Assembly: GCF_963576675.1 (NCBI RefSeq)
Contig: NC_088911.1
Span: forward strand, 81,745,256-81,809,255
Length of the DNA stretch: 64,000 nt
Direction of reading: 5' to 3'
From: Euphorbia lathyris
Lineage: Eukaryota; Streptophyta; Magnoliopsida; Malpighiales; Euphorbiaceae
In this document: in pieces, positions 1 through 64,000 of the stretch
How the letters are laid out: each line of letters opens with the position of its first letter
Position numbering within the stretch: position 1 is the first letter of the stretch
The notes under the pieces: generated by a model
The model's database searches: none
Seen by the model: the letters and a program-made list of their open reading frames with translations, nothing else
What the model was told of the DNA's origin: nothing
Position numbers and translations under genes: made by a program

Positions 1-752
1 AGAGCATGCAACATCATCAAAATGGCATCTAAAATTCTTTTCTAATCTTCTTTCTGTTTCTGTTATTATATTTAATATAGATTTCATGATTTATATAATC
101 TGTACTCATATGTTGTTTGTTAGAAATAAAAATTAAGTGCTGAAAAAATATAAAATTAAATACTGAATTTTAAATACCGAATATAAACAATTAGTTGATA
201 ATACAAACACACGTGAATTACCTTAAAAATATCACATTTAAATTAAATAAGTGCTTAATTTTTAATTTAAATGATTAGATGAGTTATCAAACAAGGTATT
301 GGCCTAAAATTTCAATTGCGTTTAATAACCCTATGTTCCTATCTAATTGATTCAATAACCTGTCCAGTTACATTCAATATCTCCATAATCTCGTCTAATT
401 GCATTGAATAACCCAAAAATTCAACTGTCCCGTGAACTTTCAAAATTTCCTAATTAGTTGTCTATTTATCACATTCTTTTGATACGTGACGAGCATTTTG
501 AGACATGACGGAGCGTGTCTTCCATTTTCAGCATGCAACAAATTTTATTAAGAATTATGAGGTTATTAGATACAATACGTAGGATCATTTGTAACTTTTA
601 GAAATTCAGATGTTGCCCCTATACTCCAAAACTTTCCCTCCACTCTGAACTTTTTATTTGATGAGTCATATCCTCTGCACATATTAATTAAGATACTATA
701 TTTGCCATTTTATACAACTTAGCACATGACCTGTGTATGGTAACCAAATTAG

Positions 753-762
753 CTATAAATTA
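753..762 (+). promoter_or_regulatory. Putative TATA box of zinc-finger copy A
   Basis: CTATAAATTA lies in the conserved upstream block, and the same sequence occurs at 25636 in copy B. In copy A a TRIM begins 21 bases after the end of this box, close to where transcription would be expected to start. The promoter role is inferred from position only. Confidence 0.5.
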
Positions 763-782
763 CACCCCTCTTCTCTCTTGCC

Positions 783-1402
783 TGTTGTAGGGCCCACAAG
801 TTCACCAACAGCTCCACCATTAGTATGATATTGTCCGCTTTGGTCCAAAGCCCGCACGGATTTGTTTTTGGGCTCCTTCCCAAAAGGCCTCATACTAATG
901 TAGTTGGTGAACTTCTTTATAAACCATGCATCTTCCTTGTATCTTTCCGATGTGGGACTTGGGATGTATACCCAACAATCCTCCCCTCAGACCAAGGACC
1001 ACAAGCCTCCCCTTCAGCGATAATCTGTCTAATCATCTTGTACCGCCGCCAACCCGCGAAACACGCCTCCTGACCACCACAATATCAGGAAGACTTTCGA
1101 CACAAGGCACCAAGCACAGATTTCCCATCGCGAGGTCACACTGAGAGCCTCCCACATCTCCTTAGATCTCATGCACGTTCTCCCAGCCAAACCATCGGCT
1201 CTGATACCAGTTGTAGGGCCCACAAGTTCACCAACAACTCCACCATTAGTATGATATTGTCCGCTTTGGGCCAAGCCCGCACGGATTTGTTTTTGGGCTC
1301 CTTCCCAAAAGGCCTCATACTAATGTAGTTGGTGAACTTCTTTATAAACCATGCATCTTCCTTGTATCTTTCCGATGTGGGACTTGGGATGTATACCCAA
1401 CA
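783..1402 (-). mobile_element. TRIM (miniature LTR retrotransposon)
   Basis: This 620-bp insertion is flanked by a 5-bp TSD, TTGCC (778-782 and 1403-1407); copy B has a single TTGCC and no insertion. Direct repeats of about 195 bp (783-977 and 1210-1402) begin TG and end CA. On the minus strand the right repeat is the 5' LTR and is followed by TGGTATCAGAGC (1198-1209), complementary to initiator tRNA-Met. A purine tract (GAGGGGAGGAT) abuts the other repeat. The roughly 220-bp interior has no coding capacity, so movement would need proteins from other elements. The LTR contains CCCACATCGG, a stretch common in plant TRIM LTRs. It sits in the expected 5' UTR of zinc-finger copy A. Confidence 0.95.
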
Positions 1403-1462
1403 TTGCCCTCTCTTCAGATTATCAAAAAAAAGACACAAATTCAATTTTCAAACCCTGAATCT

Positions 1463-1984
1463 ATGGCTGGATATGGGTGGAATTCCAACAATCTTCCTAC
1501 AAGCACGTACGCCGGCGCTCCACAAATCGCCTGTCGAATTTGTAACCAGGTTTTTGTGAGCACTGAAGCTTTTCTTCATCACATTAAAATTCACATGTCG
1601 ACGGATCATGATGGTTCTTCTGTTTCTGCCTCCAGAAGGATGCAATAGCCACCACCGTCTCTTAATGCTTCCGGTGGTGGCTTGAGCCGTCTCTCCGGTC
1701 AAAGAAACAACTTCAGTTTTCCCATTCCGAATGTTTACAGTACTATGTTTAATCCGAATCCTAATCAGTTTATTCATCCCCGGGCAGCCCCAGACATGTA
1801 CTCTCCTTTTCCAACTGTGAGGAACAACTACGGGTTTGGGTCACAAAGTTTCCCTATCCCTTTTCAGGCTCCGAGGAAATTCACCAAGCCATTTCTTCAG
1901 CAGCTGGAGAAACCCTTGATCCCTATTTCTGATTCTGATTCTGATTCTGAGTTTGAAGTGCTAGACTTGAACTTGAAGCTGTAG
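1463..1984 (+). pseudogene. C2H2 zinc-finger EAR protein, copy A, nonsense-truncated
   Basis: This paralogue of the gene at 25721 is collinear and in one frame from ATG 1463 to TAG 1984. Codon 62, CAG in copy B, is TAG here (1646-1648). The 61-residue product would keep the single C2H2 finger (Cys24, Cys27, His40, His44) but lose the Pro/Ser-rich middle and the C-terminal DLNLKL repression motif. The distal frame stays open after the stop and carries one extra Asp-Ser pair before the EAR motif, so the stop may be recent. A TRIM also interrupts its 5' UTR. A short finger-only product is possible, but pseudogene is the simpler reading. Confidence 0.85.
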
Positions 1985-2227
1985 AGCAGCATAAAGATTA
2001 GGGTTTTTTTCAGGACAATACCTAACCCTAGCTATGGCTATGGTTAGGTTCGATGTATTTTTATTTCAATGAAACAATAAATATTATAATCACAAAAAGA
2101 AAATATATGTAAGCCTTTTTTAAAACATTGCTTTTTTTTTCTTTCTGAGTTCACAGTTTTGTATGCTATGAATTCAATCTATTTTGTCTCCTTTAATTAC
2201 CAATTTTTGTCATTTGATTATCAAATT

Positions 2228-2680
2228 AAATCTTGTTTTTTTTTTCAAAAATCTACCTAGTGAAGTAATTTAATTTATTGACATAAAGGCTAAATTTCAC
2301 TTTAATATTTTATGAAAAGTATATAAATTTTATAAATTTACTCCTAACCTTTTCAAGTAAAATCATTTTTAATCCTTTTTTTTCTTTTTTTTTCAAAAAG
2401 CTACCTAGTGAAGTAATTTAATTTATTGATATAAAGGCTAAATTCCTCTCTAATATTTTCTGAAAAGTACATATTTGACTCTAACATATGAAATTGTATA
2501 AATTTATTAGTAACCTTTTCAAGCAAAATCAATTTTAATTCTTTTTTTCTTTCAAAAATCTACCTAGTGAAGTAATTTAATTTATTGGGATAAAAGCGAA
2601 ATTTGTTACGCACATTTTCAGAAAAATATAGATTCGACTCTAACATATGAAATGGTATATATTTACTCCTAACTATTTTA
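2228..2680. repeat. Tandem repeat of about 150 bp downstream of zinc-finger copy A
   Basis: Three diverged units start near 2247, 2394 and 2550. Each has a T-rich run, then CTACCTAGTGAAGTAATTTA, then an AT-rich body ending in TTTTCAAG(T/C)AAAATCA. Copy B (from about 32130) has two units and a deletion into the third. The rest of 1985-3586 is AT-rich and I see no gene in it. Confidence 0.75.
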
Positions 2681-4252
2681 AGCAAAATCAATGTTACTTG
2701 TCCAGGGGCAGAACTCCATAGGGGGATAGTCCTTGAAATTTGTTTCAAAATAATTTTCAAGCCCACTTTGTCAAAGAGTGAAAGACATGAAGAGGGGTTG
2801 TAGATGTGACAATTATTGAATTTTTTTTACTGTATTCCAGGAGTAATACACCAATCAGTCAAAATAATTGTACATACCACTTCATGGGAGATGATTTGTG
2901 TAAGGAAAAAAATGTACATGTGACATTAATTGATTTGTTAGGTGTATTACTCCTAGAGTATTTTAAATTTTTTTCTTATTATTGAGTTAGTGTTGTGTTC
3001 GTGTCATATCAATTGTCGAGTTGATATGAAATGAGTCAACTCTAACTCAACTCAAAAAAATTTGTGTTATAACTATATATTAACCAAATTGGGTTAGTAA
3101 TTTTGTATTGTGCTTTCGGATCATATATAATTTTACTATGTACATATGTTAATGATGTCATTTAAAAATATACTAGGATATAGTAATAGTTCTAAATAAT
3201 TTATGTCGTTTTTGGATTAGCAGCTTAACTATGACCATCCAAAAATCCGCTAATATATCATTTTAGTTCGTGTAATGTGTTTATAAGTCGCATGCAAAAA
3301 TATGGAAGGTTCAAGCCATTTTTGCAATTAGTAATTGTAATTTTATTACGTTTACTAATTAAATGAAATATAAACACATTAGAGAATATGATAATAATGT
3401 TAAATATTCATGACATTTTCGAGTTAGCAGGGCAACACCAATTCAACCCTAAAATTTATGTATCACTTTTCTCTCAACTAAAAAATTACTCCTTACCTAC
3501 TAAACTAAATTCAAACACTATAATTACATATCGAGTAATCGATCGCCTATAAATTTATCATTCCTAGGTTGTTATTGGTAAGATATTGTTAGCGATATTT
3601 TGCGAATATACTAATTTCAACCTTGTCACGTGTGGTTAGGGTGCGGGCGTTCCAGAGAAGATTACTTCTCAATTGAAATGGTTAAGTTTATGGAATATGC
3701 GCGTCAAAACTTGAATTCTAAACGAAACGATTGGCGAGGGACGCAAGGATTGAAAAAGTCCCTCTTGGGTCTCTAGCGCCGTTATAGAAACTTTGCTAGA
3801 TAAATTGTTTTATTTAAGCTAATGCGGGTAAATTGAAGACGAGAAAATAAATGAATTTAGAGTGCGAAATTGACACGAAATTTGGTGACAAATCGGTATT
3901 TTATTGATGTAAATCAAGGTTTGAATACATGTGTTTGAGGTAAGCATAAAATTAAAAATGAATTACAATTGAAGAACTTCTATACTAAACATATAGCTAA
4001 TTCAATTGAAATGGAAGAACAAATCAAATACAAGGAATTGAAATGCAATTAAAATAAATTGGAATTCAACAACAAACTCGGAGCCACAATAGCTATCTCG
4101 GATTGATGTTGAATTTTGGTGTCGGCTGGAAGTTCTTGGAGAGCTGCAACCGATCGGGCCCGTACGGTATATGATCTTGGCAATAGCAAAACGTTGGTAG
4201 GCAAATGGGGCAGATTTAAACTTTGACTTTGGGGAGCTTGGTTGGAGTACTT

Positions 4253-4610
4253 AAGAACACGGAATTGGGCAAGTAAATAGTGTAAATTGAACTTCGGGAG
4301 GTTAGGAACAACCTTCTATAAGGGATCGAGGGCTAAAACGGATTCTAAATGGACGGAATCTGGCTTTGAAAACAACTAGTCGAATCTGGGAAATTCTGGG
4401 CAGAATAGCTAAAATGATTTGGGGTGCAAAGATCAGCTTGTAGATAGAGTTTCTGGACATGGAATTGGGAAAGTAAATACACTAGATCGAACTTCAGAAC
4501 GTTAGAAACAACTTTGTCGAAGGGATCGAAAGCAAAAAATGAATTTAAATGGACAGAATTGAGCTTTGAAAAAGGATGGGCGAATCTGGAAAATTACTTT
4601 AGAAAGGAAA
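4253..4610. repeat. Tandem duplication inside the solo LTR
   Basis: Two diverged units with a period near 199 bp share GGAATTGGGCAAGTAAATA (near 4260) and GGAATTGGGAAAGTAAATA (near 4459). Further shared blocks (GAACTTC, AGGGATCGA, TGGACGGAAT/TGGACAGAAT) follow in the same order. Confidence 0.7.
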
Positions 4611-4863
4611 TTCTAATTGAAAACTTGAGCAGAGTAACGGCTTAAAAACACTAATTTGAGTCGAGAAACTTGAAAAGAGGCTTTGGTACTTGAATTGAAG
4701 CTAAAGGAAGCTAAATGAGGGATTAAAACTAAGAAAAACGAAAAACGAAAAGAAGAACTTGAAGAACTAGGAGCTAAGAACTAAAAAGAGAGCATTGAGA
4801 GTAACCTTTAGAGAGGGGTTTTGTTGTGTGTTGAGTGTGTGTTTTAGTGTAGGGGAGGGGGTC

Positions 4864-4871
4864 TATTTATA
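4864..4871 (-). promoter_or_regulatory. Putative TATA box of the solo LTR
   Basis: The minus strand reads CTATAAATAGACCCC here, followed by a CA- and CT-rich stretch suited to a transcription start and leader. A field of CpG-rich dyads (5019-5346) lies upstream in that orientation. Confidence 0.55.
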
Positions 4872-5018
4872 GTTTTTTTAAGTGGCGTTTTGGTAATTAT
4901 TTAGTGGTATTAGGGTATTTTGGTCTTTTCATCATCAACTAACTCAACTAACTCCAACTAACTCTAACCAACTAACTTAACTTCCTCAACTGCCGTTGAC
5001 TGCTTCCGGAAGAGACGA

Positions 5019-5346
5019 TACGCCCCGCGTATGTCCTACTACGCCCTGCGTGTTGTGGCTCCTGGGCCTTGTGTGTTTCATTGATGATTTTTACGCGTGG
5101 CGTCTCTGGTGTCACGTCCCGCGTAAAGGAGTACGTCTTGTGTATTGGCGGATACGCCCTGCGTATCCGTGCTTCTGATCTTGGAACACTCTGCGGATGC
5201 GTCTTACGCATGACGTATTGGCAAGTACGTCCCGCGTAAGAAAGTACGCCCCGCGTAAAGTGAAGGACGCGCTGCGTATTTGAGTTTCTGACGTTTGATT
5301 TCTCTGGATGCCTTATTTACGCGCTGCGTATGGAGGACACGCCCCG
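5019..5346. repeat. Array of TACGC-n3-GCGTA dyads in the solo LTR
   Basis: About ten short imperfect palindromes of form TACGCCCCGCGTA occur in 330 bp, for example at 5019, 5039, 5150, 5224, 5243, 5266 and 5317. ATGCGTCTTACGCAT (near 5198) has perfect arms. Many arms carry CpGs in an otherwise AT-rich element. Loops vary while arms are kept. Confidence 0.8.
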
Positions 5347-7786
5347 CATGGTGCCGGACTCTCTCATGGGTTGAAGGTTAGTTTACACGTGTATTATTTT
5401 CTAGAAAATATAAACTATATCCTAAAACATAACCCAAGTGTTAGATGAGGTGCCGCGGCCTAATCTCCCGGGCGGACCGGGGGGTGGATAACCTCATGGC
5501 GACGTAAACGGTGATTGGCGCCGAAAGCAACCAATCGTGGAATCAAGCTGCTCGGCAGGACCGGAGCTCGGAGATATGGAAGAGTCGCCACCCACGAATG
5601 GGAAAATGAACACCGATCCCTTGCGGGAGACCGGTGTGGGTTCAGGAAACTTAGGTACGAGCCGAGAAGGCTAGCTCCTTTCCGGAGAAAGGCTACTAGG
5701 CATCCCGACATCGCCCGGTTATGAACCACCGGCCTCCTAATCAGCATGTTAGGCGATAACGGACTAATCGTATACTTCTTTAAGTTTAAAATTCATTTGA
5801 AACCTTTTCTTTCTTTTTTCAGAAACCGTTTTGAGCATATATTATTGGAAAGCCATATTAGTAAAGAATCACCCATTTATATTATACATACACAGAGAAG
5901 GGGGAAGAAAGAAGTGATTTATTTACAACTTTATTTAAATGTCATGCCGTGTGTTTATTCTACACTAACTTATTTCCCCAAAACGAGTTTATTTACGTGG
6001 TTCGCACCTTAATTGCCATTGGAATGATTTAGGTGCGTTTTAAAACCCCTTTTGATGAAGTTCACCTGAATCGCCGTTGGAACGACTCGAGTGTTTGAAA
6101 ACATTGAGATAAAAAAAACCTTTAATAAGAAAACGTGGTTAAACATACAAGTCAATTTTATTTTGTACAAATCATTTAAGAAAACGATTCAAAACTTTAT
6201 TATTTACAATGAAAACGATTTTAATTACAAGGCTCGCTTAATCCGTCGTTGGAACGGACTAAGGTTTTAAAGCGTGATGTTTTGAGAAACGATTTGAAAT
6301 GTCAAGAAAACACTATTTATTTATATTAGGAACCTCTAAAAATTCATTAGTTTAAATGATTAAATTAAAAAACTCTTTTTGTGATTTAATTTTCCCTTTT
6401 TTTCTTTAGCGGAACCTTACTTGAATATAATTACAACAATAAACACATTAAATCAAAATTCACTCCCAAGTAAAGCCCATTTGAAATATGGACCCCTAAA
6501 TGGTCCAAAAGAATAAAGAAAATAATATAGATATATATATACATTTTAAATAAAAAAGGGAACATGAAATAAAAGTTAATGAAAAGAGACTATATAACAC
6601 ATATATGAAAATACTAAATATAATACATTTATACTTTAAATATGTGAAAATAGTAAATAAAACTCATAAATAAGAAAATGACATTTATCACCCAAAATAA
6701 TTTTATTTAATGATAACTAATATAGCCCAAATATCCCCAAAAACTATATGTATACATATACATAATGTAGTTTAACTATCAAAATAATACCCATTATCCA
6801 CAAAATATCTACTAATTATCTCCAAAATGCTCAAGTAAATAACATTTAAAATAAAATCCAATATAACCCAAAATGAATGAAAAAGAAAATATATATATAC
6901 ATATACTTATATTTAAAAATGGAATAAAAAATGATATACAAACATCCTAAATAATTATATATACTAAATGTCTAAAATAATTTGAAAATATATATTACAT
7001 AACTATACATATACATATGAAGGATTAAAAGCTTAAAAGTTAAGAAAGAGGGACCAAAACAGCATTTTTTACATTCCAGCAGATTTACCGACGGAAAATC
7101 CGTCGGTAAACAGCTATTAGTGACAGAAATGGTAAATTACAGAAGCACTCCAATTATTTCCAGATTTATTCAAAAGCTTTAAATTAAATCTAATTCAATC
7201 GTTTTGGATTTCCGAACTACCAAAAATGGATCATAGTCAATAACGGAAGTTCCTAAAACGACGTTTTTATTTTAATACATTATTTGGAAATTTCTTTAAA
7301 TTAAAACTTATAATTACAACGTTTTTAATACCCAAACTACCTTTTTATCGGATCACGGTTCGTATTGGGATATCAAAACGAGGTTTTTTATTTTAAAACA
7401 AAACCAAATTTTATTCAACACGAGACGAAAATTAAATAAATACGCAAAATTAAATAAAACATGTTAAAATAAATGAATAACTAAATAAATAAAAACTATA
7501 ACATAAAAATAAATAAAGGAAAGAAATAAATTAAATAAAATAAAGCGAGTCTAGTCCTCGGATAATACCTCAAGTTCGGTATCTGACAGTTGAAGCCGAT
7601 TGATTCCACGACTCGTAATTTTCCTTTTTTTTGTGTTTTTTAGTAAAAATTTAACTTTGGGAAAATTTGGATTTTTTTTGGGAAAAAAAATATTTTCACC
7701 AAAAAATTGACTTTCTCTCTCTAAAAATGTTTAGAGTGAGAAAGCTCCAAAAATTCTCCCTCCCTATAAAATGCATGGGGATCCGT

Positions 7787-7800
7787 GCCTTTTTATAGGC
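7787..7800 (-). promoter_or_regulatory. Putative TATA box in the LARD LTR
   Basis: The minus strand reads GCCTATAAAAAGGC, followed by a leader with CT/GA-rich runs. The 5' LTR copy has the corresponding site near 22130-22145, slightly altered. GC-rich dyads start about 20 bp upstream in minus orientation. Confidence 0.6.
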
Positions 7801-7820
7801 AAACGGATCCCCGGAAAAAT

Positions 7821-7985
7821 GGGCGACGCCCGAGTAAAATCGGGCGTCGCCCAAGGGGGTTGGGCGGCCGCCCATGGCATGTTGGGCGGCCGCCCAACAA
7901 TTGTTAGGCGGCCGCCCAACAGCGTTGGGCGAGCGCCCAACGCAAGGTTGGGCGTCCGCCCGACGTGGTTGGGCGCTCGCCCAAT
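7821..7985. repeat. GC-rich hairpin and palindrome array in the LARD LTR
   Basis: A perfect inverted repeat has 13-bp arms (GGGCGACGCCCGA at 7821-7833 and its complement at 7840-7852) and a 6-base loop. It is followed by six palindromes of form TTGGGCGnnCGCCCAA, spaced roughly 25 bp, two of them containing GCGGCCGC. The other LTR keeps two of the palindromes and lacks the 13-bp hairpin. Confidence 0.9.
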
Positions 7986-8462
7986 GGCCGCCGGGGCGCG
8001 TCTCGCACCGTCGGGCGCGCACGTCCCGCGGCCCTCGAGCTCGCGTTCCGTGCCGTCGGGCGTCCACGCGTCGTGGCCGCCGAACGTGCGTTCCGCGCTG
8101 CCGGGCGCACACGCCTCATGGCCGACGAGCGTGCGTTCCGCGCCGCCGGGCCCGTGCATCGCTCGGATGCCGAGCACGTGCCATTCGTGGTTGGATGCGT
8201 GCATCCGACGGACGTCGAGCGCGCGCTTTGCGTCGTCGAGCGGGCGTCCGACTGTCATCGAACGTGCGCCGGCCGCCGCTAAGCACTTGCACCATGCCGC
8301 TAAGTATTCGCGAGCCATCCGATCAACAACAGCGACCCGCCGTAACTCTTTCTTCTTTATTATGTACTTATTATTCTTTATATATTTTTTATTTTTCAAA
8401 ACTTCCGGAATCAATTGTTTCAACCGTCTTGTTTTCAGGTTTTCTCCGACTCGGTGTCTACA

Positions 8463-8478
8463 GTTGCCCCTACTTTTC
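8463..8478 (-). other. Polypurine tract of the LARD
   Basis: The minus strand reads AAAAGTAGGGGCAAC directly before the 3' LTR start TGTAGACACC. This is the expected position and composition for plus-strand priming. Confidence 0.75.
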
Positions 8479-8669
8479 TATTTGGACAGTGATGTGTGTG
8501 TTTTGAAAACTTTTTTTGCTAACGTAACAAATGAAATGTAAAACATATAAAAGTAAAAGACACGTAAAGAGTAGGAGGGAGCATACCTGACCTCCATGTC
8601 GCAAGTTCCTTCCTCATCTTCGATCTGTCCTTGCCTCTAAATCGGCCCCAGACGGACGCTCTTTCTGGG

Positions 8670-9305
8670 AACCTAGTCTCTAAATCAACTGCAAGTAAAG
8701 CGGCTCAATAGCAACCCTGGTCTCTCAATCGACCGCAGGTAAAAGTGCTCAAAAGCAACCCCGATCTCTAAATCGACCGCGGGTAAAAATGGCTCAAAAG
8801 CAACCCTGGTCCACGACCGCGGGTAAAATGGCTCAAAAGCAACCCTGGTGTACGACCGCGGGTAAAATGGCTCAAAAGCAACCCTGGTCCACGACCGCGG
8901 GTAAAATGACTCAAAAGCAACCCTGGTCCATGACCGCGGGTAAAATGGCTCAAAAACAACCCTGGTTCACGACCGCGGGTAAAATGGCTCAAAAGCAACC
9001 CTGGTCTCTAAATCGACCGCAGGCAAAATGGCTCAAAAGCAACCCTGGTCCACGACCGCGGGTAAAATGGCTCAAAAGCAACCCTGGTCCACAACCGCGG
9101 GTAAAATGGCTCAAAAGCAACCCTGATCTCTAAATCGACCGCAGGCAAAATGGCTCAAAAGCAACCCTGGTCCACGACCGCGGGTAAAATGGCTCAAAAG
9201 CAACCCTGGTCCACGACCGTGGGTAAAATGGCTCAAAAGCAACCCTGGTCCATGACCGCGGGTAAAATGGCTCAAAAGCAACCCTGGTCTCTAAATCGAC
9301 CGCAG
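8670..9305. repeat. 39-bp tandem array in the LARD
   Basis: About 15 units contain GGCTCAAAAGCAACCCTGGT. Most are 39 bp (13 codons); variants with CTCTAAATCGACCGCAGG run to about 42-45 bp and recur every several units. Because the period is a multiple of three, open frames run through it on both strands (for example 8789-9133 plus and 8768-8998 minus), but nothing suggests translation. In element orientation it lies upstream of the 3' LTR, where Ogre-type elements often carry tandem repeats. Confidence 0.92.
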
Positions 9306-10005
9306 GTGTGTAGTGATGCATATAGATGGGGTGAATGTAGCCTAGTCTATGGATGCGTGTAAGCAACTATGTGTGTGTGTGCAGGTGACTGTGCGTGTGT
9401 TTGAATGTGCATAAGTGTGGCTTATGCGTTTTGCTTTATGCGGATGTATGGACATGTGTGTATGCAAACTATGTATGTGTGGATGAGATGGTCGAATGGA
9501 TTCCTTTTTCATAGGCTGGAGGATTTTGGTAGCTTCAGATCGAGAAATGATGCTTCAGGCCATCCCTAAAGTGTGCAAGGATGAGGGTGAGGATAAGTTT
9601 GAAACCAAGGGTTGCAAGGATGAGGATTTGGTTTTGATGATCTTGTGTCAAGGGGAGGTATGTAGTGATCCATATAGATGGGCGGATGTAGCCTAATCTA
9701 TGGATGCATGTAAACCCTTATATGTGCGTATGCAGGTGACCGTGCGTGTGTTTGAATGTGCATACGTGTGGCCTATGTGTTTTACTTTATATGGATGCAT
9801 GGACATGTGGGAATGCAAACTATGTACATGTGGATGAGATGCTCGGATGGATTCCCTTTTCATAGGCTTGGAGGATTTTCGTAGCTTCAGATCGAGAAAT
9901 GATATTTCAGGCTGTCCCCAAGGAGTGTGAGGATGAGGGTGAGGTTAAGTTTGAAACCAAGGGTTGTAAGGATGAGGATTTGGTCTTGATGAGCTTGTGT
10001 CAAAG
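9306..10005. repeat. Tandem duplication of a 352-bp unit
   Basis: Unit 1 (9306-9657) and unit 2 (9658-about 10005) both start GT(G/A)TGTAGTGATGCATATAG-like and end with GAGGATTTGGT(T/C)TTGATGA and CTTGTGTCAA. They differ by scattered substitutions. No coding sequence is recognised. Confidence 0.85.
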
Positions 10006-11828
10006 GGGCTCTCGCCCTTAACCAGAGTTTGACGTATTCATTTTCCCCTAATTTTTGCCTGAGCTGCCCTTTTCGGGTTTTCAACTCAACGGGATCTCTC
10101 CGATGTTCTCTATCTCCCCTTTTGCATGAACTGCCCCTAGGGGTTTTCAATTCATCTTTTCTATATCTCACTGATTTTCTCTATCTCTCCTTTTGCTTAG
10201 ATCGCCTCTTTTGAGGTTTTCAATCCAACTCTTTTTTGTTCAATTTTTCTTCTTTTTTTTTTGATTGTGAATGTGAATGATACCGGATAGGACAGGGGGT
10301 TTATATCCACGGGCCATTTCTATGCTAATCATTTGACGATGAGTTCATGCCCGATGCCTTCGTTAATGGAGAAGCTTCCGAAGTGAGATGGACGTTGATC
10401 TGATTGTAGGGCCGTGCCCCCGATTAAAGTTACCGTCTTGGTGTAGGTTAGAAGTTGACGCGGGTGTATGCCCCTGCCAACTCGAGGCGAGATTTCATGT
10501 ACACCAGACTAGGGATGCTGCCGTTGGGAGTAGCTATGGAAGAGAGACGCTTTGGTCGAAATTTGACCCTTGAGAGGACAACATAGGAGCGGAGGAACCA
10601 GACTTCATGGAGCATGGGAGAGAGGAATAGTCTTTTTTTTTTTTAGTTTTTTTTTTTTGGATTTTGGATCGGTTCATGGGTGTCAAGGCGACTTTAGTTG
10701 AGATGGGGTGTCTATTGATGCGGGTGTTTTCATTGCAGATGCAACCGTCTAGCTTAAATAAAGCACTTGGCAAGCATGAATTGAATTGTTCATTGCTCAG
10801 TTCATTAACCACTGTCACTAAAGTATGCCCTTTCGGGTTTTCATATCTCAGTTATTTTAATCCTCTCCTTTTGCTATCCCGGAATTTTCAAATGAGTGCC
10901 CTTTCGAGTTTTCACCCACTGGGATGTCCCTTATTGTTGCATAGGCCGCCCTTTGCGGGTTTTCAACCTATCGGGAATTTCTTTCTTTTTTTTATGAGAA
11001 GGATTCCCCGGTTCCCTCGAGATTGATTAAAGTTCTAAACTTTGTCGCCGCCTTTAGCTTCATTCGCCTACGCATTTGATCTTTCTTCGTTAAAGTGAGC
11101 TTTTCTCATACATTTGATCACCCATTTGCTGGGCAATGTCAACCACTCTTGTCCCCTTGACGCCCCTCGGCTAGTTACGTCTACTTGATAATTTTCTCTT
11201 ACTTCTGATTGGCTTGACTTTGCCACTGAGCCTTTTCAGCATTGACCTTCTTTTTTTTTTTTTGTCATCATAGATCTGAACCTTTTCATTGATCCTGGAG
11301 CAGGGTCCTTTATCGTTGATAGGTTAGTTGCCCCCGTCTTGTTCTGAATGGTGCACTCATGCACTTGTTCTTTTGGACTTTATTGATTGTCGCTCAATCT
11401 TCTTCCTGGCAAAAGCCGGTGAGAACCCTTCGTTTGATGGGTCTACGCCCGACTTATCATCGTAAAGTCAGGGAATCGTTTCTCATGATTTTTTGTTTTT
11501 TTTTTTTTTACTCTTTTAATTTTCTCTCTTTAGTGGTTAAGTACTGAGCAATAAGTATATTCTAGAGCTTATGTCTGTGCCGTGATAGAAGCGGGAATAT
11601 CTCAATTGAGTAGATATCAAATGTAAGTACGTATGTTTAGGATAAATTTGCGGAAATGAAATTTCATTGAATTCAAAAGGAGGTTAATAACCTCTTGTGG
11701 AATAAAAGATAAAAATAAAAGACAAGGATAAAGACTACAAGTGCACTCCTCTCTCTCATGCTATTTCAAGAAGCTTCAGATTCTCTCACTTCATAGGTGT
11801 CCTCAATCTCGGGAACTTCTTCTTTAGA
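10006..11828. other. LARD interior without recognisable genes; dispersed motif
   Basis: No gene is seen. The stretch is T-rich on plus and contains about six scattered copies of a motif like GCCCTTTCGGGTTTTCA (near 10067, 10131, 10203, 10826, 10898, 10950), usually followed by a short pyrimidine-rich run. Poly-T tracts occur near 10250, 10630, 11250 and 11500. Confidence 0.6.
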
Positions 11829-12638
11829 TTATCCTGATCCGTTGTAGACTTCGCCATTCAAGGAACAAGTCGAAGGCTTCATCTGTTGAGAAAGATCTGG
11901 ATCACTTATCTTTCCAGCTTCGATGAGATCTTGGATTTCATGTTTCAACCTCATGCAAGTGTTTATTTTGTGACCATATTTCTGGTGGAAGTGGCAGTAG
12001 CCCCCGCGTTTGACTAATTCAGTGGTTTGACCTCCCATGGCTGGTAGAGGGTGAAGTATGTCACGCATTCGTAGACCCTCCAACACTTCAAACAAGGGTT
12101 GGGTGAAAGTGGAGAATTCCCTTTCCTCCCTTCTATACTGAGTGGGCGACGGAGGGCGAACAACCCTGGTAATCCCATGTCCCTAATGATGTGGATCTTA
12201 TTGTGTTCGTGAAATATGGTGTGAGACTACCCTTGGTGGAGTGAATGTTTGTGGATTAACTTGTGACGCGAGCTGGAAAATAGGTTTCTCCACAACGGCT
12301 TTCGGGATCTCCGCAACCAGTGACTCGCTTAGGACCTCCCTGACCAACCTTTTCAGCTCTATCTTGAATTCATCTGAAGCAAGGATATCGGGAAGAACTC
12401 GCTCGATTTTTGCTCTGAGATTGAAATCTCCTATCATCTCTTGGGAATTTTCAACCCCCTTATGCTTAGTATTCTCCGGATCATTAAGAGCACGTTTGAA
12501 CTCATCAGAAAAGATGTATTTGGCTAAAGCCCCTTGCACACGGCTCTCAAGATTGTGGTTTGAATTGCTGGACTGGGCCATGAGTTGGGTTTCTAACAAG
12601 GAAAGAGAAAGGATCGGTGAGTGGAGCTTTTTAGGCAT
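11829..12638 (-). pseudogene. Gag remnant (Tat/Ogre type) in the LARD
   Basis: Two minus-strand open segments in one frame (12638-12198 and 12095-11829) are separated by in-frame stops. The first is a charged helical region. The second ends with a Cys-His motif, CHFHQKYGHKINTC, followed by MRLKHEIQDLIEAGKI. The same arrangement occurs in the intact gag of the Tat element at 61985-63238 (CRFHRLNGHDTNDC, then ELKKEIEKLIERGKL). The gag core is missing and no pol follows. This is the main coding evidence for the Tat/Ogre affiliation. Confidence 0.8.
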
Positions 12639-15600
12639 TATGAATTTTGATGATGCACGTGCGATGCGAATGCTAAAGCTATCTACTTGTGCCTCCTATA
12701 GATGGATGTATGATTTATGCATGATTCATGGTCTGCGCTTTATTTCTCACAACATAAACATGATTTGACTAGAGCTAAACCCTTTTTTCTCTTTTTTTTA
12801 CCAGAGCCGTCGGCAGTACTTTGATCGTTTGTGCTAACTTACCTGTTTGGAAGTGCCGATGCCTGAAACCATTTGAACTGTTATACACACATTAGTACGA
12901 ACCCTACAAGTTTACCTTGCAATGCTTTATAAGATGTACAATGTTGAATGACGCTTGACACGACTGACACTTGTGAGATTGAGACGACCCTCATGATAAG
13001 TAGAATTCCCTAGGACGCTAGGTAAATAAGAGTGTACCCCGATGATATCCGTGACGTGTAGATACATTGGAGGGGTAGCGACCTGAGTGGTGGGAATGAC
13101 ATACTTGGTACATTGATATGACTCACGATCTAAAAAGAACAACCTAAGCGACCATGCATGAGGTGTATGTGAGGGATTGCCATCATTGGTAGCAATGACG
13201 TACTTCGAAGATACACGGTGTTACATGAACTGATGTGACGCTCATGGTATGTCCGAGACTCCAATAGACCGTGACGGAGACATGCGGGGCACTTGTCCAT
13301 AGTTTACTTGGTATTGATACTGATAACAGGGAAACGTCTTTCTGGGAAACACAAGTTTCCTGAAACAGGCCGGCATAGAGGGTGTGTCCTAAACTAGAAG
13401 CAAACGGGACGAGACCACCGCATATGGGGTGTGGGTCGATGGTTAGTTTAAACCCAAGACACTAATACGTAGACGTACCAACGGAACCTTGGTGTGTTAT
13501 GCAGAAAGTGGTGACGCACGGGACATGCCCTAAACAGGTTAAGGCATATGGGAGACTCGAGTGACATACGTGATGTGCGCCGATTGTCAGCTTCTCTTGG
13601 AAAGCAACTATTACGATGATGGGTATTATTTGACGGGATAATGCACACGGAATACCTGATACTCGAGGTTCGAATAGGATGCATATGTCAACATACGAGG
13701 TATGTGCCAATTATTAACTCCTACTCGACTCACTAGTGCCTGGGCAGAGTGGTTTGAGACATGGTGCATTTAGGGAATACGGTGACGTACGTTGTATGCC
13801 TTAGAGGTAGCCAAACGGCAGGATGGGAGTCCCACTTGATGTGCCCCCACGATTTACTTATACGCAACTCACGAACGATATGATGGCTTGATTTTGGGAT
13901 TTCGACCATAGTGGGGGAAATCCAACATGCTAGGTACAAGACACGAATAGGGTACGCATACTACACACGTATTATCTGACCAACTTTGGGTGTGGATGAA
14001 GCACAGAGATGACTCAAGAGGTACCTTCTAACAATATTGGAAGTGTCAGCTAGACACGATACCGACACGCAGGGTGCGGTTCAAGGATTAACTTAAGCTA
14101 GAGACCCCAAATACCTCAATGAATTTGCGGACATCGGTGCGTCTGGTAGAATGAGAAGTGTCCTAATCCGATCGAGGTATCAACGAGACAGAAACGACGA
14201 ATTACCTGGTACGTGTCAAAGGTCAATTTGTTTCATAGCGCGAACCTGATGACGATATGTTTTATGAGAATCCCTAAAGATCTTATGTGGATATTTACGA
14301 CGGATTGGGTTCATCACCGATATTTGAGATGACTGGAACCTATTACTATGAACAACTCGAAGAGCAACGAGGACGCAAACCAAGACCTTCGAGGTAAGTG
14401 CCAAATGTTGGACTTAGCCGCGGTATAAACAACTTGATACTACTGATATGAGCGAGACCCAAATAAGGACACATAGGGCATATGTCTCAGACTCGTAAAT
14501 AAGGCAATTCGGAGTTTAGGGCGCATAGACAATAATACCAAGGGTGTAAAGGGAGCGTGTCGAGGATTTGACAACATAAACAAACCGATGTTTGAGGCGT
14601 ACTCAAGATATGAGTGACAATTTACAGGGCGTATGTCAAGAGTTTGATAGGAACCTCACGACATGAACGACTCAGTGTGTCAAGGTATGAGCGGGATGCT
14701 CGAGATGGCCCATAGGGTACGTGCCTAAGGGTGTGACTTGGACTTGATGACATGAATCACTCTATATGACAGGTACGGGCCAAAAGTTCAACTTGAACTT
14801 GTCGATACAAATGACTCGACATTGGGGGTGTAAGCAAGATGCACGTGATGACATATATGAACTTGCCCCAGATTCGACTGGAACTCAATGACATGAGTGA
14901 CTCGACATTTGACATGCGAACAGGACGTACCGAACCGCGTATATGGGTGTGTGCCACAAGCTTAACCCTGACTGGATGGTATAAACGACTCAGACTTTGA
15001 TATGTGAGTAAGGTGCGAGGGATGACATACGGAACACGCGTCAAAGGTCGGTCCAGAATTGGATAGCATAATGACATATTCGTGGGCTACAAATATTGTC
15101 AATGATAAGGCGACATGTGGGGCACATTTTGACAAGGCCCAACGTATGACTAAGGCACAAGCGGTGACATACGGGATATGCACCGAAAGCTGATACGTGT
15201 TAGAAGGACTAATGTCACATGTTTGGAATACTGACGTGTTACGATATATGATGATACACCTGGTATGTCTCATATCGATTTGCCCATTTTTGAAGATGCG
15301 ACAGCGTGTCTCAAGAAGGCCAAGGATGCGCGGGTTACTTTAGTACAATGACGTGTCGATATACAAGGTACGGCCGAGAGTACCAATGGGGCATGAGGAT
15401 GACCTACTAGCTAAGAGGTTAGTGCAATGGATTTATTAGATGTGACGAGGTGACATATAAGGTGCCAGTTAAAACGCGGATGTGACACCATGACTTCGTG
15501 TGAAGCGTGCGTCAGAGGGTCAATGCGAACCTGGGGTTCGGACAGTGGGATGGTGTAATTATGACGACCCACATGGTGCACCTAAAGGTACAAATGGGAA

Positions 15601-17710
15601 GCATGGACAACATACCAGTCAAGGGTTCGTTTCGAAGCTCAGGGTATTGCCCATAATTTTGAAATACGGAGGTGCTACGTATGGACTACCTCCCCAGATG
15701 CGAATGACGACAGATAAACGAGATTCGTGTGAAACAGTTCACCCGACCCTAAGGTTTCGATCTTACAACCACGTAACTTTGGAGTATAGGTGCACGGCGC
15801 ACCGACACACGTGGCATGTCTTAGCGTACGAAGGTCATGATGGCAACCTACGAGGTGAGGGGCATGGATAATACAACAACGTAATTTGGAATCACTTAGT
15901 CATTGTGTATAGTGTGGCGACATCCGTGGGTATGTCTTGAGATACGAAAGGGAGGTGACGACGACCCGTGAGATTATGGTTCTATTTGAGATCAAGGTAC
16001 CAGTCATAATCTTGAGATGTGTTGGCTAAGGCGTAGCGACATACATGGTATGTCTTGAGACATAAGTAGGATGTGTATGAGACATGTGACGAATGGTTAA
16101 TTTGAGTCTCGGGAGGAACCGATGCCATGACAATGTTTCTTTTTTTGAGCTATCGATAAGTTATCGGCGATATGGCGACACACATAGTACATCTCGAGTC
16201 GACCATGAGAAAAGTGAACAGAATTTGCCCCACGATGCGAATGTTATGACAAACGAGGTACGACCACCAAGCAGTTTGGATCTAGCAAGGATGCATATCT
16301 AACGAACAGTATTCCTAACCATGATAGAGGGAGGTGGAGTACGTCGTGACACATGGGACATGTCTCCGGATAACTTAAACACGGTGGTAAAGATGCATGT
16401 GATATGCCACGATGCACATGGCATACCCCCTAATGGTATAAAGAGGACGATAAAGATGTGCGCGGCATATCCCACACAAAGTATAACATGACAAAGACGT
16501 TGGGAATACCTCAAGGTCTAAAGGTGCTCCTCCAGACTAATATATGAGACACATCACAACATGCGGGGTAGACCTTTTGACGGGCATGCGAGACATGGTA
16601 AAGACGCGAGATACATTGTGATGTATGGGGTACATCTTCTGTCAGGCACCTCATAAGGCGAGAACTCAAATCATGATATACGGGGTATGGCTCTAGACTA
16701 GCGTATCTGATATGGAAGACGCATGTGCGACCTATCGCGATGTACGACCTTGGCAATACCCGGACGTACGCGATGCACGGCGGTGCATCGAGTACATGTC
16801 TTGACTGGTCTATAGCTGACGTGATGGAGACGCCTAGGACACTTCACGATATGGAAGATGGGACGAGGTAAGGACGTATGGGATACGTCATGGCCCAAAT
16901 GGTATGCCTTTCATCTAACGTACATAGCATGGTGAACAAGCACCTGACATGCCCTGACATATGGGGCATGCAACTCATGCCCCTCGCTTGGCACAAGGAA
17001 TGAGGCGAAGATGTACAGGATGCGTTATGACACATATAGTACACCTTCTGACCGGTGTGTAATGACATGGTAGAGACACAAGGAATGGGTCATAATATAC
17101 GAGGCACAACACGGAAAAGACATATGGGATATGTCACGACATAACAGGTACGCCTCTTGATCGGTGTCTGAATGATTAATGGAAGATGCATGGGGTGCGT
17201 TACGTCTCATGGAGTATGACAAAGTAAAGATGCAAGGAATACATCACCCCATGACAGGTGGGACTCATGACGGGTGGACACGTGATGACACGACGCAGCA
17301 AGGATATAGCGGGCACGCCACTAGAGAATGGTACGCCTCTTGACAGGGTAAGGACGTATTGGAGGTGTCGTGACATACGGGGTATGCCAAAACAAAGGCG
17401 TATGGGATACGCCATGACATAAGGGTTGTACCTTCTAACTAGTGCCTGGGATACGAGAGAAATGTACGAGGTAAGCTACCATACATACAGTATGCTAAGG
17501 CAAAGACGGATGGGATACGTCACAACATAATGGACATGCCTCCTAGCTAGCATACAAACGACACGGTGAAGATGCACGAGACGTGCCAAGGACGCATAGG
17601 ATGCATCCCAGCACCTAGGTATGACAAGGCAAAGATGTATAGGATACGTCACGACATAACTAGTATGCCTCCAGAATGACACGCGACGTTGGGGTCGACT
17701 CTTTCTCACA
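12639..17710. repeat. Degenerate minisatellite-like region (about 5 kb)
   Basis: No gene is seen. From about 12900 the sequence is dominated by diverged copies of short phrases such as GACATACGGGGTATG, GGGATACGTCATGACATA and GGTACGCCTCTTGAC. They recur at variable distances of roughly 50-90 bp and are clearest in 16500-17700. Weak minus-strand frames repeat YPIRLCLVI-like strings, a by-product of the repeat. It looks like an old expanded array eroded by substitution. In the element's orientation it lies between the 5' leader and the gag remnant. Confidence 0.7.
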
Positions 17711-19763
17711 TTCCTAATAAATATGTCCTAAGTCTATGAAACCTAATATAGTTGCACATAATTTGGTCAGCATGCAACGCTCTATATGGTACAACTGCAA
17801 TGATTTGTTTAAGCATAGGATGCATTATGACTTAAATCTGACTCGATTGATGTACAAACAGATAGAAATCCATACGAACAAACTAGTTAGCGAATAACGC
17901 GTAATTAGATTGCAATAAGAAAACGTTAGATAATAATCACAATCATCACATCATCTCTCTTCCATCCTTATTCCTCCACACACTCGCTGGTCCAAGTCTC
18001 TTTCCTAGGATTTTGGTATGGGCTCACATCATGGTCCAGAGGACGCGTGATACCGTCGATTATTGCGGAAAAATAAATCACTCATCAGACAATACAGTTC
18101 GTTTTGATGTACCACGTTCAGTGACTAAGAAATCGACCAAGTTGGATTGTTCTTTCGGAATAACTCGTCTTTTGTCCTTTCGCGAGACGCATTAGTTCGG
18201 GTTTTGACTCCCTTTGAGCGCATCTCAGTTTTTTAGACGTGGTTCGAGTTATTCTTCTAGTCCAATCGTTTGTTATCGTCCATGACTCGTTCCCTTTATT
18301 CACGTGGATTCGTGTCTCGATTTTTGGATTTACAACGGGATCTTTTGAATCTATCGAGAGACGTAACCATGCGTTTATTTAGTGATGGAATCACTTTTGG
18401 ATTTTATTTTAGGGAACGGACTCATCGCGTAACGTGTTTGTTCTTAGTGTCGAGGATTCGTTTGCTCATTTTGCTACACGAAAAGACGGCGAGTCTTATT
18501 TGAGCGCACGGTAATCTTTCGGCTAACAACAATCTCTTATTCTTTCCGATCTACGGGATATATCACCTTAGTGTGGTTATAGAAAATCAACGTTTCGTTG
18601 AATCACATGTTTATTCGAGGCGAGGATATCACCGTTCTCTTTCCTTTAGGCGCGAATTAAGCAAACACGTATATCGGGCCATATTTCTTGCAGTTTTGGT
18701 AACGGTTGAAATGATCGAGTCGTTAGTCAAAACCCGCAGTCTCGTCCATATGGCGCAATTATATGGTTTGGCTTAATTCGGCTACAAAGTTTTAAACGGG
18801 GTATATACTTGTTCGAGACACGTATTCAACGGCATTGGTTTATTTTCTTTAACTACTCTCGGGATTGAAATATATCGTAGACTCGGAATGATTTTGGTCG
18901 TTTAGTTTTTTTCTTTTCTTTTATTTTCTTAGTCACCTTTGCGGACACATCCATTTCTCTTAAGAACGACACGAGGCATAACGTAAAAAAGCTCGTCTTT
19001 TATTCGGAAGGGATGGGCTACTTGTGCGAAACTTTTCACGTTACGACAGGGTCATTCAAGACAGAAATGTTCTTCGTTTTCGTTTCGTCATGATCTCGTT
19101 TTATCCCAACTTATTTAAAGAATGTGAATAACGGCTACTGTTAATATAGTCTTTTGTATCGAGATGTAACTATCCTTAACACCGAACCGATTCATACTAA
19201 TACGTGCTTACGTCATAACACATTTCCTGAACATGTGCCTTCATCGGGACACCGAAAGGGACAAGGCGGGTCGCACATGTTCATTCATATGAGATGACTA
19301 AGTCGTCTTTAGTTCAAATTGTTTCGATGTTTTAGGGTAATTAGTATGTCGATTCACGAGTATATATTAACACATCGTCTCATTTTCTTTACCTACTTTA
19401 GGATTTAGACACGTATCGTGGCGGTTTGAAAACACGAATTGATTCATTTATCACATCAAAAATAGTAACGGGTAATCCTATGGAAACTTCTAAGGCTACT
19501 ATATGCTGACACGGCTGACCGCGGGACCTCACAGGACCGCACAAATTCGCCCCTAACGAATGGATGGGGACCCTTTGGCGCCTTACTGTAAGGGGGAACT
19601 TACACTAGCCTCTTTCGAGCGACGAATGGACTCTCGCTAGAGGTTTCGTGGAAATTACCCAAAGGGTTTGCAATAATGCACATGAATGCATACGAAAAGA
19701 AGTAAAACGATCCGTCCCCGTTAAGGGCTTAATACACGCCTTCCGGAATCAAATTTCTCGCTT
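17711..19763. other. LARD 5' leader-like region, no gene recognised
   Basis: About 2 kb between the minisatellite zone and the primer-binding site has only short unconvincing ORFs on either strand. In the minus orientation this would be the untranslated leader. Ogre-type elements can carry an extra ORF upstream of gag, but none is visible here. Confidence 0.55.
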
Positions 19764-19780
19764 CCCCAGTAGAGTCGCCA
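19764..19780 (-). other. Primer-binding site of the LARD
   Basis: The minus strand reads TGGCGACTCTACTGGGG two bases after the 5' LTR. It is complementary to a tRNA 3' end finishing GTCGCCA. The primer tRNA is not identified here. Confidence 0.75.
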
Positions 19781-19782
19781 CT

Positions 19783-22699
19783 TGTTAGACGAGGTGCCCC
19801 GGCCTAATCTCCCGGGCGGACCGGGGGGTGGACAACCTCATGGCGACGTAAGCGGTGATTGGCGCCGAAAGCAACCAATCGTGGAATCAAGCTGCTCGGC
19901 AGGACCGGAGCTCGAAGATATGGAAGAGTCACCACCCACGAATGGGAAAATGAACATCGATCCCTTGCAGGAGACCGGTGTGGGTTCGGGAAACTTAGGT
20001 ACGAGCCGAGAAGGCTAGCTCCTTTCCGGAGAAAGGCTACTAGGCACCCCGACATCGCCCGGTTATGAACCACCGGCCTCCTACTCAGCATGTTAGGCGA
20101 TAACGGACTAATCGTATACTTCTTTAAGTTTAAAATTCATTTGAAACCTTTTCTTTCTTTTTTCAGAAACTGTTTTGAGCATATATTATTGGAAAGCCAT
20201 ATTAGTAAAGAATCACCCATTTATATTATACATACACAGAGAAGGGGGAAGAAAGAAGTGATTTATTTACAACTTTATTTAAATGTCATGCCGTGTGTTT
20301 ATTCTACACTAACTTATTTCCCCAAAACGAGTTTATTTACGTGGTTCGCACCTTAATCGCCATTGGAATGATTTAGGTGCGTTTTAAAACCCCGTTTGAT
20401 GAAGTTCACCCGAATCGCCGTTGGAACGACTCGAGTGTTTGAAAACATTGAGATAAAAAAAACCTTTAACAAGAAAACGTGGTTAAACATACAAGTCAAT
20501 TTTATTTTGTACAAATCATTTAAGAAAACGATTCAAAACTTTATTATTTACAATGAAAACGATTTTAATTACAAGGCTCGCTTAATCCGTCGTTGGAACG
20601 GACTAAGGTTTTAAAGCGTGATGTTTTGAGAAACGATTTGAAATGTCAAGAAAACACTATTTATTTATATTAGGAACCTCTAAAAATTCATTAGTTTAAA
20701 TGATTAAATTAAAAAACTCTTTTTGTGATTTAATTTTCCCTTTTTTTCTTTAGCGGAACCTTACTTGAATATAATTACAACAATAAACACATTAAATCAA
20801 AATTCACTCCCAAGTAAAGCCCATTTGAAATATGGACCCCTAAATGGTCCAAAAGAATAAAGAAAATAATATAGATATATATATACATTTTAAATAAAAA
20901 AGGGAACATGAAATAAAAGTTAATGAAAAGAGACTATATAACACATATATGAAAATACTAAATATAATACATTTATACTTTAAATATGTGAAAATAGTAA
21001 ATAAAACTCATAAATAAGAAAATGACATTTATCACCCAAAATAATTTTATTTAATGATAACTAATATAGCCCAAATATCCCCAAAAACTATACGTATACA
21101 TATACATAATGTAGTTTAACTATCAAAATAATACCCATTATCCACAAAATATCTACTAATTATCTCCAAAATGCTCAAGTAAATAACATTTAAAATAAAA
21201 TCCAATATAACCCAAAATGAATGAAAAAGAAAATATATATATACATATACTTATATTTAAAAATGGAATAAAAAATGATATACAAACATCCTAAATAATT
21301 ATATATACTAAATGTCTAAAATAATTTGAAAATATATATTACATAACTATACATATACATATGAAGGATTAAAAGCTTAAAAGTTAAGAAAGAGGGACCA
21401 AAACAGCATTTTTTACATTCCAGCAGATTTACCGACGGAAAATCCGTTGGTAAACAGCTATTAGTGACAGAAATGGTAAATTACAGCAGCACTCCAATTA
21501 TTTCCAGATTTATTCAAAAGCTTTAAATTAAATCTAATTCAATTGTTTTGGATTTCCGAACTACCAAAAATGGATCATAGTCAATAACGGAAGTTCCTAA
21601 AACGACGTTTTTATTTTAAAACATTATTTGGAAATTTCTTTAAATTAAAACTTATAATTACAACGTTTTTAATACCCGAACTACCTTTTTATCGGATCAC
21701 GGTTCGTATTGGGATATCAAAACGAGGTTTTTTATTTTAAAACAAAACCAAATTTTATTCAACACGAGACGAAAATTAAATAAATACGCAAAATTAAATA
21801 AAACATGTTAAAATAAATGAATAACTAAATAAATAAAAACTATAACATAAAAATAAATAAAGGAAAGAAATAAATTAAATAAAATAAAGCGAGTCTAGTC
21901 CTCGGATAATATCTCAAGTTCGGTATCTGACAGTTGAAGCCGATTGATTCCACGAGTCGTGATTTTCCGTTTTTTGTGTTTTTTAGTAAAAATTTAACTT
22001 TGGAAAAATTTGGATTTTTTTTGGGAAAAAAATATTTTCACCAAAAAATTGACTTTCTCTCTCTAAAAATGTTTAGAGTGAGAAAGCTCCAAAAATTCTC
22101 CCTCCCTATAAAATGCATGGGGATCCGTGCCTTTTATACGCAAACGGATCCCCGGAAAAATGCCCATGGCATGTTGGGCGGCCGCCCAACAGCGTTGGGC
22201 GAGCGCCCAACGGCCGCCGGGGCGCGTCTCGCGCCGTCGGGCGCGCACGTCCCGCGGCCATCGAGCTCTCGTTCCGTGCCGTCGGGCGTCCACGCATCGT
22301 GGCCGCCGAACGTGCGTTCCGCGCTGCCGGGCGCACACGCCTCGTGGCCGACGAGCGTGCGTTCCGCGCCGCCGGGCCCGTGCATCGCTCGGATGCCGAG
22401 CACGTGCCATTCGTGGTTGGATGCGTGCGTCCGACGGACGTTGAGCGCGCGCTTTGCGTCGTCGAGCGGGCGTCCGACTGTCGTCGAACGTGCGCCGGCC
22501 GCCGCTAAGCACTTGCACCATGCCGCTAAGTATTCGCGAGCCATCCGATCAACAACAGCGACCCGCCGTAACTCTTTCTTCTTTATTATGTACTTATTAT
22601 TCTTTATATATTTTTTGTTTTTCAAAACTTCCGGAATCAATTGTTTCAACCGTCTTGTTTTCAGGTTTTCGTCACAGGTCCTCCGACTCGGTGTCTACA
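19783..22699 (-). repeat. LARD 5' LTR (right, 2.9 kb)
   Basis: It begins TGTTAGACGAGG and ends GTGTCTACA on plus. It is very similar to 5439-8462 but about 107 bp shorter, mostly from loss of palindromes (see 22155-22215). It carries the same AT-rich core, TATA region and GC-rich block. No gene. Confidence 0.92.
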
Positions 22700-22748
22700 C
22701 CAAGCATTTTATATACATAAAAATAATTATTTTATTTTTGGGCCAACA
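22700..22748 (-). mobile_element. Solo LTR, right part
   Basis: The last 49 bp of the solo LTR starts with the second copy of the LARD TSD (CCAAG, 22700-22704) and ends GGGCCAACA. It is followed by TSD GATAT (22749-22753). It continues the sequence left at 5438. Confidence 0.82.
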
Positions 22749-23057
22749 GATATATAGGAACAAAAGATAGAAATAAGGTTTAACTATGAAGTTTTAATTT
22801 TTTTTAATTGACTCGTCGATGAACAACGATTGTTTCATTAAGTTGAACCTCGGCTCATCTAATGTCCTAGTTCTGCCACTACTGCTATATAATAGAAAAT
22901 TTGAATGAACTAACTTGACAATTATTAAACTGTCTTATCAGACATTTCCAAACATATTAATTGTCGATAAACTGAAGTAGTTTTGCACATTTTAGTGGTT
23001 ATTATTTCTAACTATATTAGTAACATAGTAAACATTTTAGACACTTTGACAAAAAAA
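22749..23057. repeat. Segmental duplication copy A, right part
   Basis: It matches 33341-33649 (for example GACTCGTCGATGAACAACG). Homology ends at a poly-A/GA run: copy A continues with a (GA)n stretch, copy B with unrelated sequence. No gene. Confidence 0.9.
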
Positions 23058-24143
23058 GTGAGAGAGAGAGAGAGGTGGAATGGTTAAGAAGCAAACGGAG
23101 AAGAGAATTTGACGAAGGAAAAATCAATCAGTGACAGGTCTCACTACACTGATAAACAGGCTGAAAGAGAACGGTGGAGATCGGCAACAAGACTTCATCA
23201 GCAGCGGCAATCTGAGTGAGGCAATCGGAGTGAGGGAAAATGGAGGAGGGAGATGGAGAACGTGTTTTGCCGTGAAAGAGAGTTTTTATTTGATGAGCTG
23301 TTATAAGTGAAGGACAGGTGTCAATTAGTATATGGAAGGTTCTTTTAGTGAGTTGGAGGACCAGGACCTTCCTATAAATTCCCCACCTAATATAGGATCA
23401 TTATATATGGTCAAACGGGGGCAATCATAACTTGATACAGAGACTACATAATAACTATAAATATAGCCATGCTTTTTGTCATTATATATGGTCAAACGAT
23501 GGGTAATCATGACTCGATATAAACGTATTAAATAGAAAAAAAAAACTATGAGTTATGCTTAAATGTTAGAAGATGAAAAAAGTATTTCATTGTGGTATTA
23601 ATACCAAACCACTTCAAAAAAAAACTCTAATGTCATTTGCCTTTATAAAAAGGTCAAATATATGAATATCATAATTAAGTACAAAATTACAACTAAGTCA
23701 TATCACTAAATTTAATTCTTAATATGTCATTATTCTCTCTATATATTATGATTGTATACCATAATTTAAAAATTATAGACTCAAATTCAGAAATTATAAA
23801 CCTTAGAAAATATATTCTAGACTTCAAATTTATAAACTCTAATCCTTAAAATATATTAAAAGTACTGATTTTACTAGTTTGATATAATCCAAAATTATAA
23901 CTTGTCATAGTTGTAAATAGATTTAAAATATGAATTTTCTGGGTAATTTTCCCTTATAAAAATGTCATTAACCACATTCAATTCACTCTTAAACAAATTG
24001 ATTTTTCCAATTTTTTTCTTACTATTAACTCTTCCAATTCTTTTCTTAAAAAAAACTCTTCCAAATCTTGTCTTTTGTTCTATAATATCACTAACAATTT
24101 TTACATTTAAAAAAATAATAACTAACAATTTATAAAAAAAGAA
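23058..24143. other. Intergenic spacer, no gene seen
   Basis: AT-rich sequence with a (GA)n run near 23060 and a local repeat of CATTATATATGGTCAAACG (near 23400 and 23479). A stretch near 24015-24120 is repeated at about 24790-24870 on the other side of the Mutator-like element. No convincing ORF. Confidence 0.6.
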
Positions 24144-24725
24144 GGGTTAAGATGCAAAAATACCCCTAACGTTTTGGGCCAGGAGCAATTTTATCCCTGA
24201 CGTCTAAAATGGTGCAATTTTACCCCTAACGTTGGAAGTCAAGAGCAATTTTACCCCTAACGTTGGAAGCCAGGAGCAATTTTACCCCTAACGTTAATAA
24301 ATTGGGTCGATTTGAGAAATAATTCATCAAACTGTCTTCTCGCTCATGAATCTTGTTATCTACACTTCATATGTGTGTTATTTTATCAGTAACATATCAC
24401 AAACATTCATTGGAATGTGAAAAAAAATAAAAAAATATACTGTCTTTTTTGTACGGATTAGATAAAAAAAATTCTAAAAATCCACCGAATTTATAAATAT
24501 TAATCTCAAATTCTATTATTAAATTATAAAAAATATGAAATCCTTTTTTTAGACGAATTATTATGCAATTGGTGCAGAATAATGAACAAAAATATCTGTA
24601 TTTTATAATAGTGTCTGAAATTGACCCAATTTATCAACGTTTGGGGTAAAATTGCACCATTTTAGACGTTAGGGGTAAAATTGCTCCTAGCCCAAAACGT
24701 TAGGGATATTTTTGCACCTTAACCC
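24144..24725. mobile_element. Non-autonomous Mutator-like (MULE) TIR element
   Basis: This 582-bp element has terminal inverted repeats of about 90 bp starting GGGTTAAG(A/G)TGCAAAAATA. It is flanked by 9-bp direct repeats with one mismatch (AAAAAAGAA 24135-24143; AAAAATGAA 24726-24734). A 9-bp TSD and long TIRs are typical of Mutator-like elements. Inside the left arm, GAGCAATTTTACCCCTAACG recurs as a sub-repeat. No transposase is encoded. Confidence 0.85.
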
Positions 24726-25635
24726 AAAAATGAATTATCATTTTTCTAAGAGCATGCCACATCATCAAAATCCCATCAAATCCAATTACCTTTTTTTTCT
24801 TACGATTAAACTCTTCCAATTCATATCTTTTATTCTATAATATCACTAACAATTTTTACATTAAAAAAAATGTTCTGTTTGTAAGAACATGCAACATCAT
24901 CAAAATGGCATCTAAAATTCTCTTCTAATCTTCTTGCTGTTTCTGTTATTATATTTAATATAGATTTCATGATTTATATAATCTGTACTCATATGTTGTT
25001 TGATAGAAATAAAAATTAAGTGCTGAAAAAATATAAAATTAAATACTGAATTTTAAATACCGAATATAAACAATTAGTTGATAATACAAACACACGTGAA
25101 TTACCTTAAAAATATCACATTTAAATTAAATAAGTGCTTAATTTTTAATTTAAATGATTAGATGAGTTAGCAAACAAGGTATTGGCCTAAAATTTCAATT
25201 GCGTTTAATAACCCTATGTTCCTATCTAATTGATTCAATAACCTGTCCAGTTACATTCAATATCTCCATAATCTCGTCTAATTGCATTGAATAACCCAAA
25301 AATTCAACTGTCCCGTGAACTTTCAAAATTTCCTAATTAGTTGTCTATTTATCACATTCTTTTGATACGTGACGAGCATTTTGAGACATGACGGAGCGTG
25401 TCTTCCATTTTCAGCATGCAACAAATTTTATTAAGAATTATGAGGTTATTAGATACAATACGTGGGATCATTTGTAACTTTTAGAAATTCAGATGTTGCC
25501 CCTATACTCCAAAACTTTCCCTCCACTCTGAACTTTTTATTTGATGAGTCATATCCTCTGCACATAATAATTAAGATACTATATTTGCCATTTTATACAA
25601 CTTAGCACATGACCTGTGTATGGTAACCAAATTAG

Positions 25636-25645
25636 CTATAAATTA
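25636..25645 (+). promoter_or_regulatory. Putative TATA box of zinc-finger copy B
   Basis: CTATAAATTA lies 75 bp before the ATG at 25721, followed by a CT-rich stretch (CCCCTCTTCTCTCTTGCC) suitable for transcription initiation. Copy A has the same sequence at 753. Confidence 0.55.
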
Positions 25646-25720
25646 CACCCCTCTTCTCTCTTGCCCTCTCTTCAGATTATCAAAAAAAAGACACAAATTC
25701 AATTTTCAAACCCTGAATCT

Positions 25721-26236
25721 ATGGCTGGATATGGGTGGAATTCCAACAATCTTCCTACAAGCACGTACGCCGGCGCTCCACAAATCGCCTGTCGAATTTG
25801 TAACCAGGTTTTTGTGAGCACTGAAGCTTTTCTTCATCACATCGAAATTCACATGTCTACGAATCATGATGGTTCTTCTGTTTCTGCCTCCAGAAGGATG
25901 CAGCAGCCACCACCGTCTCTTAATGCTTCCGGTGGTGGCTTGAGCCGTCTCTCCGGTCAAAGAAACAACTTCAGTTTTCCCATTCCAAATGTTTACAGTA
26001 CTATGTTTAATCTGAATCCTAATCAGTTTATTCATCCCCAGGCAGCCCCAGACATGTACTCTCCTTCTCCAACTGTGAGGAACAACTACGGGTTTGGGTC
26101 ACAAAGTTTCCCTATCCCTTTTCAGGCTCCGAGGAAATTCACCAAGCCATTTCTTCAGCAGCTGGAGAAACCCTTGATCCCTATTTCTGATTCTGATTCT
26201 GAGTTTGAAGTGCTAGACTTGAACTTGAAGCTGTAG
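25721..26236 (+). CDS. C2H2 zinc-finger protein with C-terminal EAR motif (copy B)
   Basis: This intronless 171-residue protein is probably a nuclear transcriptional repressor. The single C2H2 finger has Cys24, Cys27, His40 and His44 (C-x2-C-x12-H-x3-H). It lacks the QALGGH signature of many plant C2H2 factors. A Ser/Pro/Asn-rich middle follows, then a DSDSDSE acidic run and a C-terminal LDLNLKL, an LxLxL-type EAR repression motif. ATG 25721 is chosen because it is conserved in copy A and follows the TATA box by 75 bp; an upstream in-frame ATG at 25616 precedes the TATA box. A retrotransposon begins one base after the stop codon, so the normal 3' UTR is displaced by 5.6 kb. No close named homologue is claimed. 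Confidence 0.85.
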   Translation: MAGYGWNSNNLPTSTYAGAPQIACRICNQVFVSTEAFLHHIEIHMSTNHDGSSVSASRRMQQPPPSLNASGGGLSRLSGQRNNFSFPIPNVYSTMFNLNPNQFIHPQAAPDMYSPSPTVRNNYGFGSQSFPIPFQAPRKFTKPFLQQLEKPLIPISDSDSEFEVLDLNLKL

Positions 26237-26237
26237 A

Positions 26238-26747
26238 TGATACATATTGAAAGCGATAAATGAAGGTTTTAATCGTAAACCAACAAAGAGTTTCTTCTCT
26301 AGCTAAAATAGAAGGAGTGAATCCCAATAACAAGGTATAAACCTCGGTTCTCAAAGAGAATAATGTTTGATTGATTAAAAGTTGTTACATCCTTACAAAA
26401 TGAGGGTTTAAATACCTCTTACTAATGATAATAAAAGACAAGGACTACCCCTACTAGGGTTCCGATAAGGCTATCCATAAAAGGGTAAAATGGGTGATAC
26501 GCCCCGACAATCAGTACAATGGTACAGGTACGGATTGTCAGGGTTGTTGGTGAATTACTTCGGGAGGAAGTAAACCTTAGAGATCCGCCCAGGGTAGATG
26601 TTGATACGCCTTCTGGCGTACTCCTAGATCCGCCCCGCTTGTATGTCCTGGGGATCCGCCCTCCTAGGTACAACCTCCGTGGGTCTGATGTTTAGGGATC
26701 CGCTAAAGCGCGCGTGATCGGTGATCCCAGTTAGGATGTCCGCATCA
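26238..26747 (-). repeat. Chromovirus 3' LTR (left)
   Basis: This 510-bp LTR begins TGATACAT and ends CGCATCA on plus. It contains GATCCGCC repeats and the dyad TACGCCTTCTGGCGTA (26605-26620), upstream in minus orientation of a TATTTAAA-type TATA candidate (near 26408). The last codons of pol lie inside it. Confidence 0.9.
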
Positions 26748-29700
26748 TTCTCTCCTTCTTTAAAAGACCTCGGCACTGATGCGCCCTGGTTGAACTCCAA
26801 AGTACCATCCGGCTTCCAGGGGCTAAGGTCACGGATGTTGAATGCTGGTGAGATTTTACCAAGCCAATTCGGCAGTGCTATATGATAGGCATTGGCATTA
26901 ACCTTCTTAATGATCTTATATGGCCCGTATTTCCTAGGTCGAAGCTTGCTACTTGGGGCGTTGGCGAGTCTCTCTTTGCCCAGATATACCATAACCTCAT
27001 CCCCAACTTCAAATTGTAGGTCCCTGCGGTGCTCATCCGCCTTTGCCTTTAATTTCTGGTTTCTCTCCTCGAGAGTCTCTCTTACCTCTTGGTGCATCTG
27101 TACGTAATCATTGGCCAGTTGGTTGGCAGTCACGTTTCCTTTAGGAAGATGGGCTATATCAAGGACGTGATTCGGGGTCTTTGTGTATACCACCTCAAAT
27201 GGGGATCTCCCGGTTCCCGAATGTATAGAGCCGTTGTAGGCGAACTCAGCTTGGGCTAAAACCACATCCCACATCCTGGGCTTATCCTTACATTTGTTGC
27301 GCAGGAAGTTTGCCAAAGTTCTATTGACCACTTCTGTCTGTCCGTCTGTTTGAGGGTGGGCGGTGGTACTAAACTTCAAAGACGTATCAAACAGAGCCCA
27401 CAACATCCGCCAGAAGTGACTGAGGAACTTCGTATCACGATCCGATACAATGCTCTTAGGCACTCCATGTAGCCTGACAATCTCTTTGAAAAATAGCTTA
27501 GCAGTCGCTGAGGCATCATTAGTCTTGCGACATGGTATGAAGTGAGCCATCTTTGAAAACCGATCAACCACGACAAAGATGGAATCCATGCCCCTCTGAG
27601 TTCTGGGTAACCCTAGGACAAAGTCCATGGACATATCCTCTCGTATGGTCTCTGGCACAGGCAAAGGTAACTGCAATCCAGTATTTGTAGTGCGTCCCTT
27701 GGCGGTCTGGCAAATATAGCATCGTTCGACTAAGTAGGCAACATCTCTCCTCATCTTAGGCCAGAAATAACAAAAACTCACTGCTTCATATGTCTTGTCT
27801 CGCCTAAAATGTCCTCCAAGGGATCCGCCATGTAGATCACGGATAACCTTCTCGCGGATGGAAGTGCAGGGTAAGCAGAGTTGGTTTCCCTTCATGAGAT
27901 ACTCATCCATCAGGTGATACGCCCCATCCCTATGCTGGTGTTGACACTTCTCCCAGATATTGCCAAAGTCAGGATCCGCAAAGTATTCTCCTCTGATGTG
28001 TTCAAAACAATCGGTCTCTAGATTGACTGTTTTTATTAGTGATACCCTTCGGCTCAAGGCGTCCGCCACTTTGTTCTGTTTTCTAGCCTTATGGATAAGC
28101 TTATAGGAGAACTTATCTATGAAGGCGGACCACCGGGCATGCATGGAGCTTCGAAGCTGCTTCTGACTTCCCATGTACTTGAGAGCTTAGTGGTCAGTGT
28201 AGAGGATGAATTCTTTCCCTACCAAATAATGTTCCCACACTTTCAACGCCCTCACTACGGCATAGAACTCTTGATCATACGTGGCCCACTTTTACCGTGC
28301 ATCACAGAGCTTCTCACTGAAATATGCAATGGGCCTCTTTTCTTGCATCAAGACTCCACCAATCCCAACTCCACTGGCATCACACTCAACTTCGAACAGT
28401 TTATCAAAATTGGGATACGCCAGCACGGGCGCTGTACTCAACTTTTCCTTGATCAGGGTGAAGCTCTTCTCTTGGGCATCCGCCCACTCGAACCCCTTTC
28501 CCTTCTTCAAACATTCCGTCAACGGGGCCACTATGGAACTAAAGTTTTTGATGAATCGGCGATAAAATGTTGCTAACCCATGAAAACTCCTGATATCCCC
28601 CACATTCCTCGGAGTAGGCCATTCTCGGATGGCTCTTACCTTCTCCCCATCAACTTGGACCCCATCGCCACTAACCACGAACCCAAGGAAAACCAGACTT
28701 TCCATGACGAAGTCACACTTCTTAGTGTTGGCGTATAGCTGGTGTTTCCTTAATAGGTCAAACACTATCCGTAAGTGCTCCACATGATCCACCAAGGTCT
28801 CGCTATGAGTCAGGATGTCATCAAAGTACACAACTACAAATTTTCCAATCACCGGGCGAAGTACCTGATTCATCAGCCTCATGAAAGTACTAGGGGCGTT
28901 AGTCATCCCAAATGGCATAACTAACCACTCATACAATCCATCCCTAGTTTTGAAGGCGGTTTTCCACTCATCCCTAGATCGAATTCGTATCTGATGATAA
29001 GCGCTCCTGAGATCAATCTTGGAGAAAACTCGGGATCCGCCAAGCTGGTCTAGCATATCATCCAGCCTTGGAATAGGGAACTTATACTTGATAGTGATCT
29101 TGTTGATAGCCCTGCTGTCTACACACATCCGCCAAGATCCATCCTTCTTGGGCGTAAGTAGGGCTGGGATGGCGTATGGACTCATACTTTCTCTAACGTA
29201 TCCCATCTCAATGAGTTCTTCCACTTTCTGTCTCGTGATGTCATTTTCTTTTGGACTCATCCGATAGTGGGGAAGGCTTGGTAAACTAGCCCCGGGCACA
29301 AGATCGATATGATGCTGGATGTCCCTCAAAGGTGGTAACCCACTCGGCAGCCCTTCAGGGAATAGTTCTTGATATTCGCCAAGTAGGCGGGTCACCTCAG
29401 TCGGCATCTCTCTTTCGTCCCTTTGGGCGGATTCGTGATTCGCCTTAACCATTACCACATACACCATTTGGCTCTCTTCACATTCGCTGACAAATGATTT
29501 GTGTGTAGGACAGACTACCAAAGTAGACTTCTCGTCGGCCTTTGGCTCTCTCATCATTGGCGTAAGGACGAACTTCACCCTATTCTTCACAAATTTGTAA
29601 GTGTTCTCTCTTCCTGCATGGATGCCATCGTTATCAAACTGCCAAGGTCGGCCCAACAATAGGTGGCAGGCATCCATATCGACCACATCACAACAGACTT

Positions 29701-31312
29701 CATCACTGTAATCACCAATCACAATAGGTACCCTGCATCTCTGGGTCACCCTAAGCTCACCCACATTTTTTATCCATCCCACTCTATAGGGGTCGGGATG
29801 CGCCTCCGCCAACAACCCGAACTTCTGAACGGCGCTGCTGCTCACAATGTTCTCTTGACTCCCACTATCTATTATCACGTTGCATCGCCCACCTTTCACA
29901 AGACAGCGGGTCCTGAATAGGCGGTGCCTCTGATATCCCTCTACCCGACTGGAGACTAACAAACGCCGTACCACATGAATGGCGTATCTCTCTTCATCCG
30001 CCTCATCATCATCTTCTCCTAAGGGTTCGCAAAATACTTCATCCCCTTCGTCATAGTCATCCTCATATCTCTCCACCATGTTGGCGCTCTTCCTCCTAGG
30101 ATATTCGTTGGATCTATGGCCTGGCTCATTGCACCGAAAACATTTGAAAGGTGATGGCCTCGCATACGGATTGTTGCTCTTAGGTGGTATAGGTGCTTCC
30201 TTATATGGCCTAGTATCTCCAACAGATCCCCTTCCCACACTGTTAACCTTGGCCCCACTGGCACTCGCCACATGCTTGCCTTTGTCATAAGACCTCACGT
30301 TATCTCTTACTCCAGGCGTATACTCAGTAGTGGCGGATCTCCTAGATCTGCCGGTTAGTTGAGACTCGGCCTTGAGGGCTAAATTCATGGCATCTTGTAC
30401 CCGAACCACCATCTGTGTGCCAATACGATCCTGGATGTTGTATCTCAACCCTTCTAGATACCTAGAGGTCTTTTGGCTTTCAGTTTCAGACAAGTTGGCC
30501 CTTGCCGAAAGCCTCAAGAACTCGGAAGTATACTCATGGACACTTCGGGTCCCTTGAGAGCATCCCCTGTAGGAGCTGTAAATATACTGCTCATAATCCG
30601 GCGGTAGGAACCGCTCCCTCAACATCGCCTTCATCCGTAGCCAAGATCTAATCAGATCTCTGCCCCCTCTTCTTCGTTCTTCCCTCATCTGATCCCAACA
30701 AACCGATGCGCCACCCTTCAGGCGATACGCCACCAGCCTCACCTTCCTCTCATCTGGAATCCCAGCATACTCAAAGAAACGTTCCACTTCCGATAACCAG
30801 TCTAAGAATCCCTCTATATCCAGTTCGCCTCCAAAAGACGGTAAGTCTATTTTTAGCTTAAAGGCATCATCTCTATCAAAGTTTTCTAGACCTAGATATA
30901 CTCTAGCAACCTCCACACGTCGGTTGTCAACATGCCCAACATCCCTCATAGTTCTAACGGTATCATCATTCCCGATACCCTCAAAGTCATCACTATCACT
31001 ATCAGCGTTATGCACAAGGACAAAGTTGGGTCTTCTTACCTCAGGATCCCTAGGATCCATTTGTGGGAGCTATTGTTTAGGGACTCCTTCCTTTCTCTGG
31101 GTTGATCCTCCCGCGTTTGTTCGGATTAGAGCCTGAACCTCCAGTTTGAAGTTTTCTAGGGAGGTAGCCAGCTCGAGGAACCATTGGTCGGTTTGCCTCT
31201 GCCGCTCATGGCTGGCCTGGATCTGCTCCGCGAGGTGCTCCCTCAGCTCCTCATACCTCCGGTCACCGGTTTCCATGGAATCTTGCGGTTGTCGGGGTTG
31301 AACCATTGCCAA
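26624..31312 (-). pseudogene. Chromovirus gag-pol, interrupted by stop codons
   Basis: One minus-strand frame runs from ATG 31312 to the stop at 26624, broken by TAG just before 31060 and by two TAA codons between 28292 and 28174. All three sit where Gln would fit. Order: N-terminal helical region; gag core; zinc knuckle CFRCNEPGH whose final Cys is Tyr; aspartic protease with DSGS; reverse transcriptase with YFDD; RNase H, which contains both TAA stops; integrase with an H2C2 zinc region and D-D-E core (MDFVLGLP, SDRDTKF, TDGQTEVVNR); and a C-terminal tail reaching into the LTR. As it stands it cannot make a full polyprotein. Confidence 0.92.
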
Positions 31313-31353
31313 AAGAAGTTTCGGGTCAGGAAACGATCGGCTCTGATACCAAC

Positions 31354-31863
31354 TGATATAGATTGAAAGCGATAAATGAAGGTTTTAATCGTAAACCAAC
31401 AAAGAGTTTCTTCTCTAGCTAAACTAGAAGGAGTGAATCCCAATAACAAGGTATAAACCTCGGTTCTCAAAGAGAATAATGTTTGATTGATTAAAAGTTG
31501 TTACATCCTTACAAAATGAGGGTTTAAATACCTCTTACTAATGATAATAAAAGACAAGGACTACCCCTACTAGGGTTCCGATAAGGCTATCCATAAAAGG
31601 GTAAAATGGGTGATACGCCCCGACAATCAGTACAATGGTACAGGTACGGATTGTCAGGGTTGTTGGTGAATTACTTCGGGAGGAAGTAAACCTTAGAGAT
31701 CCGCCTAGGGTAAATGTTGATACGCCTTCTGGCGTACTCCTAGATCCGCCCCGCTTGTATGTCCTGGGGATCCGCACTCCTAGGTACAACCTCCGTGGGT
31801 CTGATGTTTAAGGATCCGCCAAAGTGCGCGTGATCGGTGATCCCAGTTAGGATGTCCGTATCA
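31354..31863 (-). repeat. Chromovirus 5' LTR (right)
   Basis: This 510-bp partner of 26238-26747 ends GTATCA just before the GTAGA TSD. It is about 98 percent identical by eye, and several differences are transitions at CpG-like positions. Confidence 0.9.
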
Positions 31864-33649
31864 GTAGAGCAGCATAAAGATTAGGGTTTTTTTCAGGACA
31901 ATACCTAACCCTAGCTATGGCTATGGTTAGGTTCGATGTATTTTTATTTCAATGAAACAATAAATATTATAATCAGAAAAAGAAAATATATGTAAGCCTT
32001 TTTTAAAACATTGCTTTTTTTTTCTTTCTGAGTTCACAGTTTTGTATGTTATGAATTCAATCTATTTTGTCTCCTTTAATTACCAATTTTTGTCATTTGA
32101 TTATCAAATTAAATCTTGTTTTTTTTTTTCAAAAATCTACCTAGTGAAGTAATTTAATTTATTGACATAAAGGCTAAATTTCACTTTAATATTTTATGAA
32201 AAGTATATAAATTTTATAAATTTACTCCTAACCTTTTCAAGTAAAATCAATTTTAATCCTTTTTTCTTTTTTTTTCAAAAAGCTACCTAGTGAAGTAATT
32301 TAATTTATTGACATAAAGGCTATAAGTAATTTAATTTATTGGGATAAAAGCGAAATTTGTTACGCGCATTTTCAGAAAAATATAGATTCGACTCTAACAT
32401 ATGAAATGGTATATATTTACTCCTAACTATTTTAAGCAAAATCAATGTTACTTGTCCAGGGGCAGAACTCCATGGGGGGATAGTCCTTGAAATTTGTTTC
32501 AAAATAATTTTCAAGTCCACTTTGTCAAAGAGTGAAAGACATGAAGAGGGGTTGTTGTGGATGTGACAATTATTGAATTTTTTTTTACTGTATTCCAGGA
32601 GTAATACACCAATCAGTCAAAATAATTGTCATACCACTTCATGGGAGATGATTTGTGTAAGGAAAAAAATGTACATGTGACATTAATTGATTTGTTAGGT
32701 GTATTACTCCTAGAGTATTCTAAATTTTTTTCTTATTATTGAGTTAGTGTCGTGTTCATGTCATATCAATTATCGAGTTGATATGAAATGAGTCAACTCT
32801 AACTCAACTCAAAAAAATTTGTGTTATAACTATATATTAACCAAATTGGGTTAGTAATTTTGTATTGTGCTTTCGGATCATATGTAATTTTACTATGTAC
32901 ATATGTTAATGATGTCATTTAAAAATATAGTAGGATATAGTAATAGTTCTAAATAATTTATGTCGCTTTTTGGATTAGCAGCTTAACTATGACCATCCAA
33001 AAATCCGCTAATATATCATTTTAGTTCGTGTAATGTGTTTATAAGTCGAATGCAAAAATATGGAAGGTTCAAGCCATTTTTGCAATTAGTAATTGTAATT
33101 TTATTACGTTTACTAATTAAATGAAATATAAACACATTAGAGAATATGATAATAATTTTAAATATTCATGACATTTTCGAGTTAGCAGGTCAACACCAAT
33201 TCAACCTTAAAATTTATGTATCACTTTTCTCTCAACTAAAAAATTACTCCTTACCTACTAAACTAAATTCAAACACTATAATTACATATCGAGTAATCGA
33301 TCGCCTATAAATTTATCATTCCTAGGTTGTTATTGGTAAGATATATAGGAATAAAAGATAGAAATAAGGTTTAACTATGAAGTTTTAATTTTTTTTAAAT
33401 GACTCGTCGATGAACAACGATTGTTTCATTAAGTTGAACCTCGGCTCATCTAATGTCCTGGTTCTGCCACTACTGCTATATAATAGAAAATTTGAATGAA
33501 CTAACTTGACAATTATTAAACTGTCATATCAGACATTTCCAAACATATTAATTTGTCGATAAACTGAAGTAGTTTTGCACATTTTTGTGGTTATTATTTC
33601 TAACTATATTAGTAACATAGTAAACATTTTAGACACTTTGACAAAAAAA

Positions 33650-34550
33650 AAAAGTGATTAACTTATATGTGGTATATTTTAGACATGATTGGTCTTTGGA
33701 AGGTCCGGTGTGATAGTTAAATTACAGTCAAACTAGAATTTTCAAATTTTTGATAACGTAATAAAAGTGATATTTATTGTAAATGTTAGGATCAAATATG
33801 TACGTCTTCGAAAATGTTAGGATCAAATTTGACTCTAATACCTTAATTTATTATCTGTTCGGCACATCACGTGATATGTGCACTACTTATAGTGCTGGGT
33901 TTAGTTATTCATGTTGTTCTCAAAATTAATTTCCCATACAATTATTGTTTCTTCCTTTTACGGCGGAATCAAATTATAGCGGGATAATGGTAAAATGTTT
34001 TTAAGGAAAACATCGATTTGATCCTAATGTAATAAATGGTACAAATTTACTCTTCACGTTTTCAAGCAAGATCAATTTACTTTTATCTTATGGAAATTTT
34101 AAATAGATTGGTTTGATAGTTATTTAACTGTGATATCAAACATTCCAAACAAAGTTTGTCGACAAATTAAAGCAGTTATGTACATTGTTTGGTGGTTATT
34201 TGTAACTATATTAGTAACACAATAAACGTTGTAGACACTTTCATAAATATTTTTGTGATGAACTTATATATGGGAGACTCTGTTGTTAGCATTTTAACAG
34301 TTTATAACTATGTTAGTAACACTATAAATATCTTATACATAATTAATATTTGAAATGTCTAAAGTGACACTTAAATAACAATCACATTAACATGTTTCAA
34401 AATTTTAAAAATGTAGGATAAAATTGATCTTGATTAATAATGCTAGGATTAAATTTATATAAAAATAAATCGTGTGGTTTGATCGATTATCAAGCATAAT
34501 CTTATTGGTTTAAAAGATGATAAACATGTAACTTGAAATTGATTATGTTA
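33650..34550. other. Intergenic spacer, no gene seen
   Basis: AT-rich sequence with no convincing ORF, repeat or RNA gene. Phrases such as GATCAAATTTGACTCTAATA recur loosely, suggesting decayed repeat material. Confidence 0.5.
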
Positions 34551-34627
34551 GCTTACCTTGAGAAAGCTATACAAAAAAAAAAAATTTTTAAGTCTGTATG
34601 GCTTTCTCAAGGTAAGCCATACAGACT
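34551..34627. repeat. Interlocking inverted repeats
   Basis: GCTTACCTTGAGAAAGC (34551-34567) is the perfect complement of 34601-34617. A second pair, AGTCTGTATGG (34591-34601) and CCATACAGACT (34617-34627), encloses the right arm of the first. The two hairpins are mutually exclusive. Confidence 0.75.
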
Positions 34628-35740
34628 CAAGCACCATGGAAAGATTGGCAACTTGGACTTGAGTTTCAGCGGCTATCTCTAAACGATTCAAGGCTCTACA
34701 CTTCTGTCCCATTAAATCAACTAGCTCTACCTTCGAATGAGAGAGTTCAGGTTGTCTGGCAGCTTCATAAGATCCAAAGTCTGTTGTTTTCCTGTTTGGT
34801 TTGGTTCGGTGATAACAGATCCGTACTCTTTAGCATGAGTTATATGTTCGTCCATATGGGAGAGCATCTTCCTCGGCACCTTCAGCATCAAAATATTCAG
34901 CAACCACATCACTTATGGGGATCACAACCTCAATATCAGCAGCATAAGTCCTCGGACCAGCCGAAGAAGTCCCAACTCCAGGGCATATGCGGCTTAGTGT
35001 CCACAGCCTCTGCTTGCTCCGTCCTCGCTAATAGAGTAGCACGAAGGTCTATATTAGAGGCCATGCTTTCACCTAAAAGAAAAGTTGAAGTTAAAAAAAC
35101 AAACCCTGAAGAAGCCAGAGGTAACCCTTATTGCCGCAGAAGAATAGTTCTTCGACATCATCTCAAAGAGCGGCAAAAAGTCTTTGTTTGATCACATACA
35201 ACATATCCTCCCATTGCTATTCTCCTAGGAAAAAATATTTTCTTCCAATCATGATCCTCCTTCAAGGTAAGACTTTTTTCCTCCTTCCAAGTCTTATTGT
35301 TGGTGTTGAATGGAAATCCCTCTAGATAAAGGTCTCGCCAACAGCTTTGCCCAAGACAACACCACCCGGATTTGAAGCCCTTAATGATGTCTTTTTTCTT
35401 GGTTAAAAAAATACTCTATGTGAGAAGCCATAGTCTAGTAGCATACATCATCAGCCTTCATCATAATGGGTTTAACCTACGGAACACATATCCAGTCAGT
35501 GTTAGACCAAGATCCTTACAAATCTTTTCCAGAGCCAAATAGCTCTAGCCACGCGTTTGGGGATATTTGAGTAAGGCTCATATTGAACTCTTTCAAGATA
35601 TCCACGATGTTGTGTGGAAGGGGGAACCTCATGCCCCACTCCATTAACAAAACAAAAAATCCTACACGCTCATCTAATCCAATATCAATAGGATGATCTT
35701 CAAATAGAAAATGAGCATCCATACTTCGAAGCTTTGGTTA
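34628..35740 (-). pseudogene. Remnant of a plant retrotransposon antisense-ORF protein (Transposase_28-like)
   Basis: The minus-strand segment 35722-35516 reads LLMEWGMRFPLPHNIVDILK and then MSLTQISPNAWLEL. This resembles the N-terminal domain of the gene at 55402 (FTYPLVDEIAS, SGQLHPNGWADL). That domain is annotated in plants as putative gypsy-type transposon protein (Transposase_28). Downstream on minus the frame is broken, with short open pieces (34912-34727). If it came from a Tat element, that element would have been on plus, opposite to the others here. Assignment rests on a short segment. Confidence 0.5.
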
Positions 35741-35829
35741 CTTGTCGGTCAAGGCCAACATCTCCTCAACGGTTAAAGTGGAGGATTGCTCCCAGTCATG
35801 AGCATTGGTGCTTTTGGGAGGTTACACAT

Positions 35830-36704
35830 GTTGTTGCAAAAGGTTTTTTGTTGCGAAATATGGACGTCAAGTTAGAGAATAAAATTTATCTTTTGCAACA
35901 ACATGTGTCGTTGCTGTTGGTTTTTTACATTTTGCAACAAGTTGTGGCGTTTTTTATAAATTTAGACTTTTTAAAACAACTTTTTACGTTGTTGTATATC
36001 TTACATTTTTGCAACAACTCATACCGTAACTATATATATTTCGTTTTCGCAACAATAAAATAAGAAATGTTAAATTTTGCAACAACTCATATTGTAATTT
36101 TTTTCAATTATATAATTCTTTAAAATTTATTATATCTATATTTAAATGTTAAATACTAATTAAAATTTATTACTATTGAAAAATAAAATAAGAAATGTTT
36201 TTTTTATATTTTGTAATTCAATTCATATTATATAATTTATTAAATATATTATATAATTTTAAAAATTCAATTTATATTATAAAAAATATGTATTTATTTA
36301 TTTTAATTAATTTAGTACTCTTCTTTTGCAACAACCTCTTTTGTTACTAAAATATTTGCTTTTTACGCAACCTCATAAAGTCGTTGTTATAAATGCTTTC
36401 ATTTACAGTAACGACGCATAGTCGTAGCTATAAATGCTTTGATTTATGGTAACAACATGTTGTTGTTGCTGTTAATGCTTACATTAAAAGCAACAACATC
36501 CATTTGTTGCTAAAATTACTTTCATTTACAGCAACAACGCTATTGTTGCCAAATTGATTACCTTTTTCAAAGAGAAAGGTAAGAAATTTATAGCAACAAC
36601 CTTTGGCAACGAGACAAAAACATTCGTTGCTAATGATTATATATTGCAACAACCATTTCTGTTGTTGCCAAAACTTGTTGCCAAAAAGCAATTTTCTTGT
36701 AGTG
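35830..36704. mobile_element. Truncated CACTA element end
   Basis: The right border reads TTTTCTTGTAGTG (ending 36704), the complement of a CACTACAAGAAAA terminus. Inside are many subterminal repeats of GCAACAAC/GTTGTTGC in both orientations. No matching left terminus or transposase is found, so the element is deleted on its left. Its terminus abuts a 38-bp stub of a copia LTR. Confidence 0.7.
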
Positions 36705-39343
36705 CAAATTAAAGACTATTAATTATAAGCTTATTATTTTAACACACCCCCTTAAACTTATAATTTTTTTATCTCTTAGTAACACAAAGAACAGCTCTTA
36801 ATCTGCTGAAATCTTCCAACTTCAAAGCTTTAGTAAAAATATCAGCAACTTGATATTTGGATGGTACATGCTTGAGTTGATTTTCTTTTCTTGCAATGCA
36901 TTCTCTAATGAAGTGATACTTGGTGTCAATGTGTTTGCTTCTATCGTGAAAGATCGGATTTTTAGCCAACGCAATAGCTGACTTATTATCAACAAAAACA
37001 TCATGCTCCATCTAGAACAAACTTTAAACTTTTTAACATTTGTCTCAACCATATTGCATGACAAACACAAGAAGCTGCTGCAACATACTCTGTTTCACAT
37101 GTTGAAAGTGTAACAATTGCTTGTTTCTTAGAACTCCAAGCAAAAACAGCAGTTCCCATAAAAAAACACAAAACCAGTTGTGCTCTTTCTATCATCAACA
37201 TCTCCTCCCCAATCACTATCACTGAATCCATACAATCTAAAATTGTTTTGGGAAGAGTAAAATAAACCATAATCCAATGTACCTTTAATGTATCGAAGTA
37301 TTCGTTTTGCTTCCTCCATATGAGTCAAAGTTGGAACCTCCATGTAACGACTAATGAGTCCAACTCCATATAAGATATCAAGCCTTGTACATGTCAAAAA
37401 TCTTAGCTTTCCAACCAACCTTCTAAACAAAGTTGGATTCACTTTTTCTTCAGCATCATGTTTTGACTTATTTCGACAATCCACTGGTGTAGAAGCTGAA
37501 TTGCATTTATCCATCTTGAATTCTTTTAAAATTGCTTTGTGATCACATCCTGTAAAAATTAAGTCATCAACATACAAACATACATGCATTGTTTTTCCAT
37601 CCCCATTCTCCTTAATATACAAAGCATGCTCATATGGACATCTTGTGAAGCCATTCTTCTAGAAATAGTCATCAATGCAAGAATATCAAGCCCTTGGAGC
37701 TTGCTTAAGGCCATACAAAGCCCTTTTTAACTTCAACACCTTATCTTCTTGCCCTTTCACAGTATAACCCAATGGTTGATTGACATAAACTTCTTCTTTA
37801 AGAGTTCCATTTAAGAATGCTGATTTGACATCCATTTGGTGAATTTTCCATCCTTGTTGAGCTGCCAAAGAAATAACTAATCGAATTGTCTTAATTCGAG
37901 CCACCGGAGCACAAACTTCTTCAAAATCAATTCCGGCCTTTTGAGAAAAACCTTTTGCAACAAGGCGAGCTTTATACTTCTCCAATTTTCCTTTGGCATT
38001 TTTCTTTATTTTGAAAATCCACTTTACTGCTGCTGCCTTTTTCCCTTTGGCAATGTTGTCAATTCCCAAGTGTCGTTCTTTTTTATGGAATTTATCTTTT
38101 CATCCATTGCTTGTCTCCATTTCTTTTCCTGAACAGCATCTTCAAATTGTACAGGTTCTGTATCAGCAAACAAACATAATAAAGTAGCATTATCTACTTC
38201 TTCAGTTTCTTCATAAATCTCGTTCAAGCTTCTCACTCTAGGTTGCCTTTCTGATGAACTTTCTGGGGATGAGTCTTGTCACATTTGTCTGAGATGTGGA
38301 AGGTGAATTCAGTGGTGTGATAATTACATCTTCATTTTGACCTGCAAAATCATCATTATATATAGGAAGAAAATCATAATTTTCATCTTCTGGAATCTCC
38401 TAATTCCAAAGCTTCGTCGGCTTATCTTGCGATTTTGAAGCAGACCCTGCGAGAAAAATGACATCCCTTCTTTTAACTCCCTCGGGTTGTCTCCGTATTC
38501 TAATTCTCCATTTCTATTATATTCTACAATGACAGTCACCATGTAATCAAATTTCTAAGTCAAAGAACGAAGGATTTGTTCTATCACAAGAACATCCTCC
38601 ATTTTTTCTCCATATCTCTTCAACTGATTGACAATTACCAAGGTTCTATTAAAGAACTCATCAATTTTCTCTGACTCCTTCATCTTAAGTTTCTCATACT
38701 CACTTTTCAAGGTTTGCAAATGCACCTTGACTACTTTATCTTTCCCCTTAAAGGAATTTTCGAGAATCTCCCATGCCTCCTTTGTTGTTGTTGTAGTAGA
38801 AATTTTCACAAACATATTCTCATCTAGACACATATGGATTAGAGAGAGAGCTTGTTGGTCCTTCTTCTTTAAATTCTTCAAATTTGCTCTTTGAGGAGCT
38901 ATCAATTCCGCCTCCTCTTGATGATCATATCTGACTTCTACCATTTCCCACACATCTTGAGAACCCAACAAAGCCTTCATTCTAATGCACCAATTATCAT
39001 AGTTTTCCTTTGATAATTATGGATATTTGTGTGGGATCATTCTGTTCATCATTGTAGAGAATTTTTGCTCGCTCTGATACCAATTTGTTGGATCAAATAA
39101 ATAAACTTTCATAGGTAACAGAGGAAGAGTATAATTGCTAGAAGAAAATTCTCTTGCCTTACTACTTGTATTGATATGTATTTATAGATTATAGACATGA
39201 CTCTTAGTAAACAACAATAACTCTCTATAAATACAGATGACTCTTTATGAAACAATACAGCTCTTGATAAATACAAAAATGACTCCTGGATAATACACTG
39301 AACCAAATTAAAGACTATTAATTATAAGTTTATTATTTCAACA
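36705..39343 (-). mobile_element. Truncated and decayed Ty1/copia element
   Basis: The right LTR (39086-39343, 258 bp) begins TGTTGGATC and ends TTTCAACA. On minus it is followed within a few bases by TGGTATCAGAGC (initiator tRNA-Met primer site). The left LTR is reduced to its last 38 bp (36705-36742), matching 39306-39343, and is adjoined by a purine tract (AAGTTTAAGGGGGTG). Coding remnants lie between. The left part of the 3' LTR is replaced by the CACTA end at 36704. Confidence 0.88.
36769..38980 (-). pseudogene. Copia gag-pol remnant
   Basis: Minus-strand pieces from 5' to 3': a UBN2-type gag segment (38980-38555); a short linker; the reverse-transcriptase start (38236-37686, with [11 protein letters not shown] and [13 protein letters not shown]); RT end with YVDDLIF and RNase H with SDSDWGGDVDDRKSTTGF (37622-37128); then the RNase H end with VDNKSAIALAKNP (37011-36769). 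Frameshifts separate them. Protease and nearly all of integrase are missing. The order is normal for Ty1/copia. Confidence 0.88.
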
Positions 39344-39769
39344 ACCGCTTGGACACATATAGCAAAGAAGGAAGCATGTCAGCTTATAAAGTTGACATCA
39401 TTGTTGTAACACAAAGCTACGGTTAGAAAGCGCCAAATCTTAGTGGAGCCACTACGAGATACATTCTTTTTTACTCCTCTACATGTGTCATTCACACCAG
39501 TTAGGGCACATAAATGGTAATCCCAAACTACTCATATGTATCTTATATAAATCGAATAGATGATTGCACAAAGAAAGTGCACCATTACTAAACCCTAAAG
39601 TTCATTCTTCTTCTCTCATCTAAGTACCTCTGTCTCATATCCTTCCTTTGATCTCTTTCTTTTTTATCTTATCTCAGGTGATCCACCTAACTAATAGCTA
39701 AAATCCTCTCACATAAGTTGTCATATATTATTTATTTAGTAATAGCTTAATTAGTTAAAATATTTACGA

Positions 39770-39801
<32 letters not shown>

Positions 39802-40182
39802 CAAGAAAAACCATTAGTAATATCGGTTACATTCAATATTATCGGTGCATAAGAGAAACTTTGAATAAAAATTGGATATAAATATGAAAGTTAATTAAAA
39901 GAAATGAGAAAATTATTTTGATGAGTCAAATAATGTTATTAATTAATTAATGACTTCCCCTTATTGTCTGAGCTAAAATCATGGTATCCCATATGTTCCT
40001 TTTCATCTCCCCTTTTAGTGCTTCAATTTATTGTTATTTTTTCCTTCAGAATAAAGGTTTGAGCTAATACACAAATTGACTGAGTTTCTATTTATTCAAA
40101 AAAATAAAATCCATCTCTTCACTAATTAAGATATATATAATTGAAGTTTTCCAGACAAATTAATTAATTAAAAGGTTTGATT
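39344..40182 (+). promoter_or_regulatory. Upstream region of the ENTH gene
   Basis: No ORF of note. TATATAAA at 39544-39551 is followed by CT-rich leader-like sequence near 39600-39680, which would give a 5' UTR of about 600 bp or one with an intron. A (TA)n run lies near 39772-39800. The decayed copia LTR ends only 0.2 kb upstream of the candidate TATA box. Inferred from composition only. Confidence 0.4.
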
Positions 40183-41837
40183 ATGGATTCTTCCTTATTG
40201 GATCATATCAAGAAGCAAGCAAGTTCCTTTTTGCAGAATAAATACAAAAATGCAAGGCTCGCTTTAACTGATGTTACTAAGGCTGAATTGTAAGTCTTCT
40301 TATCTTCTCCTGCTTTTTTTTTTTTTAAGAAAGGTCTATGATTAATTTAAGTAGGAGTGTTAGAATGGATTATGGTCATCATCATAATCATTATGTTATA
40401 TTATTTATATATCCCAAATAATTATATAAATACTACAATATCAAGAGATAATAATGAAAGTTATTTTCTAACTTTATGTATTAGCTTAACGTTTTGGATC
40501 AATTGATTTCTTGGCATGATATAAAAGCATCTTAGTTTAAGTGCCAACTCCTTTCATTAATTGAATTTTCAACACATAGTAATTTGTACACACTTCAGCC
40601 CAGAGAGCATTCGCTATGAAGATGCATCAGTGATGATAATAAAAGCTATTTTACTTTCAGAAAAGAAAGCTATATATTTTTTAGCTTATTTATGAGATTA
40701 AGTTTTTAGTTTAATGATTTTTTTGACAAACAAAAATGATGATTATGTCAAATGAGTCGTATCAATGAGATTATCTTTAGTATGGTGGTGTTAGAAATTA
40801 AAGCCCTAAATTATTTAAAAATGATATGATCTAATTTTGTTGTATATAAAGGTTGAGCGAGGAAGCAACAAATAATGATCCTTGGGGCCCTGATGCTAAA
40901 ACTATGACTAAAATAGCACAAGCATCATATGATGTGGATGATTATTGGAGAATTGTTGATATCATTCACAAAAGGTAAGATTTGAATAATATGTAATGAA
41001 TTGAAAATGAGTAAATAATAAGCAGATAATGAATTAAATGCAGGTTTGATGTAATTGATTGGAAGGAATGGAGGCAATCATACAAAACACTAGTACTTGT
41101 TGAATTCCTACTGACACATGGCCCCGAAGAAATGGCAGAAGAATTTCAAGGCGACTGTGATATAATAGAAGAGCTAGCCAAATTTGAATACATAGATGAC
41201 AAAGGGTATTCATTTATTTTCGTTTTCTAGGATTATTTAATTAGATTATTATATCAAACTAAACTAAGATGATTGAAACAGATTCAACTGGGGAAGAAGC
41301 ATGCAAAAAAGAAGTGAGAATGTAGTACAACTTCTAAATGGAGGAATAGCCCTAAAAGAAGCACGTTTAAAAGCTCTTAAAATAACAAAAGGAATTCAAG
41401 GTTTTGGAAATGTTGTTACTTCTCCAACTTCAACATCTCCTTCTTCGTCTGATTCATCAAGATCATCTGTTTCTTCCTCTTTTTTCTCTTATTCTCCATC
41501 CTCAACCACTTCTAGTGATTTCTCCAAAGACGATGACTGTTCCCAACGATCATCTTTTCACGACAAGTTTTCCTCTAATTCACCCAATTCTAAATCTAAA
41601 TCAAACCATGTCTGGAATTGTTCGCCCATCCAAGAAACGGGTTCTTTGCTGGATTTAGAAGATTGTGATGATGATCAAAACCACGATGAAGATGATGATG
41701 ATGACGATCTTGATGGATCTAATTTACTTACTCCAACAAAACATTATTATGGTGACAATGATAATATTAAGAGCTTTTCTGATGTGGGCAGGTTGATAAA
41801 GAAAAGATATGATCGTCAGTTCGATGTGGGTTACTAG
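40183..41837 (+). CDS. ENTH-domain protein (epsin-like), four exons
   Basis: Exons 40183-40289, 40852-40974, 41044-41205 and 41282-41837 have GT-AG introns and join in frame to 315 residues. Residues about 15-150 form an ENTH domain (EATNNDPWGPDAKTM, YWRIVDIIHKRF, WRQSYKTLVLVEFLLTHG, FEYIDDKGFNWG, VRQ-like end). ENTH domains bind phosphoinositides and bend membranes at clathrin-coated sites. The tail is rich in Ser (residues 178-235), then has LLDLE (253-257), which fits the clathrin-box consensus L-hydrophobic-x-hydrophobic-D/E, and an Asp-rich run. No ubiquitin-interacting or NPF motifs are seen. It appears intact and is the best-supported host gene in the window. Confidence 0.93.
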
Positions 41838-42299
41838 CTTAAGCTTAGATCCCATTAATTGTTTAGACACCCTTTAGGTGGTGTTTTTGTCACTTATACA
41901 CTAGAATTTGATTTCAAAACCTAGAGGTTTTTACGAATCAACTTAGACTTAATTAGTTTTTCTTTTCTTTTGAATAACAACATTTTTGTTATTATGGAGT
42001 TCATTAATAAGATAGATGTTTTTCTTAAGATGAACTGTAGTATATGCTGAGAATTGTAATGTTCATCACGAATACAATATTTTCCCTTTCTTTTTCTCAA
42101 AACTGATACTATCATTAGTTAAAAGGCCTAATTAATACTGTGCAAATTAAGCTCTATTTATACTATGTGTCTGTACATTTTTTTGTTCAATTATGTAATT
42201 ATATATTTAAAAAAAACATCATTAAATAGTTTTCTTTTTTTATGGGATTGGGGATATTAAATAGTTTTCTTAATTATTCAGCAAATTTATTTTTATTTT

Positions 42300-42355
<56 letters not shown>

Positions 42356-42470
42356 CTTTTCTTGTTACATTGTGCTGTAATACTTTGGGACTAAAGCGGA
42401 ATGTTTTTTTTCTAAAAAAAACCATGCATCAAATAGAATTAGAATACAAGGTTTAAAAAATAAAATCTCG
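41838..42470. other. 3' flank of the ENTH gene with a (TA)n microsatellite
   Basis: AT-rich, with no further gene. A (TA)n tract of about 50 bp spans roughly 42303-42352. Polyadenylation would be expected in the first few hundred bases, but no clear signal is singled out. Confidence 0.6.
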
Positions 42471-42474
42471 AGAA

Positions 42475-43690
42475 TTAGTATGCCACTCCATCAGTCCTGA
42501 CATAGAATATGATGCCCTTACAAGTTCATTGACAACACTATTCGCAGAACGACTAGTAAAAATGATACTAGCATCTTAAATGAATAAATCAATCTATTAC
42601 AATCATCAAGAACCAAGCTGTAATAAGCAATGTTGTTAGGCTCTGTAATAAGCAATGTTGTTAGGCTCGGACCGGTCCGACCGGTCGAACCGAGAATCGG
42701 CTAGGAAGCCGGTCCGAACCTGTTCGGTTTTTTCAATGCTGAAAAAACCGGAGAGACCCGGGGTTGGATCGGGACCCGACGGTCCGGTCTGGAACCGGTG
42801 TGACCCCGGGTCTGGTAAGGAAAAAAAATGGTGGGCTGTTGACATTTCAGGCGGGCAAAAAAAATTTCATGGTTCGATTTTAGGCGGGCGGCCAAAAAAT
42901 TTGGAAATGGGCTGGGCTTTTTGGGCAGGAAACAACAAAATTCGCGTCGCCCACGTCGTGCGGGTGCGCCCATAACCCGATGGTTAATCAATTGCACCCC
43001 TTTCCTGCGCGTGAGAGAGCATTTTTCCTAGTAATTGATTAAATGATTGTAAAGCCCATTTACTTATAAACTAGTTAAGTTTCTCCTTTCTTTCCTATGT
43101 GGGATGTGAATACTTGATTTCATTTTATCTTCTTCCAAACCATTTCAAGATGTTCACTTTGAACATCAATTTCTCATTCATTATTTGTCCGTTTTGAGTT
43201 TATAATATATTTTTAAAAAGATCTTATAGCATAGAATACGTTGATATATTTCAATTTATTCTGAACTTAATTTATTCGTTATATATTTAAGACTCAAATT
43301 AACAAAAAATAACAAACCAAAAATTGTTTATAATTTATTTTGGATGTATCTAATGTATAAAAATAATTTTAAATTAATTATATATATTTAATATATATAA
43401 ATATTATTTATTTATTACGTCATCCGGTTCTACCAATCCGAGCCATCCGGTCCGACCAAGTGACCCGTGACCCAGTCACCAATCCGGTTTGATGTCCGAT
43501 CCGGTTCTGATAACATTGGTAATAAGACCTAAAGACAGGTTGATCAAGATCTAAAACCACCTCCTCTGCATCAGTTTCAACAAAACAGCCTTTCATACTC
43601 TTTCTGTTGAGCCAACTTAGAGCTTCCCGAAAGCCCATAGCTTTCCCTACATGAGGCAAAAAATTCACCCTGCACAAGATACGCCTCAAT
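42475..43690 (-). pseudogene. RNase H (RVT_3)-type relic, probably LINE-derived, split by a hAT element
   Basis: On minus, 43690-43519 reads VGKAMGFREALSWLNRKSMK and then CFVETDAEEVVLDL, the middle of an RVT_3 RNase H domain. After the 866-bp hAT insertion, 42640-42475 continues with RSANSVVNELVRAS and YSMSGLMEWHTN, the usual end of that domain. No reverse transcriptase is visible. It could also be a stray host-annotated RNase H-like gene fragment. Confidence 0.7.
42653..43518. mobile_element. Non-autonomous hAT-type element
   Basis: This 866-bp element has an 8-bp TSD GTAATAAG (42645-42652 and 43519-43526) and short imperfect inverted ends (CAATGTTGTTAGG against CAATGTTATCAGA). Both flanks inside the ends are rich in CCGGTCCGACCGG-like sequence; the centre is AT-rich. 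No transposase. Left of it an extra GTAATAAG plus 17 bp of the element end is repeated (42620-42644). Confidence 0.82.
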
Positions 43691-44314
43691 GTAAAGTAAA
43701 ATTATATCATTTATTATTTTAAAATAAAATTATAAAATATTGAGTATTTTTTTTTTTTTCGCACCTTATCTCTAGTTGAAATTAGGCAAGCATATCAAAG
43801 TTACGTTGTATGAGAAACCATATCAATCTCAGACATGTTACTCATTTCTTTGTTTATAAAAATATTTTTCAGCTAGCTTTATATTTTTATTTTTGTTGTT
43901 CCTGCTTGTAGAAATTTATTCTAGAAGTTATTGAATCCTAAAGGAAATAAATTATTTAGGACAGATTTTTATCACACCTCAAGTTAGCAAATTTTCATTT
44001 TTTTCCTATTTTTATTTTACACAACAATCTAGAGAATATACGGATTTTGCCCCCAAATAGAGTACTTTTGAGAAATAAATTCTCATAAAGGTCCTTATTA
44101 AGCATTATTCTCACTGTGGGATTCTGCTAATCAGAATGAAATCGATAGCTAGTCTATCGGTTTCAAATTGTAAAAAAACCAGTAAATTAGCTACCGATTT
44201 CATAATAAAAAATAATTAATTTTTAAAAAAAATAAGTCAAACTGGTAGATTAGCTATCTGTTTCAATTATATATTGAATTTGAAATATAAAATCAGTAAA
44301 TATTTCAAAACTAG
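43691..44314. other. Spacer, no gene seen
   Basis: AT-rich sequence without ORFs. A loose repeat of TCAAA(C/T)TGGTAGATTAGCTA-like phrases lies near 44145-44265, just before the CACTA insertion. Confidence 0.5.
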
Positions 44315-45039
44315 CACTACAAGAAAACAGCTACTTAGCGACCGAAATTAGCGACCACGTGAAATTCAGTCGCTAAATTGCGACTGCTGCAGTCGCTAGT
44401 TTCTTTATATAGTCGCAAAAAGTGGCGGATCACTTAATGCCCATGTTACCACGTGTATTTTCATTTAGCACTGCACTCGACCTAAGATATAAAGTAATAA
44501 AAAAAACTATAATATAAATTAAAGAAAAACTAAAAAAGAAAAAATAAATATAAATATGACATTAAAAAAAGGAAAACCCTAAATTCTTTCTACTCTCGAC
44601 CTAGCCGCTCTCCTCTCTTCTTTGCGCTCTGAACTCGACCTAAGCCCCCTATTCTCTCTGCTCTGCTCTCCGTCCTAAGCCACTCTCCTTTCTTATTATT
44701 CGACCTAATCTCTCTCTTTTCAGACATCTGACCTGATCCATCTCCCTTCTTTACGGCTTCCTTCTCCGATTAACTCTAACTGAGCATCGTGGAGCATGCG
44801 ACATTTTTTTTCTGTATGCGACATTTTGATGTTTTGCTAATTAATTGTATTTGTGTGTGCGTTTTGTCTCTGAAATGATTTCCTAGTTTCAACGTAATTG
44901 TGGTTTTATCTTGGGAATATTGAACTTTTGAATTTGAAATCGTTGTTATGTTAATCCGTTGCTTTACCCATGAAATAGGTAATTAATTATATTCACTAAT
45001 GCAGCTAATTTCATTGATAAAACTAATGCTGCTAATTTC

Positions 45040-45279
45040 TCTTGAACAAATTGGAAATGAAAATATCTTGTTTATTGAAGTTAGGAAAACAATGATTACA
45101 AGAGGTAGATATTTATACAAAATATCTAATTTGTGTAACTAACCTTCCCTCTAGAATGTTCTTCTTCTAACAAACCCAAAACAGAAAATAACAAAAGAGA
45201 GAAAGATATAATCTTCTAAACTTGAGTGTATAGTTGCTTCTGTGAGCCTGCACTTCATTCTTCTTTATTTAATCCAACA
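45040..45279 (-). repeat. Copia 3' LTR (left)
   Basis: 240 bp, TCTTGAACAAAT to TTAATCCAACA on plus. It appears identical to 49917-50156. Confidence 0.95.
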
Positions 45280-45287
45280 TCCCCTCC

Positions 45288-48200
45288 TCAAGATGAAGTA
45301 GTAGGAATCGAAATTAACTTCATCTTGGATAAAGCATATACCATTTGGTTGGCAGTTAATGGCTTTGTGAACAGGTCTGCTAATTGATGAGCCGAATCCA
45401 CATAAGGTGTATTGAGAAAACCAGATGAAAGATGATCCCTGATAATGTGACAATCAATGTCGATATGTTTTGTCTTTTCATGAAAGACAGGATTGGCAGC
45501 AATATGGATTGCAGCCTGGTTGTCACAGAATAAGGGCATAGGCATTAATGGCACAACCTTGAATTCATTCGGAACATAAGTGAGCCATTTTAGTTCACAG
45601 GAAGTAGTTCCCATAGCTCGATATTCAGCTTCAGCAGATGATTTGCTGACTGTTCCTTGCTTTTTAGACTTCCATGACACTAATGCATCTCCCAAGAACA
45701 CACAATAACCCGTCACTGATTTCCTGGAATCTTTGCACTTAGCCCAATCCGAATCACAGTATGCCACTAAGTTAAAATCATTAGCTGCTCCATAGAAAAG
45801 CCCCTTATCCTTAGTACCTTGCAAGTATCTAAGAACATGGATAGTAGCATCCATATGCAACTGAGTTGGATTTGACATGAATTGACTCAATTGCTGTGTA
45901 ACATAGGAAAGGTCTGGTCTTGTGAAGCCTAAGTACAACAGCTTTCCAATGATCTTTCTGTACCTTGCCCCATCTCCATATAATTGAGATTCTGTATCCA
46001 GTTTCAACCCAGCAGGAAAAGGACTGGATGTTACAGAAACATTGGTTAAACCTGCTTCTAATAACAGATCATGAATGTACTTTTGTTGAGATATAAAAAT
46101 TCCTGCCTTGGACCTGGCAAACTCAACTCCAAGAAAATATTTAGCCAATCCCATATCCTTAATTGTGAATGCATTGTGTAACTCCTTTTTAACTTCTGCA
46201 ATGAGAGACACTGAATTTCCAGTGATCAAAACATCATCTACATACACAATTAAGCAGATGGATTCACCTTGCGTTTTCTTAGTGAATAGACAATAGTCAT
46301 GCACTGATTTCTCAAAACCAATGCTTAACAACTTGTGTGTAAAAGCTTTGTTCCATTGCCTTCCTGCCTGTTTCATGCCATAAAGGGACTTGGAAAGCTT
46401 GCAAACTGCCCCTGCTGGTACTTGATACCCTTCTGGTGCTTCCATATAGAGTTCTTCATCTATGGTGCCATGTAAGTAGGCATTATTGATGTCAATTTGG
46501 TAGATTGGCCATCCTTGAGCAGCAGCTATTGCCAAAAAAACTCTCACGGTCACCACTTTGGTAACTGGTGAGAAACTGTCGTAGTAATCTATCCCAAACT
46601 GCTGATTGTAACCTCTGGCAACCAATCGTGCCTTGTATCTGTCAACACTGCCATCTGGCTTGTATTTGACCCTGAAAATCCATTTACAAGTTATGGCCTT
46701 CTTTCCTGGTGGTAATGGTACCAATTGCCAAGTATCATTCAATTCTAGGGCTTCAATTTCCTGCTTCATAGCTGTAATCCAGTGGGGATTGAGTTTGGCT
46801 TCTTTATAGGTTTCTGGTTCATGAATCTTTTGTATGTTAGCTAGGAAACATGTGTATGCTGGGGCAAATGATATATTTGCAGGATCCATGACATTAGTAT
46901 AGTTGACTATGAAGTCATCCATCCACACTGGTTTTCTACTGCTTCTACTTGACACCCTGGTAGGAATCAATGGAGATGCAGCAATAGTAGTAGTGATTGG
47001 TAACTGAGAAGAACCAGACAATGATGGAGATATATCTATTGTAGTTGGCATATGGAGGTTCGAACTGTCAACTTCAGTTGATTCAAGTATTTCATGATGT
47101 GAATAGGATGAACTCCCTGAGGCATTTGAATCATCAAAATCCTTTTGAGAAGATGAATGTTGCTGCATATCTGGATGAGGTTGATAACTCAAAGGCGATG
47201 AAATATTCTCTGGTGTGATAAACACGGGCAAGACTGGTATGCAGCAATCATTAGAGGAGATATCTGTTGATGCCAGTTGTGGGTTTTGGTATGGAAAAAC
47301 ATGCTCCTGAAAAACAATATCTCTAGTAACATGTAGTTTGTGATCCTGTAGATCATAAACCTTGAAGCCTTTTTGCCCCATAGAACCTCCAAGGTAGATA
47401 CCTGTAATTGCTCTATCTGCAAATTTGTCTTTGTGAGGAACATTGTTAGTAAAATAGCAAGCACAACCAAAGATTCTTAATTGACCATAATCAGGTTTTA
47501 AACCATGAAGTAATTCATATGGACACTTCCAATGCAGAATCTTTGTGGGCGTCATGTTCAGCAAAGTAGTAGCATGACTGAGAGCTTCGCCCCAAAATTT
47601 TGTGTTTAAGCCTGCCTGATGCAGTAATGCTCTTGCCACAGACACTAAACTTCTATGCCTCCTCTCAACCACTCCATTTTGTTGAGGTGTATACACACAT
47701 GTTTTCTGATGAATTATCCCATAAGATGCAAACACTGTTTGAGTATTAGCTCCTGTGAATTCTAGGCCATTATCAGTTCTTATCTTTTTAACTTTAATGT
47801 CAAATTGAGTGTGAACCATCTTGATAAATTGATCTAGCAGCATATGAACCTGATCCTTAGATTTAAAAAGGAAAGTCCAAGTAGTTCTTGTAAAATCATC
47901 CACAAGTGTTAACATATATCTTTCACCACTTAGTGACTTCTTCTTGTAAGGACCCCAACAATCAACATGAAGTAATTCAAACTTTTCCATTGAAGAAATT
48001 GAACTACTACAGAAGGACTTTCTTGACATTTTCGTTTGTAAAAAAATTGAACAATCTTTCACCGATGTAGAATCGCATAAAGGAAAAGTATGCTTGAGTT
48101 TAATATGAGACATATGACCCATTCTATTATGCCAAAGCACAACATCAGATGGTTTATTTATAACTACAGAACAAGCTATATGATCTTTATTGACTTGAGT

Positions 48201-49802
48201 GTTGGCACTGAAATTCTTCAAGATATCCTGCTTGAATGACTCTGCTGTAAGTCTGTATAAGCCATTTTGCATCTCTGCTACTGCTATTAATCTCTTAGAA
48301 ACCAGGTCCTGCAATAAGCAGTGCTTAGCAAGAAACCAAATCTTCACTGCCGAATCTGATAGCAATTTGCTAACAGACAAGAGATTGTAGGTAAATTGAG
48401 GCATGTACATAACCTCTTTTATACACAACTTATCATTGAATATGACATCTCCAACATGAGTTACCTTTTGGTATGAACCATCAGGTAAATAGACTTTCCT
48501 GGTATCTGTCACCAGTTTTACATTTTGCATAATTTGTTTAGATTTGCACATGTGTGCAGAGGCACCTGTATCAATGATCCAACAAAAATCAAGACCAAAT
48601 GTATCAGTGAGAGAACTACCTGTACAGGTGCCAGCAAAAGCATTGCCTGCAAAAGCATTGAAAGCTTGTTCATGTACCATCTTCCCTTTGAGATACTTCT
48701 GGACTTCTTTTTGAACCATCATCTGCATCATTCTTTCTTTCTCATTCTGTGAGTCAGAATCAGAACCATCCAGAGGAGTATGTGTCTCCTTAGCCGCATA
48801 AGCATGAGCACTGGATGATGATTTACCACCTGAGCCACTAGATCCAGATCTGTTCCCCTTGAACCAATCTGGATAGCCTTTCAATTTGAAGCAAGTCTCC
48901 TTCTCATGTCCATCTTTGTTGCAATGGCTACAATGCTTATCATTTTTGGCCTTATTCTTGCCAAATTTCTTCTTGCCTTCACTAGTGCCTGCAAAATCTT
49001 TAGAAGTAGTGACAGCATTATGAACAAAAGAGGACTGATTATCTACAGCATTTTCCCTTTGTCTTTCGATGTTCAACAACATTGAAAAAGCTTTGTTGAC
49101 ATTAGGTAAAGGTTCTGAGATCAAGATTTGATCTCTAATATGATCATACTCGGGGTTCAATCCACTCAAAAACTGCATTAACTGTTCTTCATCACTATTC
49201 TTCTGTGCTTCTTTCCTGGCCTCACCACATTTGCAACTAAGACCTGGCTTTAAAATAGTTAATTCATCCCACAACCTCTTAGCTTTGCTAAAAAACTCAA
49301 CTAAAGTTTGATTTTCTTGTTTGAGAAGACTAATCTCTCTCCTGAGATAGAATATAATCGGTCCATTACTAGCTCCATGTCTTAGTTCAATTTCTTCCCA
49401 TAGATGCTTAGCAGTAGAAGCAAACATAAGATTCTCAGCTAGATCTTTAGTTAATGAATTTATCAGCCATGAAAATACTAATGCATCAGTTTCTTTCCAC
49501 TTCTCATATTCAACAGATTCAATATCATCAGGAGCACTTTCTTTTATAACAAAATTGAATTTCCTTTTAGCATTCAAAGCAATGATCATAGATCTTTTCC
49601 AGGTTATGTAGTTTTTGCCATTAAGTGGATTATGAACAAGAATTAATCCAGGATTATCAGCATTACCAGATGCGTTCTGGCTTGAGGATCCAGAATTTCC
49701 AGAATTTAGGGATCCGCCACCGACACCTCCTCCGCTGCCGGAATTAGTCTGTCGTGTCTCCTCTGTTTGTAGAACCTCAACAAAACTCCTTTGATCTCTC
49801 AT
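45288..49802 (-). CDS. Copia gag-pol polyprotein, 1504 residues
   Basis: A single frame from ATG 49802 to a TGA inside the polypurine tract. In order: Ser/Gly/Asn-rich N-terminus; UBN2-type gag (from about residue 50, LVHNPLNGKNYITWKRSM); zinc knuckle CSHCNKDGHEKETC; protease DTGASAH; GAG-pre-integrase HHCC region with HNRMGH; integrase core with HVDCWGPY, RTDNGLEF and NGVVERRHRS (the D, D and E are present); reverse transcriptase with VKYKPDGSVDRYKARLVARG and YVDDVLITG; and RNase H with CDSDWAKCKDSRKSVTGY, AEAEYRA and CDNQAAI. This order (integrase before RT) defines Ty1/copia. In the HHCC region the expected C-x2-C reads C-x2-F (CSIF), which may weaken integrase. Otherwise full length. Confidence 0.95.
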   Translation of the reverse strand: MRDQRSFVEVLQTEETRQTNSGSGGGVGGGSLNSGNSGSSSQNASGNADNPGLILVHNPLNGKNYITWKRSMIIALNAKRKFNFVIKESAPDDIESVEYEKWKETDALVFSWLINSLTKDLAENLMFASTAKHLWEEIELRHGASNGPIIFYLRREISLLKQENQTLVEFFSKAKRLWDELTILKPGLSCKCGEARKEAQKNSDEEQLMQFLSGLNPEYDHIRDQILISEPLPNVNKAFSMLLNIERQRENAVDNQSSFVHNAVTTSKDFAGTSEGKKKFGKNKAKNDKHCSHCNKDGHEKETCFKLKGYPDWFKGNRSGSSGSGGKSSSSAHAYAAKETHTPLDGSDSDSQNEKERMMQMMVQKEVQKYLKGKMVHEQAFNAFAGNAFAGTCTGSSLTDTFGLDFCWIIDTGASAHMCKSKQIMQNVKLVTDTRKVYLPDGSYQKVTHVGDVIFNDKLCIKEVMYMPQFTYNLLSVSKLLSDSAVKIWFLAKHCLLQDLVSKRLIAVAEMQNGLYRLTAESFKQDILKNFSANTQVNKDHIACSVVINKPSDVVLWHNRMGHMSHIKLKHTFPLCDSTSVKDCSIFLQTKMSRKSFCSSSISSMEKFELLHVDCWGPYKKKSLSGERYMLTLVDDFTRTTWTFLFKSKDQVHMLLDQFIKMVHTQFDIKVKKIRTDNGLEFTGANTQTVFASYGIIHQKTCVYTPQQNGVVERRHRSLVSVARALLHQAGLNTKFWGEALSHATTLLNMTPTKILHWKCPYELLHGLKPDYGQLRIFGCACYFTNNVPHKDKFADRAITGIYLGGSMGQKGFKVYDLQDHKLHVTRDIVFQEHVFPYQNPQLASTDISSNDCCIPVLPVFITPENISSPLSYQPHPDMQQHSSSQKDFDDSNASGSSSYSHHEILESTEVDSSNLHMPTTIDISPSLSGSSQLPITTTIAASPLIPTRVSSRSSRKPVWMDDFIVNYTNVMDPANISFAPAYTCFLANIQKIHEPETYKEAKLNPHWITAMKQEIEALELNDTWQLVPLPPGKKAITCKWIFRVKYKPDGSVDRYKARLVARGYNQQFGIDYYDSFSPVTKVVTVRVFLAIAAAQGWPIYQIDINNAYLHGTIDEELYMEAPEGYQVPAGAVCKLSKSLYGMKQAGRQWNKAFTHKLLSIGFEKSVHDYCLFTKKTQGESICLIVYVDDVLITGNSVSLIAEVKKELHNAFTIKDMGLAKYFLGVEFARSKAGIFISQQKYIHDLLLEAGLTNVSVTSSPFPAGLKLDTESQLYGDGARYRKIIGKLLYLGFTRPDLSYVTQQLSQFMSNPTQLHMDATIHVLRYLQGTKDKGLFYGAANDFNLVAYCDSDWAKCKDSRKSVTGYCVFLGDALVSWKSKKQGTVSKSSAEAEYRAMGTTSCELKWLTYVPNEFKVVPLMPMPLFCDNQAAIHIAANPVFHEKTKHIDIDCHIIRDHLSSGFLNTPYVDSAHQLADLFTKPLTANQMVYALSKMKLISIPTTSS

Positions 49803-49916
49803 CTTCCTCAGAATCAGAAATCACTCACACATACAGAGATGATCGGAAGAAAAATTAAGAAGGAGAAAAATGGAGTTTCAACAAGAAATTTTCTCAACCT
49901 AAAAGCTCTGATACCA

Positions 49917-50156
49917 TCTTGAACAAATTGGAAATGAAAATATCTTGTTTATTGAAGTTAGGAAAACAATGATTACAAGAGGTAGATATTTATACAAAAT
50001 ATCTAATTTGTGTAACTAACCTTCCCTCTAGAATGTTCTTCTTCTAACAAACCCAAAACAGAAAATAACAAAAGAGAGAAAGATATAATCTTCTAAACTT
50101 GAGTGTATAGTTGCTTCTGTGAGCCTGCACTTCATTCTTCTTTATTTAATCCAACA
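49917..50156 (-). repeat. Copia 5' LTR (right)
   Basis: 240 bp. On minus it starts TGTTGGATTAAA and ends TTCAAGA, immediately followed by the tRNA-Met primer site. A TATA-type box is not obvious. Confidence 0.95.
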
Positions 50157-50942
50157 ATTTCATTGATAAACTGCTTGGGGTTCGAATTAGCCTTTTCTAA
50201 ATTCCTAAAGTTATTGTTGCCAATATGCCTTAACATAAGGCATAAGAGATATTATTTTGTTCATTTTGACCTTAAGAAATTTGTATGCGGGGACTAGATA
50301 CCATGGTTGGTGACATTGAATTGAATTTAGCTATCTGATGGACAGAAGCAGAGAAGAGAAAAATTGGAGTTATTCTGAAAATATGACACAAAATAGTCAC
50401 TAATCCAATTAGATTGACTTCATTATGACAGTAATTTTTTTTTTTAAATTGAGTTAATGTTGACTCGTTTGACACAAACTCACTAATAGACGCACAAACT
50501 GGATAATCGCCGCCTCTAAAGTGTAACTTTCTGTGTGTGTTACTCCGAATTCAATTGCTTTCTACTTGTCTGGTTTCCTCCTTTAAACTCTCTCATTGGA
50601 TTGCTTGCAAAAACCATAATCATCCTTGTTGGATTTCTTATACTTGTTTTCAATGAGACCCACTAGAGGTTTCAAGAGAAGTAAAAAAGCAGGGAAAAAT
50701 GTTGACCAGAGTGTGTTGTCTGCTGATTTGTCTTCTCTCTAGCCTCAGCCTCTGCCTCGCCAGCCTTAGAGGTGTGGATTTATTGTTTATCAAGGCCAGC
50801 TTTGTGAAATTACATTATGTGAAATATATGGCTGGTATGGGGATCTTTAAACTGAGAAGAATGTTGCTATCAAACAACTTGATGAGTGGCTATCTCTCTC
50901 TCTATTAGTAATCAAACTCTGAATGATGTAAACTATATGCAG
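50157..50942. other. CACTA interior upstream of the kinase fragment
   Basis: No identifiable coding sequence. Short ORFs (50699-50908) have no family features. It may be captured 5' flank or intron of the kinase gene, ending in an acceptor-like ATGCAG before 50943. Confidence 0.4.
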
Positions 50943-52246
50943 GAATATCTCAAACAACAGCATCTTCAAGAAGCAGCAAAACAGGAACTTCTCAGGGTAG
51001 CAACATCTCTAGAAACAGCCTTTTTTCCGGGGGAAGTGGGGATGATCACTCTCCCTTTCCAAATGGCCAGATCTTACCCACTCCCAACTTGAGAATTTTC
51101 TCCTTTGTAGAACTCAGAGCTGCCACCAGGAATTTCAGGTCTGATACTGTGCTTGGCGAGGGAGGTTTCGGTAAAGTCTTCAAGGGTTGGCTTGATGACA
51201 AGACCACTGGAAAGCCTGGAACTGGAACTGGAACTGTAATTGCTGTTAAGAAGTTAAATTCTGAGAGCTTGCAAGGCTTTGAAAAATGGCAGGTAACTCT
51301 AACTCCAAAGGACTTTCATTATTGGCTACATTTGTTAGGAAAATAGGGAAATTAGAATAGCAAGTCATTGAAATGTGTGTATCTTCAATCAGGTCATGAC
51401 TTTTGGGTTATTATAATCACATTTGAGATTATTTTATACATCTTTAATTTCAAATCTGGTGGTTTATTGTAGTCGGAGATCAATTTCCTGGGAAGGCTTT
51501 CTCATCCGAACCTTGTAAGGCTGATAGGATACTGTTGCGAGGAAAAGGAGCTTCTCCTTGTTTATGAATTCATGCAAAAGGGAAGTTTGGAAAACCATCT
51601 ATTTGGAAGTAAGAACCCGATTAATATATTCTCTTCTGCAACTTCCTATAGATATACATTCTGATTATGCATTACTACTCATTTCAATCGATTCAGGGGT
51701 TCAACCGTTCAGCCACTTCCATGGGAAACACGGATCAAAGTTGCTATAGGAGCATCCCGAGGCCTGGCTTTCTTACACACATCAGACAAGCAAGTTATTT
51801 ATAGAGATTTTAAGGCCTCAAACATACTGCTTGATGGGGTGGCTGCCTACACTTCTTTAACTTATTATTTTCTAAATTTTCTTACATTCTTCTTTCTCTT
51901 TTATCCTATTTGATGTATGTTGCACGGAAACTCCTCTTCCATAATGTTTCCATGTTTCATATCCATTTCCTAGCTATGGTTTACAAACATGTTTCCCTAT
52001 GGCCGTTTCGTTTTCAGTTTCCATTCTAGTGCAACATATAATGCGAGTCTATGCTTGTGTTTTGGATGATGGCAATTGACACAAAAATGTCATTTTAACC
52101 TGTAATTTGTGACTTGTTGCAGTCATAAACAGCAATAGTTTCAGATTTTGGTTTGGCGAAATTGGGGCCTTCAGAGAGTCTATCTCATGTAACAACAAGG
52201 GTGATGGGAACATACGGCTATGCTGCCCCGGAGTATGTGGCGACAG
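50943..52246 (+). pseudogene. Captured receptor-like cytoplasmic kinase (RLCK-VII/PBL-like) fragment
   Basis: Exon-like segments 50943-51292, 51473-51608, 51697-51835 and about 52123-52246 retain introns, so the copy came from genomic DNA. They encode a Ser-rich N-terminal region, [13 protein letters not shown], the glycine loop [18 protein letters not shown] with the ATP-binding Lys, [12 protein letters not shown], the catalytic [11 protein letters not shown] (Asp present), DFGLAKLG and [14 protein letters not shown] stop precedes DFG in the last segment, the donor after ILLDG is abnormal, and subdomains IX-XI are missing. Kinases of this family act at the plasma membrane in immune and growth signalling, but this fragment cannot make one. 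Confidence 0.9.
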
Positions 52247-52259
52247 GTAAATATATGGC

Positions 52260-52564
52260 AGTCCTAGTGCATATCTGAATAATCCTGTAGAAGAACGCAT
52301 GAAATACAAGTATGATGTCGACAAAGAAATGACCCTATTGAAGTTTGTTGATGATGAGTGGGGTCCTGTTGGTAGCTTTAATTGGCTTATTACTCATGGA
52401 ACTTCAATGAGTCGCACGAACTCTTTGTTAAGTGGGGATGACAACGGTGCTGCTGCACGCTTTATGGAGGACTGGTTTGAAAAAAATGTTGCTGGATCTG
52501 TAGATGTAGCTTATGGAATCCCTCGAAGAGTCTCAAATATCACTCCGAACCTGCGGCATAATTG
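52260..52564 (+). pseudogene. Captured neutral ceramidase exon
   Basis: An open segment reads [20 protein letters not shown], then MTLLKFVDDEWGPVGSFNW, HGTSMSRTNSL and GAAARFMEDWFE, and ends at a GTAAGT donor. This is the mid-catalytic region of plant neutral ceramidases, which hydrolyse ceramide to sphingosine and fatty acid. The canonical zinc-ligand and nucleophile context is only partly covered. It begins 13 bases after the kinase segment's donor, too close for a functional intron, so the junction looks like joined genomic fragments. Identification is by recognition, not by search. Confidence 0.85.
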
Positions 52565-53740
52565 TAAGTTAGTAGTTTTCTACTTGAGATATGCTTTGAA
52601 AAGTGCTTTAGAAAGAGCAATCTGCCTTTGAGGAAACAATTTGATCTATCTGCTAGGGCTTTTACCTTGCATGATTTCCTTTAAGACAAACTCCACCGTG
52701 TTGTAGATTTCAACATGTTCACTCCCTTTATCAATCCAATGATGCCTATAACATATCATAAATTTCGTATGCAAATCTTTACAAAATTTCGTATGCTTTC
52801 TGGTGTTCTTTCAGTAGAAAGATATGTTTAACTTCTAGTGAGTAAGGGAATTATTTATTTGGGTTAGTTTACCTTTACATCTAAGTTCAAACATTATCGG
52901 AGTTGTCAAATGTAGTTGAGGTTGCTATATAAGCATTGCTCTGTTTCTTTGAATTTTATACTCGTTAATTGGTCTTAAAAGCTTCTATTTCAACACATTC
53001 TGGTCAGTTTTCACGTTTTTTGTGTTATGTTGATACTGGGATTCATAGTCATTTATCATGTTCCAATTTTGGTTGCTTATTGTTTTTATCCGGAGATCAG
53101 ATAACATATTGTCCGTGCTTTAGGAAAATTGACGATTTCAACTGTGTGAATTATTATTATGAATTTTTGTGTGTTCAACTGTGGCTTTATAAAGCTTTAT
53201 AAGCTCATAATTATGTGGTTCCTTGTTTATTAGGGTTGTTGTCATTGTTGCTGCTTGTTTCTCTTCTTGCGATCAGTTCAATGCGGGCAGAACCAATTTA
53301 TTAGCTGCTGTCAGAATTATGATGACCGGTATCGTAGAAAGTAAAAGACGAGCGATTGACAGAAGTTGGAGATACAAGAGCGATTATACAGACAAGTTAA
53401 TGTAGCTCTTATATATTTTGACATAACTTTATATGTTAACCTTTTTATGATATGGAATTTTGACCTCAAATATTAGCTTAATCTAGGTTATGATATCTTG
53501 TGAGTTATATTATATATTTTGATACATTTAAGCATCATATATTAATTCTTTGTAAATATATTTCTAGTTTTCATGAATATTGTTTATTGTTGTATGTTGC
53601 GGTTAATTTATTGTGAAGGTTAAAATATGTTTATAATTGTATTTAATAATCCTAATTGTAATTATAATTACTATCTCATATATAAAATTTATAAATTACA
53701 ATTAAATAAATAAACTGTCTAGCAAATTACGACGAATGTT
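52565..53740. other. CACTA interior, no recognised gene
   Basis: Intron-like AT-rich sequence. One open stretch (53223-53405, +) reads GRTNLLAAVRIMMTGIVESK and then KRRAIDRSWRYKSDY, looks protein-like and ends in TAG. I do not recognise the family; it may be a third captured fragment. Confidence 0.4.
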
Positions 53741-54079
53741 TCAAAATTACAGACAAATATTCCGTCGGTAAACCGATCAGATAATGGGTAGATCTAGCCA
53801 ATTAGCGACTGATTTTTAGTCGCAAATGTAGTCGGTAAAAGTTGCGACCACTCAGCGACTAAATCGAACAGTCGATAAAGTCTGCGACTATTGCCAGAAA
53901 TAGTCGTCGTTTCTCCAGCGACTAGCGACTTACCGACCGAATGATTTTGGTCGGTAAACCGCTAATTTCAGTCGGTAAACTGCTTTAGCTACCACATCAG
54001 CTACCAAAATTGCGGTAGCTAACTAGCAGTTTTCTTGTAGTGTAGTCCTCTAATGCTTTTTAAAATTTTAATTTAATTT

Positions 54080-54728
54080 CAACTTTTAACTATTTATTTT
54101 TGGACTCGTTATTTTTTTTTAAGTAAGAGCTTGAAACGGGATGACAAGTTTCTAGACTCATCCCAACTATATTGGCACTAGAGCCACTCAACACCCCGTC
54201 CTAGAAATTTTATTAATAAGTAAAAAAGAAACAATAACAATGAATGAAATAATAAAGAATGAAAACAACAGTGGACAACATGTCCCAAACTAATCTTGGC
54301 TATAAATAACGTTTGTAATAGGTCCTATTAAAGTCATTGAACACAAGAGCCGCGCAAAGGCTAGGATAGCTTGGCCACCATTATTCCCCGATCATATTTG
54401 CCCACGAGATAGACATTCTGCAACAGTATTTCCTTCACGGAAGATATGTGAGATGTGGACCTAATTAAGGTGAATAACGTCAAGGCAAAAGAGCCAATCT
54501 CCCATGAGCTCCAAATAGCCCGAATTCCGTGTAAAACCGCACTCTTCCATATAATCATTATGAGACTTCCAAATAGCCCTACAAAGACTACATCTCGATG
54601 CTAACGACCAGCCATGCTAAGAAAGCATATCTTCTGTTGCAAGTTTATCATGCAAAGCTTTCTAGCTGATAAGCGAATGGGATGGTGGAATAAAGTCACC
54701 CCAAATGAAAGAAACCCAGGCCTCACGT
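54080..54728 (-). pseudogene. LINE-like relic (zf-RVT plus RNase H end)
   Basis: On minus from 54728: WGDFIPPSHSLISWKALHDK and RCSLCRAIW, as in the zf-RVT domain downstream of plant LINE reverse transcriptase. After several stops come ISHIFREGNTVAECLSRG and a short tail, matching an RNase H end, then an A-rich run near 54111-54120. It has internal deletions and stops. The Tat element inserted at its 5' side. Confidence 0.68.
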
Positions 54729-55156
54729 TGATAACTTGCTAGATTCGATTTGATGATCTTCGCCGCGGTTACCTGCAAAACAGAACCGGAGACAGGATCT
54801 CCGGGAAAACTCTCCGACGATCAAGTCAGTTTTATGGGAAGGTTGGTAAATTGATACTGGTATTGTGGGGAAAAGATGTGAACGTGCCTCCCCATTTGCT
54901 TCTATGTCCTTTTTATAAGTGTTCCTAGGTAACCGCCGGGGGCGGTTACTCTTTCCAGGCCACGTCCCTTACGTGGCTACAAACGTGGTCTCGTTTGTTT
55001 TGAGTGGGAGGTTTAATGCTCCGTTTAGGATTTCGGGGCGGTTACTCATTTTACCCGCTTCCTTTATTCGGAGCCCGTTTGATCTTGAACCATGGGCCTA
55101 AGTATAGGTTGGGCCCGTGTATATGATTCGGCCCGGTTCGGTTTCACGGATCATCA
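54729..55156 (-). repeat. Tat element 3' LTR
   Basis: 428 bp, TGATAACTTGC to CGGATCATCA on plus. On minus it contains CTTATAAAAAGG (54908-54919). Just upstream of that are two perfect dyads: GTAACCGCC-ggg-GGCGGTTAC (54929-54949) and GCCACGT-5-ACGTGGC (54959-54977). Confidence 0.9.
54908..54977 (-). promoter_or_regulatory. Putative core promoter with adjacent dyads in the Tat LTR
   Basis: Minus-strand TATAAAAAGG with two perfect CpG-containing dyads 10-60 bp upstream. ACGTGG is a G-box-like core. The regulatory role is inferred. Confidence 0.5.
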
Positions 55157-55401
55157 CATGCCTCCCCCTTAGTTTGGCAAGAGCCCTTTAGGGTCTTTTC
55201 ATATGTTATAGGGGACTTTTCATCTTCGTCTGGATATTCAAAATTCGAAAGTGATTCTTTCGTTCTCCATCATTTCTTCTCCGGCGTCAACCCTTTAGCG
55301 TTCGTTCTTCTCTGTATTCTCTTTCACATGTAAGTGTTCCTTTCCGCAACTTGTAACTCGTTCGACCCTTTTCTTATTTTTGCTCGTCTTTCTTCGTTAA
55401 T

Positions 55402-57497
55402 ATGTCGAACCCTGACCTCGATTTCGCACCGTTCGACGAAAATTACGTTCGCGAGGTGTCTCATGAGGTTGATGAGATGGTTGATGAAGTTTCAACCAGC
55501 TCTCCTTGGTCTGATTCCCATCCCGCCGATTTTCTCCATCTGGCGAATACAACTGATGAGGGTCTAGGTTTTGACCCTAAGAAGTTGATTCCACCACCTG
55601 TCCCAACTCCCCGTTTATTACCAAAAAAGGACAGGTTGGGAAGCCTAGTTTGCCGCGAGACGATTGATGACTTGCGGGAGCAGTATCCTTGGCTCCAAGG
55701 TCTGGAAACCATCATTCCCGGGGAGAATAGAGGGCCGGGCGACTACTCAAAGGGGTATTTCACCATTTTTGTCGCCCAGATTATCTGCGGCTTCACGTAT
55801 CCACTGGTGGATGAGATTGCTTCCATCCTTGGTGGTTATGGAATCGCGTCCGGACAACTGCATCCCAACGGATGGGCCGACTTAACCTTGGATAAATTTT
55901 TGGCGGATTGTCTAGAGGTTCCCCTCTCGCTCAAGATTTTCTCTAAGCTTCATCATTTCAAGAGTTCGGGGGAGTACTTTACTTTCATCCGACAGAGCGG
56001 TTACTACGGCTTTGATGAGAAGTCGAACAAAATCCGCGAGTGGGATAAGTCCTATTTCTTCATTAAGTTCCATGAAGGGAATCCAAACTTTCTTCGCTGC
56101 TGGGGCCGATCCAATGTAAAGAGTTTGAACTTTGGTTACCCCAGCAAGGACGAATCCGATATTATAAAGTTCTTGAAGAGCACTCCTCCTTTTGTATGGA
56201 CATATGATCAGGCATTCCATATGCTAAGAAGCCGAGTAGCGATTGCCTACCGCGAGGGAGATCGTGTTGTCTATATCCCTTATCGCGTTTTGGTACAAGG
56301 TACTATTAACTTATTTCCAAGTTGATGATTTCTTTTAACCCTTTGCAGGGGTGATCCTTTATCTCAACTCGCTGCAGATCGGGAAGCGAAAGCCCTGGCG
56401 AGAAGGAAGAAGCGGATGGCGGGAACAACTTCTGTTGCAGGGGCGAATTCTCCTATGGGGGCGACTCCTTCTGTTGAGGCGGCTTCCCCCCCAATTGCTT
56501 CCGTTTCACAGGGACCCGCTTATGTTTCTGAGGAGCTTCCCTTAAATAGGAAGCGGAAGAGTAATGTGGATGTGGAGTCTTCTCGCCCTAGGAAGAAGAA
56601 TACCTCCGTATCCTTGACTGTCGGTGGTACATCTACGTCCACTCCATCCAAAGCCAAGGGCGGTCCCCCATTTCATGAGGTATCATAATTTATTCGCTCT
56701 TCTTGCGTTATTTATTTTCTCTTGTCAGTTTTCGCTGTTCTCCTGACCCTTCTCCTTGTGTATCCATAGCCGATTCCTGATATCAGCGGATGGTGGACCA
56801 GAACCTTTGGTAAAGCCGTGAGCTTTTCCTGTAGGGACATTGTTTCTTCCATATGCAATGTCCTTGGGCGACTTCCCTTCGCTTCTCGTGTGCGCGAACA
56901 GGTGCCGCTTCCGACTGCCATGGAGGGGATTGAGAAGCGAGCTATAGAGGTATATTGCTTTCCACTTATGTTCTATCCTTCAAACGCATGTCTCTATTCG
57001 CTTTTTTTATTCGCGTATCGTCTTATATGCAGATTATCAATTTCGCGGAGGGTGCTCTCTGCAGGGATGCTGAACGAGCTAGAGAGTTGGAAAGCCTTGG
57101 TACTGAATTGGCGACTCAGAAGTCGCTTTTTGATGATGTCCAAGGCAAAGTAAAGGTCCTTGAAGGTGCTTGTCAGAAGGCTATGAGCGAGAAGGAGGAA
57201 GCTCTCAAATCCCTCCAGGCTAAGTCCGATGAGCTTCAGAAAGTCATTGATGATCAGAATTCGTCCAAGGAAGCCTTGGAGATGCAAAAGAGGAGGGTCG
57301 AGGAGATCACAGCTGAAGATGGTGCTCGCATCTATTGGTATGGAGAGCGGATTCATGCGGCTTATGAGCATGGACATCCAGATCATGTACTTAATCGCCC
57401 CAAGGTTCCCATTCCTGAAAAGGATTTAGCTGAGAAATGGGACAAGTTGGAGGCCGGGGATGCTGATATGGATGAGGTACTTCTCCTGGATTGGTAG
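55402..57497 (+). CDS. Spliced antisense gene (aORF, Transposase_28-like) of the Tat element
   Basis: Exons 55402-56299, 56378-56679, 56770-56949 and 57033-57497 join in frame through GT-AG introns to 614 residues. I chose acceptor CTGCAG at 56377 because it keeps phase; the nearer CAG at 56348 does not. Residues about 90-260 form the conserved N-terminal domain (LREQYPWLQG, FTYPLVDEIASILGGYGIA, QLHPNGWADL). A Ser/Pro- and Lys/Arg-rich region follows (RKRKSNVDVESSRPRKK, a possible nuclear signal), then a long coiled coil in exon 4 (RARELESLGTELATQKSLFD onward). It is convergent to gag-pol. Function is unknown; the family name does not imply proven transposase activity. The frame continues past the TAG. 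Confidence 0.8.
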
Positions 57498-57722
57498 AGT
57501 TTTCATGATTCTCCAATTAGCTGTGAGATCCCAAATCAGAACGTAGAAGGAGGGGCACCACAAGATGTTTCTCACGTTGAACGAGATGTTTCTCGCTCTG
57601 ATGCAGTTACTGATTTGATTGTTGGGGATTCGCTTGAAGCAGATCATCACACAGGAGAAGATGAAGGAGCCGCTGAAGGCGAAGGGGGCAATAGAGGCGA
57701 AGGAGAAGAAACTGTAATATAA
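57498..57722 (+). pseudogene. Probable lost C-terminal extension of the antisense gene
   Basis: Directly after TAG 57495-57497 the same frame stays open for 74 codons to TAA 57720. It encodes an acidic, Gly/Glu-rich tail (GEDEGAAEGEGGNRGEGEE). Codon content and length suggest the TAG is a nonsense mutation in this copy. Alternatively the shorter protein is the norm and the frame is chance. Confidence 0.5.
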
Positions 57723-58261
57723 TTTTATTTATATCCGAACTGTTGTATGTAACAAACTGCCAGTATATATATCAACCGAGCGACCTTGCCGCCGCTTTTT
57801 ATATATGTGCAATTGTTGTTTTATCCTTCGTCGCTTTAATGCCGGTTATTTTCGTATGTGACCCTTGCCTCTTGCCGACTTCATACTTGTAATTTTTCGT
57901 AGTTAGTTTTGTTTTCATTAGGGTGGCCAGACCCTTTTCGCAATTTTTTGAGTACTCGTTTATTCGCTTAATTTTATGCCTTATAATTTTTCTTTCAAAA
58001 ATAATCATAAGGTTTTGCGAATGATGCGTAATCATGCATCCGCCTTTCTTTAATAGGCAACACATTTATTTGTGTTTAAGATTAAACATAAGGTTTTGCG
58101 AATGATGCAACAATTGAATATCTTTATTAATAAAGAAAAAAGACTTCTTGTTACATGGGTATACAAACTGTGCGGGATCAAAGCCTCATTAAAACCTTTT
58201 ATCAGAAAACCCAGTGGGAAAAACTCATAAAAGGAAAAAGAGTACTCGTCATTTCCCTGAA
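57723..58261. other. Convergent intergenic region between the antisense gene and pol
   Basis: No gene. AT-rich with the direct repeat AAGGTTTTGCGAATGATGC (58009 and 58091). Transcripts from the antisense gene (+) and gag-pol (-) would meet here, so it is expected to hold 3' ends for both. Confidence 0.6.
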
Positions 58262-61200
58262 CTACTCGGCCTGTTTATATAGGCGTAGATTCTCTAGATT
58301 CCAGGTGCGCGGGAGCTTTTTTCCGCTCATTTCTTCTATTTCAAAAGTCGATGGTCCCAGCTTCTTGGATACCCTGTAAGGCCCGAGCCAGTTGACGCCT
58401 AATTTGCCTTTGCCTTCTCTGGATTGTATTTTATCCGCTTTTTTCAAGACCAAGTCGCTCTCGTTGATTATCACCTTTCGCACCCTTCTGTCATGATACT
58501 TCTTGATTCTATTGCGGTACACTGCCATTTGCATGTAAGCTTTTTCTCTTCATTCTTCTACAGAATCCAATGCATCTCTAATGTTGATAGGATTTTGGGT
58601 GTCACAATAATAAATTATCCGATCTGTAGGCGACTTGATTTCAACAGGCAGGACTGCTTCGGCTCCATAAACCAGCGAGAAAGGTGTTTCGCCTGTTGCT
58701 GCCTTTACAAAAGTTCTGTATACCCATAGCATATGAGGTATCTCATCCGCCCAACATGTTTTTTTATCGCCTAGCCGCTTCTTGATTCCCTGAATCATGG
58801 CCCTGTTGGTAACCTCTGTCATACCATTCGATTGGGGATGATTTACAGAAGAAAAATGATTTTTGATCCCCATGCTTTCGCAATATGTTTTGAATTTTAC
58901 ACAGTTGAACTGGGTGCCATTATCAGTTATAAGCGTTTGTGGGATTCCAAACCGCATGATAATGTTCTCTCGTAAGAACTCGATCATTCGCTCAGGTGTT
59001 TGAGCGGTTACTGCCTCCGCTTCTACCCATTTGCTGAAGTGGTCGACTGCGACTATCAAGTACTTCCTTTTCCTTGTCGTTTCTGGGAACGGGCCCACTA
59101 TATCGATCCCCCATGTTGCGAATGGCCACGCCGTCATTATAGTGACTTGTTCGGCTCCGGGAACATGCTTTTCATTCGCATGGATTTGACAGCTGTGACA
59201 TTCCGCTACCATCTTCTGGGAATCCTCCACCACCTTTGGCCAATAATATCCCATCAACTTGACTTTTCTTGCCAACGCCGCGGATGCTTCATGTGCGCCA
59301 CAAATTCCTTCATGGAGTTCTCGCAGTACATAGTCTCCTTCATTGCGGCTAATACATTTCAACCATGGACATGTATATGATTTCCGGTATAAAGTTCCAT
59401 CTCGAATTGAGTATCTCGCTGACTGCCCAATTAGTTTTCTGGCTAAGCTTTTATCAACCGGCAAATCTCCATGTTCCAGATATTGGCGGATGGGCATCCG
59501 CCAATCTTCATCATCTTCCAGCTCTTCGATGACCATAATCTGATCGACTTTGAATGCTGGTGCTGACCTTATTTCCAAATTGCATGCTTTTTGACTCCAT
59601 GGTTCTCTACTCGCCGCTGCTTTTGCCAACTCGTCAGCCTTTGTGTTCTGGCCTCTCGGAACATGCACCATTTCCCAGACGACTCCCTTGTTTGTTAACT
59701 CCTGCGTCAGTCTGCCGACCACCTGATGGTACTTGACCAGATCCTCCTGTTTCACCAGATAATTTTTTGTGATCTGATTTATCATGAGTTTAGAATCGCT
59801 GTAGATGACCACTCTTTCTGGCGTAAGTTCATTAAGCAACTTCAATCCGCATATCATTGCTTCATACTCCGCGGCATTATTGGTAGTTTCAAATGTTAAC
59901 TTTGCCGCATAGTACAGGCGAATAACATCCGGTCCCTTAATGATGACTCCCAGTCCAGCTCCATCTGTGGACAATGCCCCATCTGTGAACATACTCCATT
60001 CTTCTTTTTGTGCTTTTGGACATTCGTCTTCATCCCACGTGAACTCATTCACGAAATCGGCAAGTACTTGACTTTTTAGAGCTGGTCTTCCTTCGTAGCG
60101 AATATCGAACTCTCCCAACCGAATTGACCACTCCATTAATCGGCCGAATGCGTCAGGTTTCTGTAGTACCTTTCGTATTGGAATTCCAGTTCTCACAATG
60201 ATAGTATGCGCCTGAAAGTATGGCTTTAACCTAGCCGCCGTGGTTATCACCGCGAGGGCCATTTTGTCCAACCTTGAATACCGAAGTTCTGCGTCTTTCA
60301 AGACTTTGCTCACATAGTACACTGGATATTGTTGCCCCTCTTCTTCCCGCACCATCACCGTGCATATCACCATACTAGTGACGGATACGTAAAGAAATAA
60401 ATCTTCTCCATCCTCTGGCCTGCTCATTAAGGGCGGATAGCATAGTAATCGCTTTATCCCCTCAAATGCTTCTTGACAATCCGGCGTCCATTCAAAGGAC
60501 TTAGATTTTTTGATGGCATTGTAGAAAGGTAGACATCTCCTAGCTGAGCATGATATGAATCGCCCTAATGCCACCAACCGCCCGTTCAGTCTCTGTACTT
60601 CTCTTATGTTCCTCGGTGTCTTCATCTCCATCACTGCTTTAACCTTCTCAGGATTCGCCTCAACTCCTTTGCCGCTAACAATGAAACCCAGGAACTTTCC
60701 TGCTCTTGCTCCAAACGTGCATTTCTCTGGGTTCAATTTGAGGCCATATTTGATCAGTACTTCCAGGATTTCTTTAATATCCTGCGGGTGGTCTTGCATC
60801 TTCTTGCTTTTAATGATCATGTCATCTACATAAATCGAGAAGTTCTCGCCTGATTTGTCTGAAAATATCTTGTTCATCATCCGTTGATATGTTGCTCCCG
60901 CATTTTTCAATCCAAAGGGCATCACCTTGAAGCAATAAGTCGCCTGATGAGTTATGAACGACGTATTGATCTCATCCGCCTTCTCCATTGGTATCTGGTG
61001 GTAACTGGATTTCACGTCAGTGAACGATAAAGCTTCAAATCCCGCAGTCCCATCTACCAATATATCAATGTTAGGTAGCGGATACATATCCTTCGGACAA
61101 GCTTTATTCAGATCTTTGAAGTCGACGCACATTCTGTACGTTCCATTTGGCTTTTTGACTAGCACCACATTGGCTAGCCACTCCGGATAGGTGACTTCTC

Positions 61201-61960
61201 GAATTGTATCTGATTCTAGCAAATCCGCCACTGCTTTTTCAATCGCCTTCTGCCGTTCTGGAGCATGTCCTCTCTTTTTCTGTCGCACTGGGGTTGCACC
61301 TTTGTCCACATTCAAACGATGGGTTGCTATATCTGGACTTATCCCCTTCAGCACTTCATTCGGAGCGGCGAATGCCGACTCGCATTGGATCAACACCTCG
61401 GTAATGGCTTTCTTCGTTTCCTCTGGAAGTCCTGTCGCTATCCGCACGTTCTTATCATTTGAGATGGCGAATAGTTCTGTTTCTCCTAACGCTTCAGCCG
61501 GCAACTTCTCATCAACTTTATCCTTTCCATCTGGCTTCGGTTCAAGTGACAATGTATAAGCTTGTTGAGATATAAGTTGATCCCCTTCAACAATGACTCG
61601 CCCTTGGTGTGTTGGCAAATGCAATGTCAAATGCTTCATTGAGATGAGCGACTCCATTTCCGACAGGAACGGACGCCCCAGAATTATGTTGTAGGCCAAT
61701 GGGAGATCAACAATTGCAAATTCTAGATCACCTCGCCATTTTAGATTCTTGTCGCCCATTTCTGTCTCCAACACCACCTGTCCACTTGTTTGAGATGATT
61801 GACCTCCAAAACCAGTTACATCCATGAACGTATGTTCCACTCGCTCGTCGTTAATTCCCAACTTGTTGAATGCAGTTCGAGTAATGACATTGCAAGAACT
61901 GCCTGTATCAATAAGGACCCGCTTAACGTCCCATCCTTCAATGGCCATCGTAATCACCAA
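58262..61960 (-). pseudogene. Tat element pol, one in-frame stop
   Basis: From 61960: protease with LIDTGSSCNV; reverse transcriptase with KDLNKACPKD and YVDDMII; RNase H of the Ty3 type; a second RNase H (SMFTDGALSTDGAG, NNAAEYEAM, YSDSKLM) as in the Tat lineage; integrase with an H2C2 zinc region and D-D-E core (WGIDIVGPFP, ITDNGTQF, GMTEVTNRAM). A TGA after 58550 separates the last 91 codons (58534-58262, integrase C-terminus ending YKQAE). The frame is otherwise open for over 1100 codons. Another TGA separates it from gag. Confidence 0.92.
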
Positions 61961-61984
61961 AGCATCCGCATGCGGCTCCGTGAT

Positions 61985-63880
61985 TCACGCAAATGAGTAA
62001 TTGAGGGCATCCCCCCTACGCGTGTTGCTTTTTCGCTGTTCACGGCGAGCCCTTTTTGTTGGAGGCTCATAGATCCCGCCTGCTATCACGTTAATCACCC
62101 CTTTTTTCTGCTTTTTTTCTGGCCTTGCTTCTACCTCATGCGGGAGCGTTGCTTTCTCATCAATCGTTTCTTTTCTAATGAATTGACTCAGTTTGCCCCT
62201 CTCAATCAGCTTTTCAATCTCCTTCTTCAATTCATAGCAATCGTTCGTGTCATGGCCGTTCAATCTGTGGAACCTGCAATATTTGTTAGGATATCGCCCC
62301 AAATTGGTTCGACCTTTCGCCTCAGGAAACTGCACATCCTTTTTCAGAGGGTTTTTCTCAATCCAAAGTAACACCTCATGACGAGTCGTGTTCAATGGTG
62401 TTTGATATCCCCCCCCTTCAAAGGAACGATCGCTTTTTCGAACCAGATTACCCTTAGAATATGCTTGGCCTTGATGGCGGCGATTGTCCGAGGTGGATCT
62501 AGCCGCATCTCTTTCTCGCCGGGTTTGAGCTCTATGCTCCCTGTTAACATCGTCCACTTCCATAAATTCTTTTGCTATCTTCATGAGTTCAGCCACTGTG
62601 CGTGGTTTATTGCGGATGATTTCCTCCCGCATGCTCCAATCTGTGGTTCCATCCGCCATGATGTTGCGAATGCTCACGATATCTGGGTTCTGTAACCGCA
62701 CCAGAATATCATTGAATGCGACTACAAATTCCCTTAGGGAATTATAGTTTCTCTGTTTGATCTCCTTCAGCTGCCTATCCGTCACATCCGCTGCTTTACA
62801 GCCCACGAACTTTGCACAGAAATCACGACTGTATTGATTCCAGTTGTGAATAGATTCAGTTGGTAGGGACCGAAACCAATCGGATGCTGCTCCTCCCAAA
62901 GTGGTCGAGAACAATCGACAAATTATGCTTTCGCTTGCTCCTGCAACATCCATCAACTCTCTATAGTTTCTGACATGCGCCTCAGGGTCAGAATTTGGAT
63001 CCCCATAATATTTAGGTATCGCCGGTGCTTTTATTCTGTGATCTGGAATAAATTCTCGCAATGATGGGGCAAAAGGCGAATCACTCTGCACCGCTGCTCT
63101 TGCCCTAGGTGTGTATCCCATCCGCTCCATCATGCTTCGCAGTTGATCTTCCAATTCAGTATTGGGTTCCCGCCGAACTTCTTCCATCCGTTGCTGATGA
63201 ATTCTGGGTGACGTCCACCCGCCATACTGTGTCGTCACTTGTTCTCACTGTGGGGCTAACCGCTGTCCAGTTATAGGATCAAAGTTCCAAGTATGCTCCC
63301 GCCCAGACATATTCCCTCCAGACGTCATCAACCCTGAATGTCCGTGGCCAAAGGGTTCCGTTTGTCGTAGCGGAAGAATTCCTTGCATTCCTGGCATTGG
63401 TTGGGATGACTGCAAGGTCGGATGGATCGTCATAATAGGATCTTGGTGTGAGTAGTGGTCTGGATGGCTATGTGGTGTCATGCGACTACTCTGACTCATC
63501 CGATTTGGCTCTCGAGATGGCTGTGGAAGCGTAGATATGGCAGGAATAGTTGGTTGTTGTGTGGAGATGACAACAGGTTCTTGAGGGGCAGCCGTTACGG
63601 CGGTATTGTGTTCAGCGATTGCAGTTAACAAACTAATCATTCGATCCCCAGCCGCTTGGCTCATATTCGAAGCCAAGACCTGTCCTGCCATTTGTACAAA
63701 ATCGCTATTAGACATCTCCATCTCATTTTGCACTTGGACCTCCAATAAGGGACTCAACTGCCCTGAAGGATTCGACGAGCTGGGTACCACAGGCTGTGTA
63801 CTCGCAGGCTGCCATGGACCTCTTGAGTTCGTACTAGCTGATCTGGTTGTAACTCCGGCCGTTCGTGATGGTTCTGACAT
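61985..63880 (-). pseudogene. Tat element gag, one in-frame stop
   Basis: ATG 63880 starts a Ser/Thr/Pro/Gln-rich N-terminal region (211 residues) that ends at TGA just before 63238. The same frame continues for over 400 residues with a retrotransposon gag core (HVRNYRELMDVAGASE, AASDWFRSLP, KQRNYNSLREFVVAFN) and a Cys-His motif CRFHRLNGHDTNDC. It stops at TGA near 61985, in frame with pol. Gag-pol was presumably one frame; whether the stop before pol is natural in this family cannot be decided here. Confidence 0.88.
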
Positions 63881-63939
63881 GTTCTTAGGGTACCTTTAAC
63901 CAAATGTTGGTAAAAAAAGGTCCACGTTCACCGCACCAA

Positions 63940-64000
63940 TGATAACTTGCTAGATTCGATTTGATGATCTTCGCCGCGGTTACCTGCAAAACAGAACCGG
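63940..64000 (-). repeat. Tat element 5' LTR, first 61 bp in window
   Basis: It matches 54729-54789 exactly over the bases visible and is cut by the window end. By the left LTR it should extend to about 64367. Confidence 0.9.

What the first reader, a model, noticed from the sequence alone, without database searches (positions are those of the whole stretch)
44315..54042. Pack-CACTA that captured and joined fragments of two unrelated host genes
A CACTA element with matching ends and TAG TSD carries intron-containing exons of an RLCK-VII-like kinase (50943-52246) directly followed by a neutral ceramidase exon (52260-52564), and perhaps a third fragment (53223-53405). The 13-base gap between kinase donor and ceramidase segment suggests fragments joined at the DNA level. 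Capture of host genes by CACTA elements is established; this kinase-ceramidase pairing is, to my knowledge, not described.
Basis: partly seen in the sequence, partly recalled or inferred. Interest (0 to 1): 0.8.

Follow-up and report, generated by a model that had tools for sequence, protein, structure and literature searches.

The report
Transposon carrying two captured gene pieces
In a plant that matches caper spurge, a jumping DNA element picked up part of one gene, then had part of a second gene patched into the middle of it, and copied the combination around the genome; related elements that look like the intermediate steps are still present.

Summary
44315-54042 is a non-autonomous CACTA element (35-nt ends, TAG duplication, terminal GTCGC repeats, no transposase found). 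It carries a kinase (PIX13-like, RLCK-VII) fragment and neutral-ceramidase pieces, plus a Ty1/copia element (45040-50156) that inserted later. Protein matches identify the host as Euphorbia lathyris.

Both parent genes lie on other chromosomes: kinase at C3:52.07 Mb, ceramidase at C6:35.48 Mb. A second ceramidase piece (50765-50872) lies upstream of the kinase, so the kinase sits inside the ceramidase in place of 843 bp, with a 5-nt microhomology (TATCA) at one joint. The joints are shared: each is kept in 8 of 11 other copies, and the copies occupy at least eight sites. The "third fragment" is the family's 3' region, not a recognisable host gene.

Related elements suggest an order: ceramidase only (C4:91.1 Mb); ceramidase plus kinase with the older left end (C1:119.7 Mb); left end swapped and amplified; copia insertion in this copy. 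The coding pieces decay about neutrally. A public protein model splices the neighbouring ENTH gene into the captured kinase; whether it is transcribed is untested. Known kind (Pack-CACTA, compare Tgm-Express1), unusually good assembly record.

The parts
44315..44349 (+). Left terminal inverted repeat (CACTACAAGAAAAC...)
   Evidence: inverted pair I1, 35 nt, 89%; exact CACTACAAGAAAA
54008..54042 (-). Right terminal inverted repeat
44312..44314 (.). Target-site duplication TAG (left)
54043..54045 (.). Target-site duplication TAG (right)
44315..50763 (+). Left module of the element (interrupted by the copia insertion); a similar left module carries a different cargo in L051
45040..50156 (-). Nested Ty1/copia element, absent from the 8 other copies that have this left module: LTRs 45040-45279 and 49917-50156 (240 nt, identical), duplication ATTTC, 1504-aa ORF 45288-49802
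50765..50872 (+). Ceramidase piece 1 (parent L021 3432-3539)
50868..50872 (+). Junction 1, 5-nt microhomology TATCA between ceramidase and kinase
50873..52252 (+). Captured kinase fragment with introns (parent L020); exons 50943-51292, 51473-51608, 51697-51839, 52123-52246
52126..52128 (+). Premature TAA in kinase exon 4, shared with the C9 copy
52247..52259 (+). Junction 2 kinase/ceramidase, present in 8 of 11 other copies (one of them a variant 2 nt shorter)
52252..52785 (+). Ceramidase piece 2 (parent L021 4383-4940): exon 52260-52562 and following intron
52789..52844 (+). Ceramidase piece 3 (parent L021 5267-5321)
   Evidence: 91% over 56 nt
52845..54042 (+). Right module of the element, including the supposed third fragment 53223-53405
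40183..41837 (+). Neighbouring host ENTH-domain gene (315 aa); a public protein (P0009) splices it at 41514 to the captured kinase at 50985

Best explanation
A non-autonomous Pack-CACTA element whose cargo was built in steps. (1) A CACTA element acquired part of the neutral ceramidase gene of chromosome C6. (2) A break inside that ceramidase cargo was filled with a 1.3-kb stretch of the PIX13-like kinase gene of C3, replacing 843 bp of ceramidase; the TATCA microhomology at one joint points to template switching during repair. (3) The left end was exchanged for that of another member of the family. (4) Transposase supplied in trans spread the finished chimera to at least eight sites. (5) A Ty1/copia element then inserted into this copy. 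The cargo is not maintained as a protein: it decays about neutrally. Its likely present effect is to supply exons and splice sites that neighbouring genes may pick up. Shown here: ends, duplications, parents, shared joints, nesting, candidate intermediates, near-neutral decay. Inferred: repair as the patching mechanism, the exact order, trans mobilisation, any transcript.
For: Ends and TSD. Exact 3-bp TSD in 7 of the 9 other copies with both ends located. Terminal enrichment of GCGAC/GTCGC: 13 in 600 terminal bp, 4 in 4011 inner bp. Parents on C3 and C6, with homology switching at 52252; P0001 matches the C3 locus piece by piece and at 100% over residues 271-420. Ceramidase on both sides of the kinase. 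TATCA joint, chance of 5 nt or more 0.008. Junction 1 in 8 of 11 and junction 2 in 8 of 11 other copies. Ceramidase-only element on C4. The C1 copy has the C4 element's type of left end (90% over 651 nt) and longer ceramidase, 96% to the C4 element over 476 nt, plus the kinase. Left module shared with a different cargo. Private changes after masking misaligned ends: kinase 11 synonymous, 34 nonsynonymous, 0 stop; ceramidase 6, 12, 2. Copia empty site in the 8 other copies with this left module.
Against: Divergence from the parents does not clearly separate the two captures in time: fixed noncoding differences are 18 of 531 for the kinase and 9 of 224 for the ceramidase, and distance ranges overlap (kinase noncoding 0.042-0.065, ceramidase intron 0.051-0.081); the order rests on nesting and on the C4 and C1 elements. 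The C4 element shares no derived change with the window family in their 72-bp overlap; in the larger comparison with C1 the counts are 18 shared, 31 C4-only, 16 C1-only of 522, not decisive, so C4 could be a separate capture. C1 itself lacks about 12 nt of ceramidase that the window family keeps, so it is a sister of the intermediate, not the ancestor. Microhomology at junction 2 is ambiguous (GGT or GTAAAT). Kinase copy-to-copy pN/pS is below 1 in 13 of 15 pairs (0.39-1.45), slightly against pure neutrality. Among the scored matches no transposase lies within about 20 kb of a family end (compared by eye).
Confidence: 0.82

Rival explanations
1. The cargo arose by fusion of neighbouring element insertions, each already carrying one gene piece (the tandem-insertion and remobilisation model for Pack-CACTA), rather than by gap filling.
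For: That model is the published one for Pack-CACTA (review passages; Gisby and Catoni section 9). The left-module exchange at about 50763 fits it: in L051 a similar left module ends at the same bases before a different cargo.
Against: It does not easily give a kinase flanked on both sides by the same ceramidase gene in the right order with 843 bp missing; the printed joints show no element end between the pieces.
Confidence: 0.2
2. The element is a transcribed chimeric gene under selection (kinase-based product), not only decaying cargo.
For: Public protein models exist for this locus (P0009) and apparently for the C6 and C8 copies (P0003, P0055; the last two named isoform X2). Several copies carry a 5' exon (MLEFVPEIEG...) that P0003 joins to the kinase. 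Kinase copy-to-copy pN/pS is below 1 in 13 of 15 pairs.
Against: Private changes match neutral expectation, kinase exons have stops in 4 of 12 copies, and copies carry different deletions. The window copy has lost the element's 5' exon.
Confidence: 0.08
3. The kinase and ceramidase pieces are an assembly artefact or chance similarity.
For: None found beyond one homopolymer difference (four G against five) at exon 3 between this sequence and that implied by P0009.
Against: The unit recurs at 96-98% on several chromosomes with distinct target duplications.
Confidence: 0.01

Closest known systems
Tgm-Express1 of soybean (CACTA; Zabala and Vodkin 2007, PMC1947982; abstract, background and discussion read)
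   Same: Non-autonomous CACTA element carrying intronic and exonic pieces of several unrelated host genes, which are spliced into transcripts of a host gene.
   Different: Tgm-Express1 lies in an intron, with 12 distinct transcripts reported; here the element lies about 2.5 kb downstream of the host stop codon and only a protein model suggests fusion. Here one captured gene is nested in another and related elements resembling intermediates survive.
Pack-CACTA / Pack-TYPE elements of Arabidopsis, rice and maize (Gisby and Catoni 2022, PMC8903248, abstract and sections 9-11 read; Catoni 2019 not held, known here only through these and passages of the review PMC13317346)
   Same: CACTA ends, no transposase, host gene pieces from more than one locus, amplification, fusion of family members.
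   Different: Here a microhomology joint and nested cargo point to a repair patch inside earlier cargo, not only to fusion of adjacent insertions.
Pack-TIRs of animals formed by gap filling and template switching (PMC8277862, passages read)
   Same: Microhomology at breakpoints, filler from another locus, later amplification of some.
   Different: Animal elements; there the filler interrupts the transposon, here it interrupts earlier captured cargo.

Membership tests
CACTA (EnSpm) transposon | Terminal inverted repeats beginning CACTA | tested here: met
   35 nt, 89%
CACTA (EnSpm) transposon | 3-bp target-site duplication | tested here: met
   TAG/TAG in the window; exact in 7 of 9 other copies with both ends located, not in L017 or L018
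CACTA (EnSpm) transposon | Repeated short motifs near the ends | tested here: met
   GCGAC/GTCGC 13 in 600 terminal bp against 4 in 4011 inner bp
Pack-CACTA | No transposase of its own | tested here: met
   No transposase domain in the 8 stop-to-stop readings scanned, of 15 readings of 45 aa or more from the three stretches outside copia and most of the cargo; the only match was a sub-cut-off integrin domain at 0.0087
Pack-CACTA | Captured host gene pieces with parent genes elsewhere in the genome | tested here: met
   Parents on C3 and C6
Pack-CACTA | Mobilised in trans by a related autonomous element | tested here: inconclusive
   150 PF02992 matches, the number scored of 412 candidates, but no autonomous element with matching ends identified
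Pack-CACTA | Multiple copies at unrelated sites | tested here: met
   10 copies with both ends including the window; three of them (L012, L013, L014) share flanks and count as one insertion, so eight sites

The most novel reading that the evidence does not exclude
The host ENTH gene at 40183-41837 is being extended into a new gene: its last exon uses an internal donor at 41514 to splice, over 9.5 kb of mostly transposon DNA, to the captured kinase at 50985, making an ENTH-kinase fusion protein, while sister copies express truncated kinases from an element-borne 5' exon that could interfere with the parent PIX13-like kinase.
Probability: 0.12. Interest if true: 0.7.

Novelty: new member of a known kind. 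Interest (0 to 1): 0.48.

Why it matters
How plant transposons put several unrelated gene pieces together is largely inferred from finished elements. Here one genome appears to keep successive stages, an early element with one gene piece, one with the second piece patched in, and later copies with a new end, so models of gap filling and of element fusion can be tested base by base. It also shows public kinase protein models (P0009, P0003, P0055) that carry transposon cargo.

Tried and rejected
Third fragment 53223-53405 as a host gene: rejected; no Pfam match above a curated cut-off (the best was Esterase_PHB at 0.067), one of 25 protein candidates matched and it was the query's own entry, and the region is shared with kinase-free family members.

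Dating the order of capture by divergence: no clear resolution. The whole-alignment distances are larger for the ceramidase (0.067-0.095, 9 copies) than for the kinase (0.032-0.054, 12 copies), which would fit an older ceramidase capture, but the cleaner alignment and noncoding sites overlap. A first count of private changes (kinase 14, 44 and 4 stops) included the misaligned end of copy C6c; masked, it is 11, 34 and 0. Finding the autonomous partner: inconclusive (distances compared by eye, nearest about 25 kb). One search used a reading frame off by two bases and found nothing; it says nothing about ceramidases. Counting family members by the 3' region alone was not possible (not answered; likewise the right end). 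Literature: no paper holding E. lathyris, genome, transposable and CACTA together (0 papers); a search for CACTA, ceramidase, kinase and captured gave 2 papers, a zebrafish and a wasp study by their listings.
Full report
WHERE IT IS. The window lies in a 1.02-Gb genome of 33 contigs, at C2:81745256-81809255. The host was identified by protein matches: P0009, a public Euphorbia lathyris protein, is reproduced by this window's exons from the ENTH start to the end of kinase exon 2. The contig length given for P0009 differs slightly from C2, so it probably comes from another version of the assembly; at exon 3 the window has four G where the other copies with that stretch and the kinase parent have five, and P0009 reads as if there were five.

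THE ELEMENT. 44315-54042 has 35-nt inverted ends, 89% complementary, a TAG duplication, and terminal enrichment of GCGAC/GTCGC (13 in 600 terminal bp against 4 in 4011 inner bp). No transposase domain was found in the 8 stop-to-stop readings scanned, of 15 of at least 45 aa. 45040-50156 is a Ty1/copia element with identical 240-nt LTRs, a 5-bp duplication ATTTC and an unbroken 1504-aa ORF; the 8 other copies with this left module show the empty site.

THE CARGO AND ITS PARENTS. Kinase exons match RLCK-VII kinases (BIK1 1.1e-87; E. lathyris PIX13-like P0001, 94% identity). The ceramidase exon matches neutral ceramidases (PF04734 5e-25; solved structure 4wgk 1.1e-10). In the genome the kinase half has a relative at C3:52073422-52074651 and the ceramidase half one at C6:35483882-35484207, with homology switching at query base 1310, window 52252. 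P0001 matches the C3 locus piece by piece from residue 21 and at 100% over residues 271-420. Of 24 matches to the ceramidase family, 13 fall in two loci that cover most of the profile, C6:35.48 Mb and C7:65.85 Mb, 9 in copies of this element and 2 in the C4 element. Whether the C6 gene is fully intact was not tested.

NESTING. Comparing the ceramidase parent (L021) with the element gives three pieces: window 50765-50872, 52252-52785 and 52789-52844. The kinase occupies the place of L021 3540-4382 (843 bp). At junction 1 both parents share TATCA; random breakpoints give 5 nt or more in 0.8% of 200,000 trials. Junction 2 is less clear (GGT or GTAAAT).

COPIES. Seven places, this one included, hold the whole kinase-ceramidase unit, or all but two bases of it, at 96-100%, and others hold parts; the tool scores only the best candidates, so counts are lower bounds. 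Of 11 other copies fetched, 8 keep junction 1 and 8 keep junction 2 at the same bases, one of the latter as a variant 2 nt shorter. Nine have both ends located; 7 of these 9 have exact 3-bp duplications. L012, L013 and L014 share about 99% identical flanks over some 2 kb on each side and count as one insertion, so there are eight distinct sites among ten two-ended copies including the window. L016 and L019 have a right end but no left end of the pattern searched in the fetched stretch.

ASSEMBLY ORDER. An element at C4:91.1 Mb carries ceramidase L021 2686-3999 (95%, 94% and 91% in three pieces) with no kinase match; its ends are degenerate. The C1 copy (L010) has the same type of left end as the C4 element (90% over 651 nt), ceramidase 2883-3539 (96% to the C4 element over 476 nt, 91% to the parent), the kinase, and ceramidase 4383-4861. 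The window and its closer relatives have a different left module; L051 has a similar one with another cargo, ending at the same bases. In the 108-bp ceramidase piece the C1 copy shares some changes with the window family but lacks one, which fits an earlier branch; it also lacks about 12 nt that the window family keeps, so it is a sister of the intermediate and not the ancestor. Against this: the C4 element shares no derived change with the window family in a 72-bp overlap, and the three-way count with C1 (18 shared, 31 C4 only, 16 C1 only, of 522) does not decide between one capture and two. Divergence does not clearly date the captures apart.

IS THE CARGO USED? With misaligned ends masked, private changes in 9 copies of the kinase are 11 synonymous, 34 nonsynonymous and 0 stops, and in 7 copies of the ceramidase 6, 12 and 2 (left out: C4 and C6b as duplicates of C6a, C3p as short for the kinase, and copies lacking the ceramidase exon). 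With about 3.3 nonsynonymous sites per synonymous site in the kinase and 3.7 in the ceramidase this is close to neutral. Pairwise kinase ratios between six copies are 0.39-1.45, below 1 in 13 of 15 pairs, so weak past constraint is not excluded. Comparisons with the kinase parent give 0.25-0.50, as expected since the parent branch is under selection. In-frame stops in the kinase exons were seen in 4 of 12 copies (window and C9, which share one, C2b and C3p). Three public protein models nevertheless use the cargo: P0009 (this locus, ENTH plus kinase), P0003 (best fit the C6 copy L015) and P0055 (its contig has the length of C8 and its 3' part fits L017 best). That several isoforms in such models usually reflect transcript reads is recalled, not tested.

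COMPARISON. It meets the tested features of a CACTA element and of a Pack-CACTA; mobilisation in trans was not settled. The closest case is Tgm-Express1. Pack-CACTA elements with pieces from several loci are known, and fusion of neighbouring insertions is the published model. Gap filling with microhomology is published for animal Pack-TIRs. What is unusual is the nested cargo and the surviving related elements.

VERDICT. Real, correctly read in the main, a new member of a known kind with a good historical record.

Noticed in passing
window 40183-51910: Public protein P0009 fuses the host ENTH gene (native stop at 41837) to the captured kinase through a GT-AG junction 41515/50984; possibly a read-through transcript, possibly an annotation error.
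   Followed up: partly
window 36692-36704: Another CACTA-type end (CACTACAAGAAAA on the minus strand) with many TTGTTGC-like repeats inside, abutting a stretch (36705-36744) repeated at 39304-39343 next to copia-like ORFs; its other end was not sought.
   Followed up: no
window 5439-8462 and 19783-22699: Roughly 3-kb direct duplication, 94.5% identical, with overlapping ORFs; an ORF that looks like a C2H2 zinc finger is also duplicated (1403-1985 and 25661-26237, 97%).
   Followed up: no
L051 (C7:83.8 Mb) and C7:83.74, C7:86.0, C6:1.25 Mb: A similar left module of the CACTA family recurs in four places; in L051, the one read, it carries a different, unidentified cargo.
   Followed up: partly
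L012, L013, L014: Three copies on C6 and C4 share about 99% identical flanks on both sides, so the element was carried along in a larger duplication or transposon.
   Followed up: partly
window 26624-31060 and 58550-63880: Further retrotransposon-like polyprotein ORFs on the minus strand.
   Followed up: no
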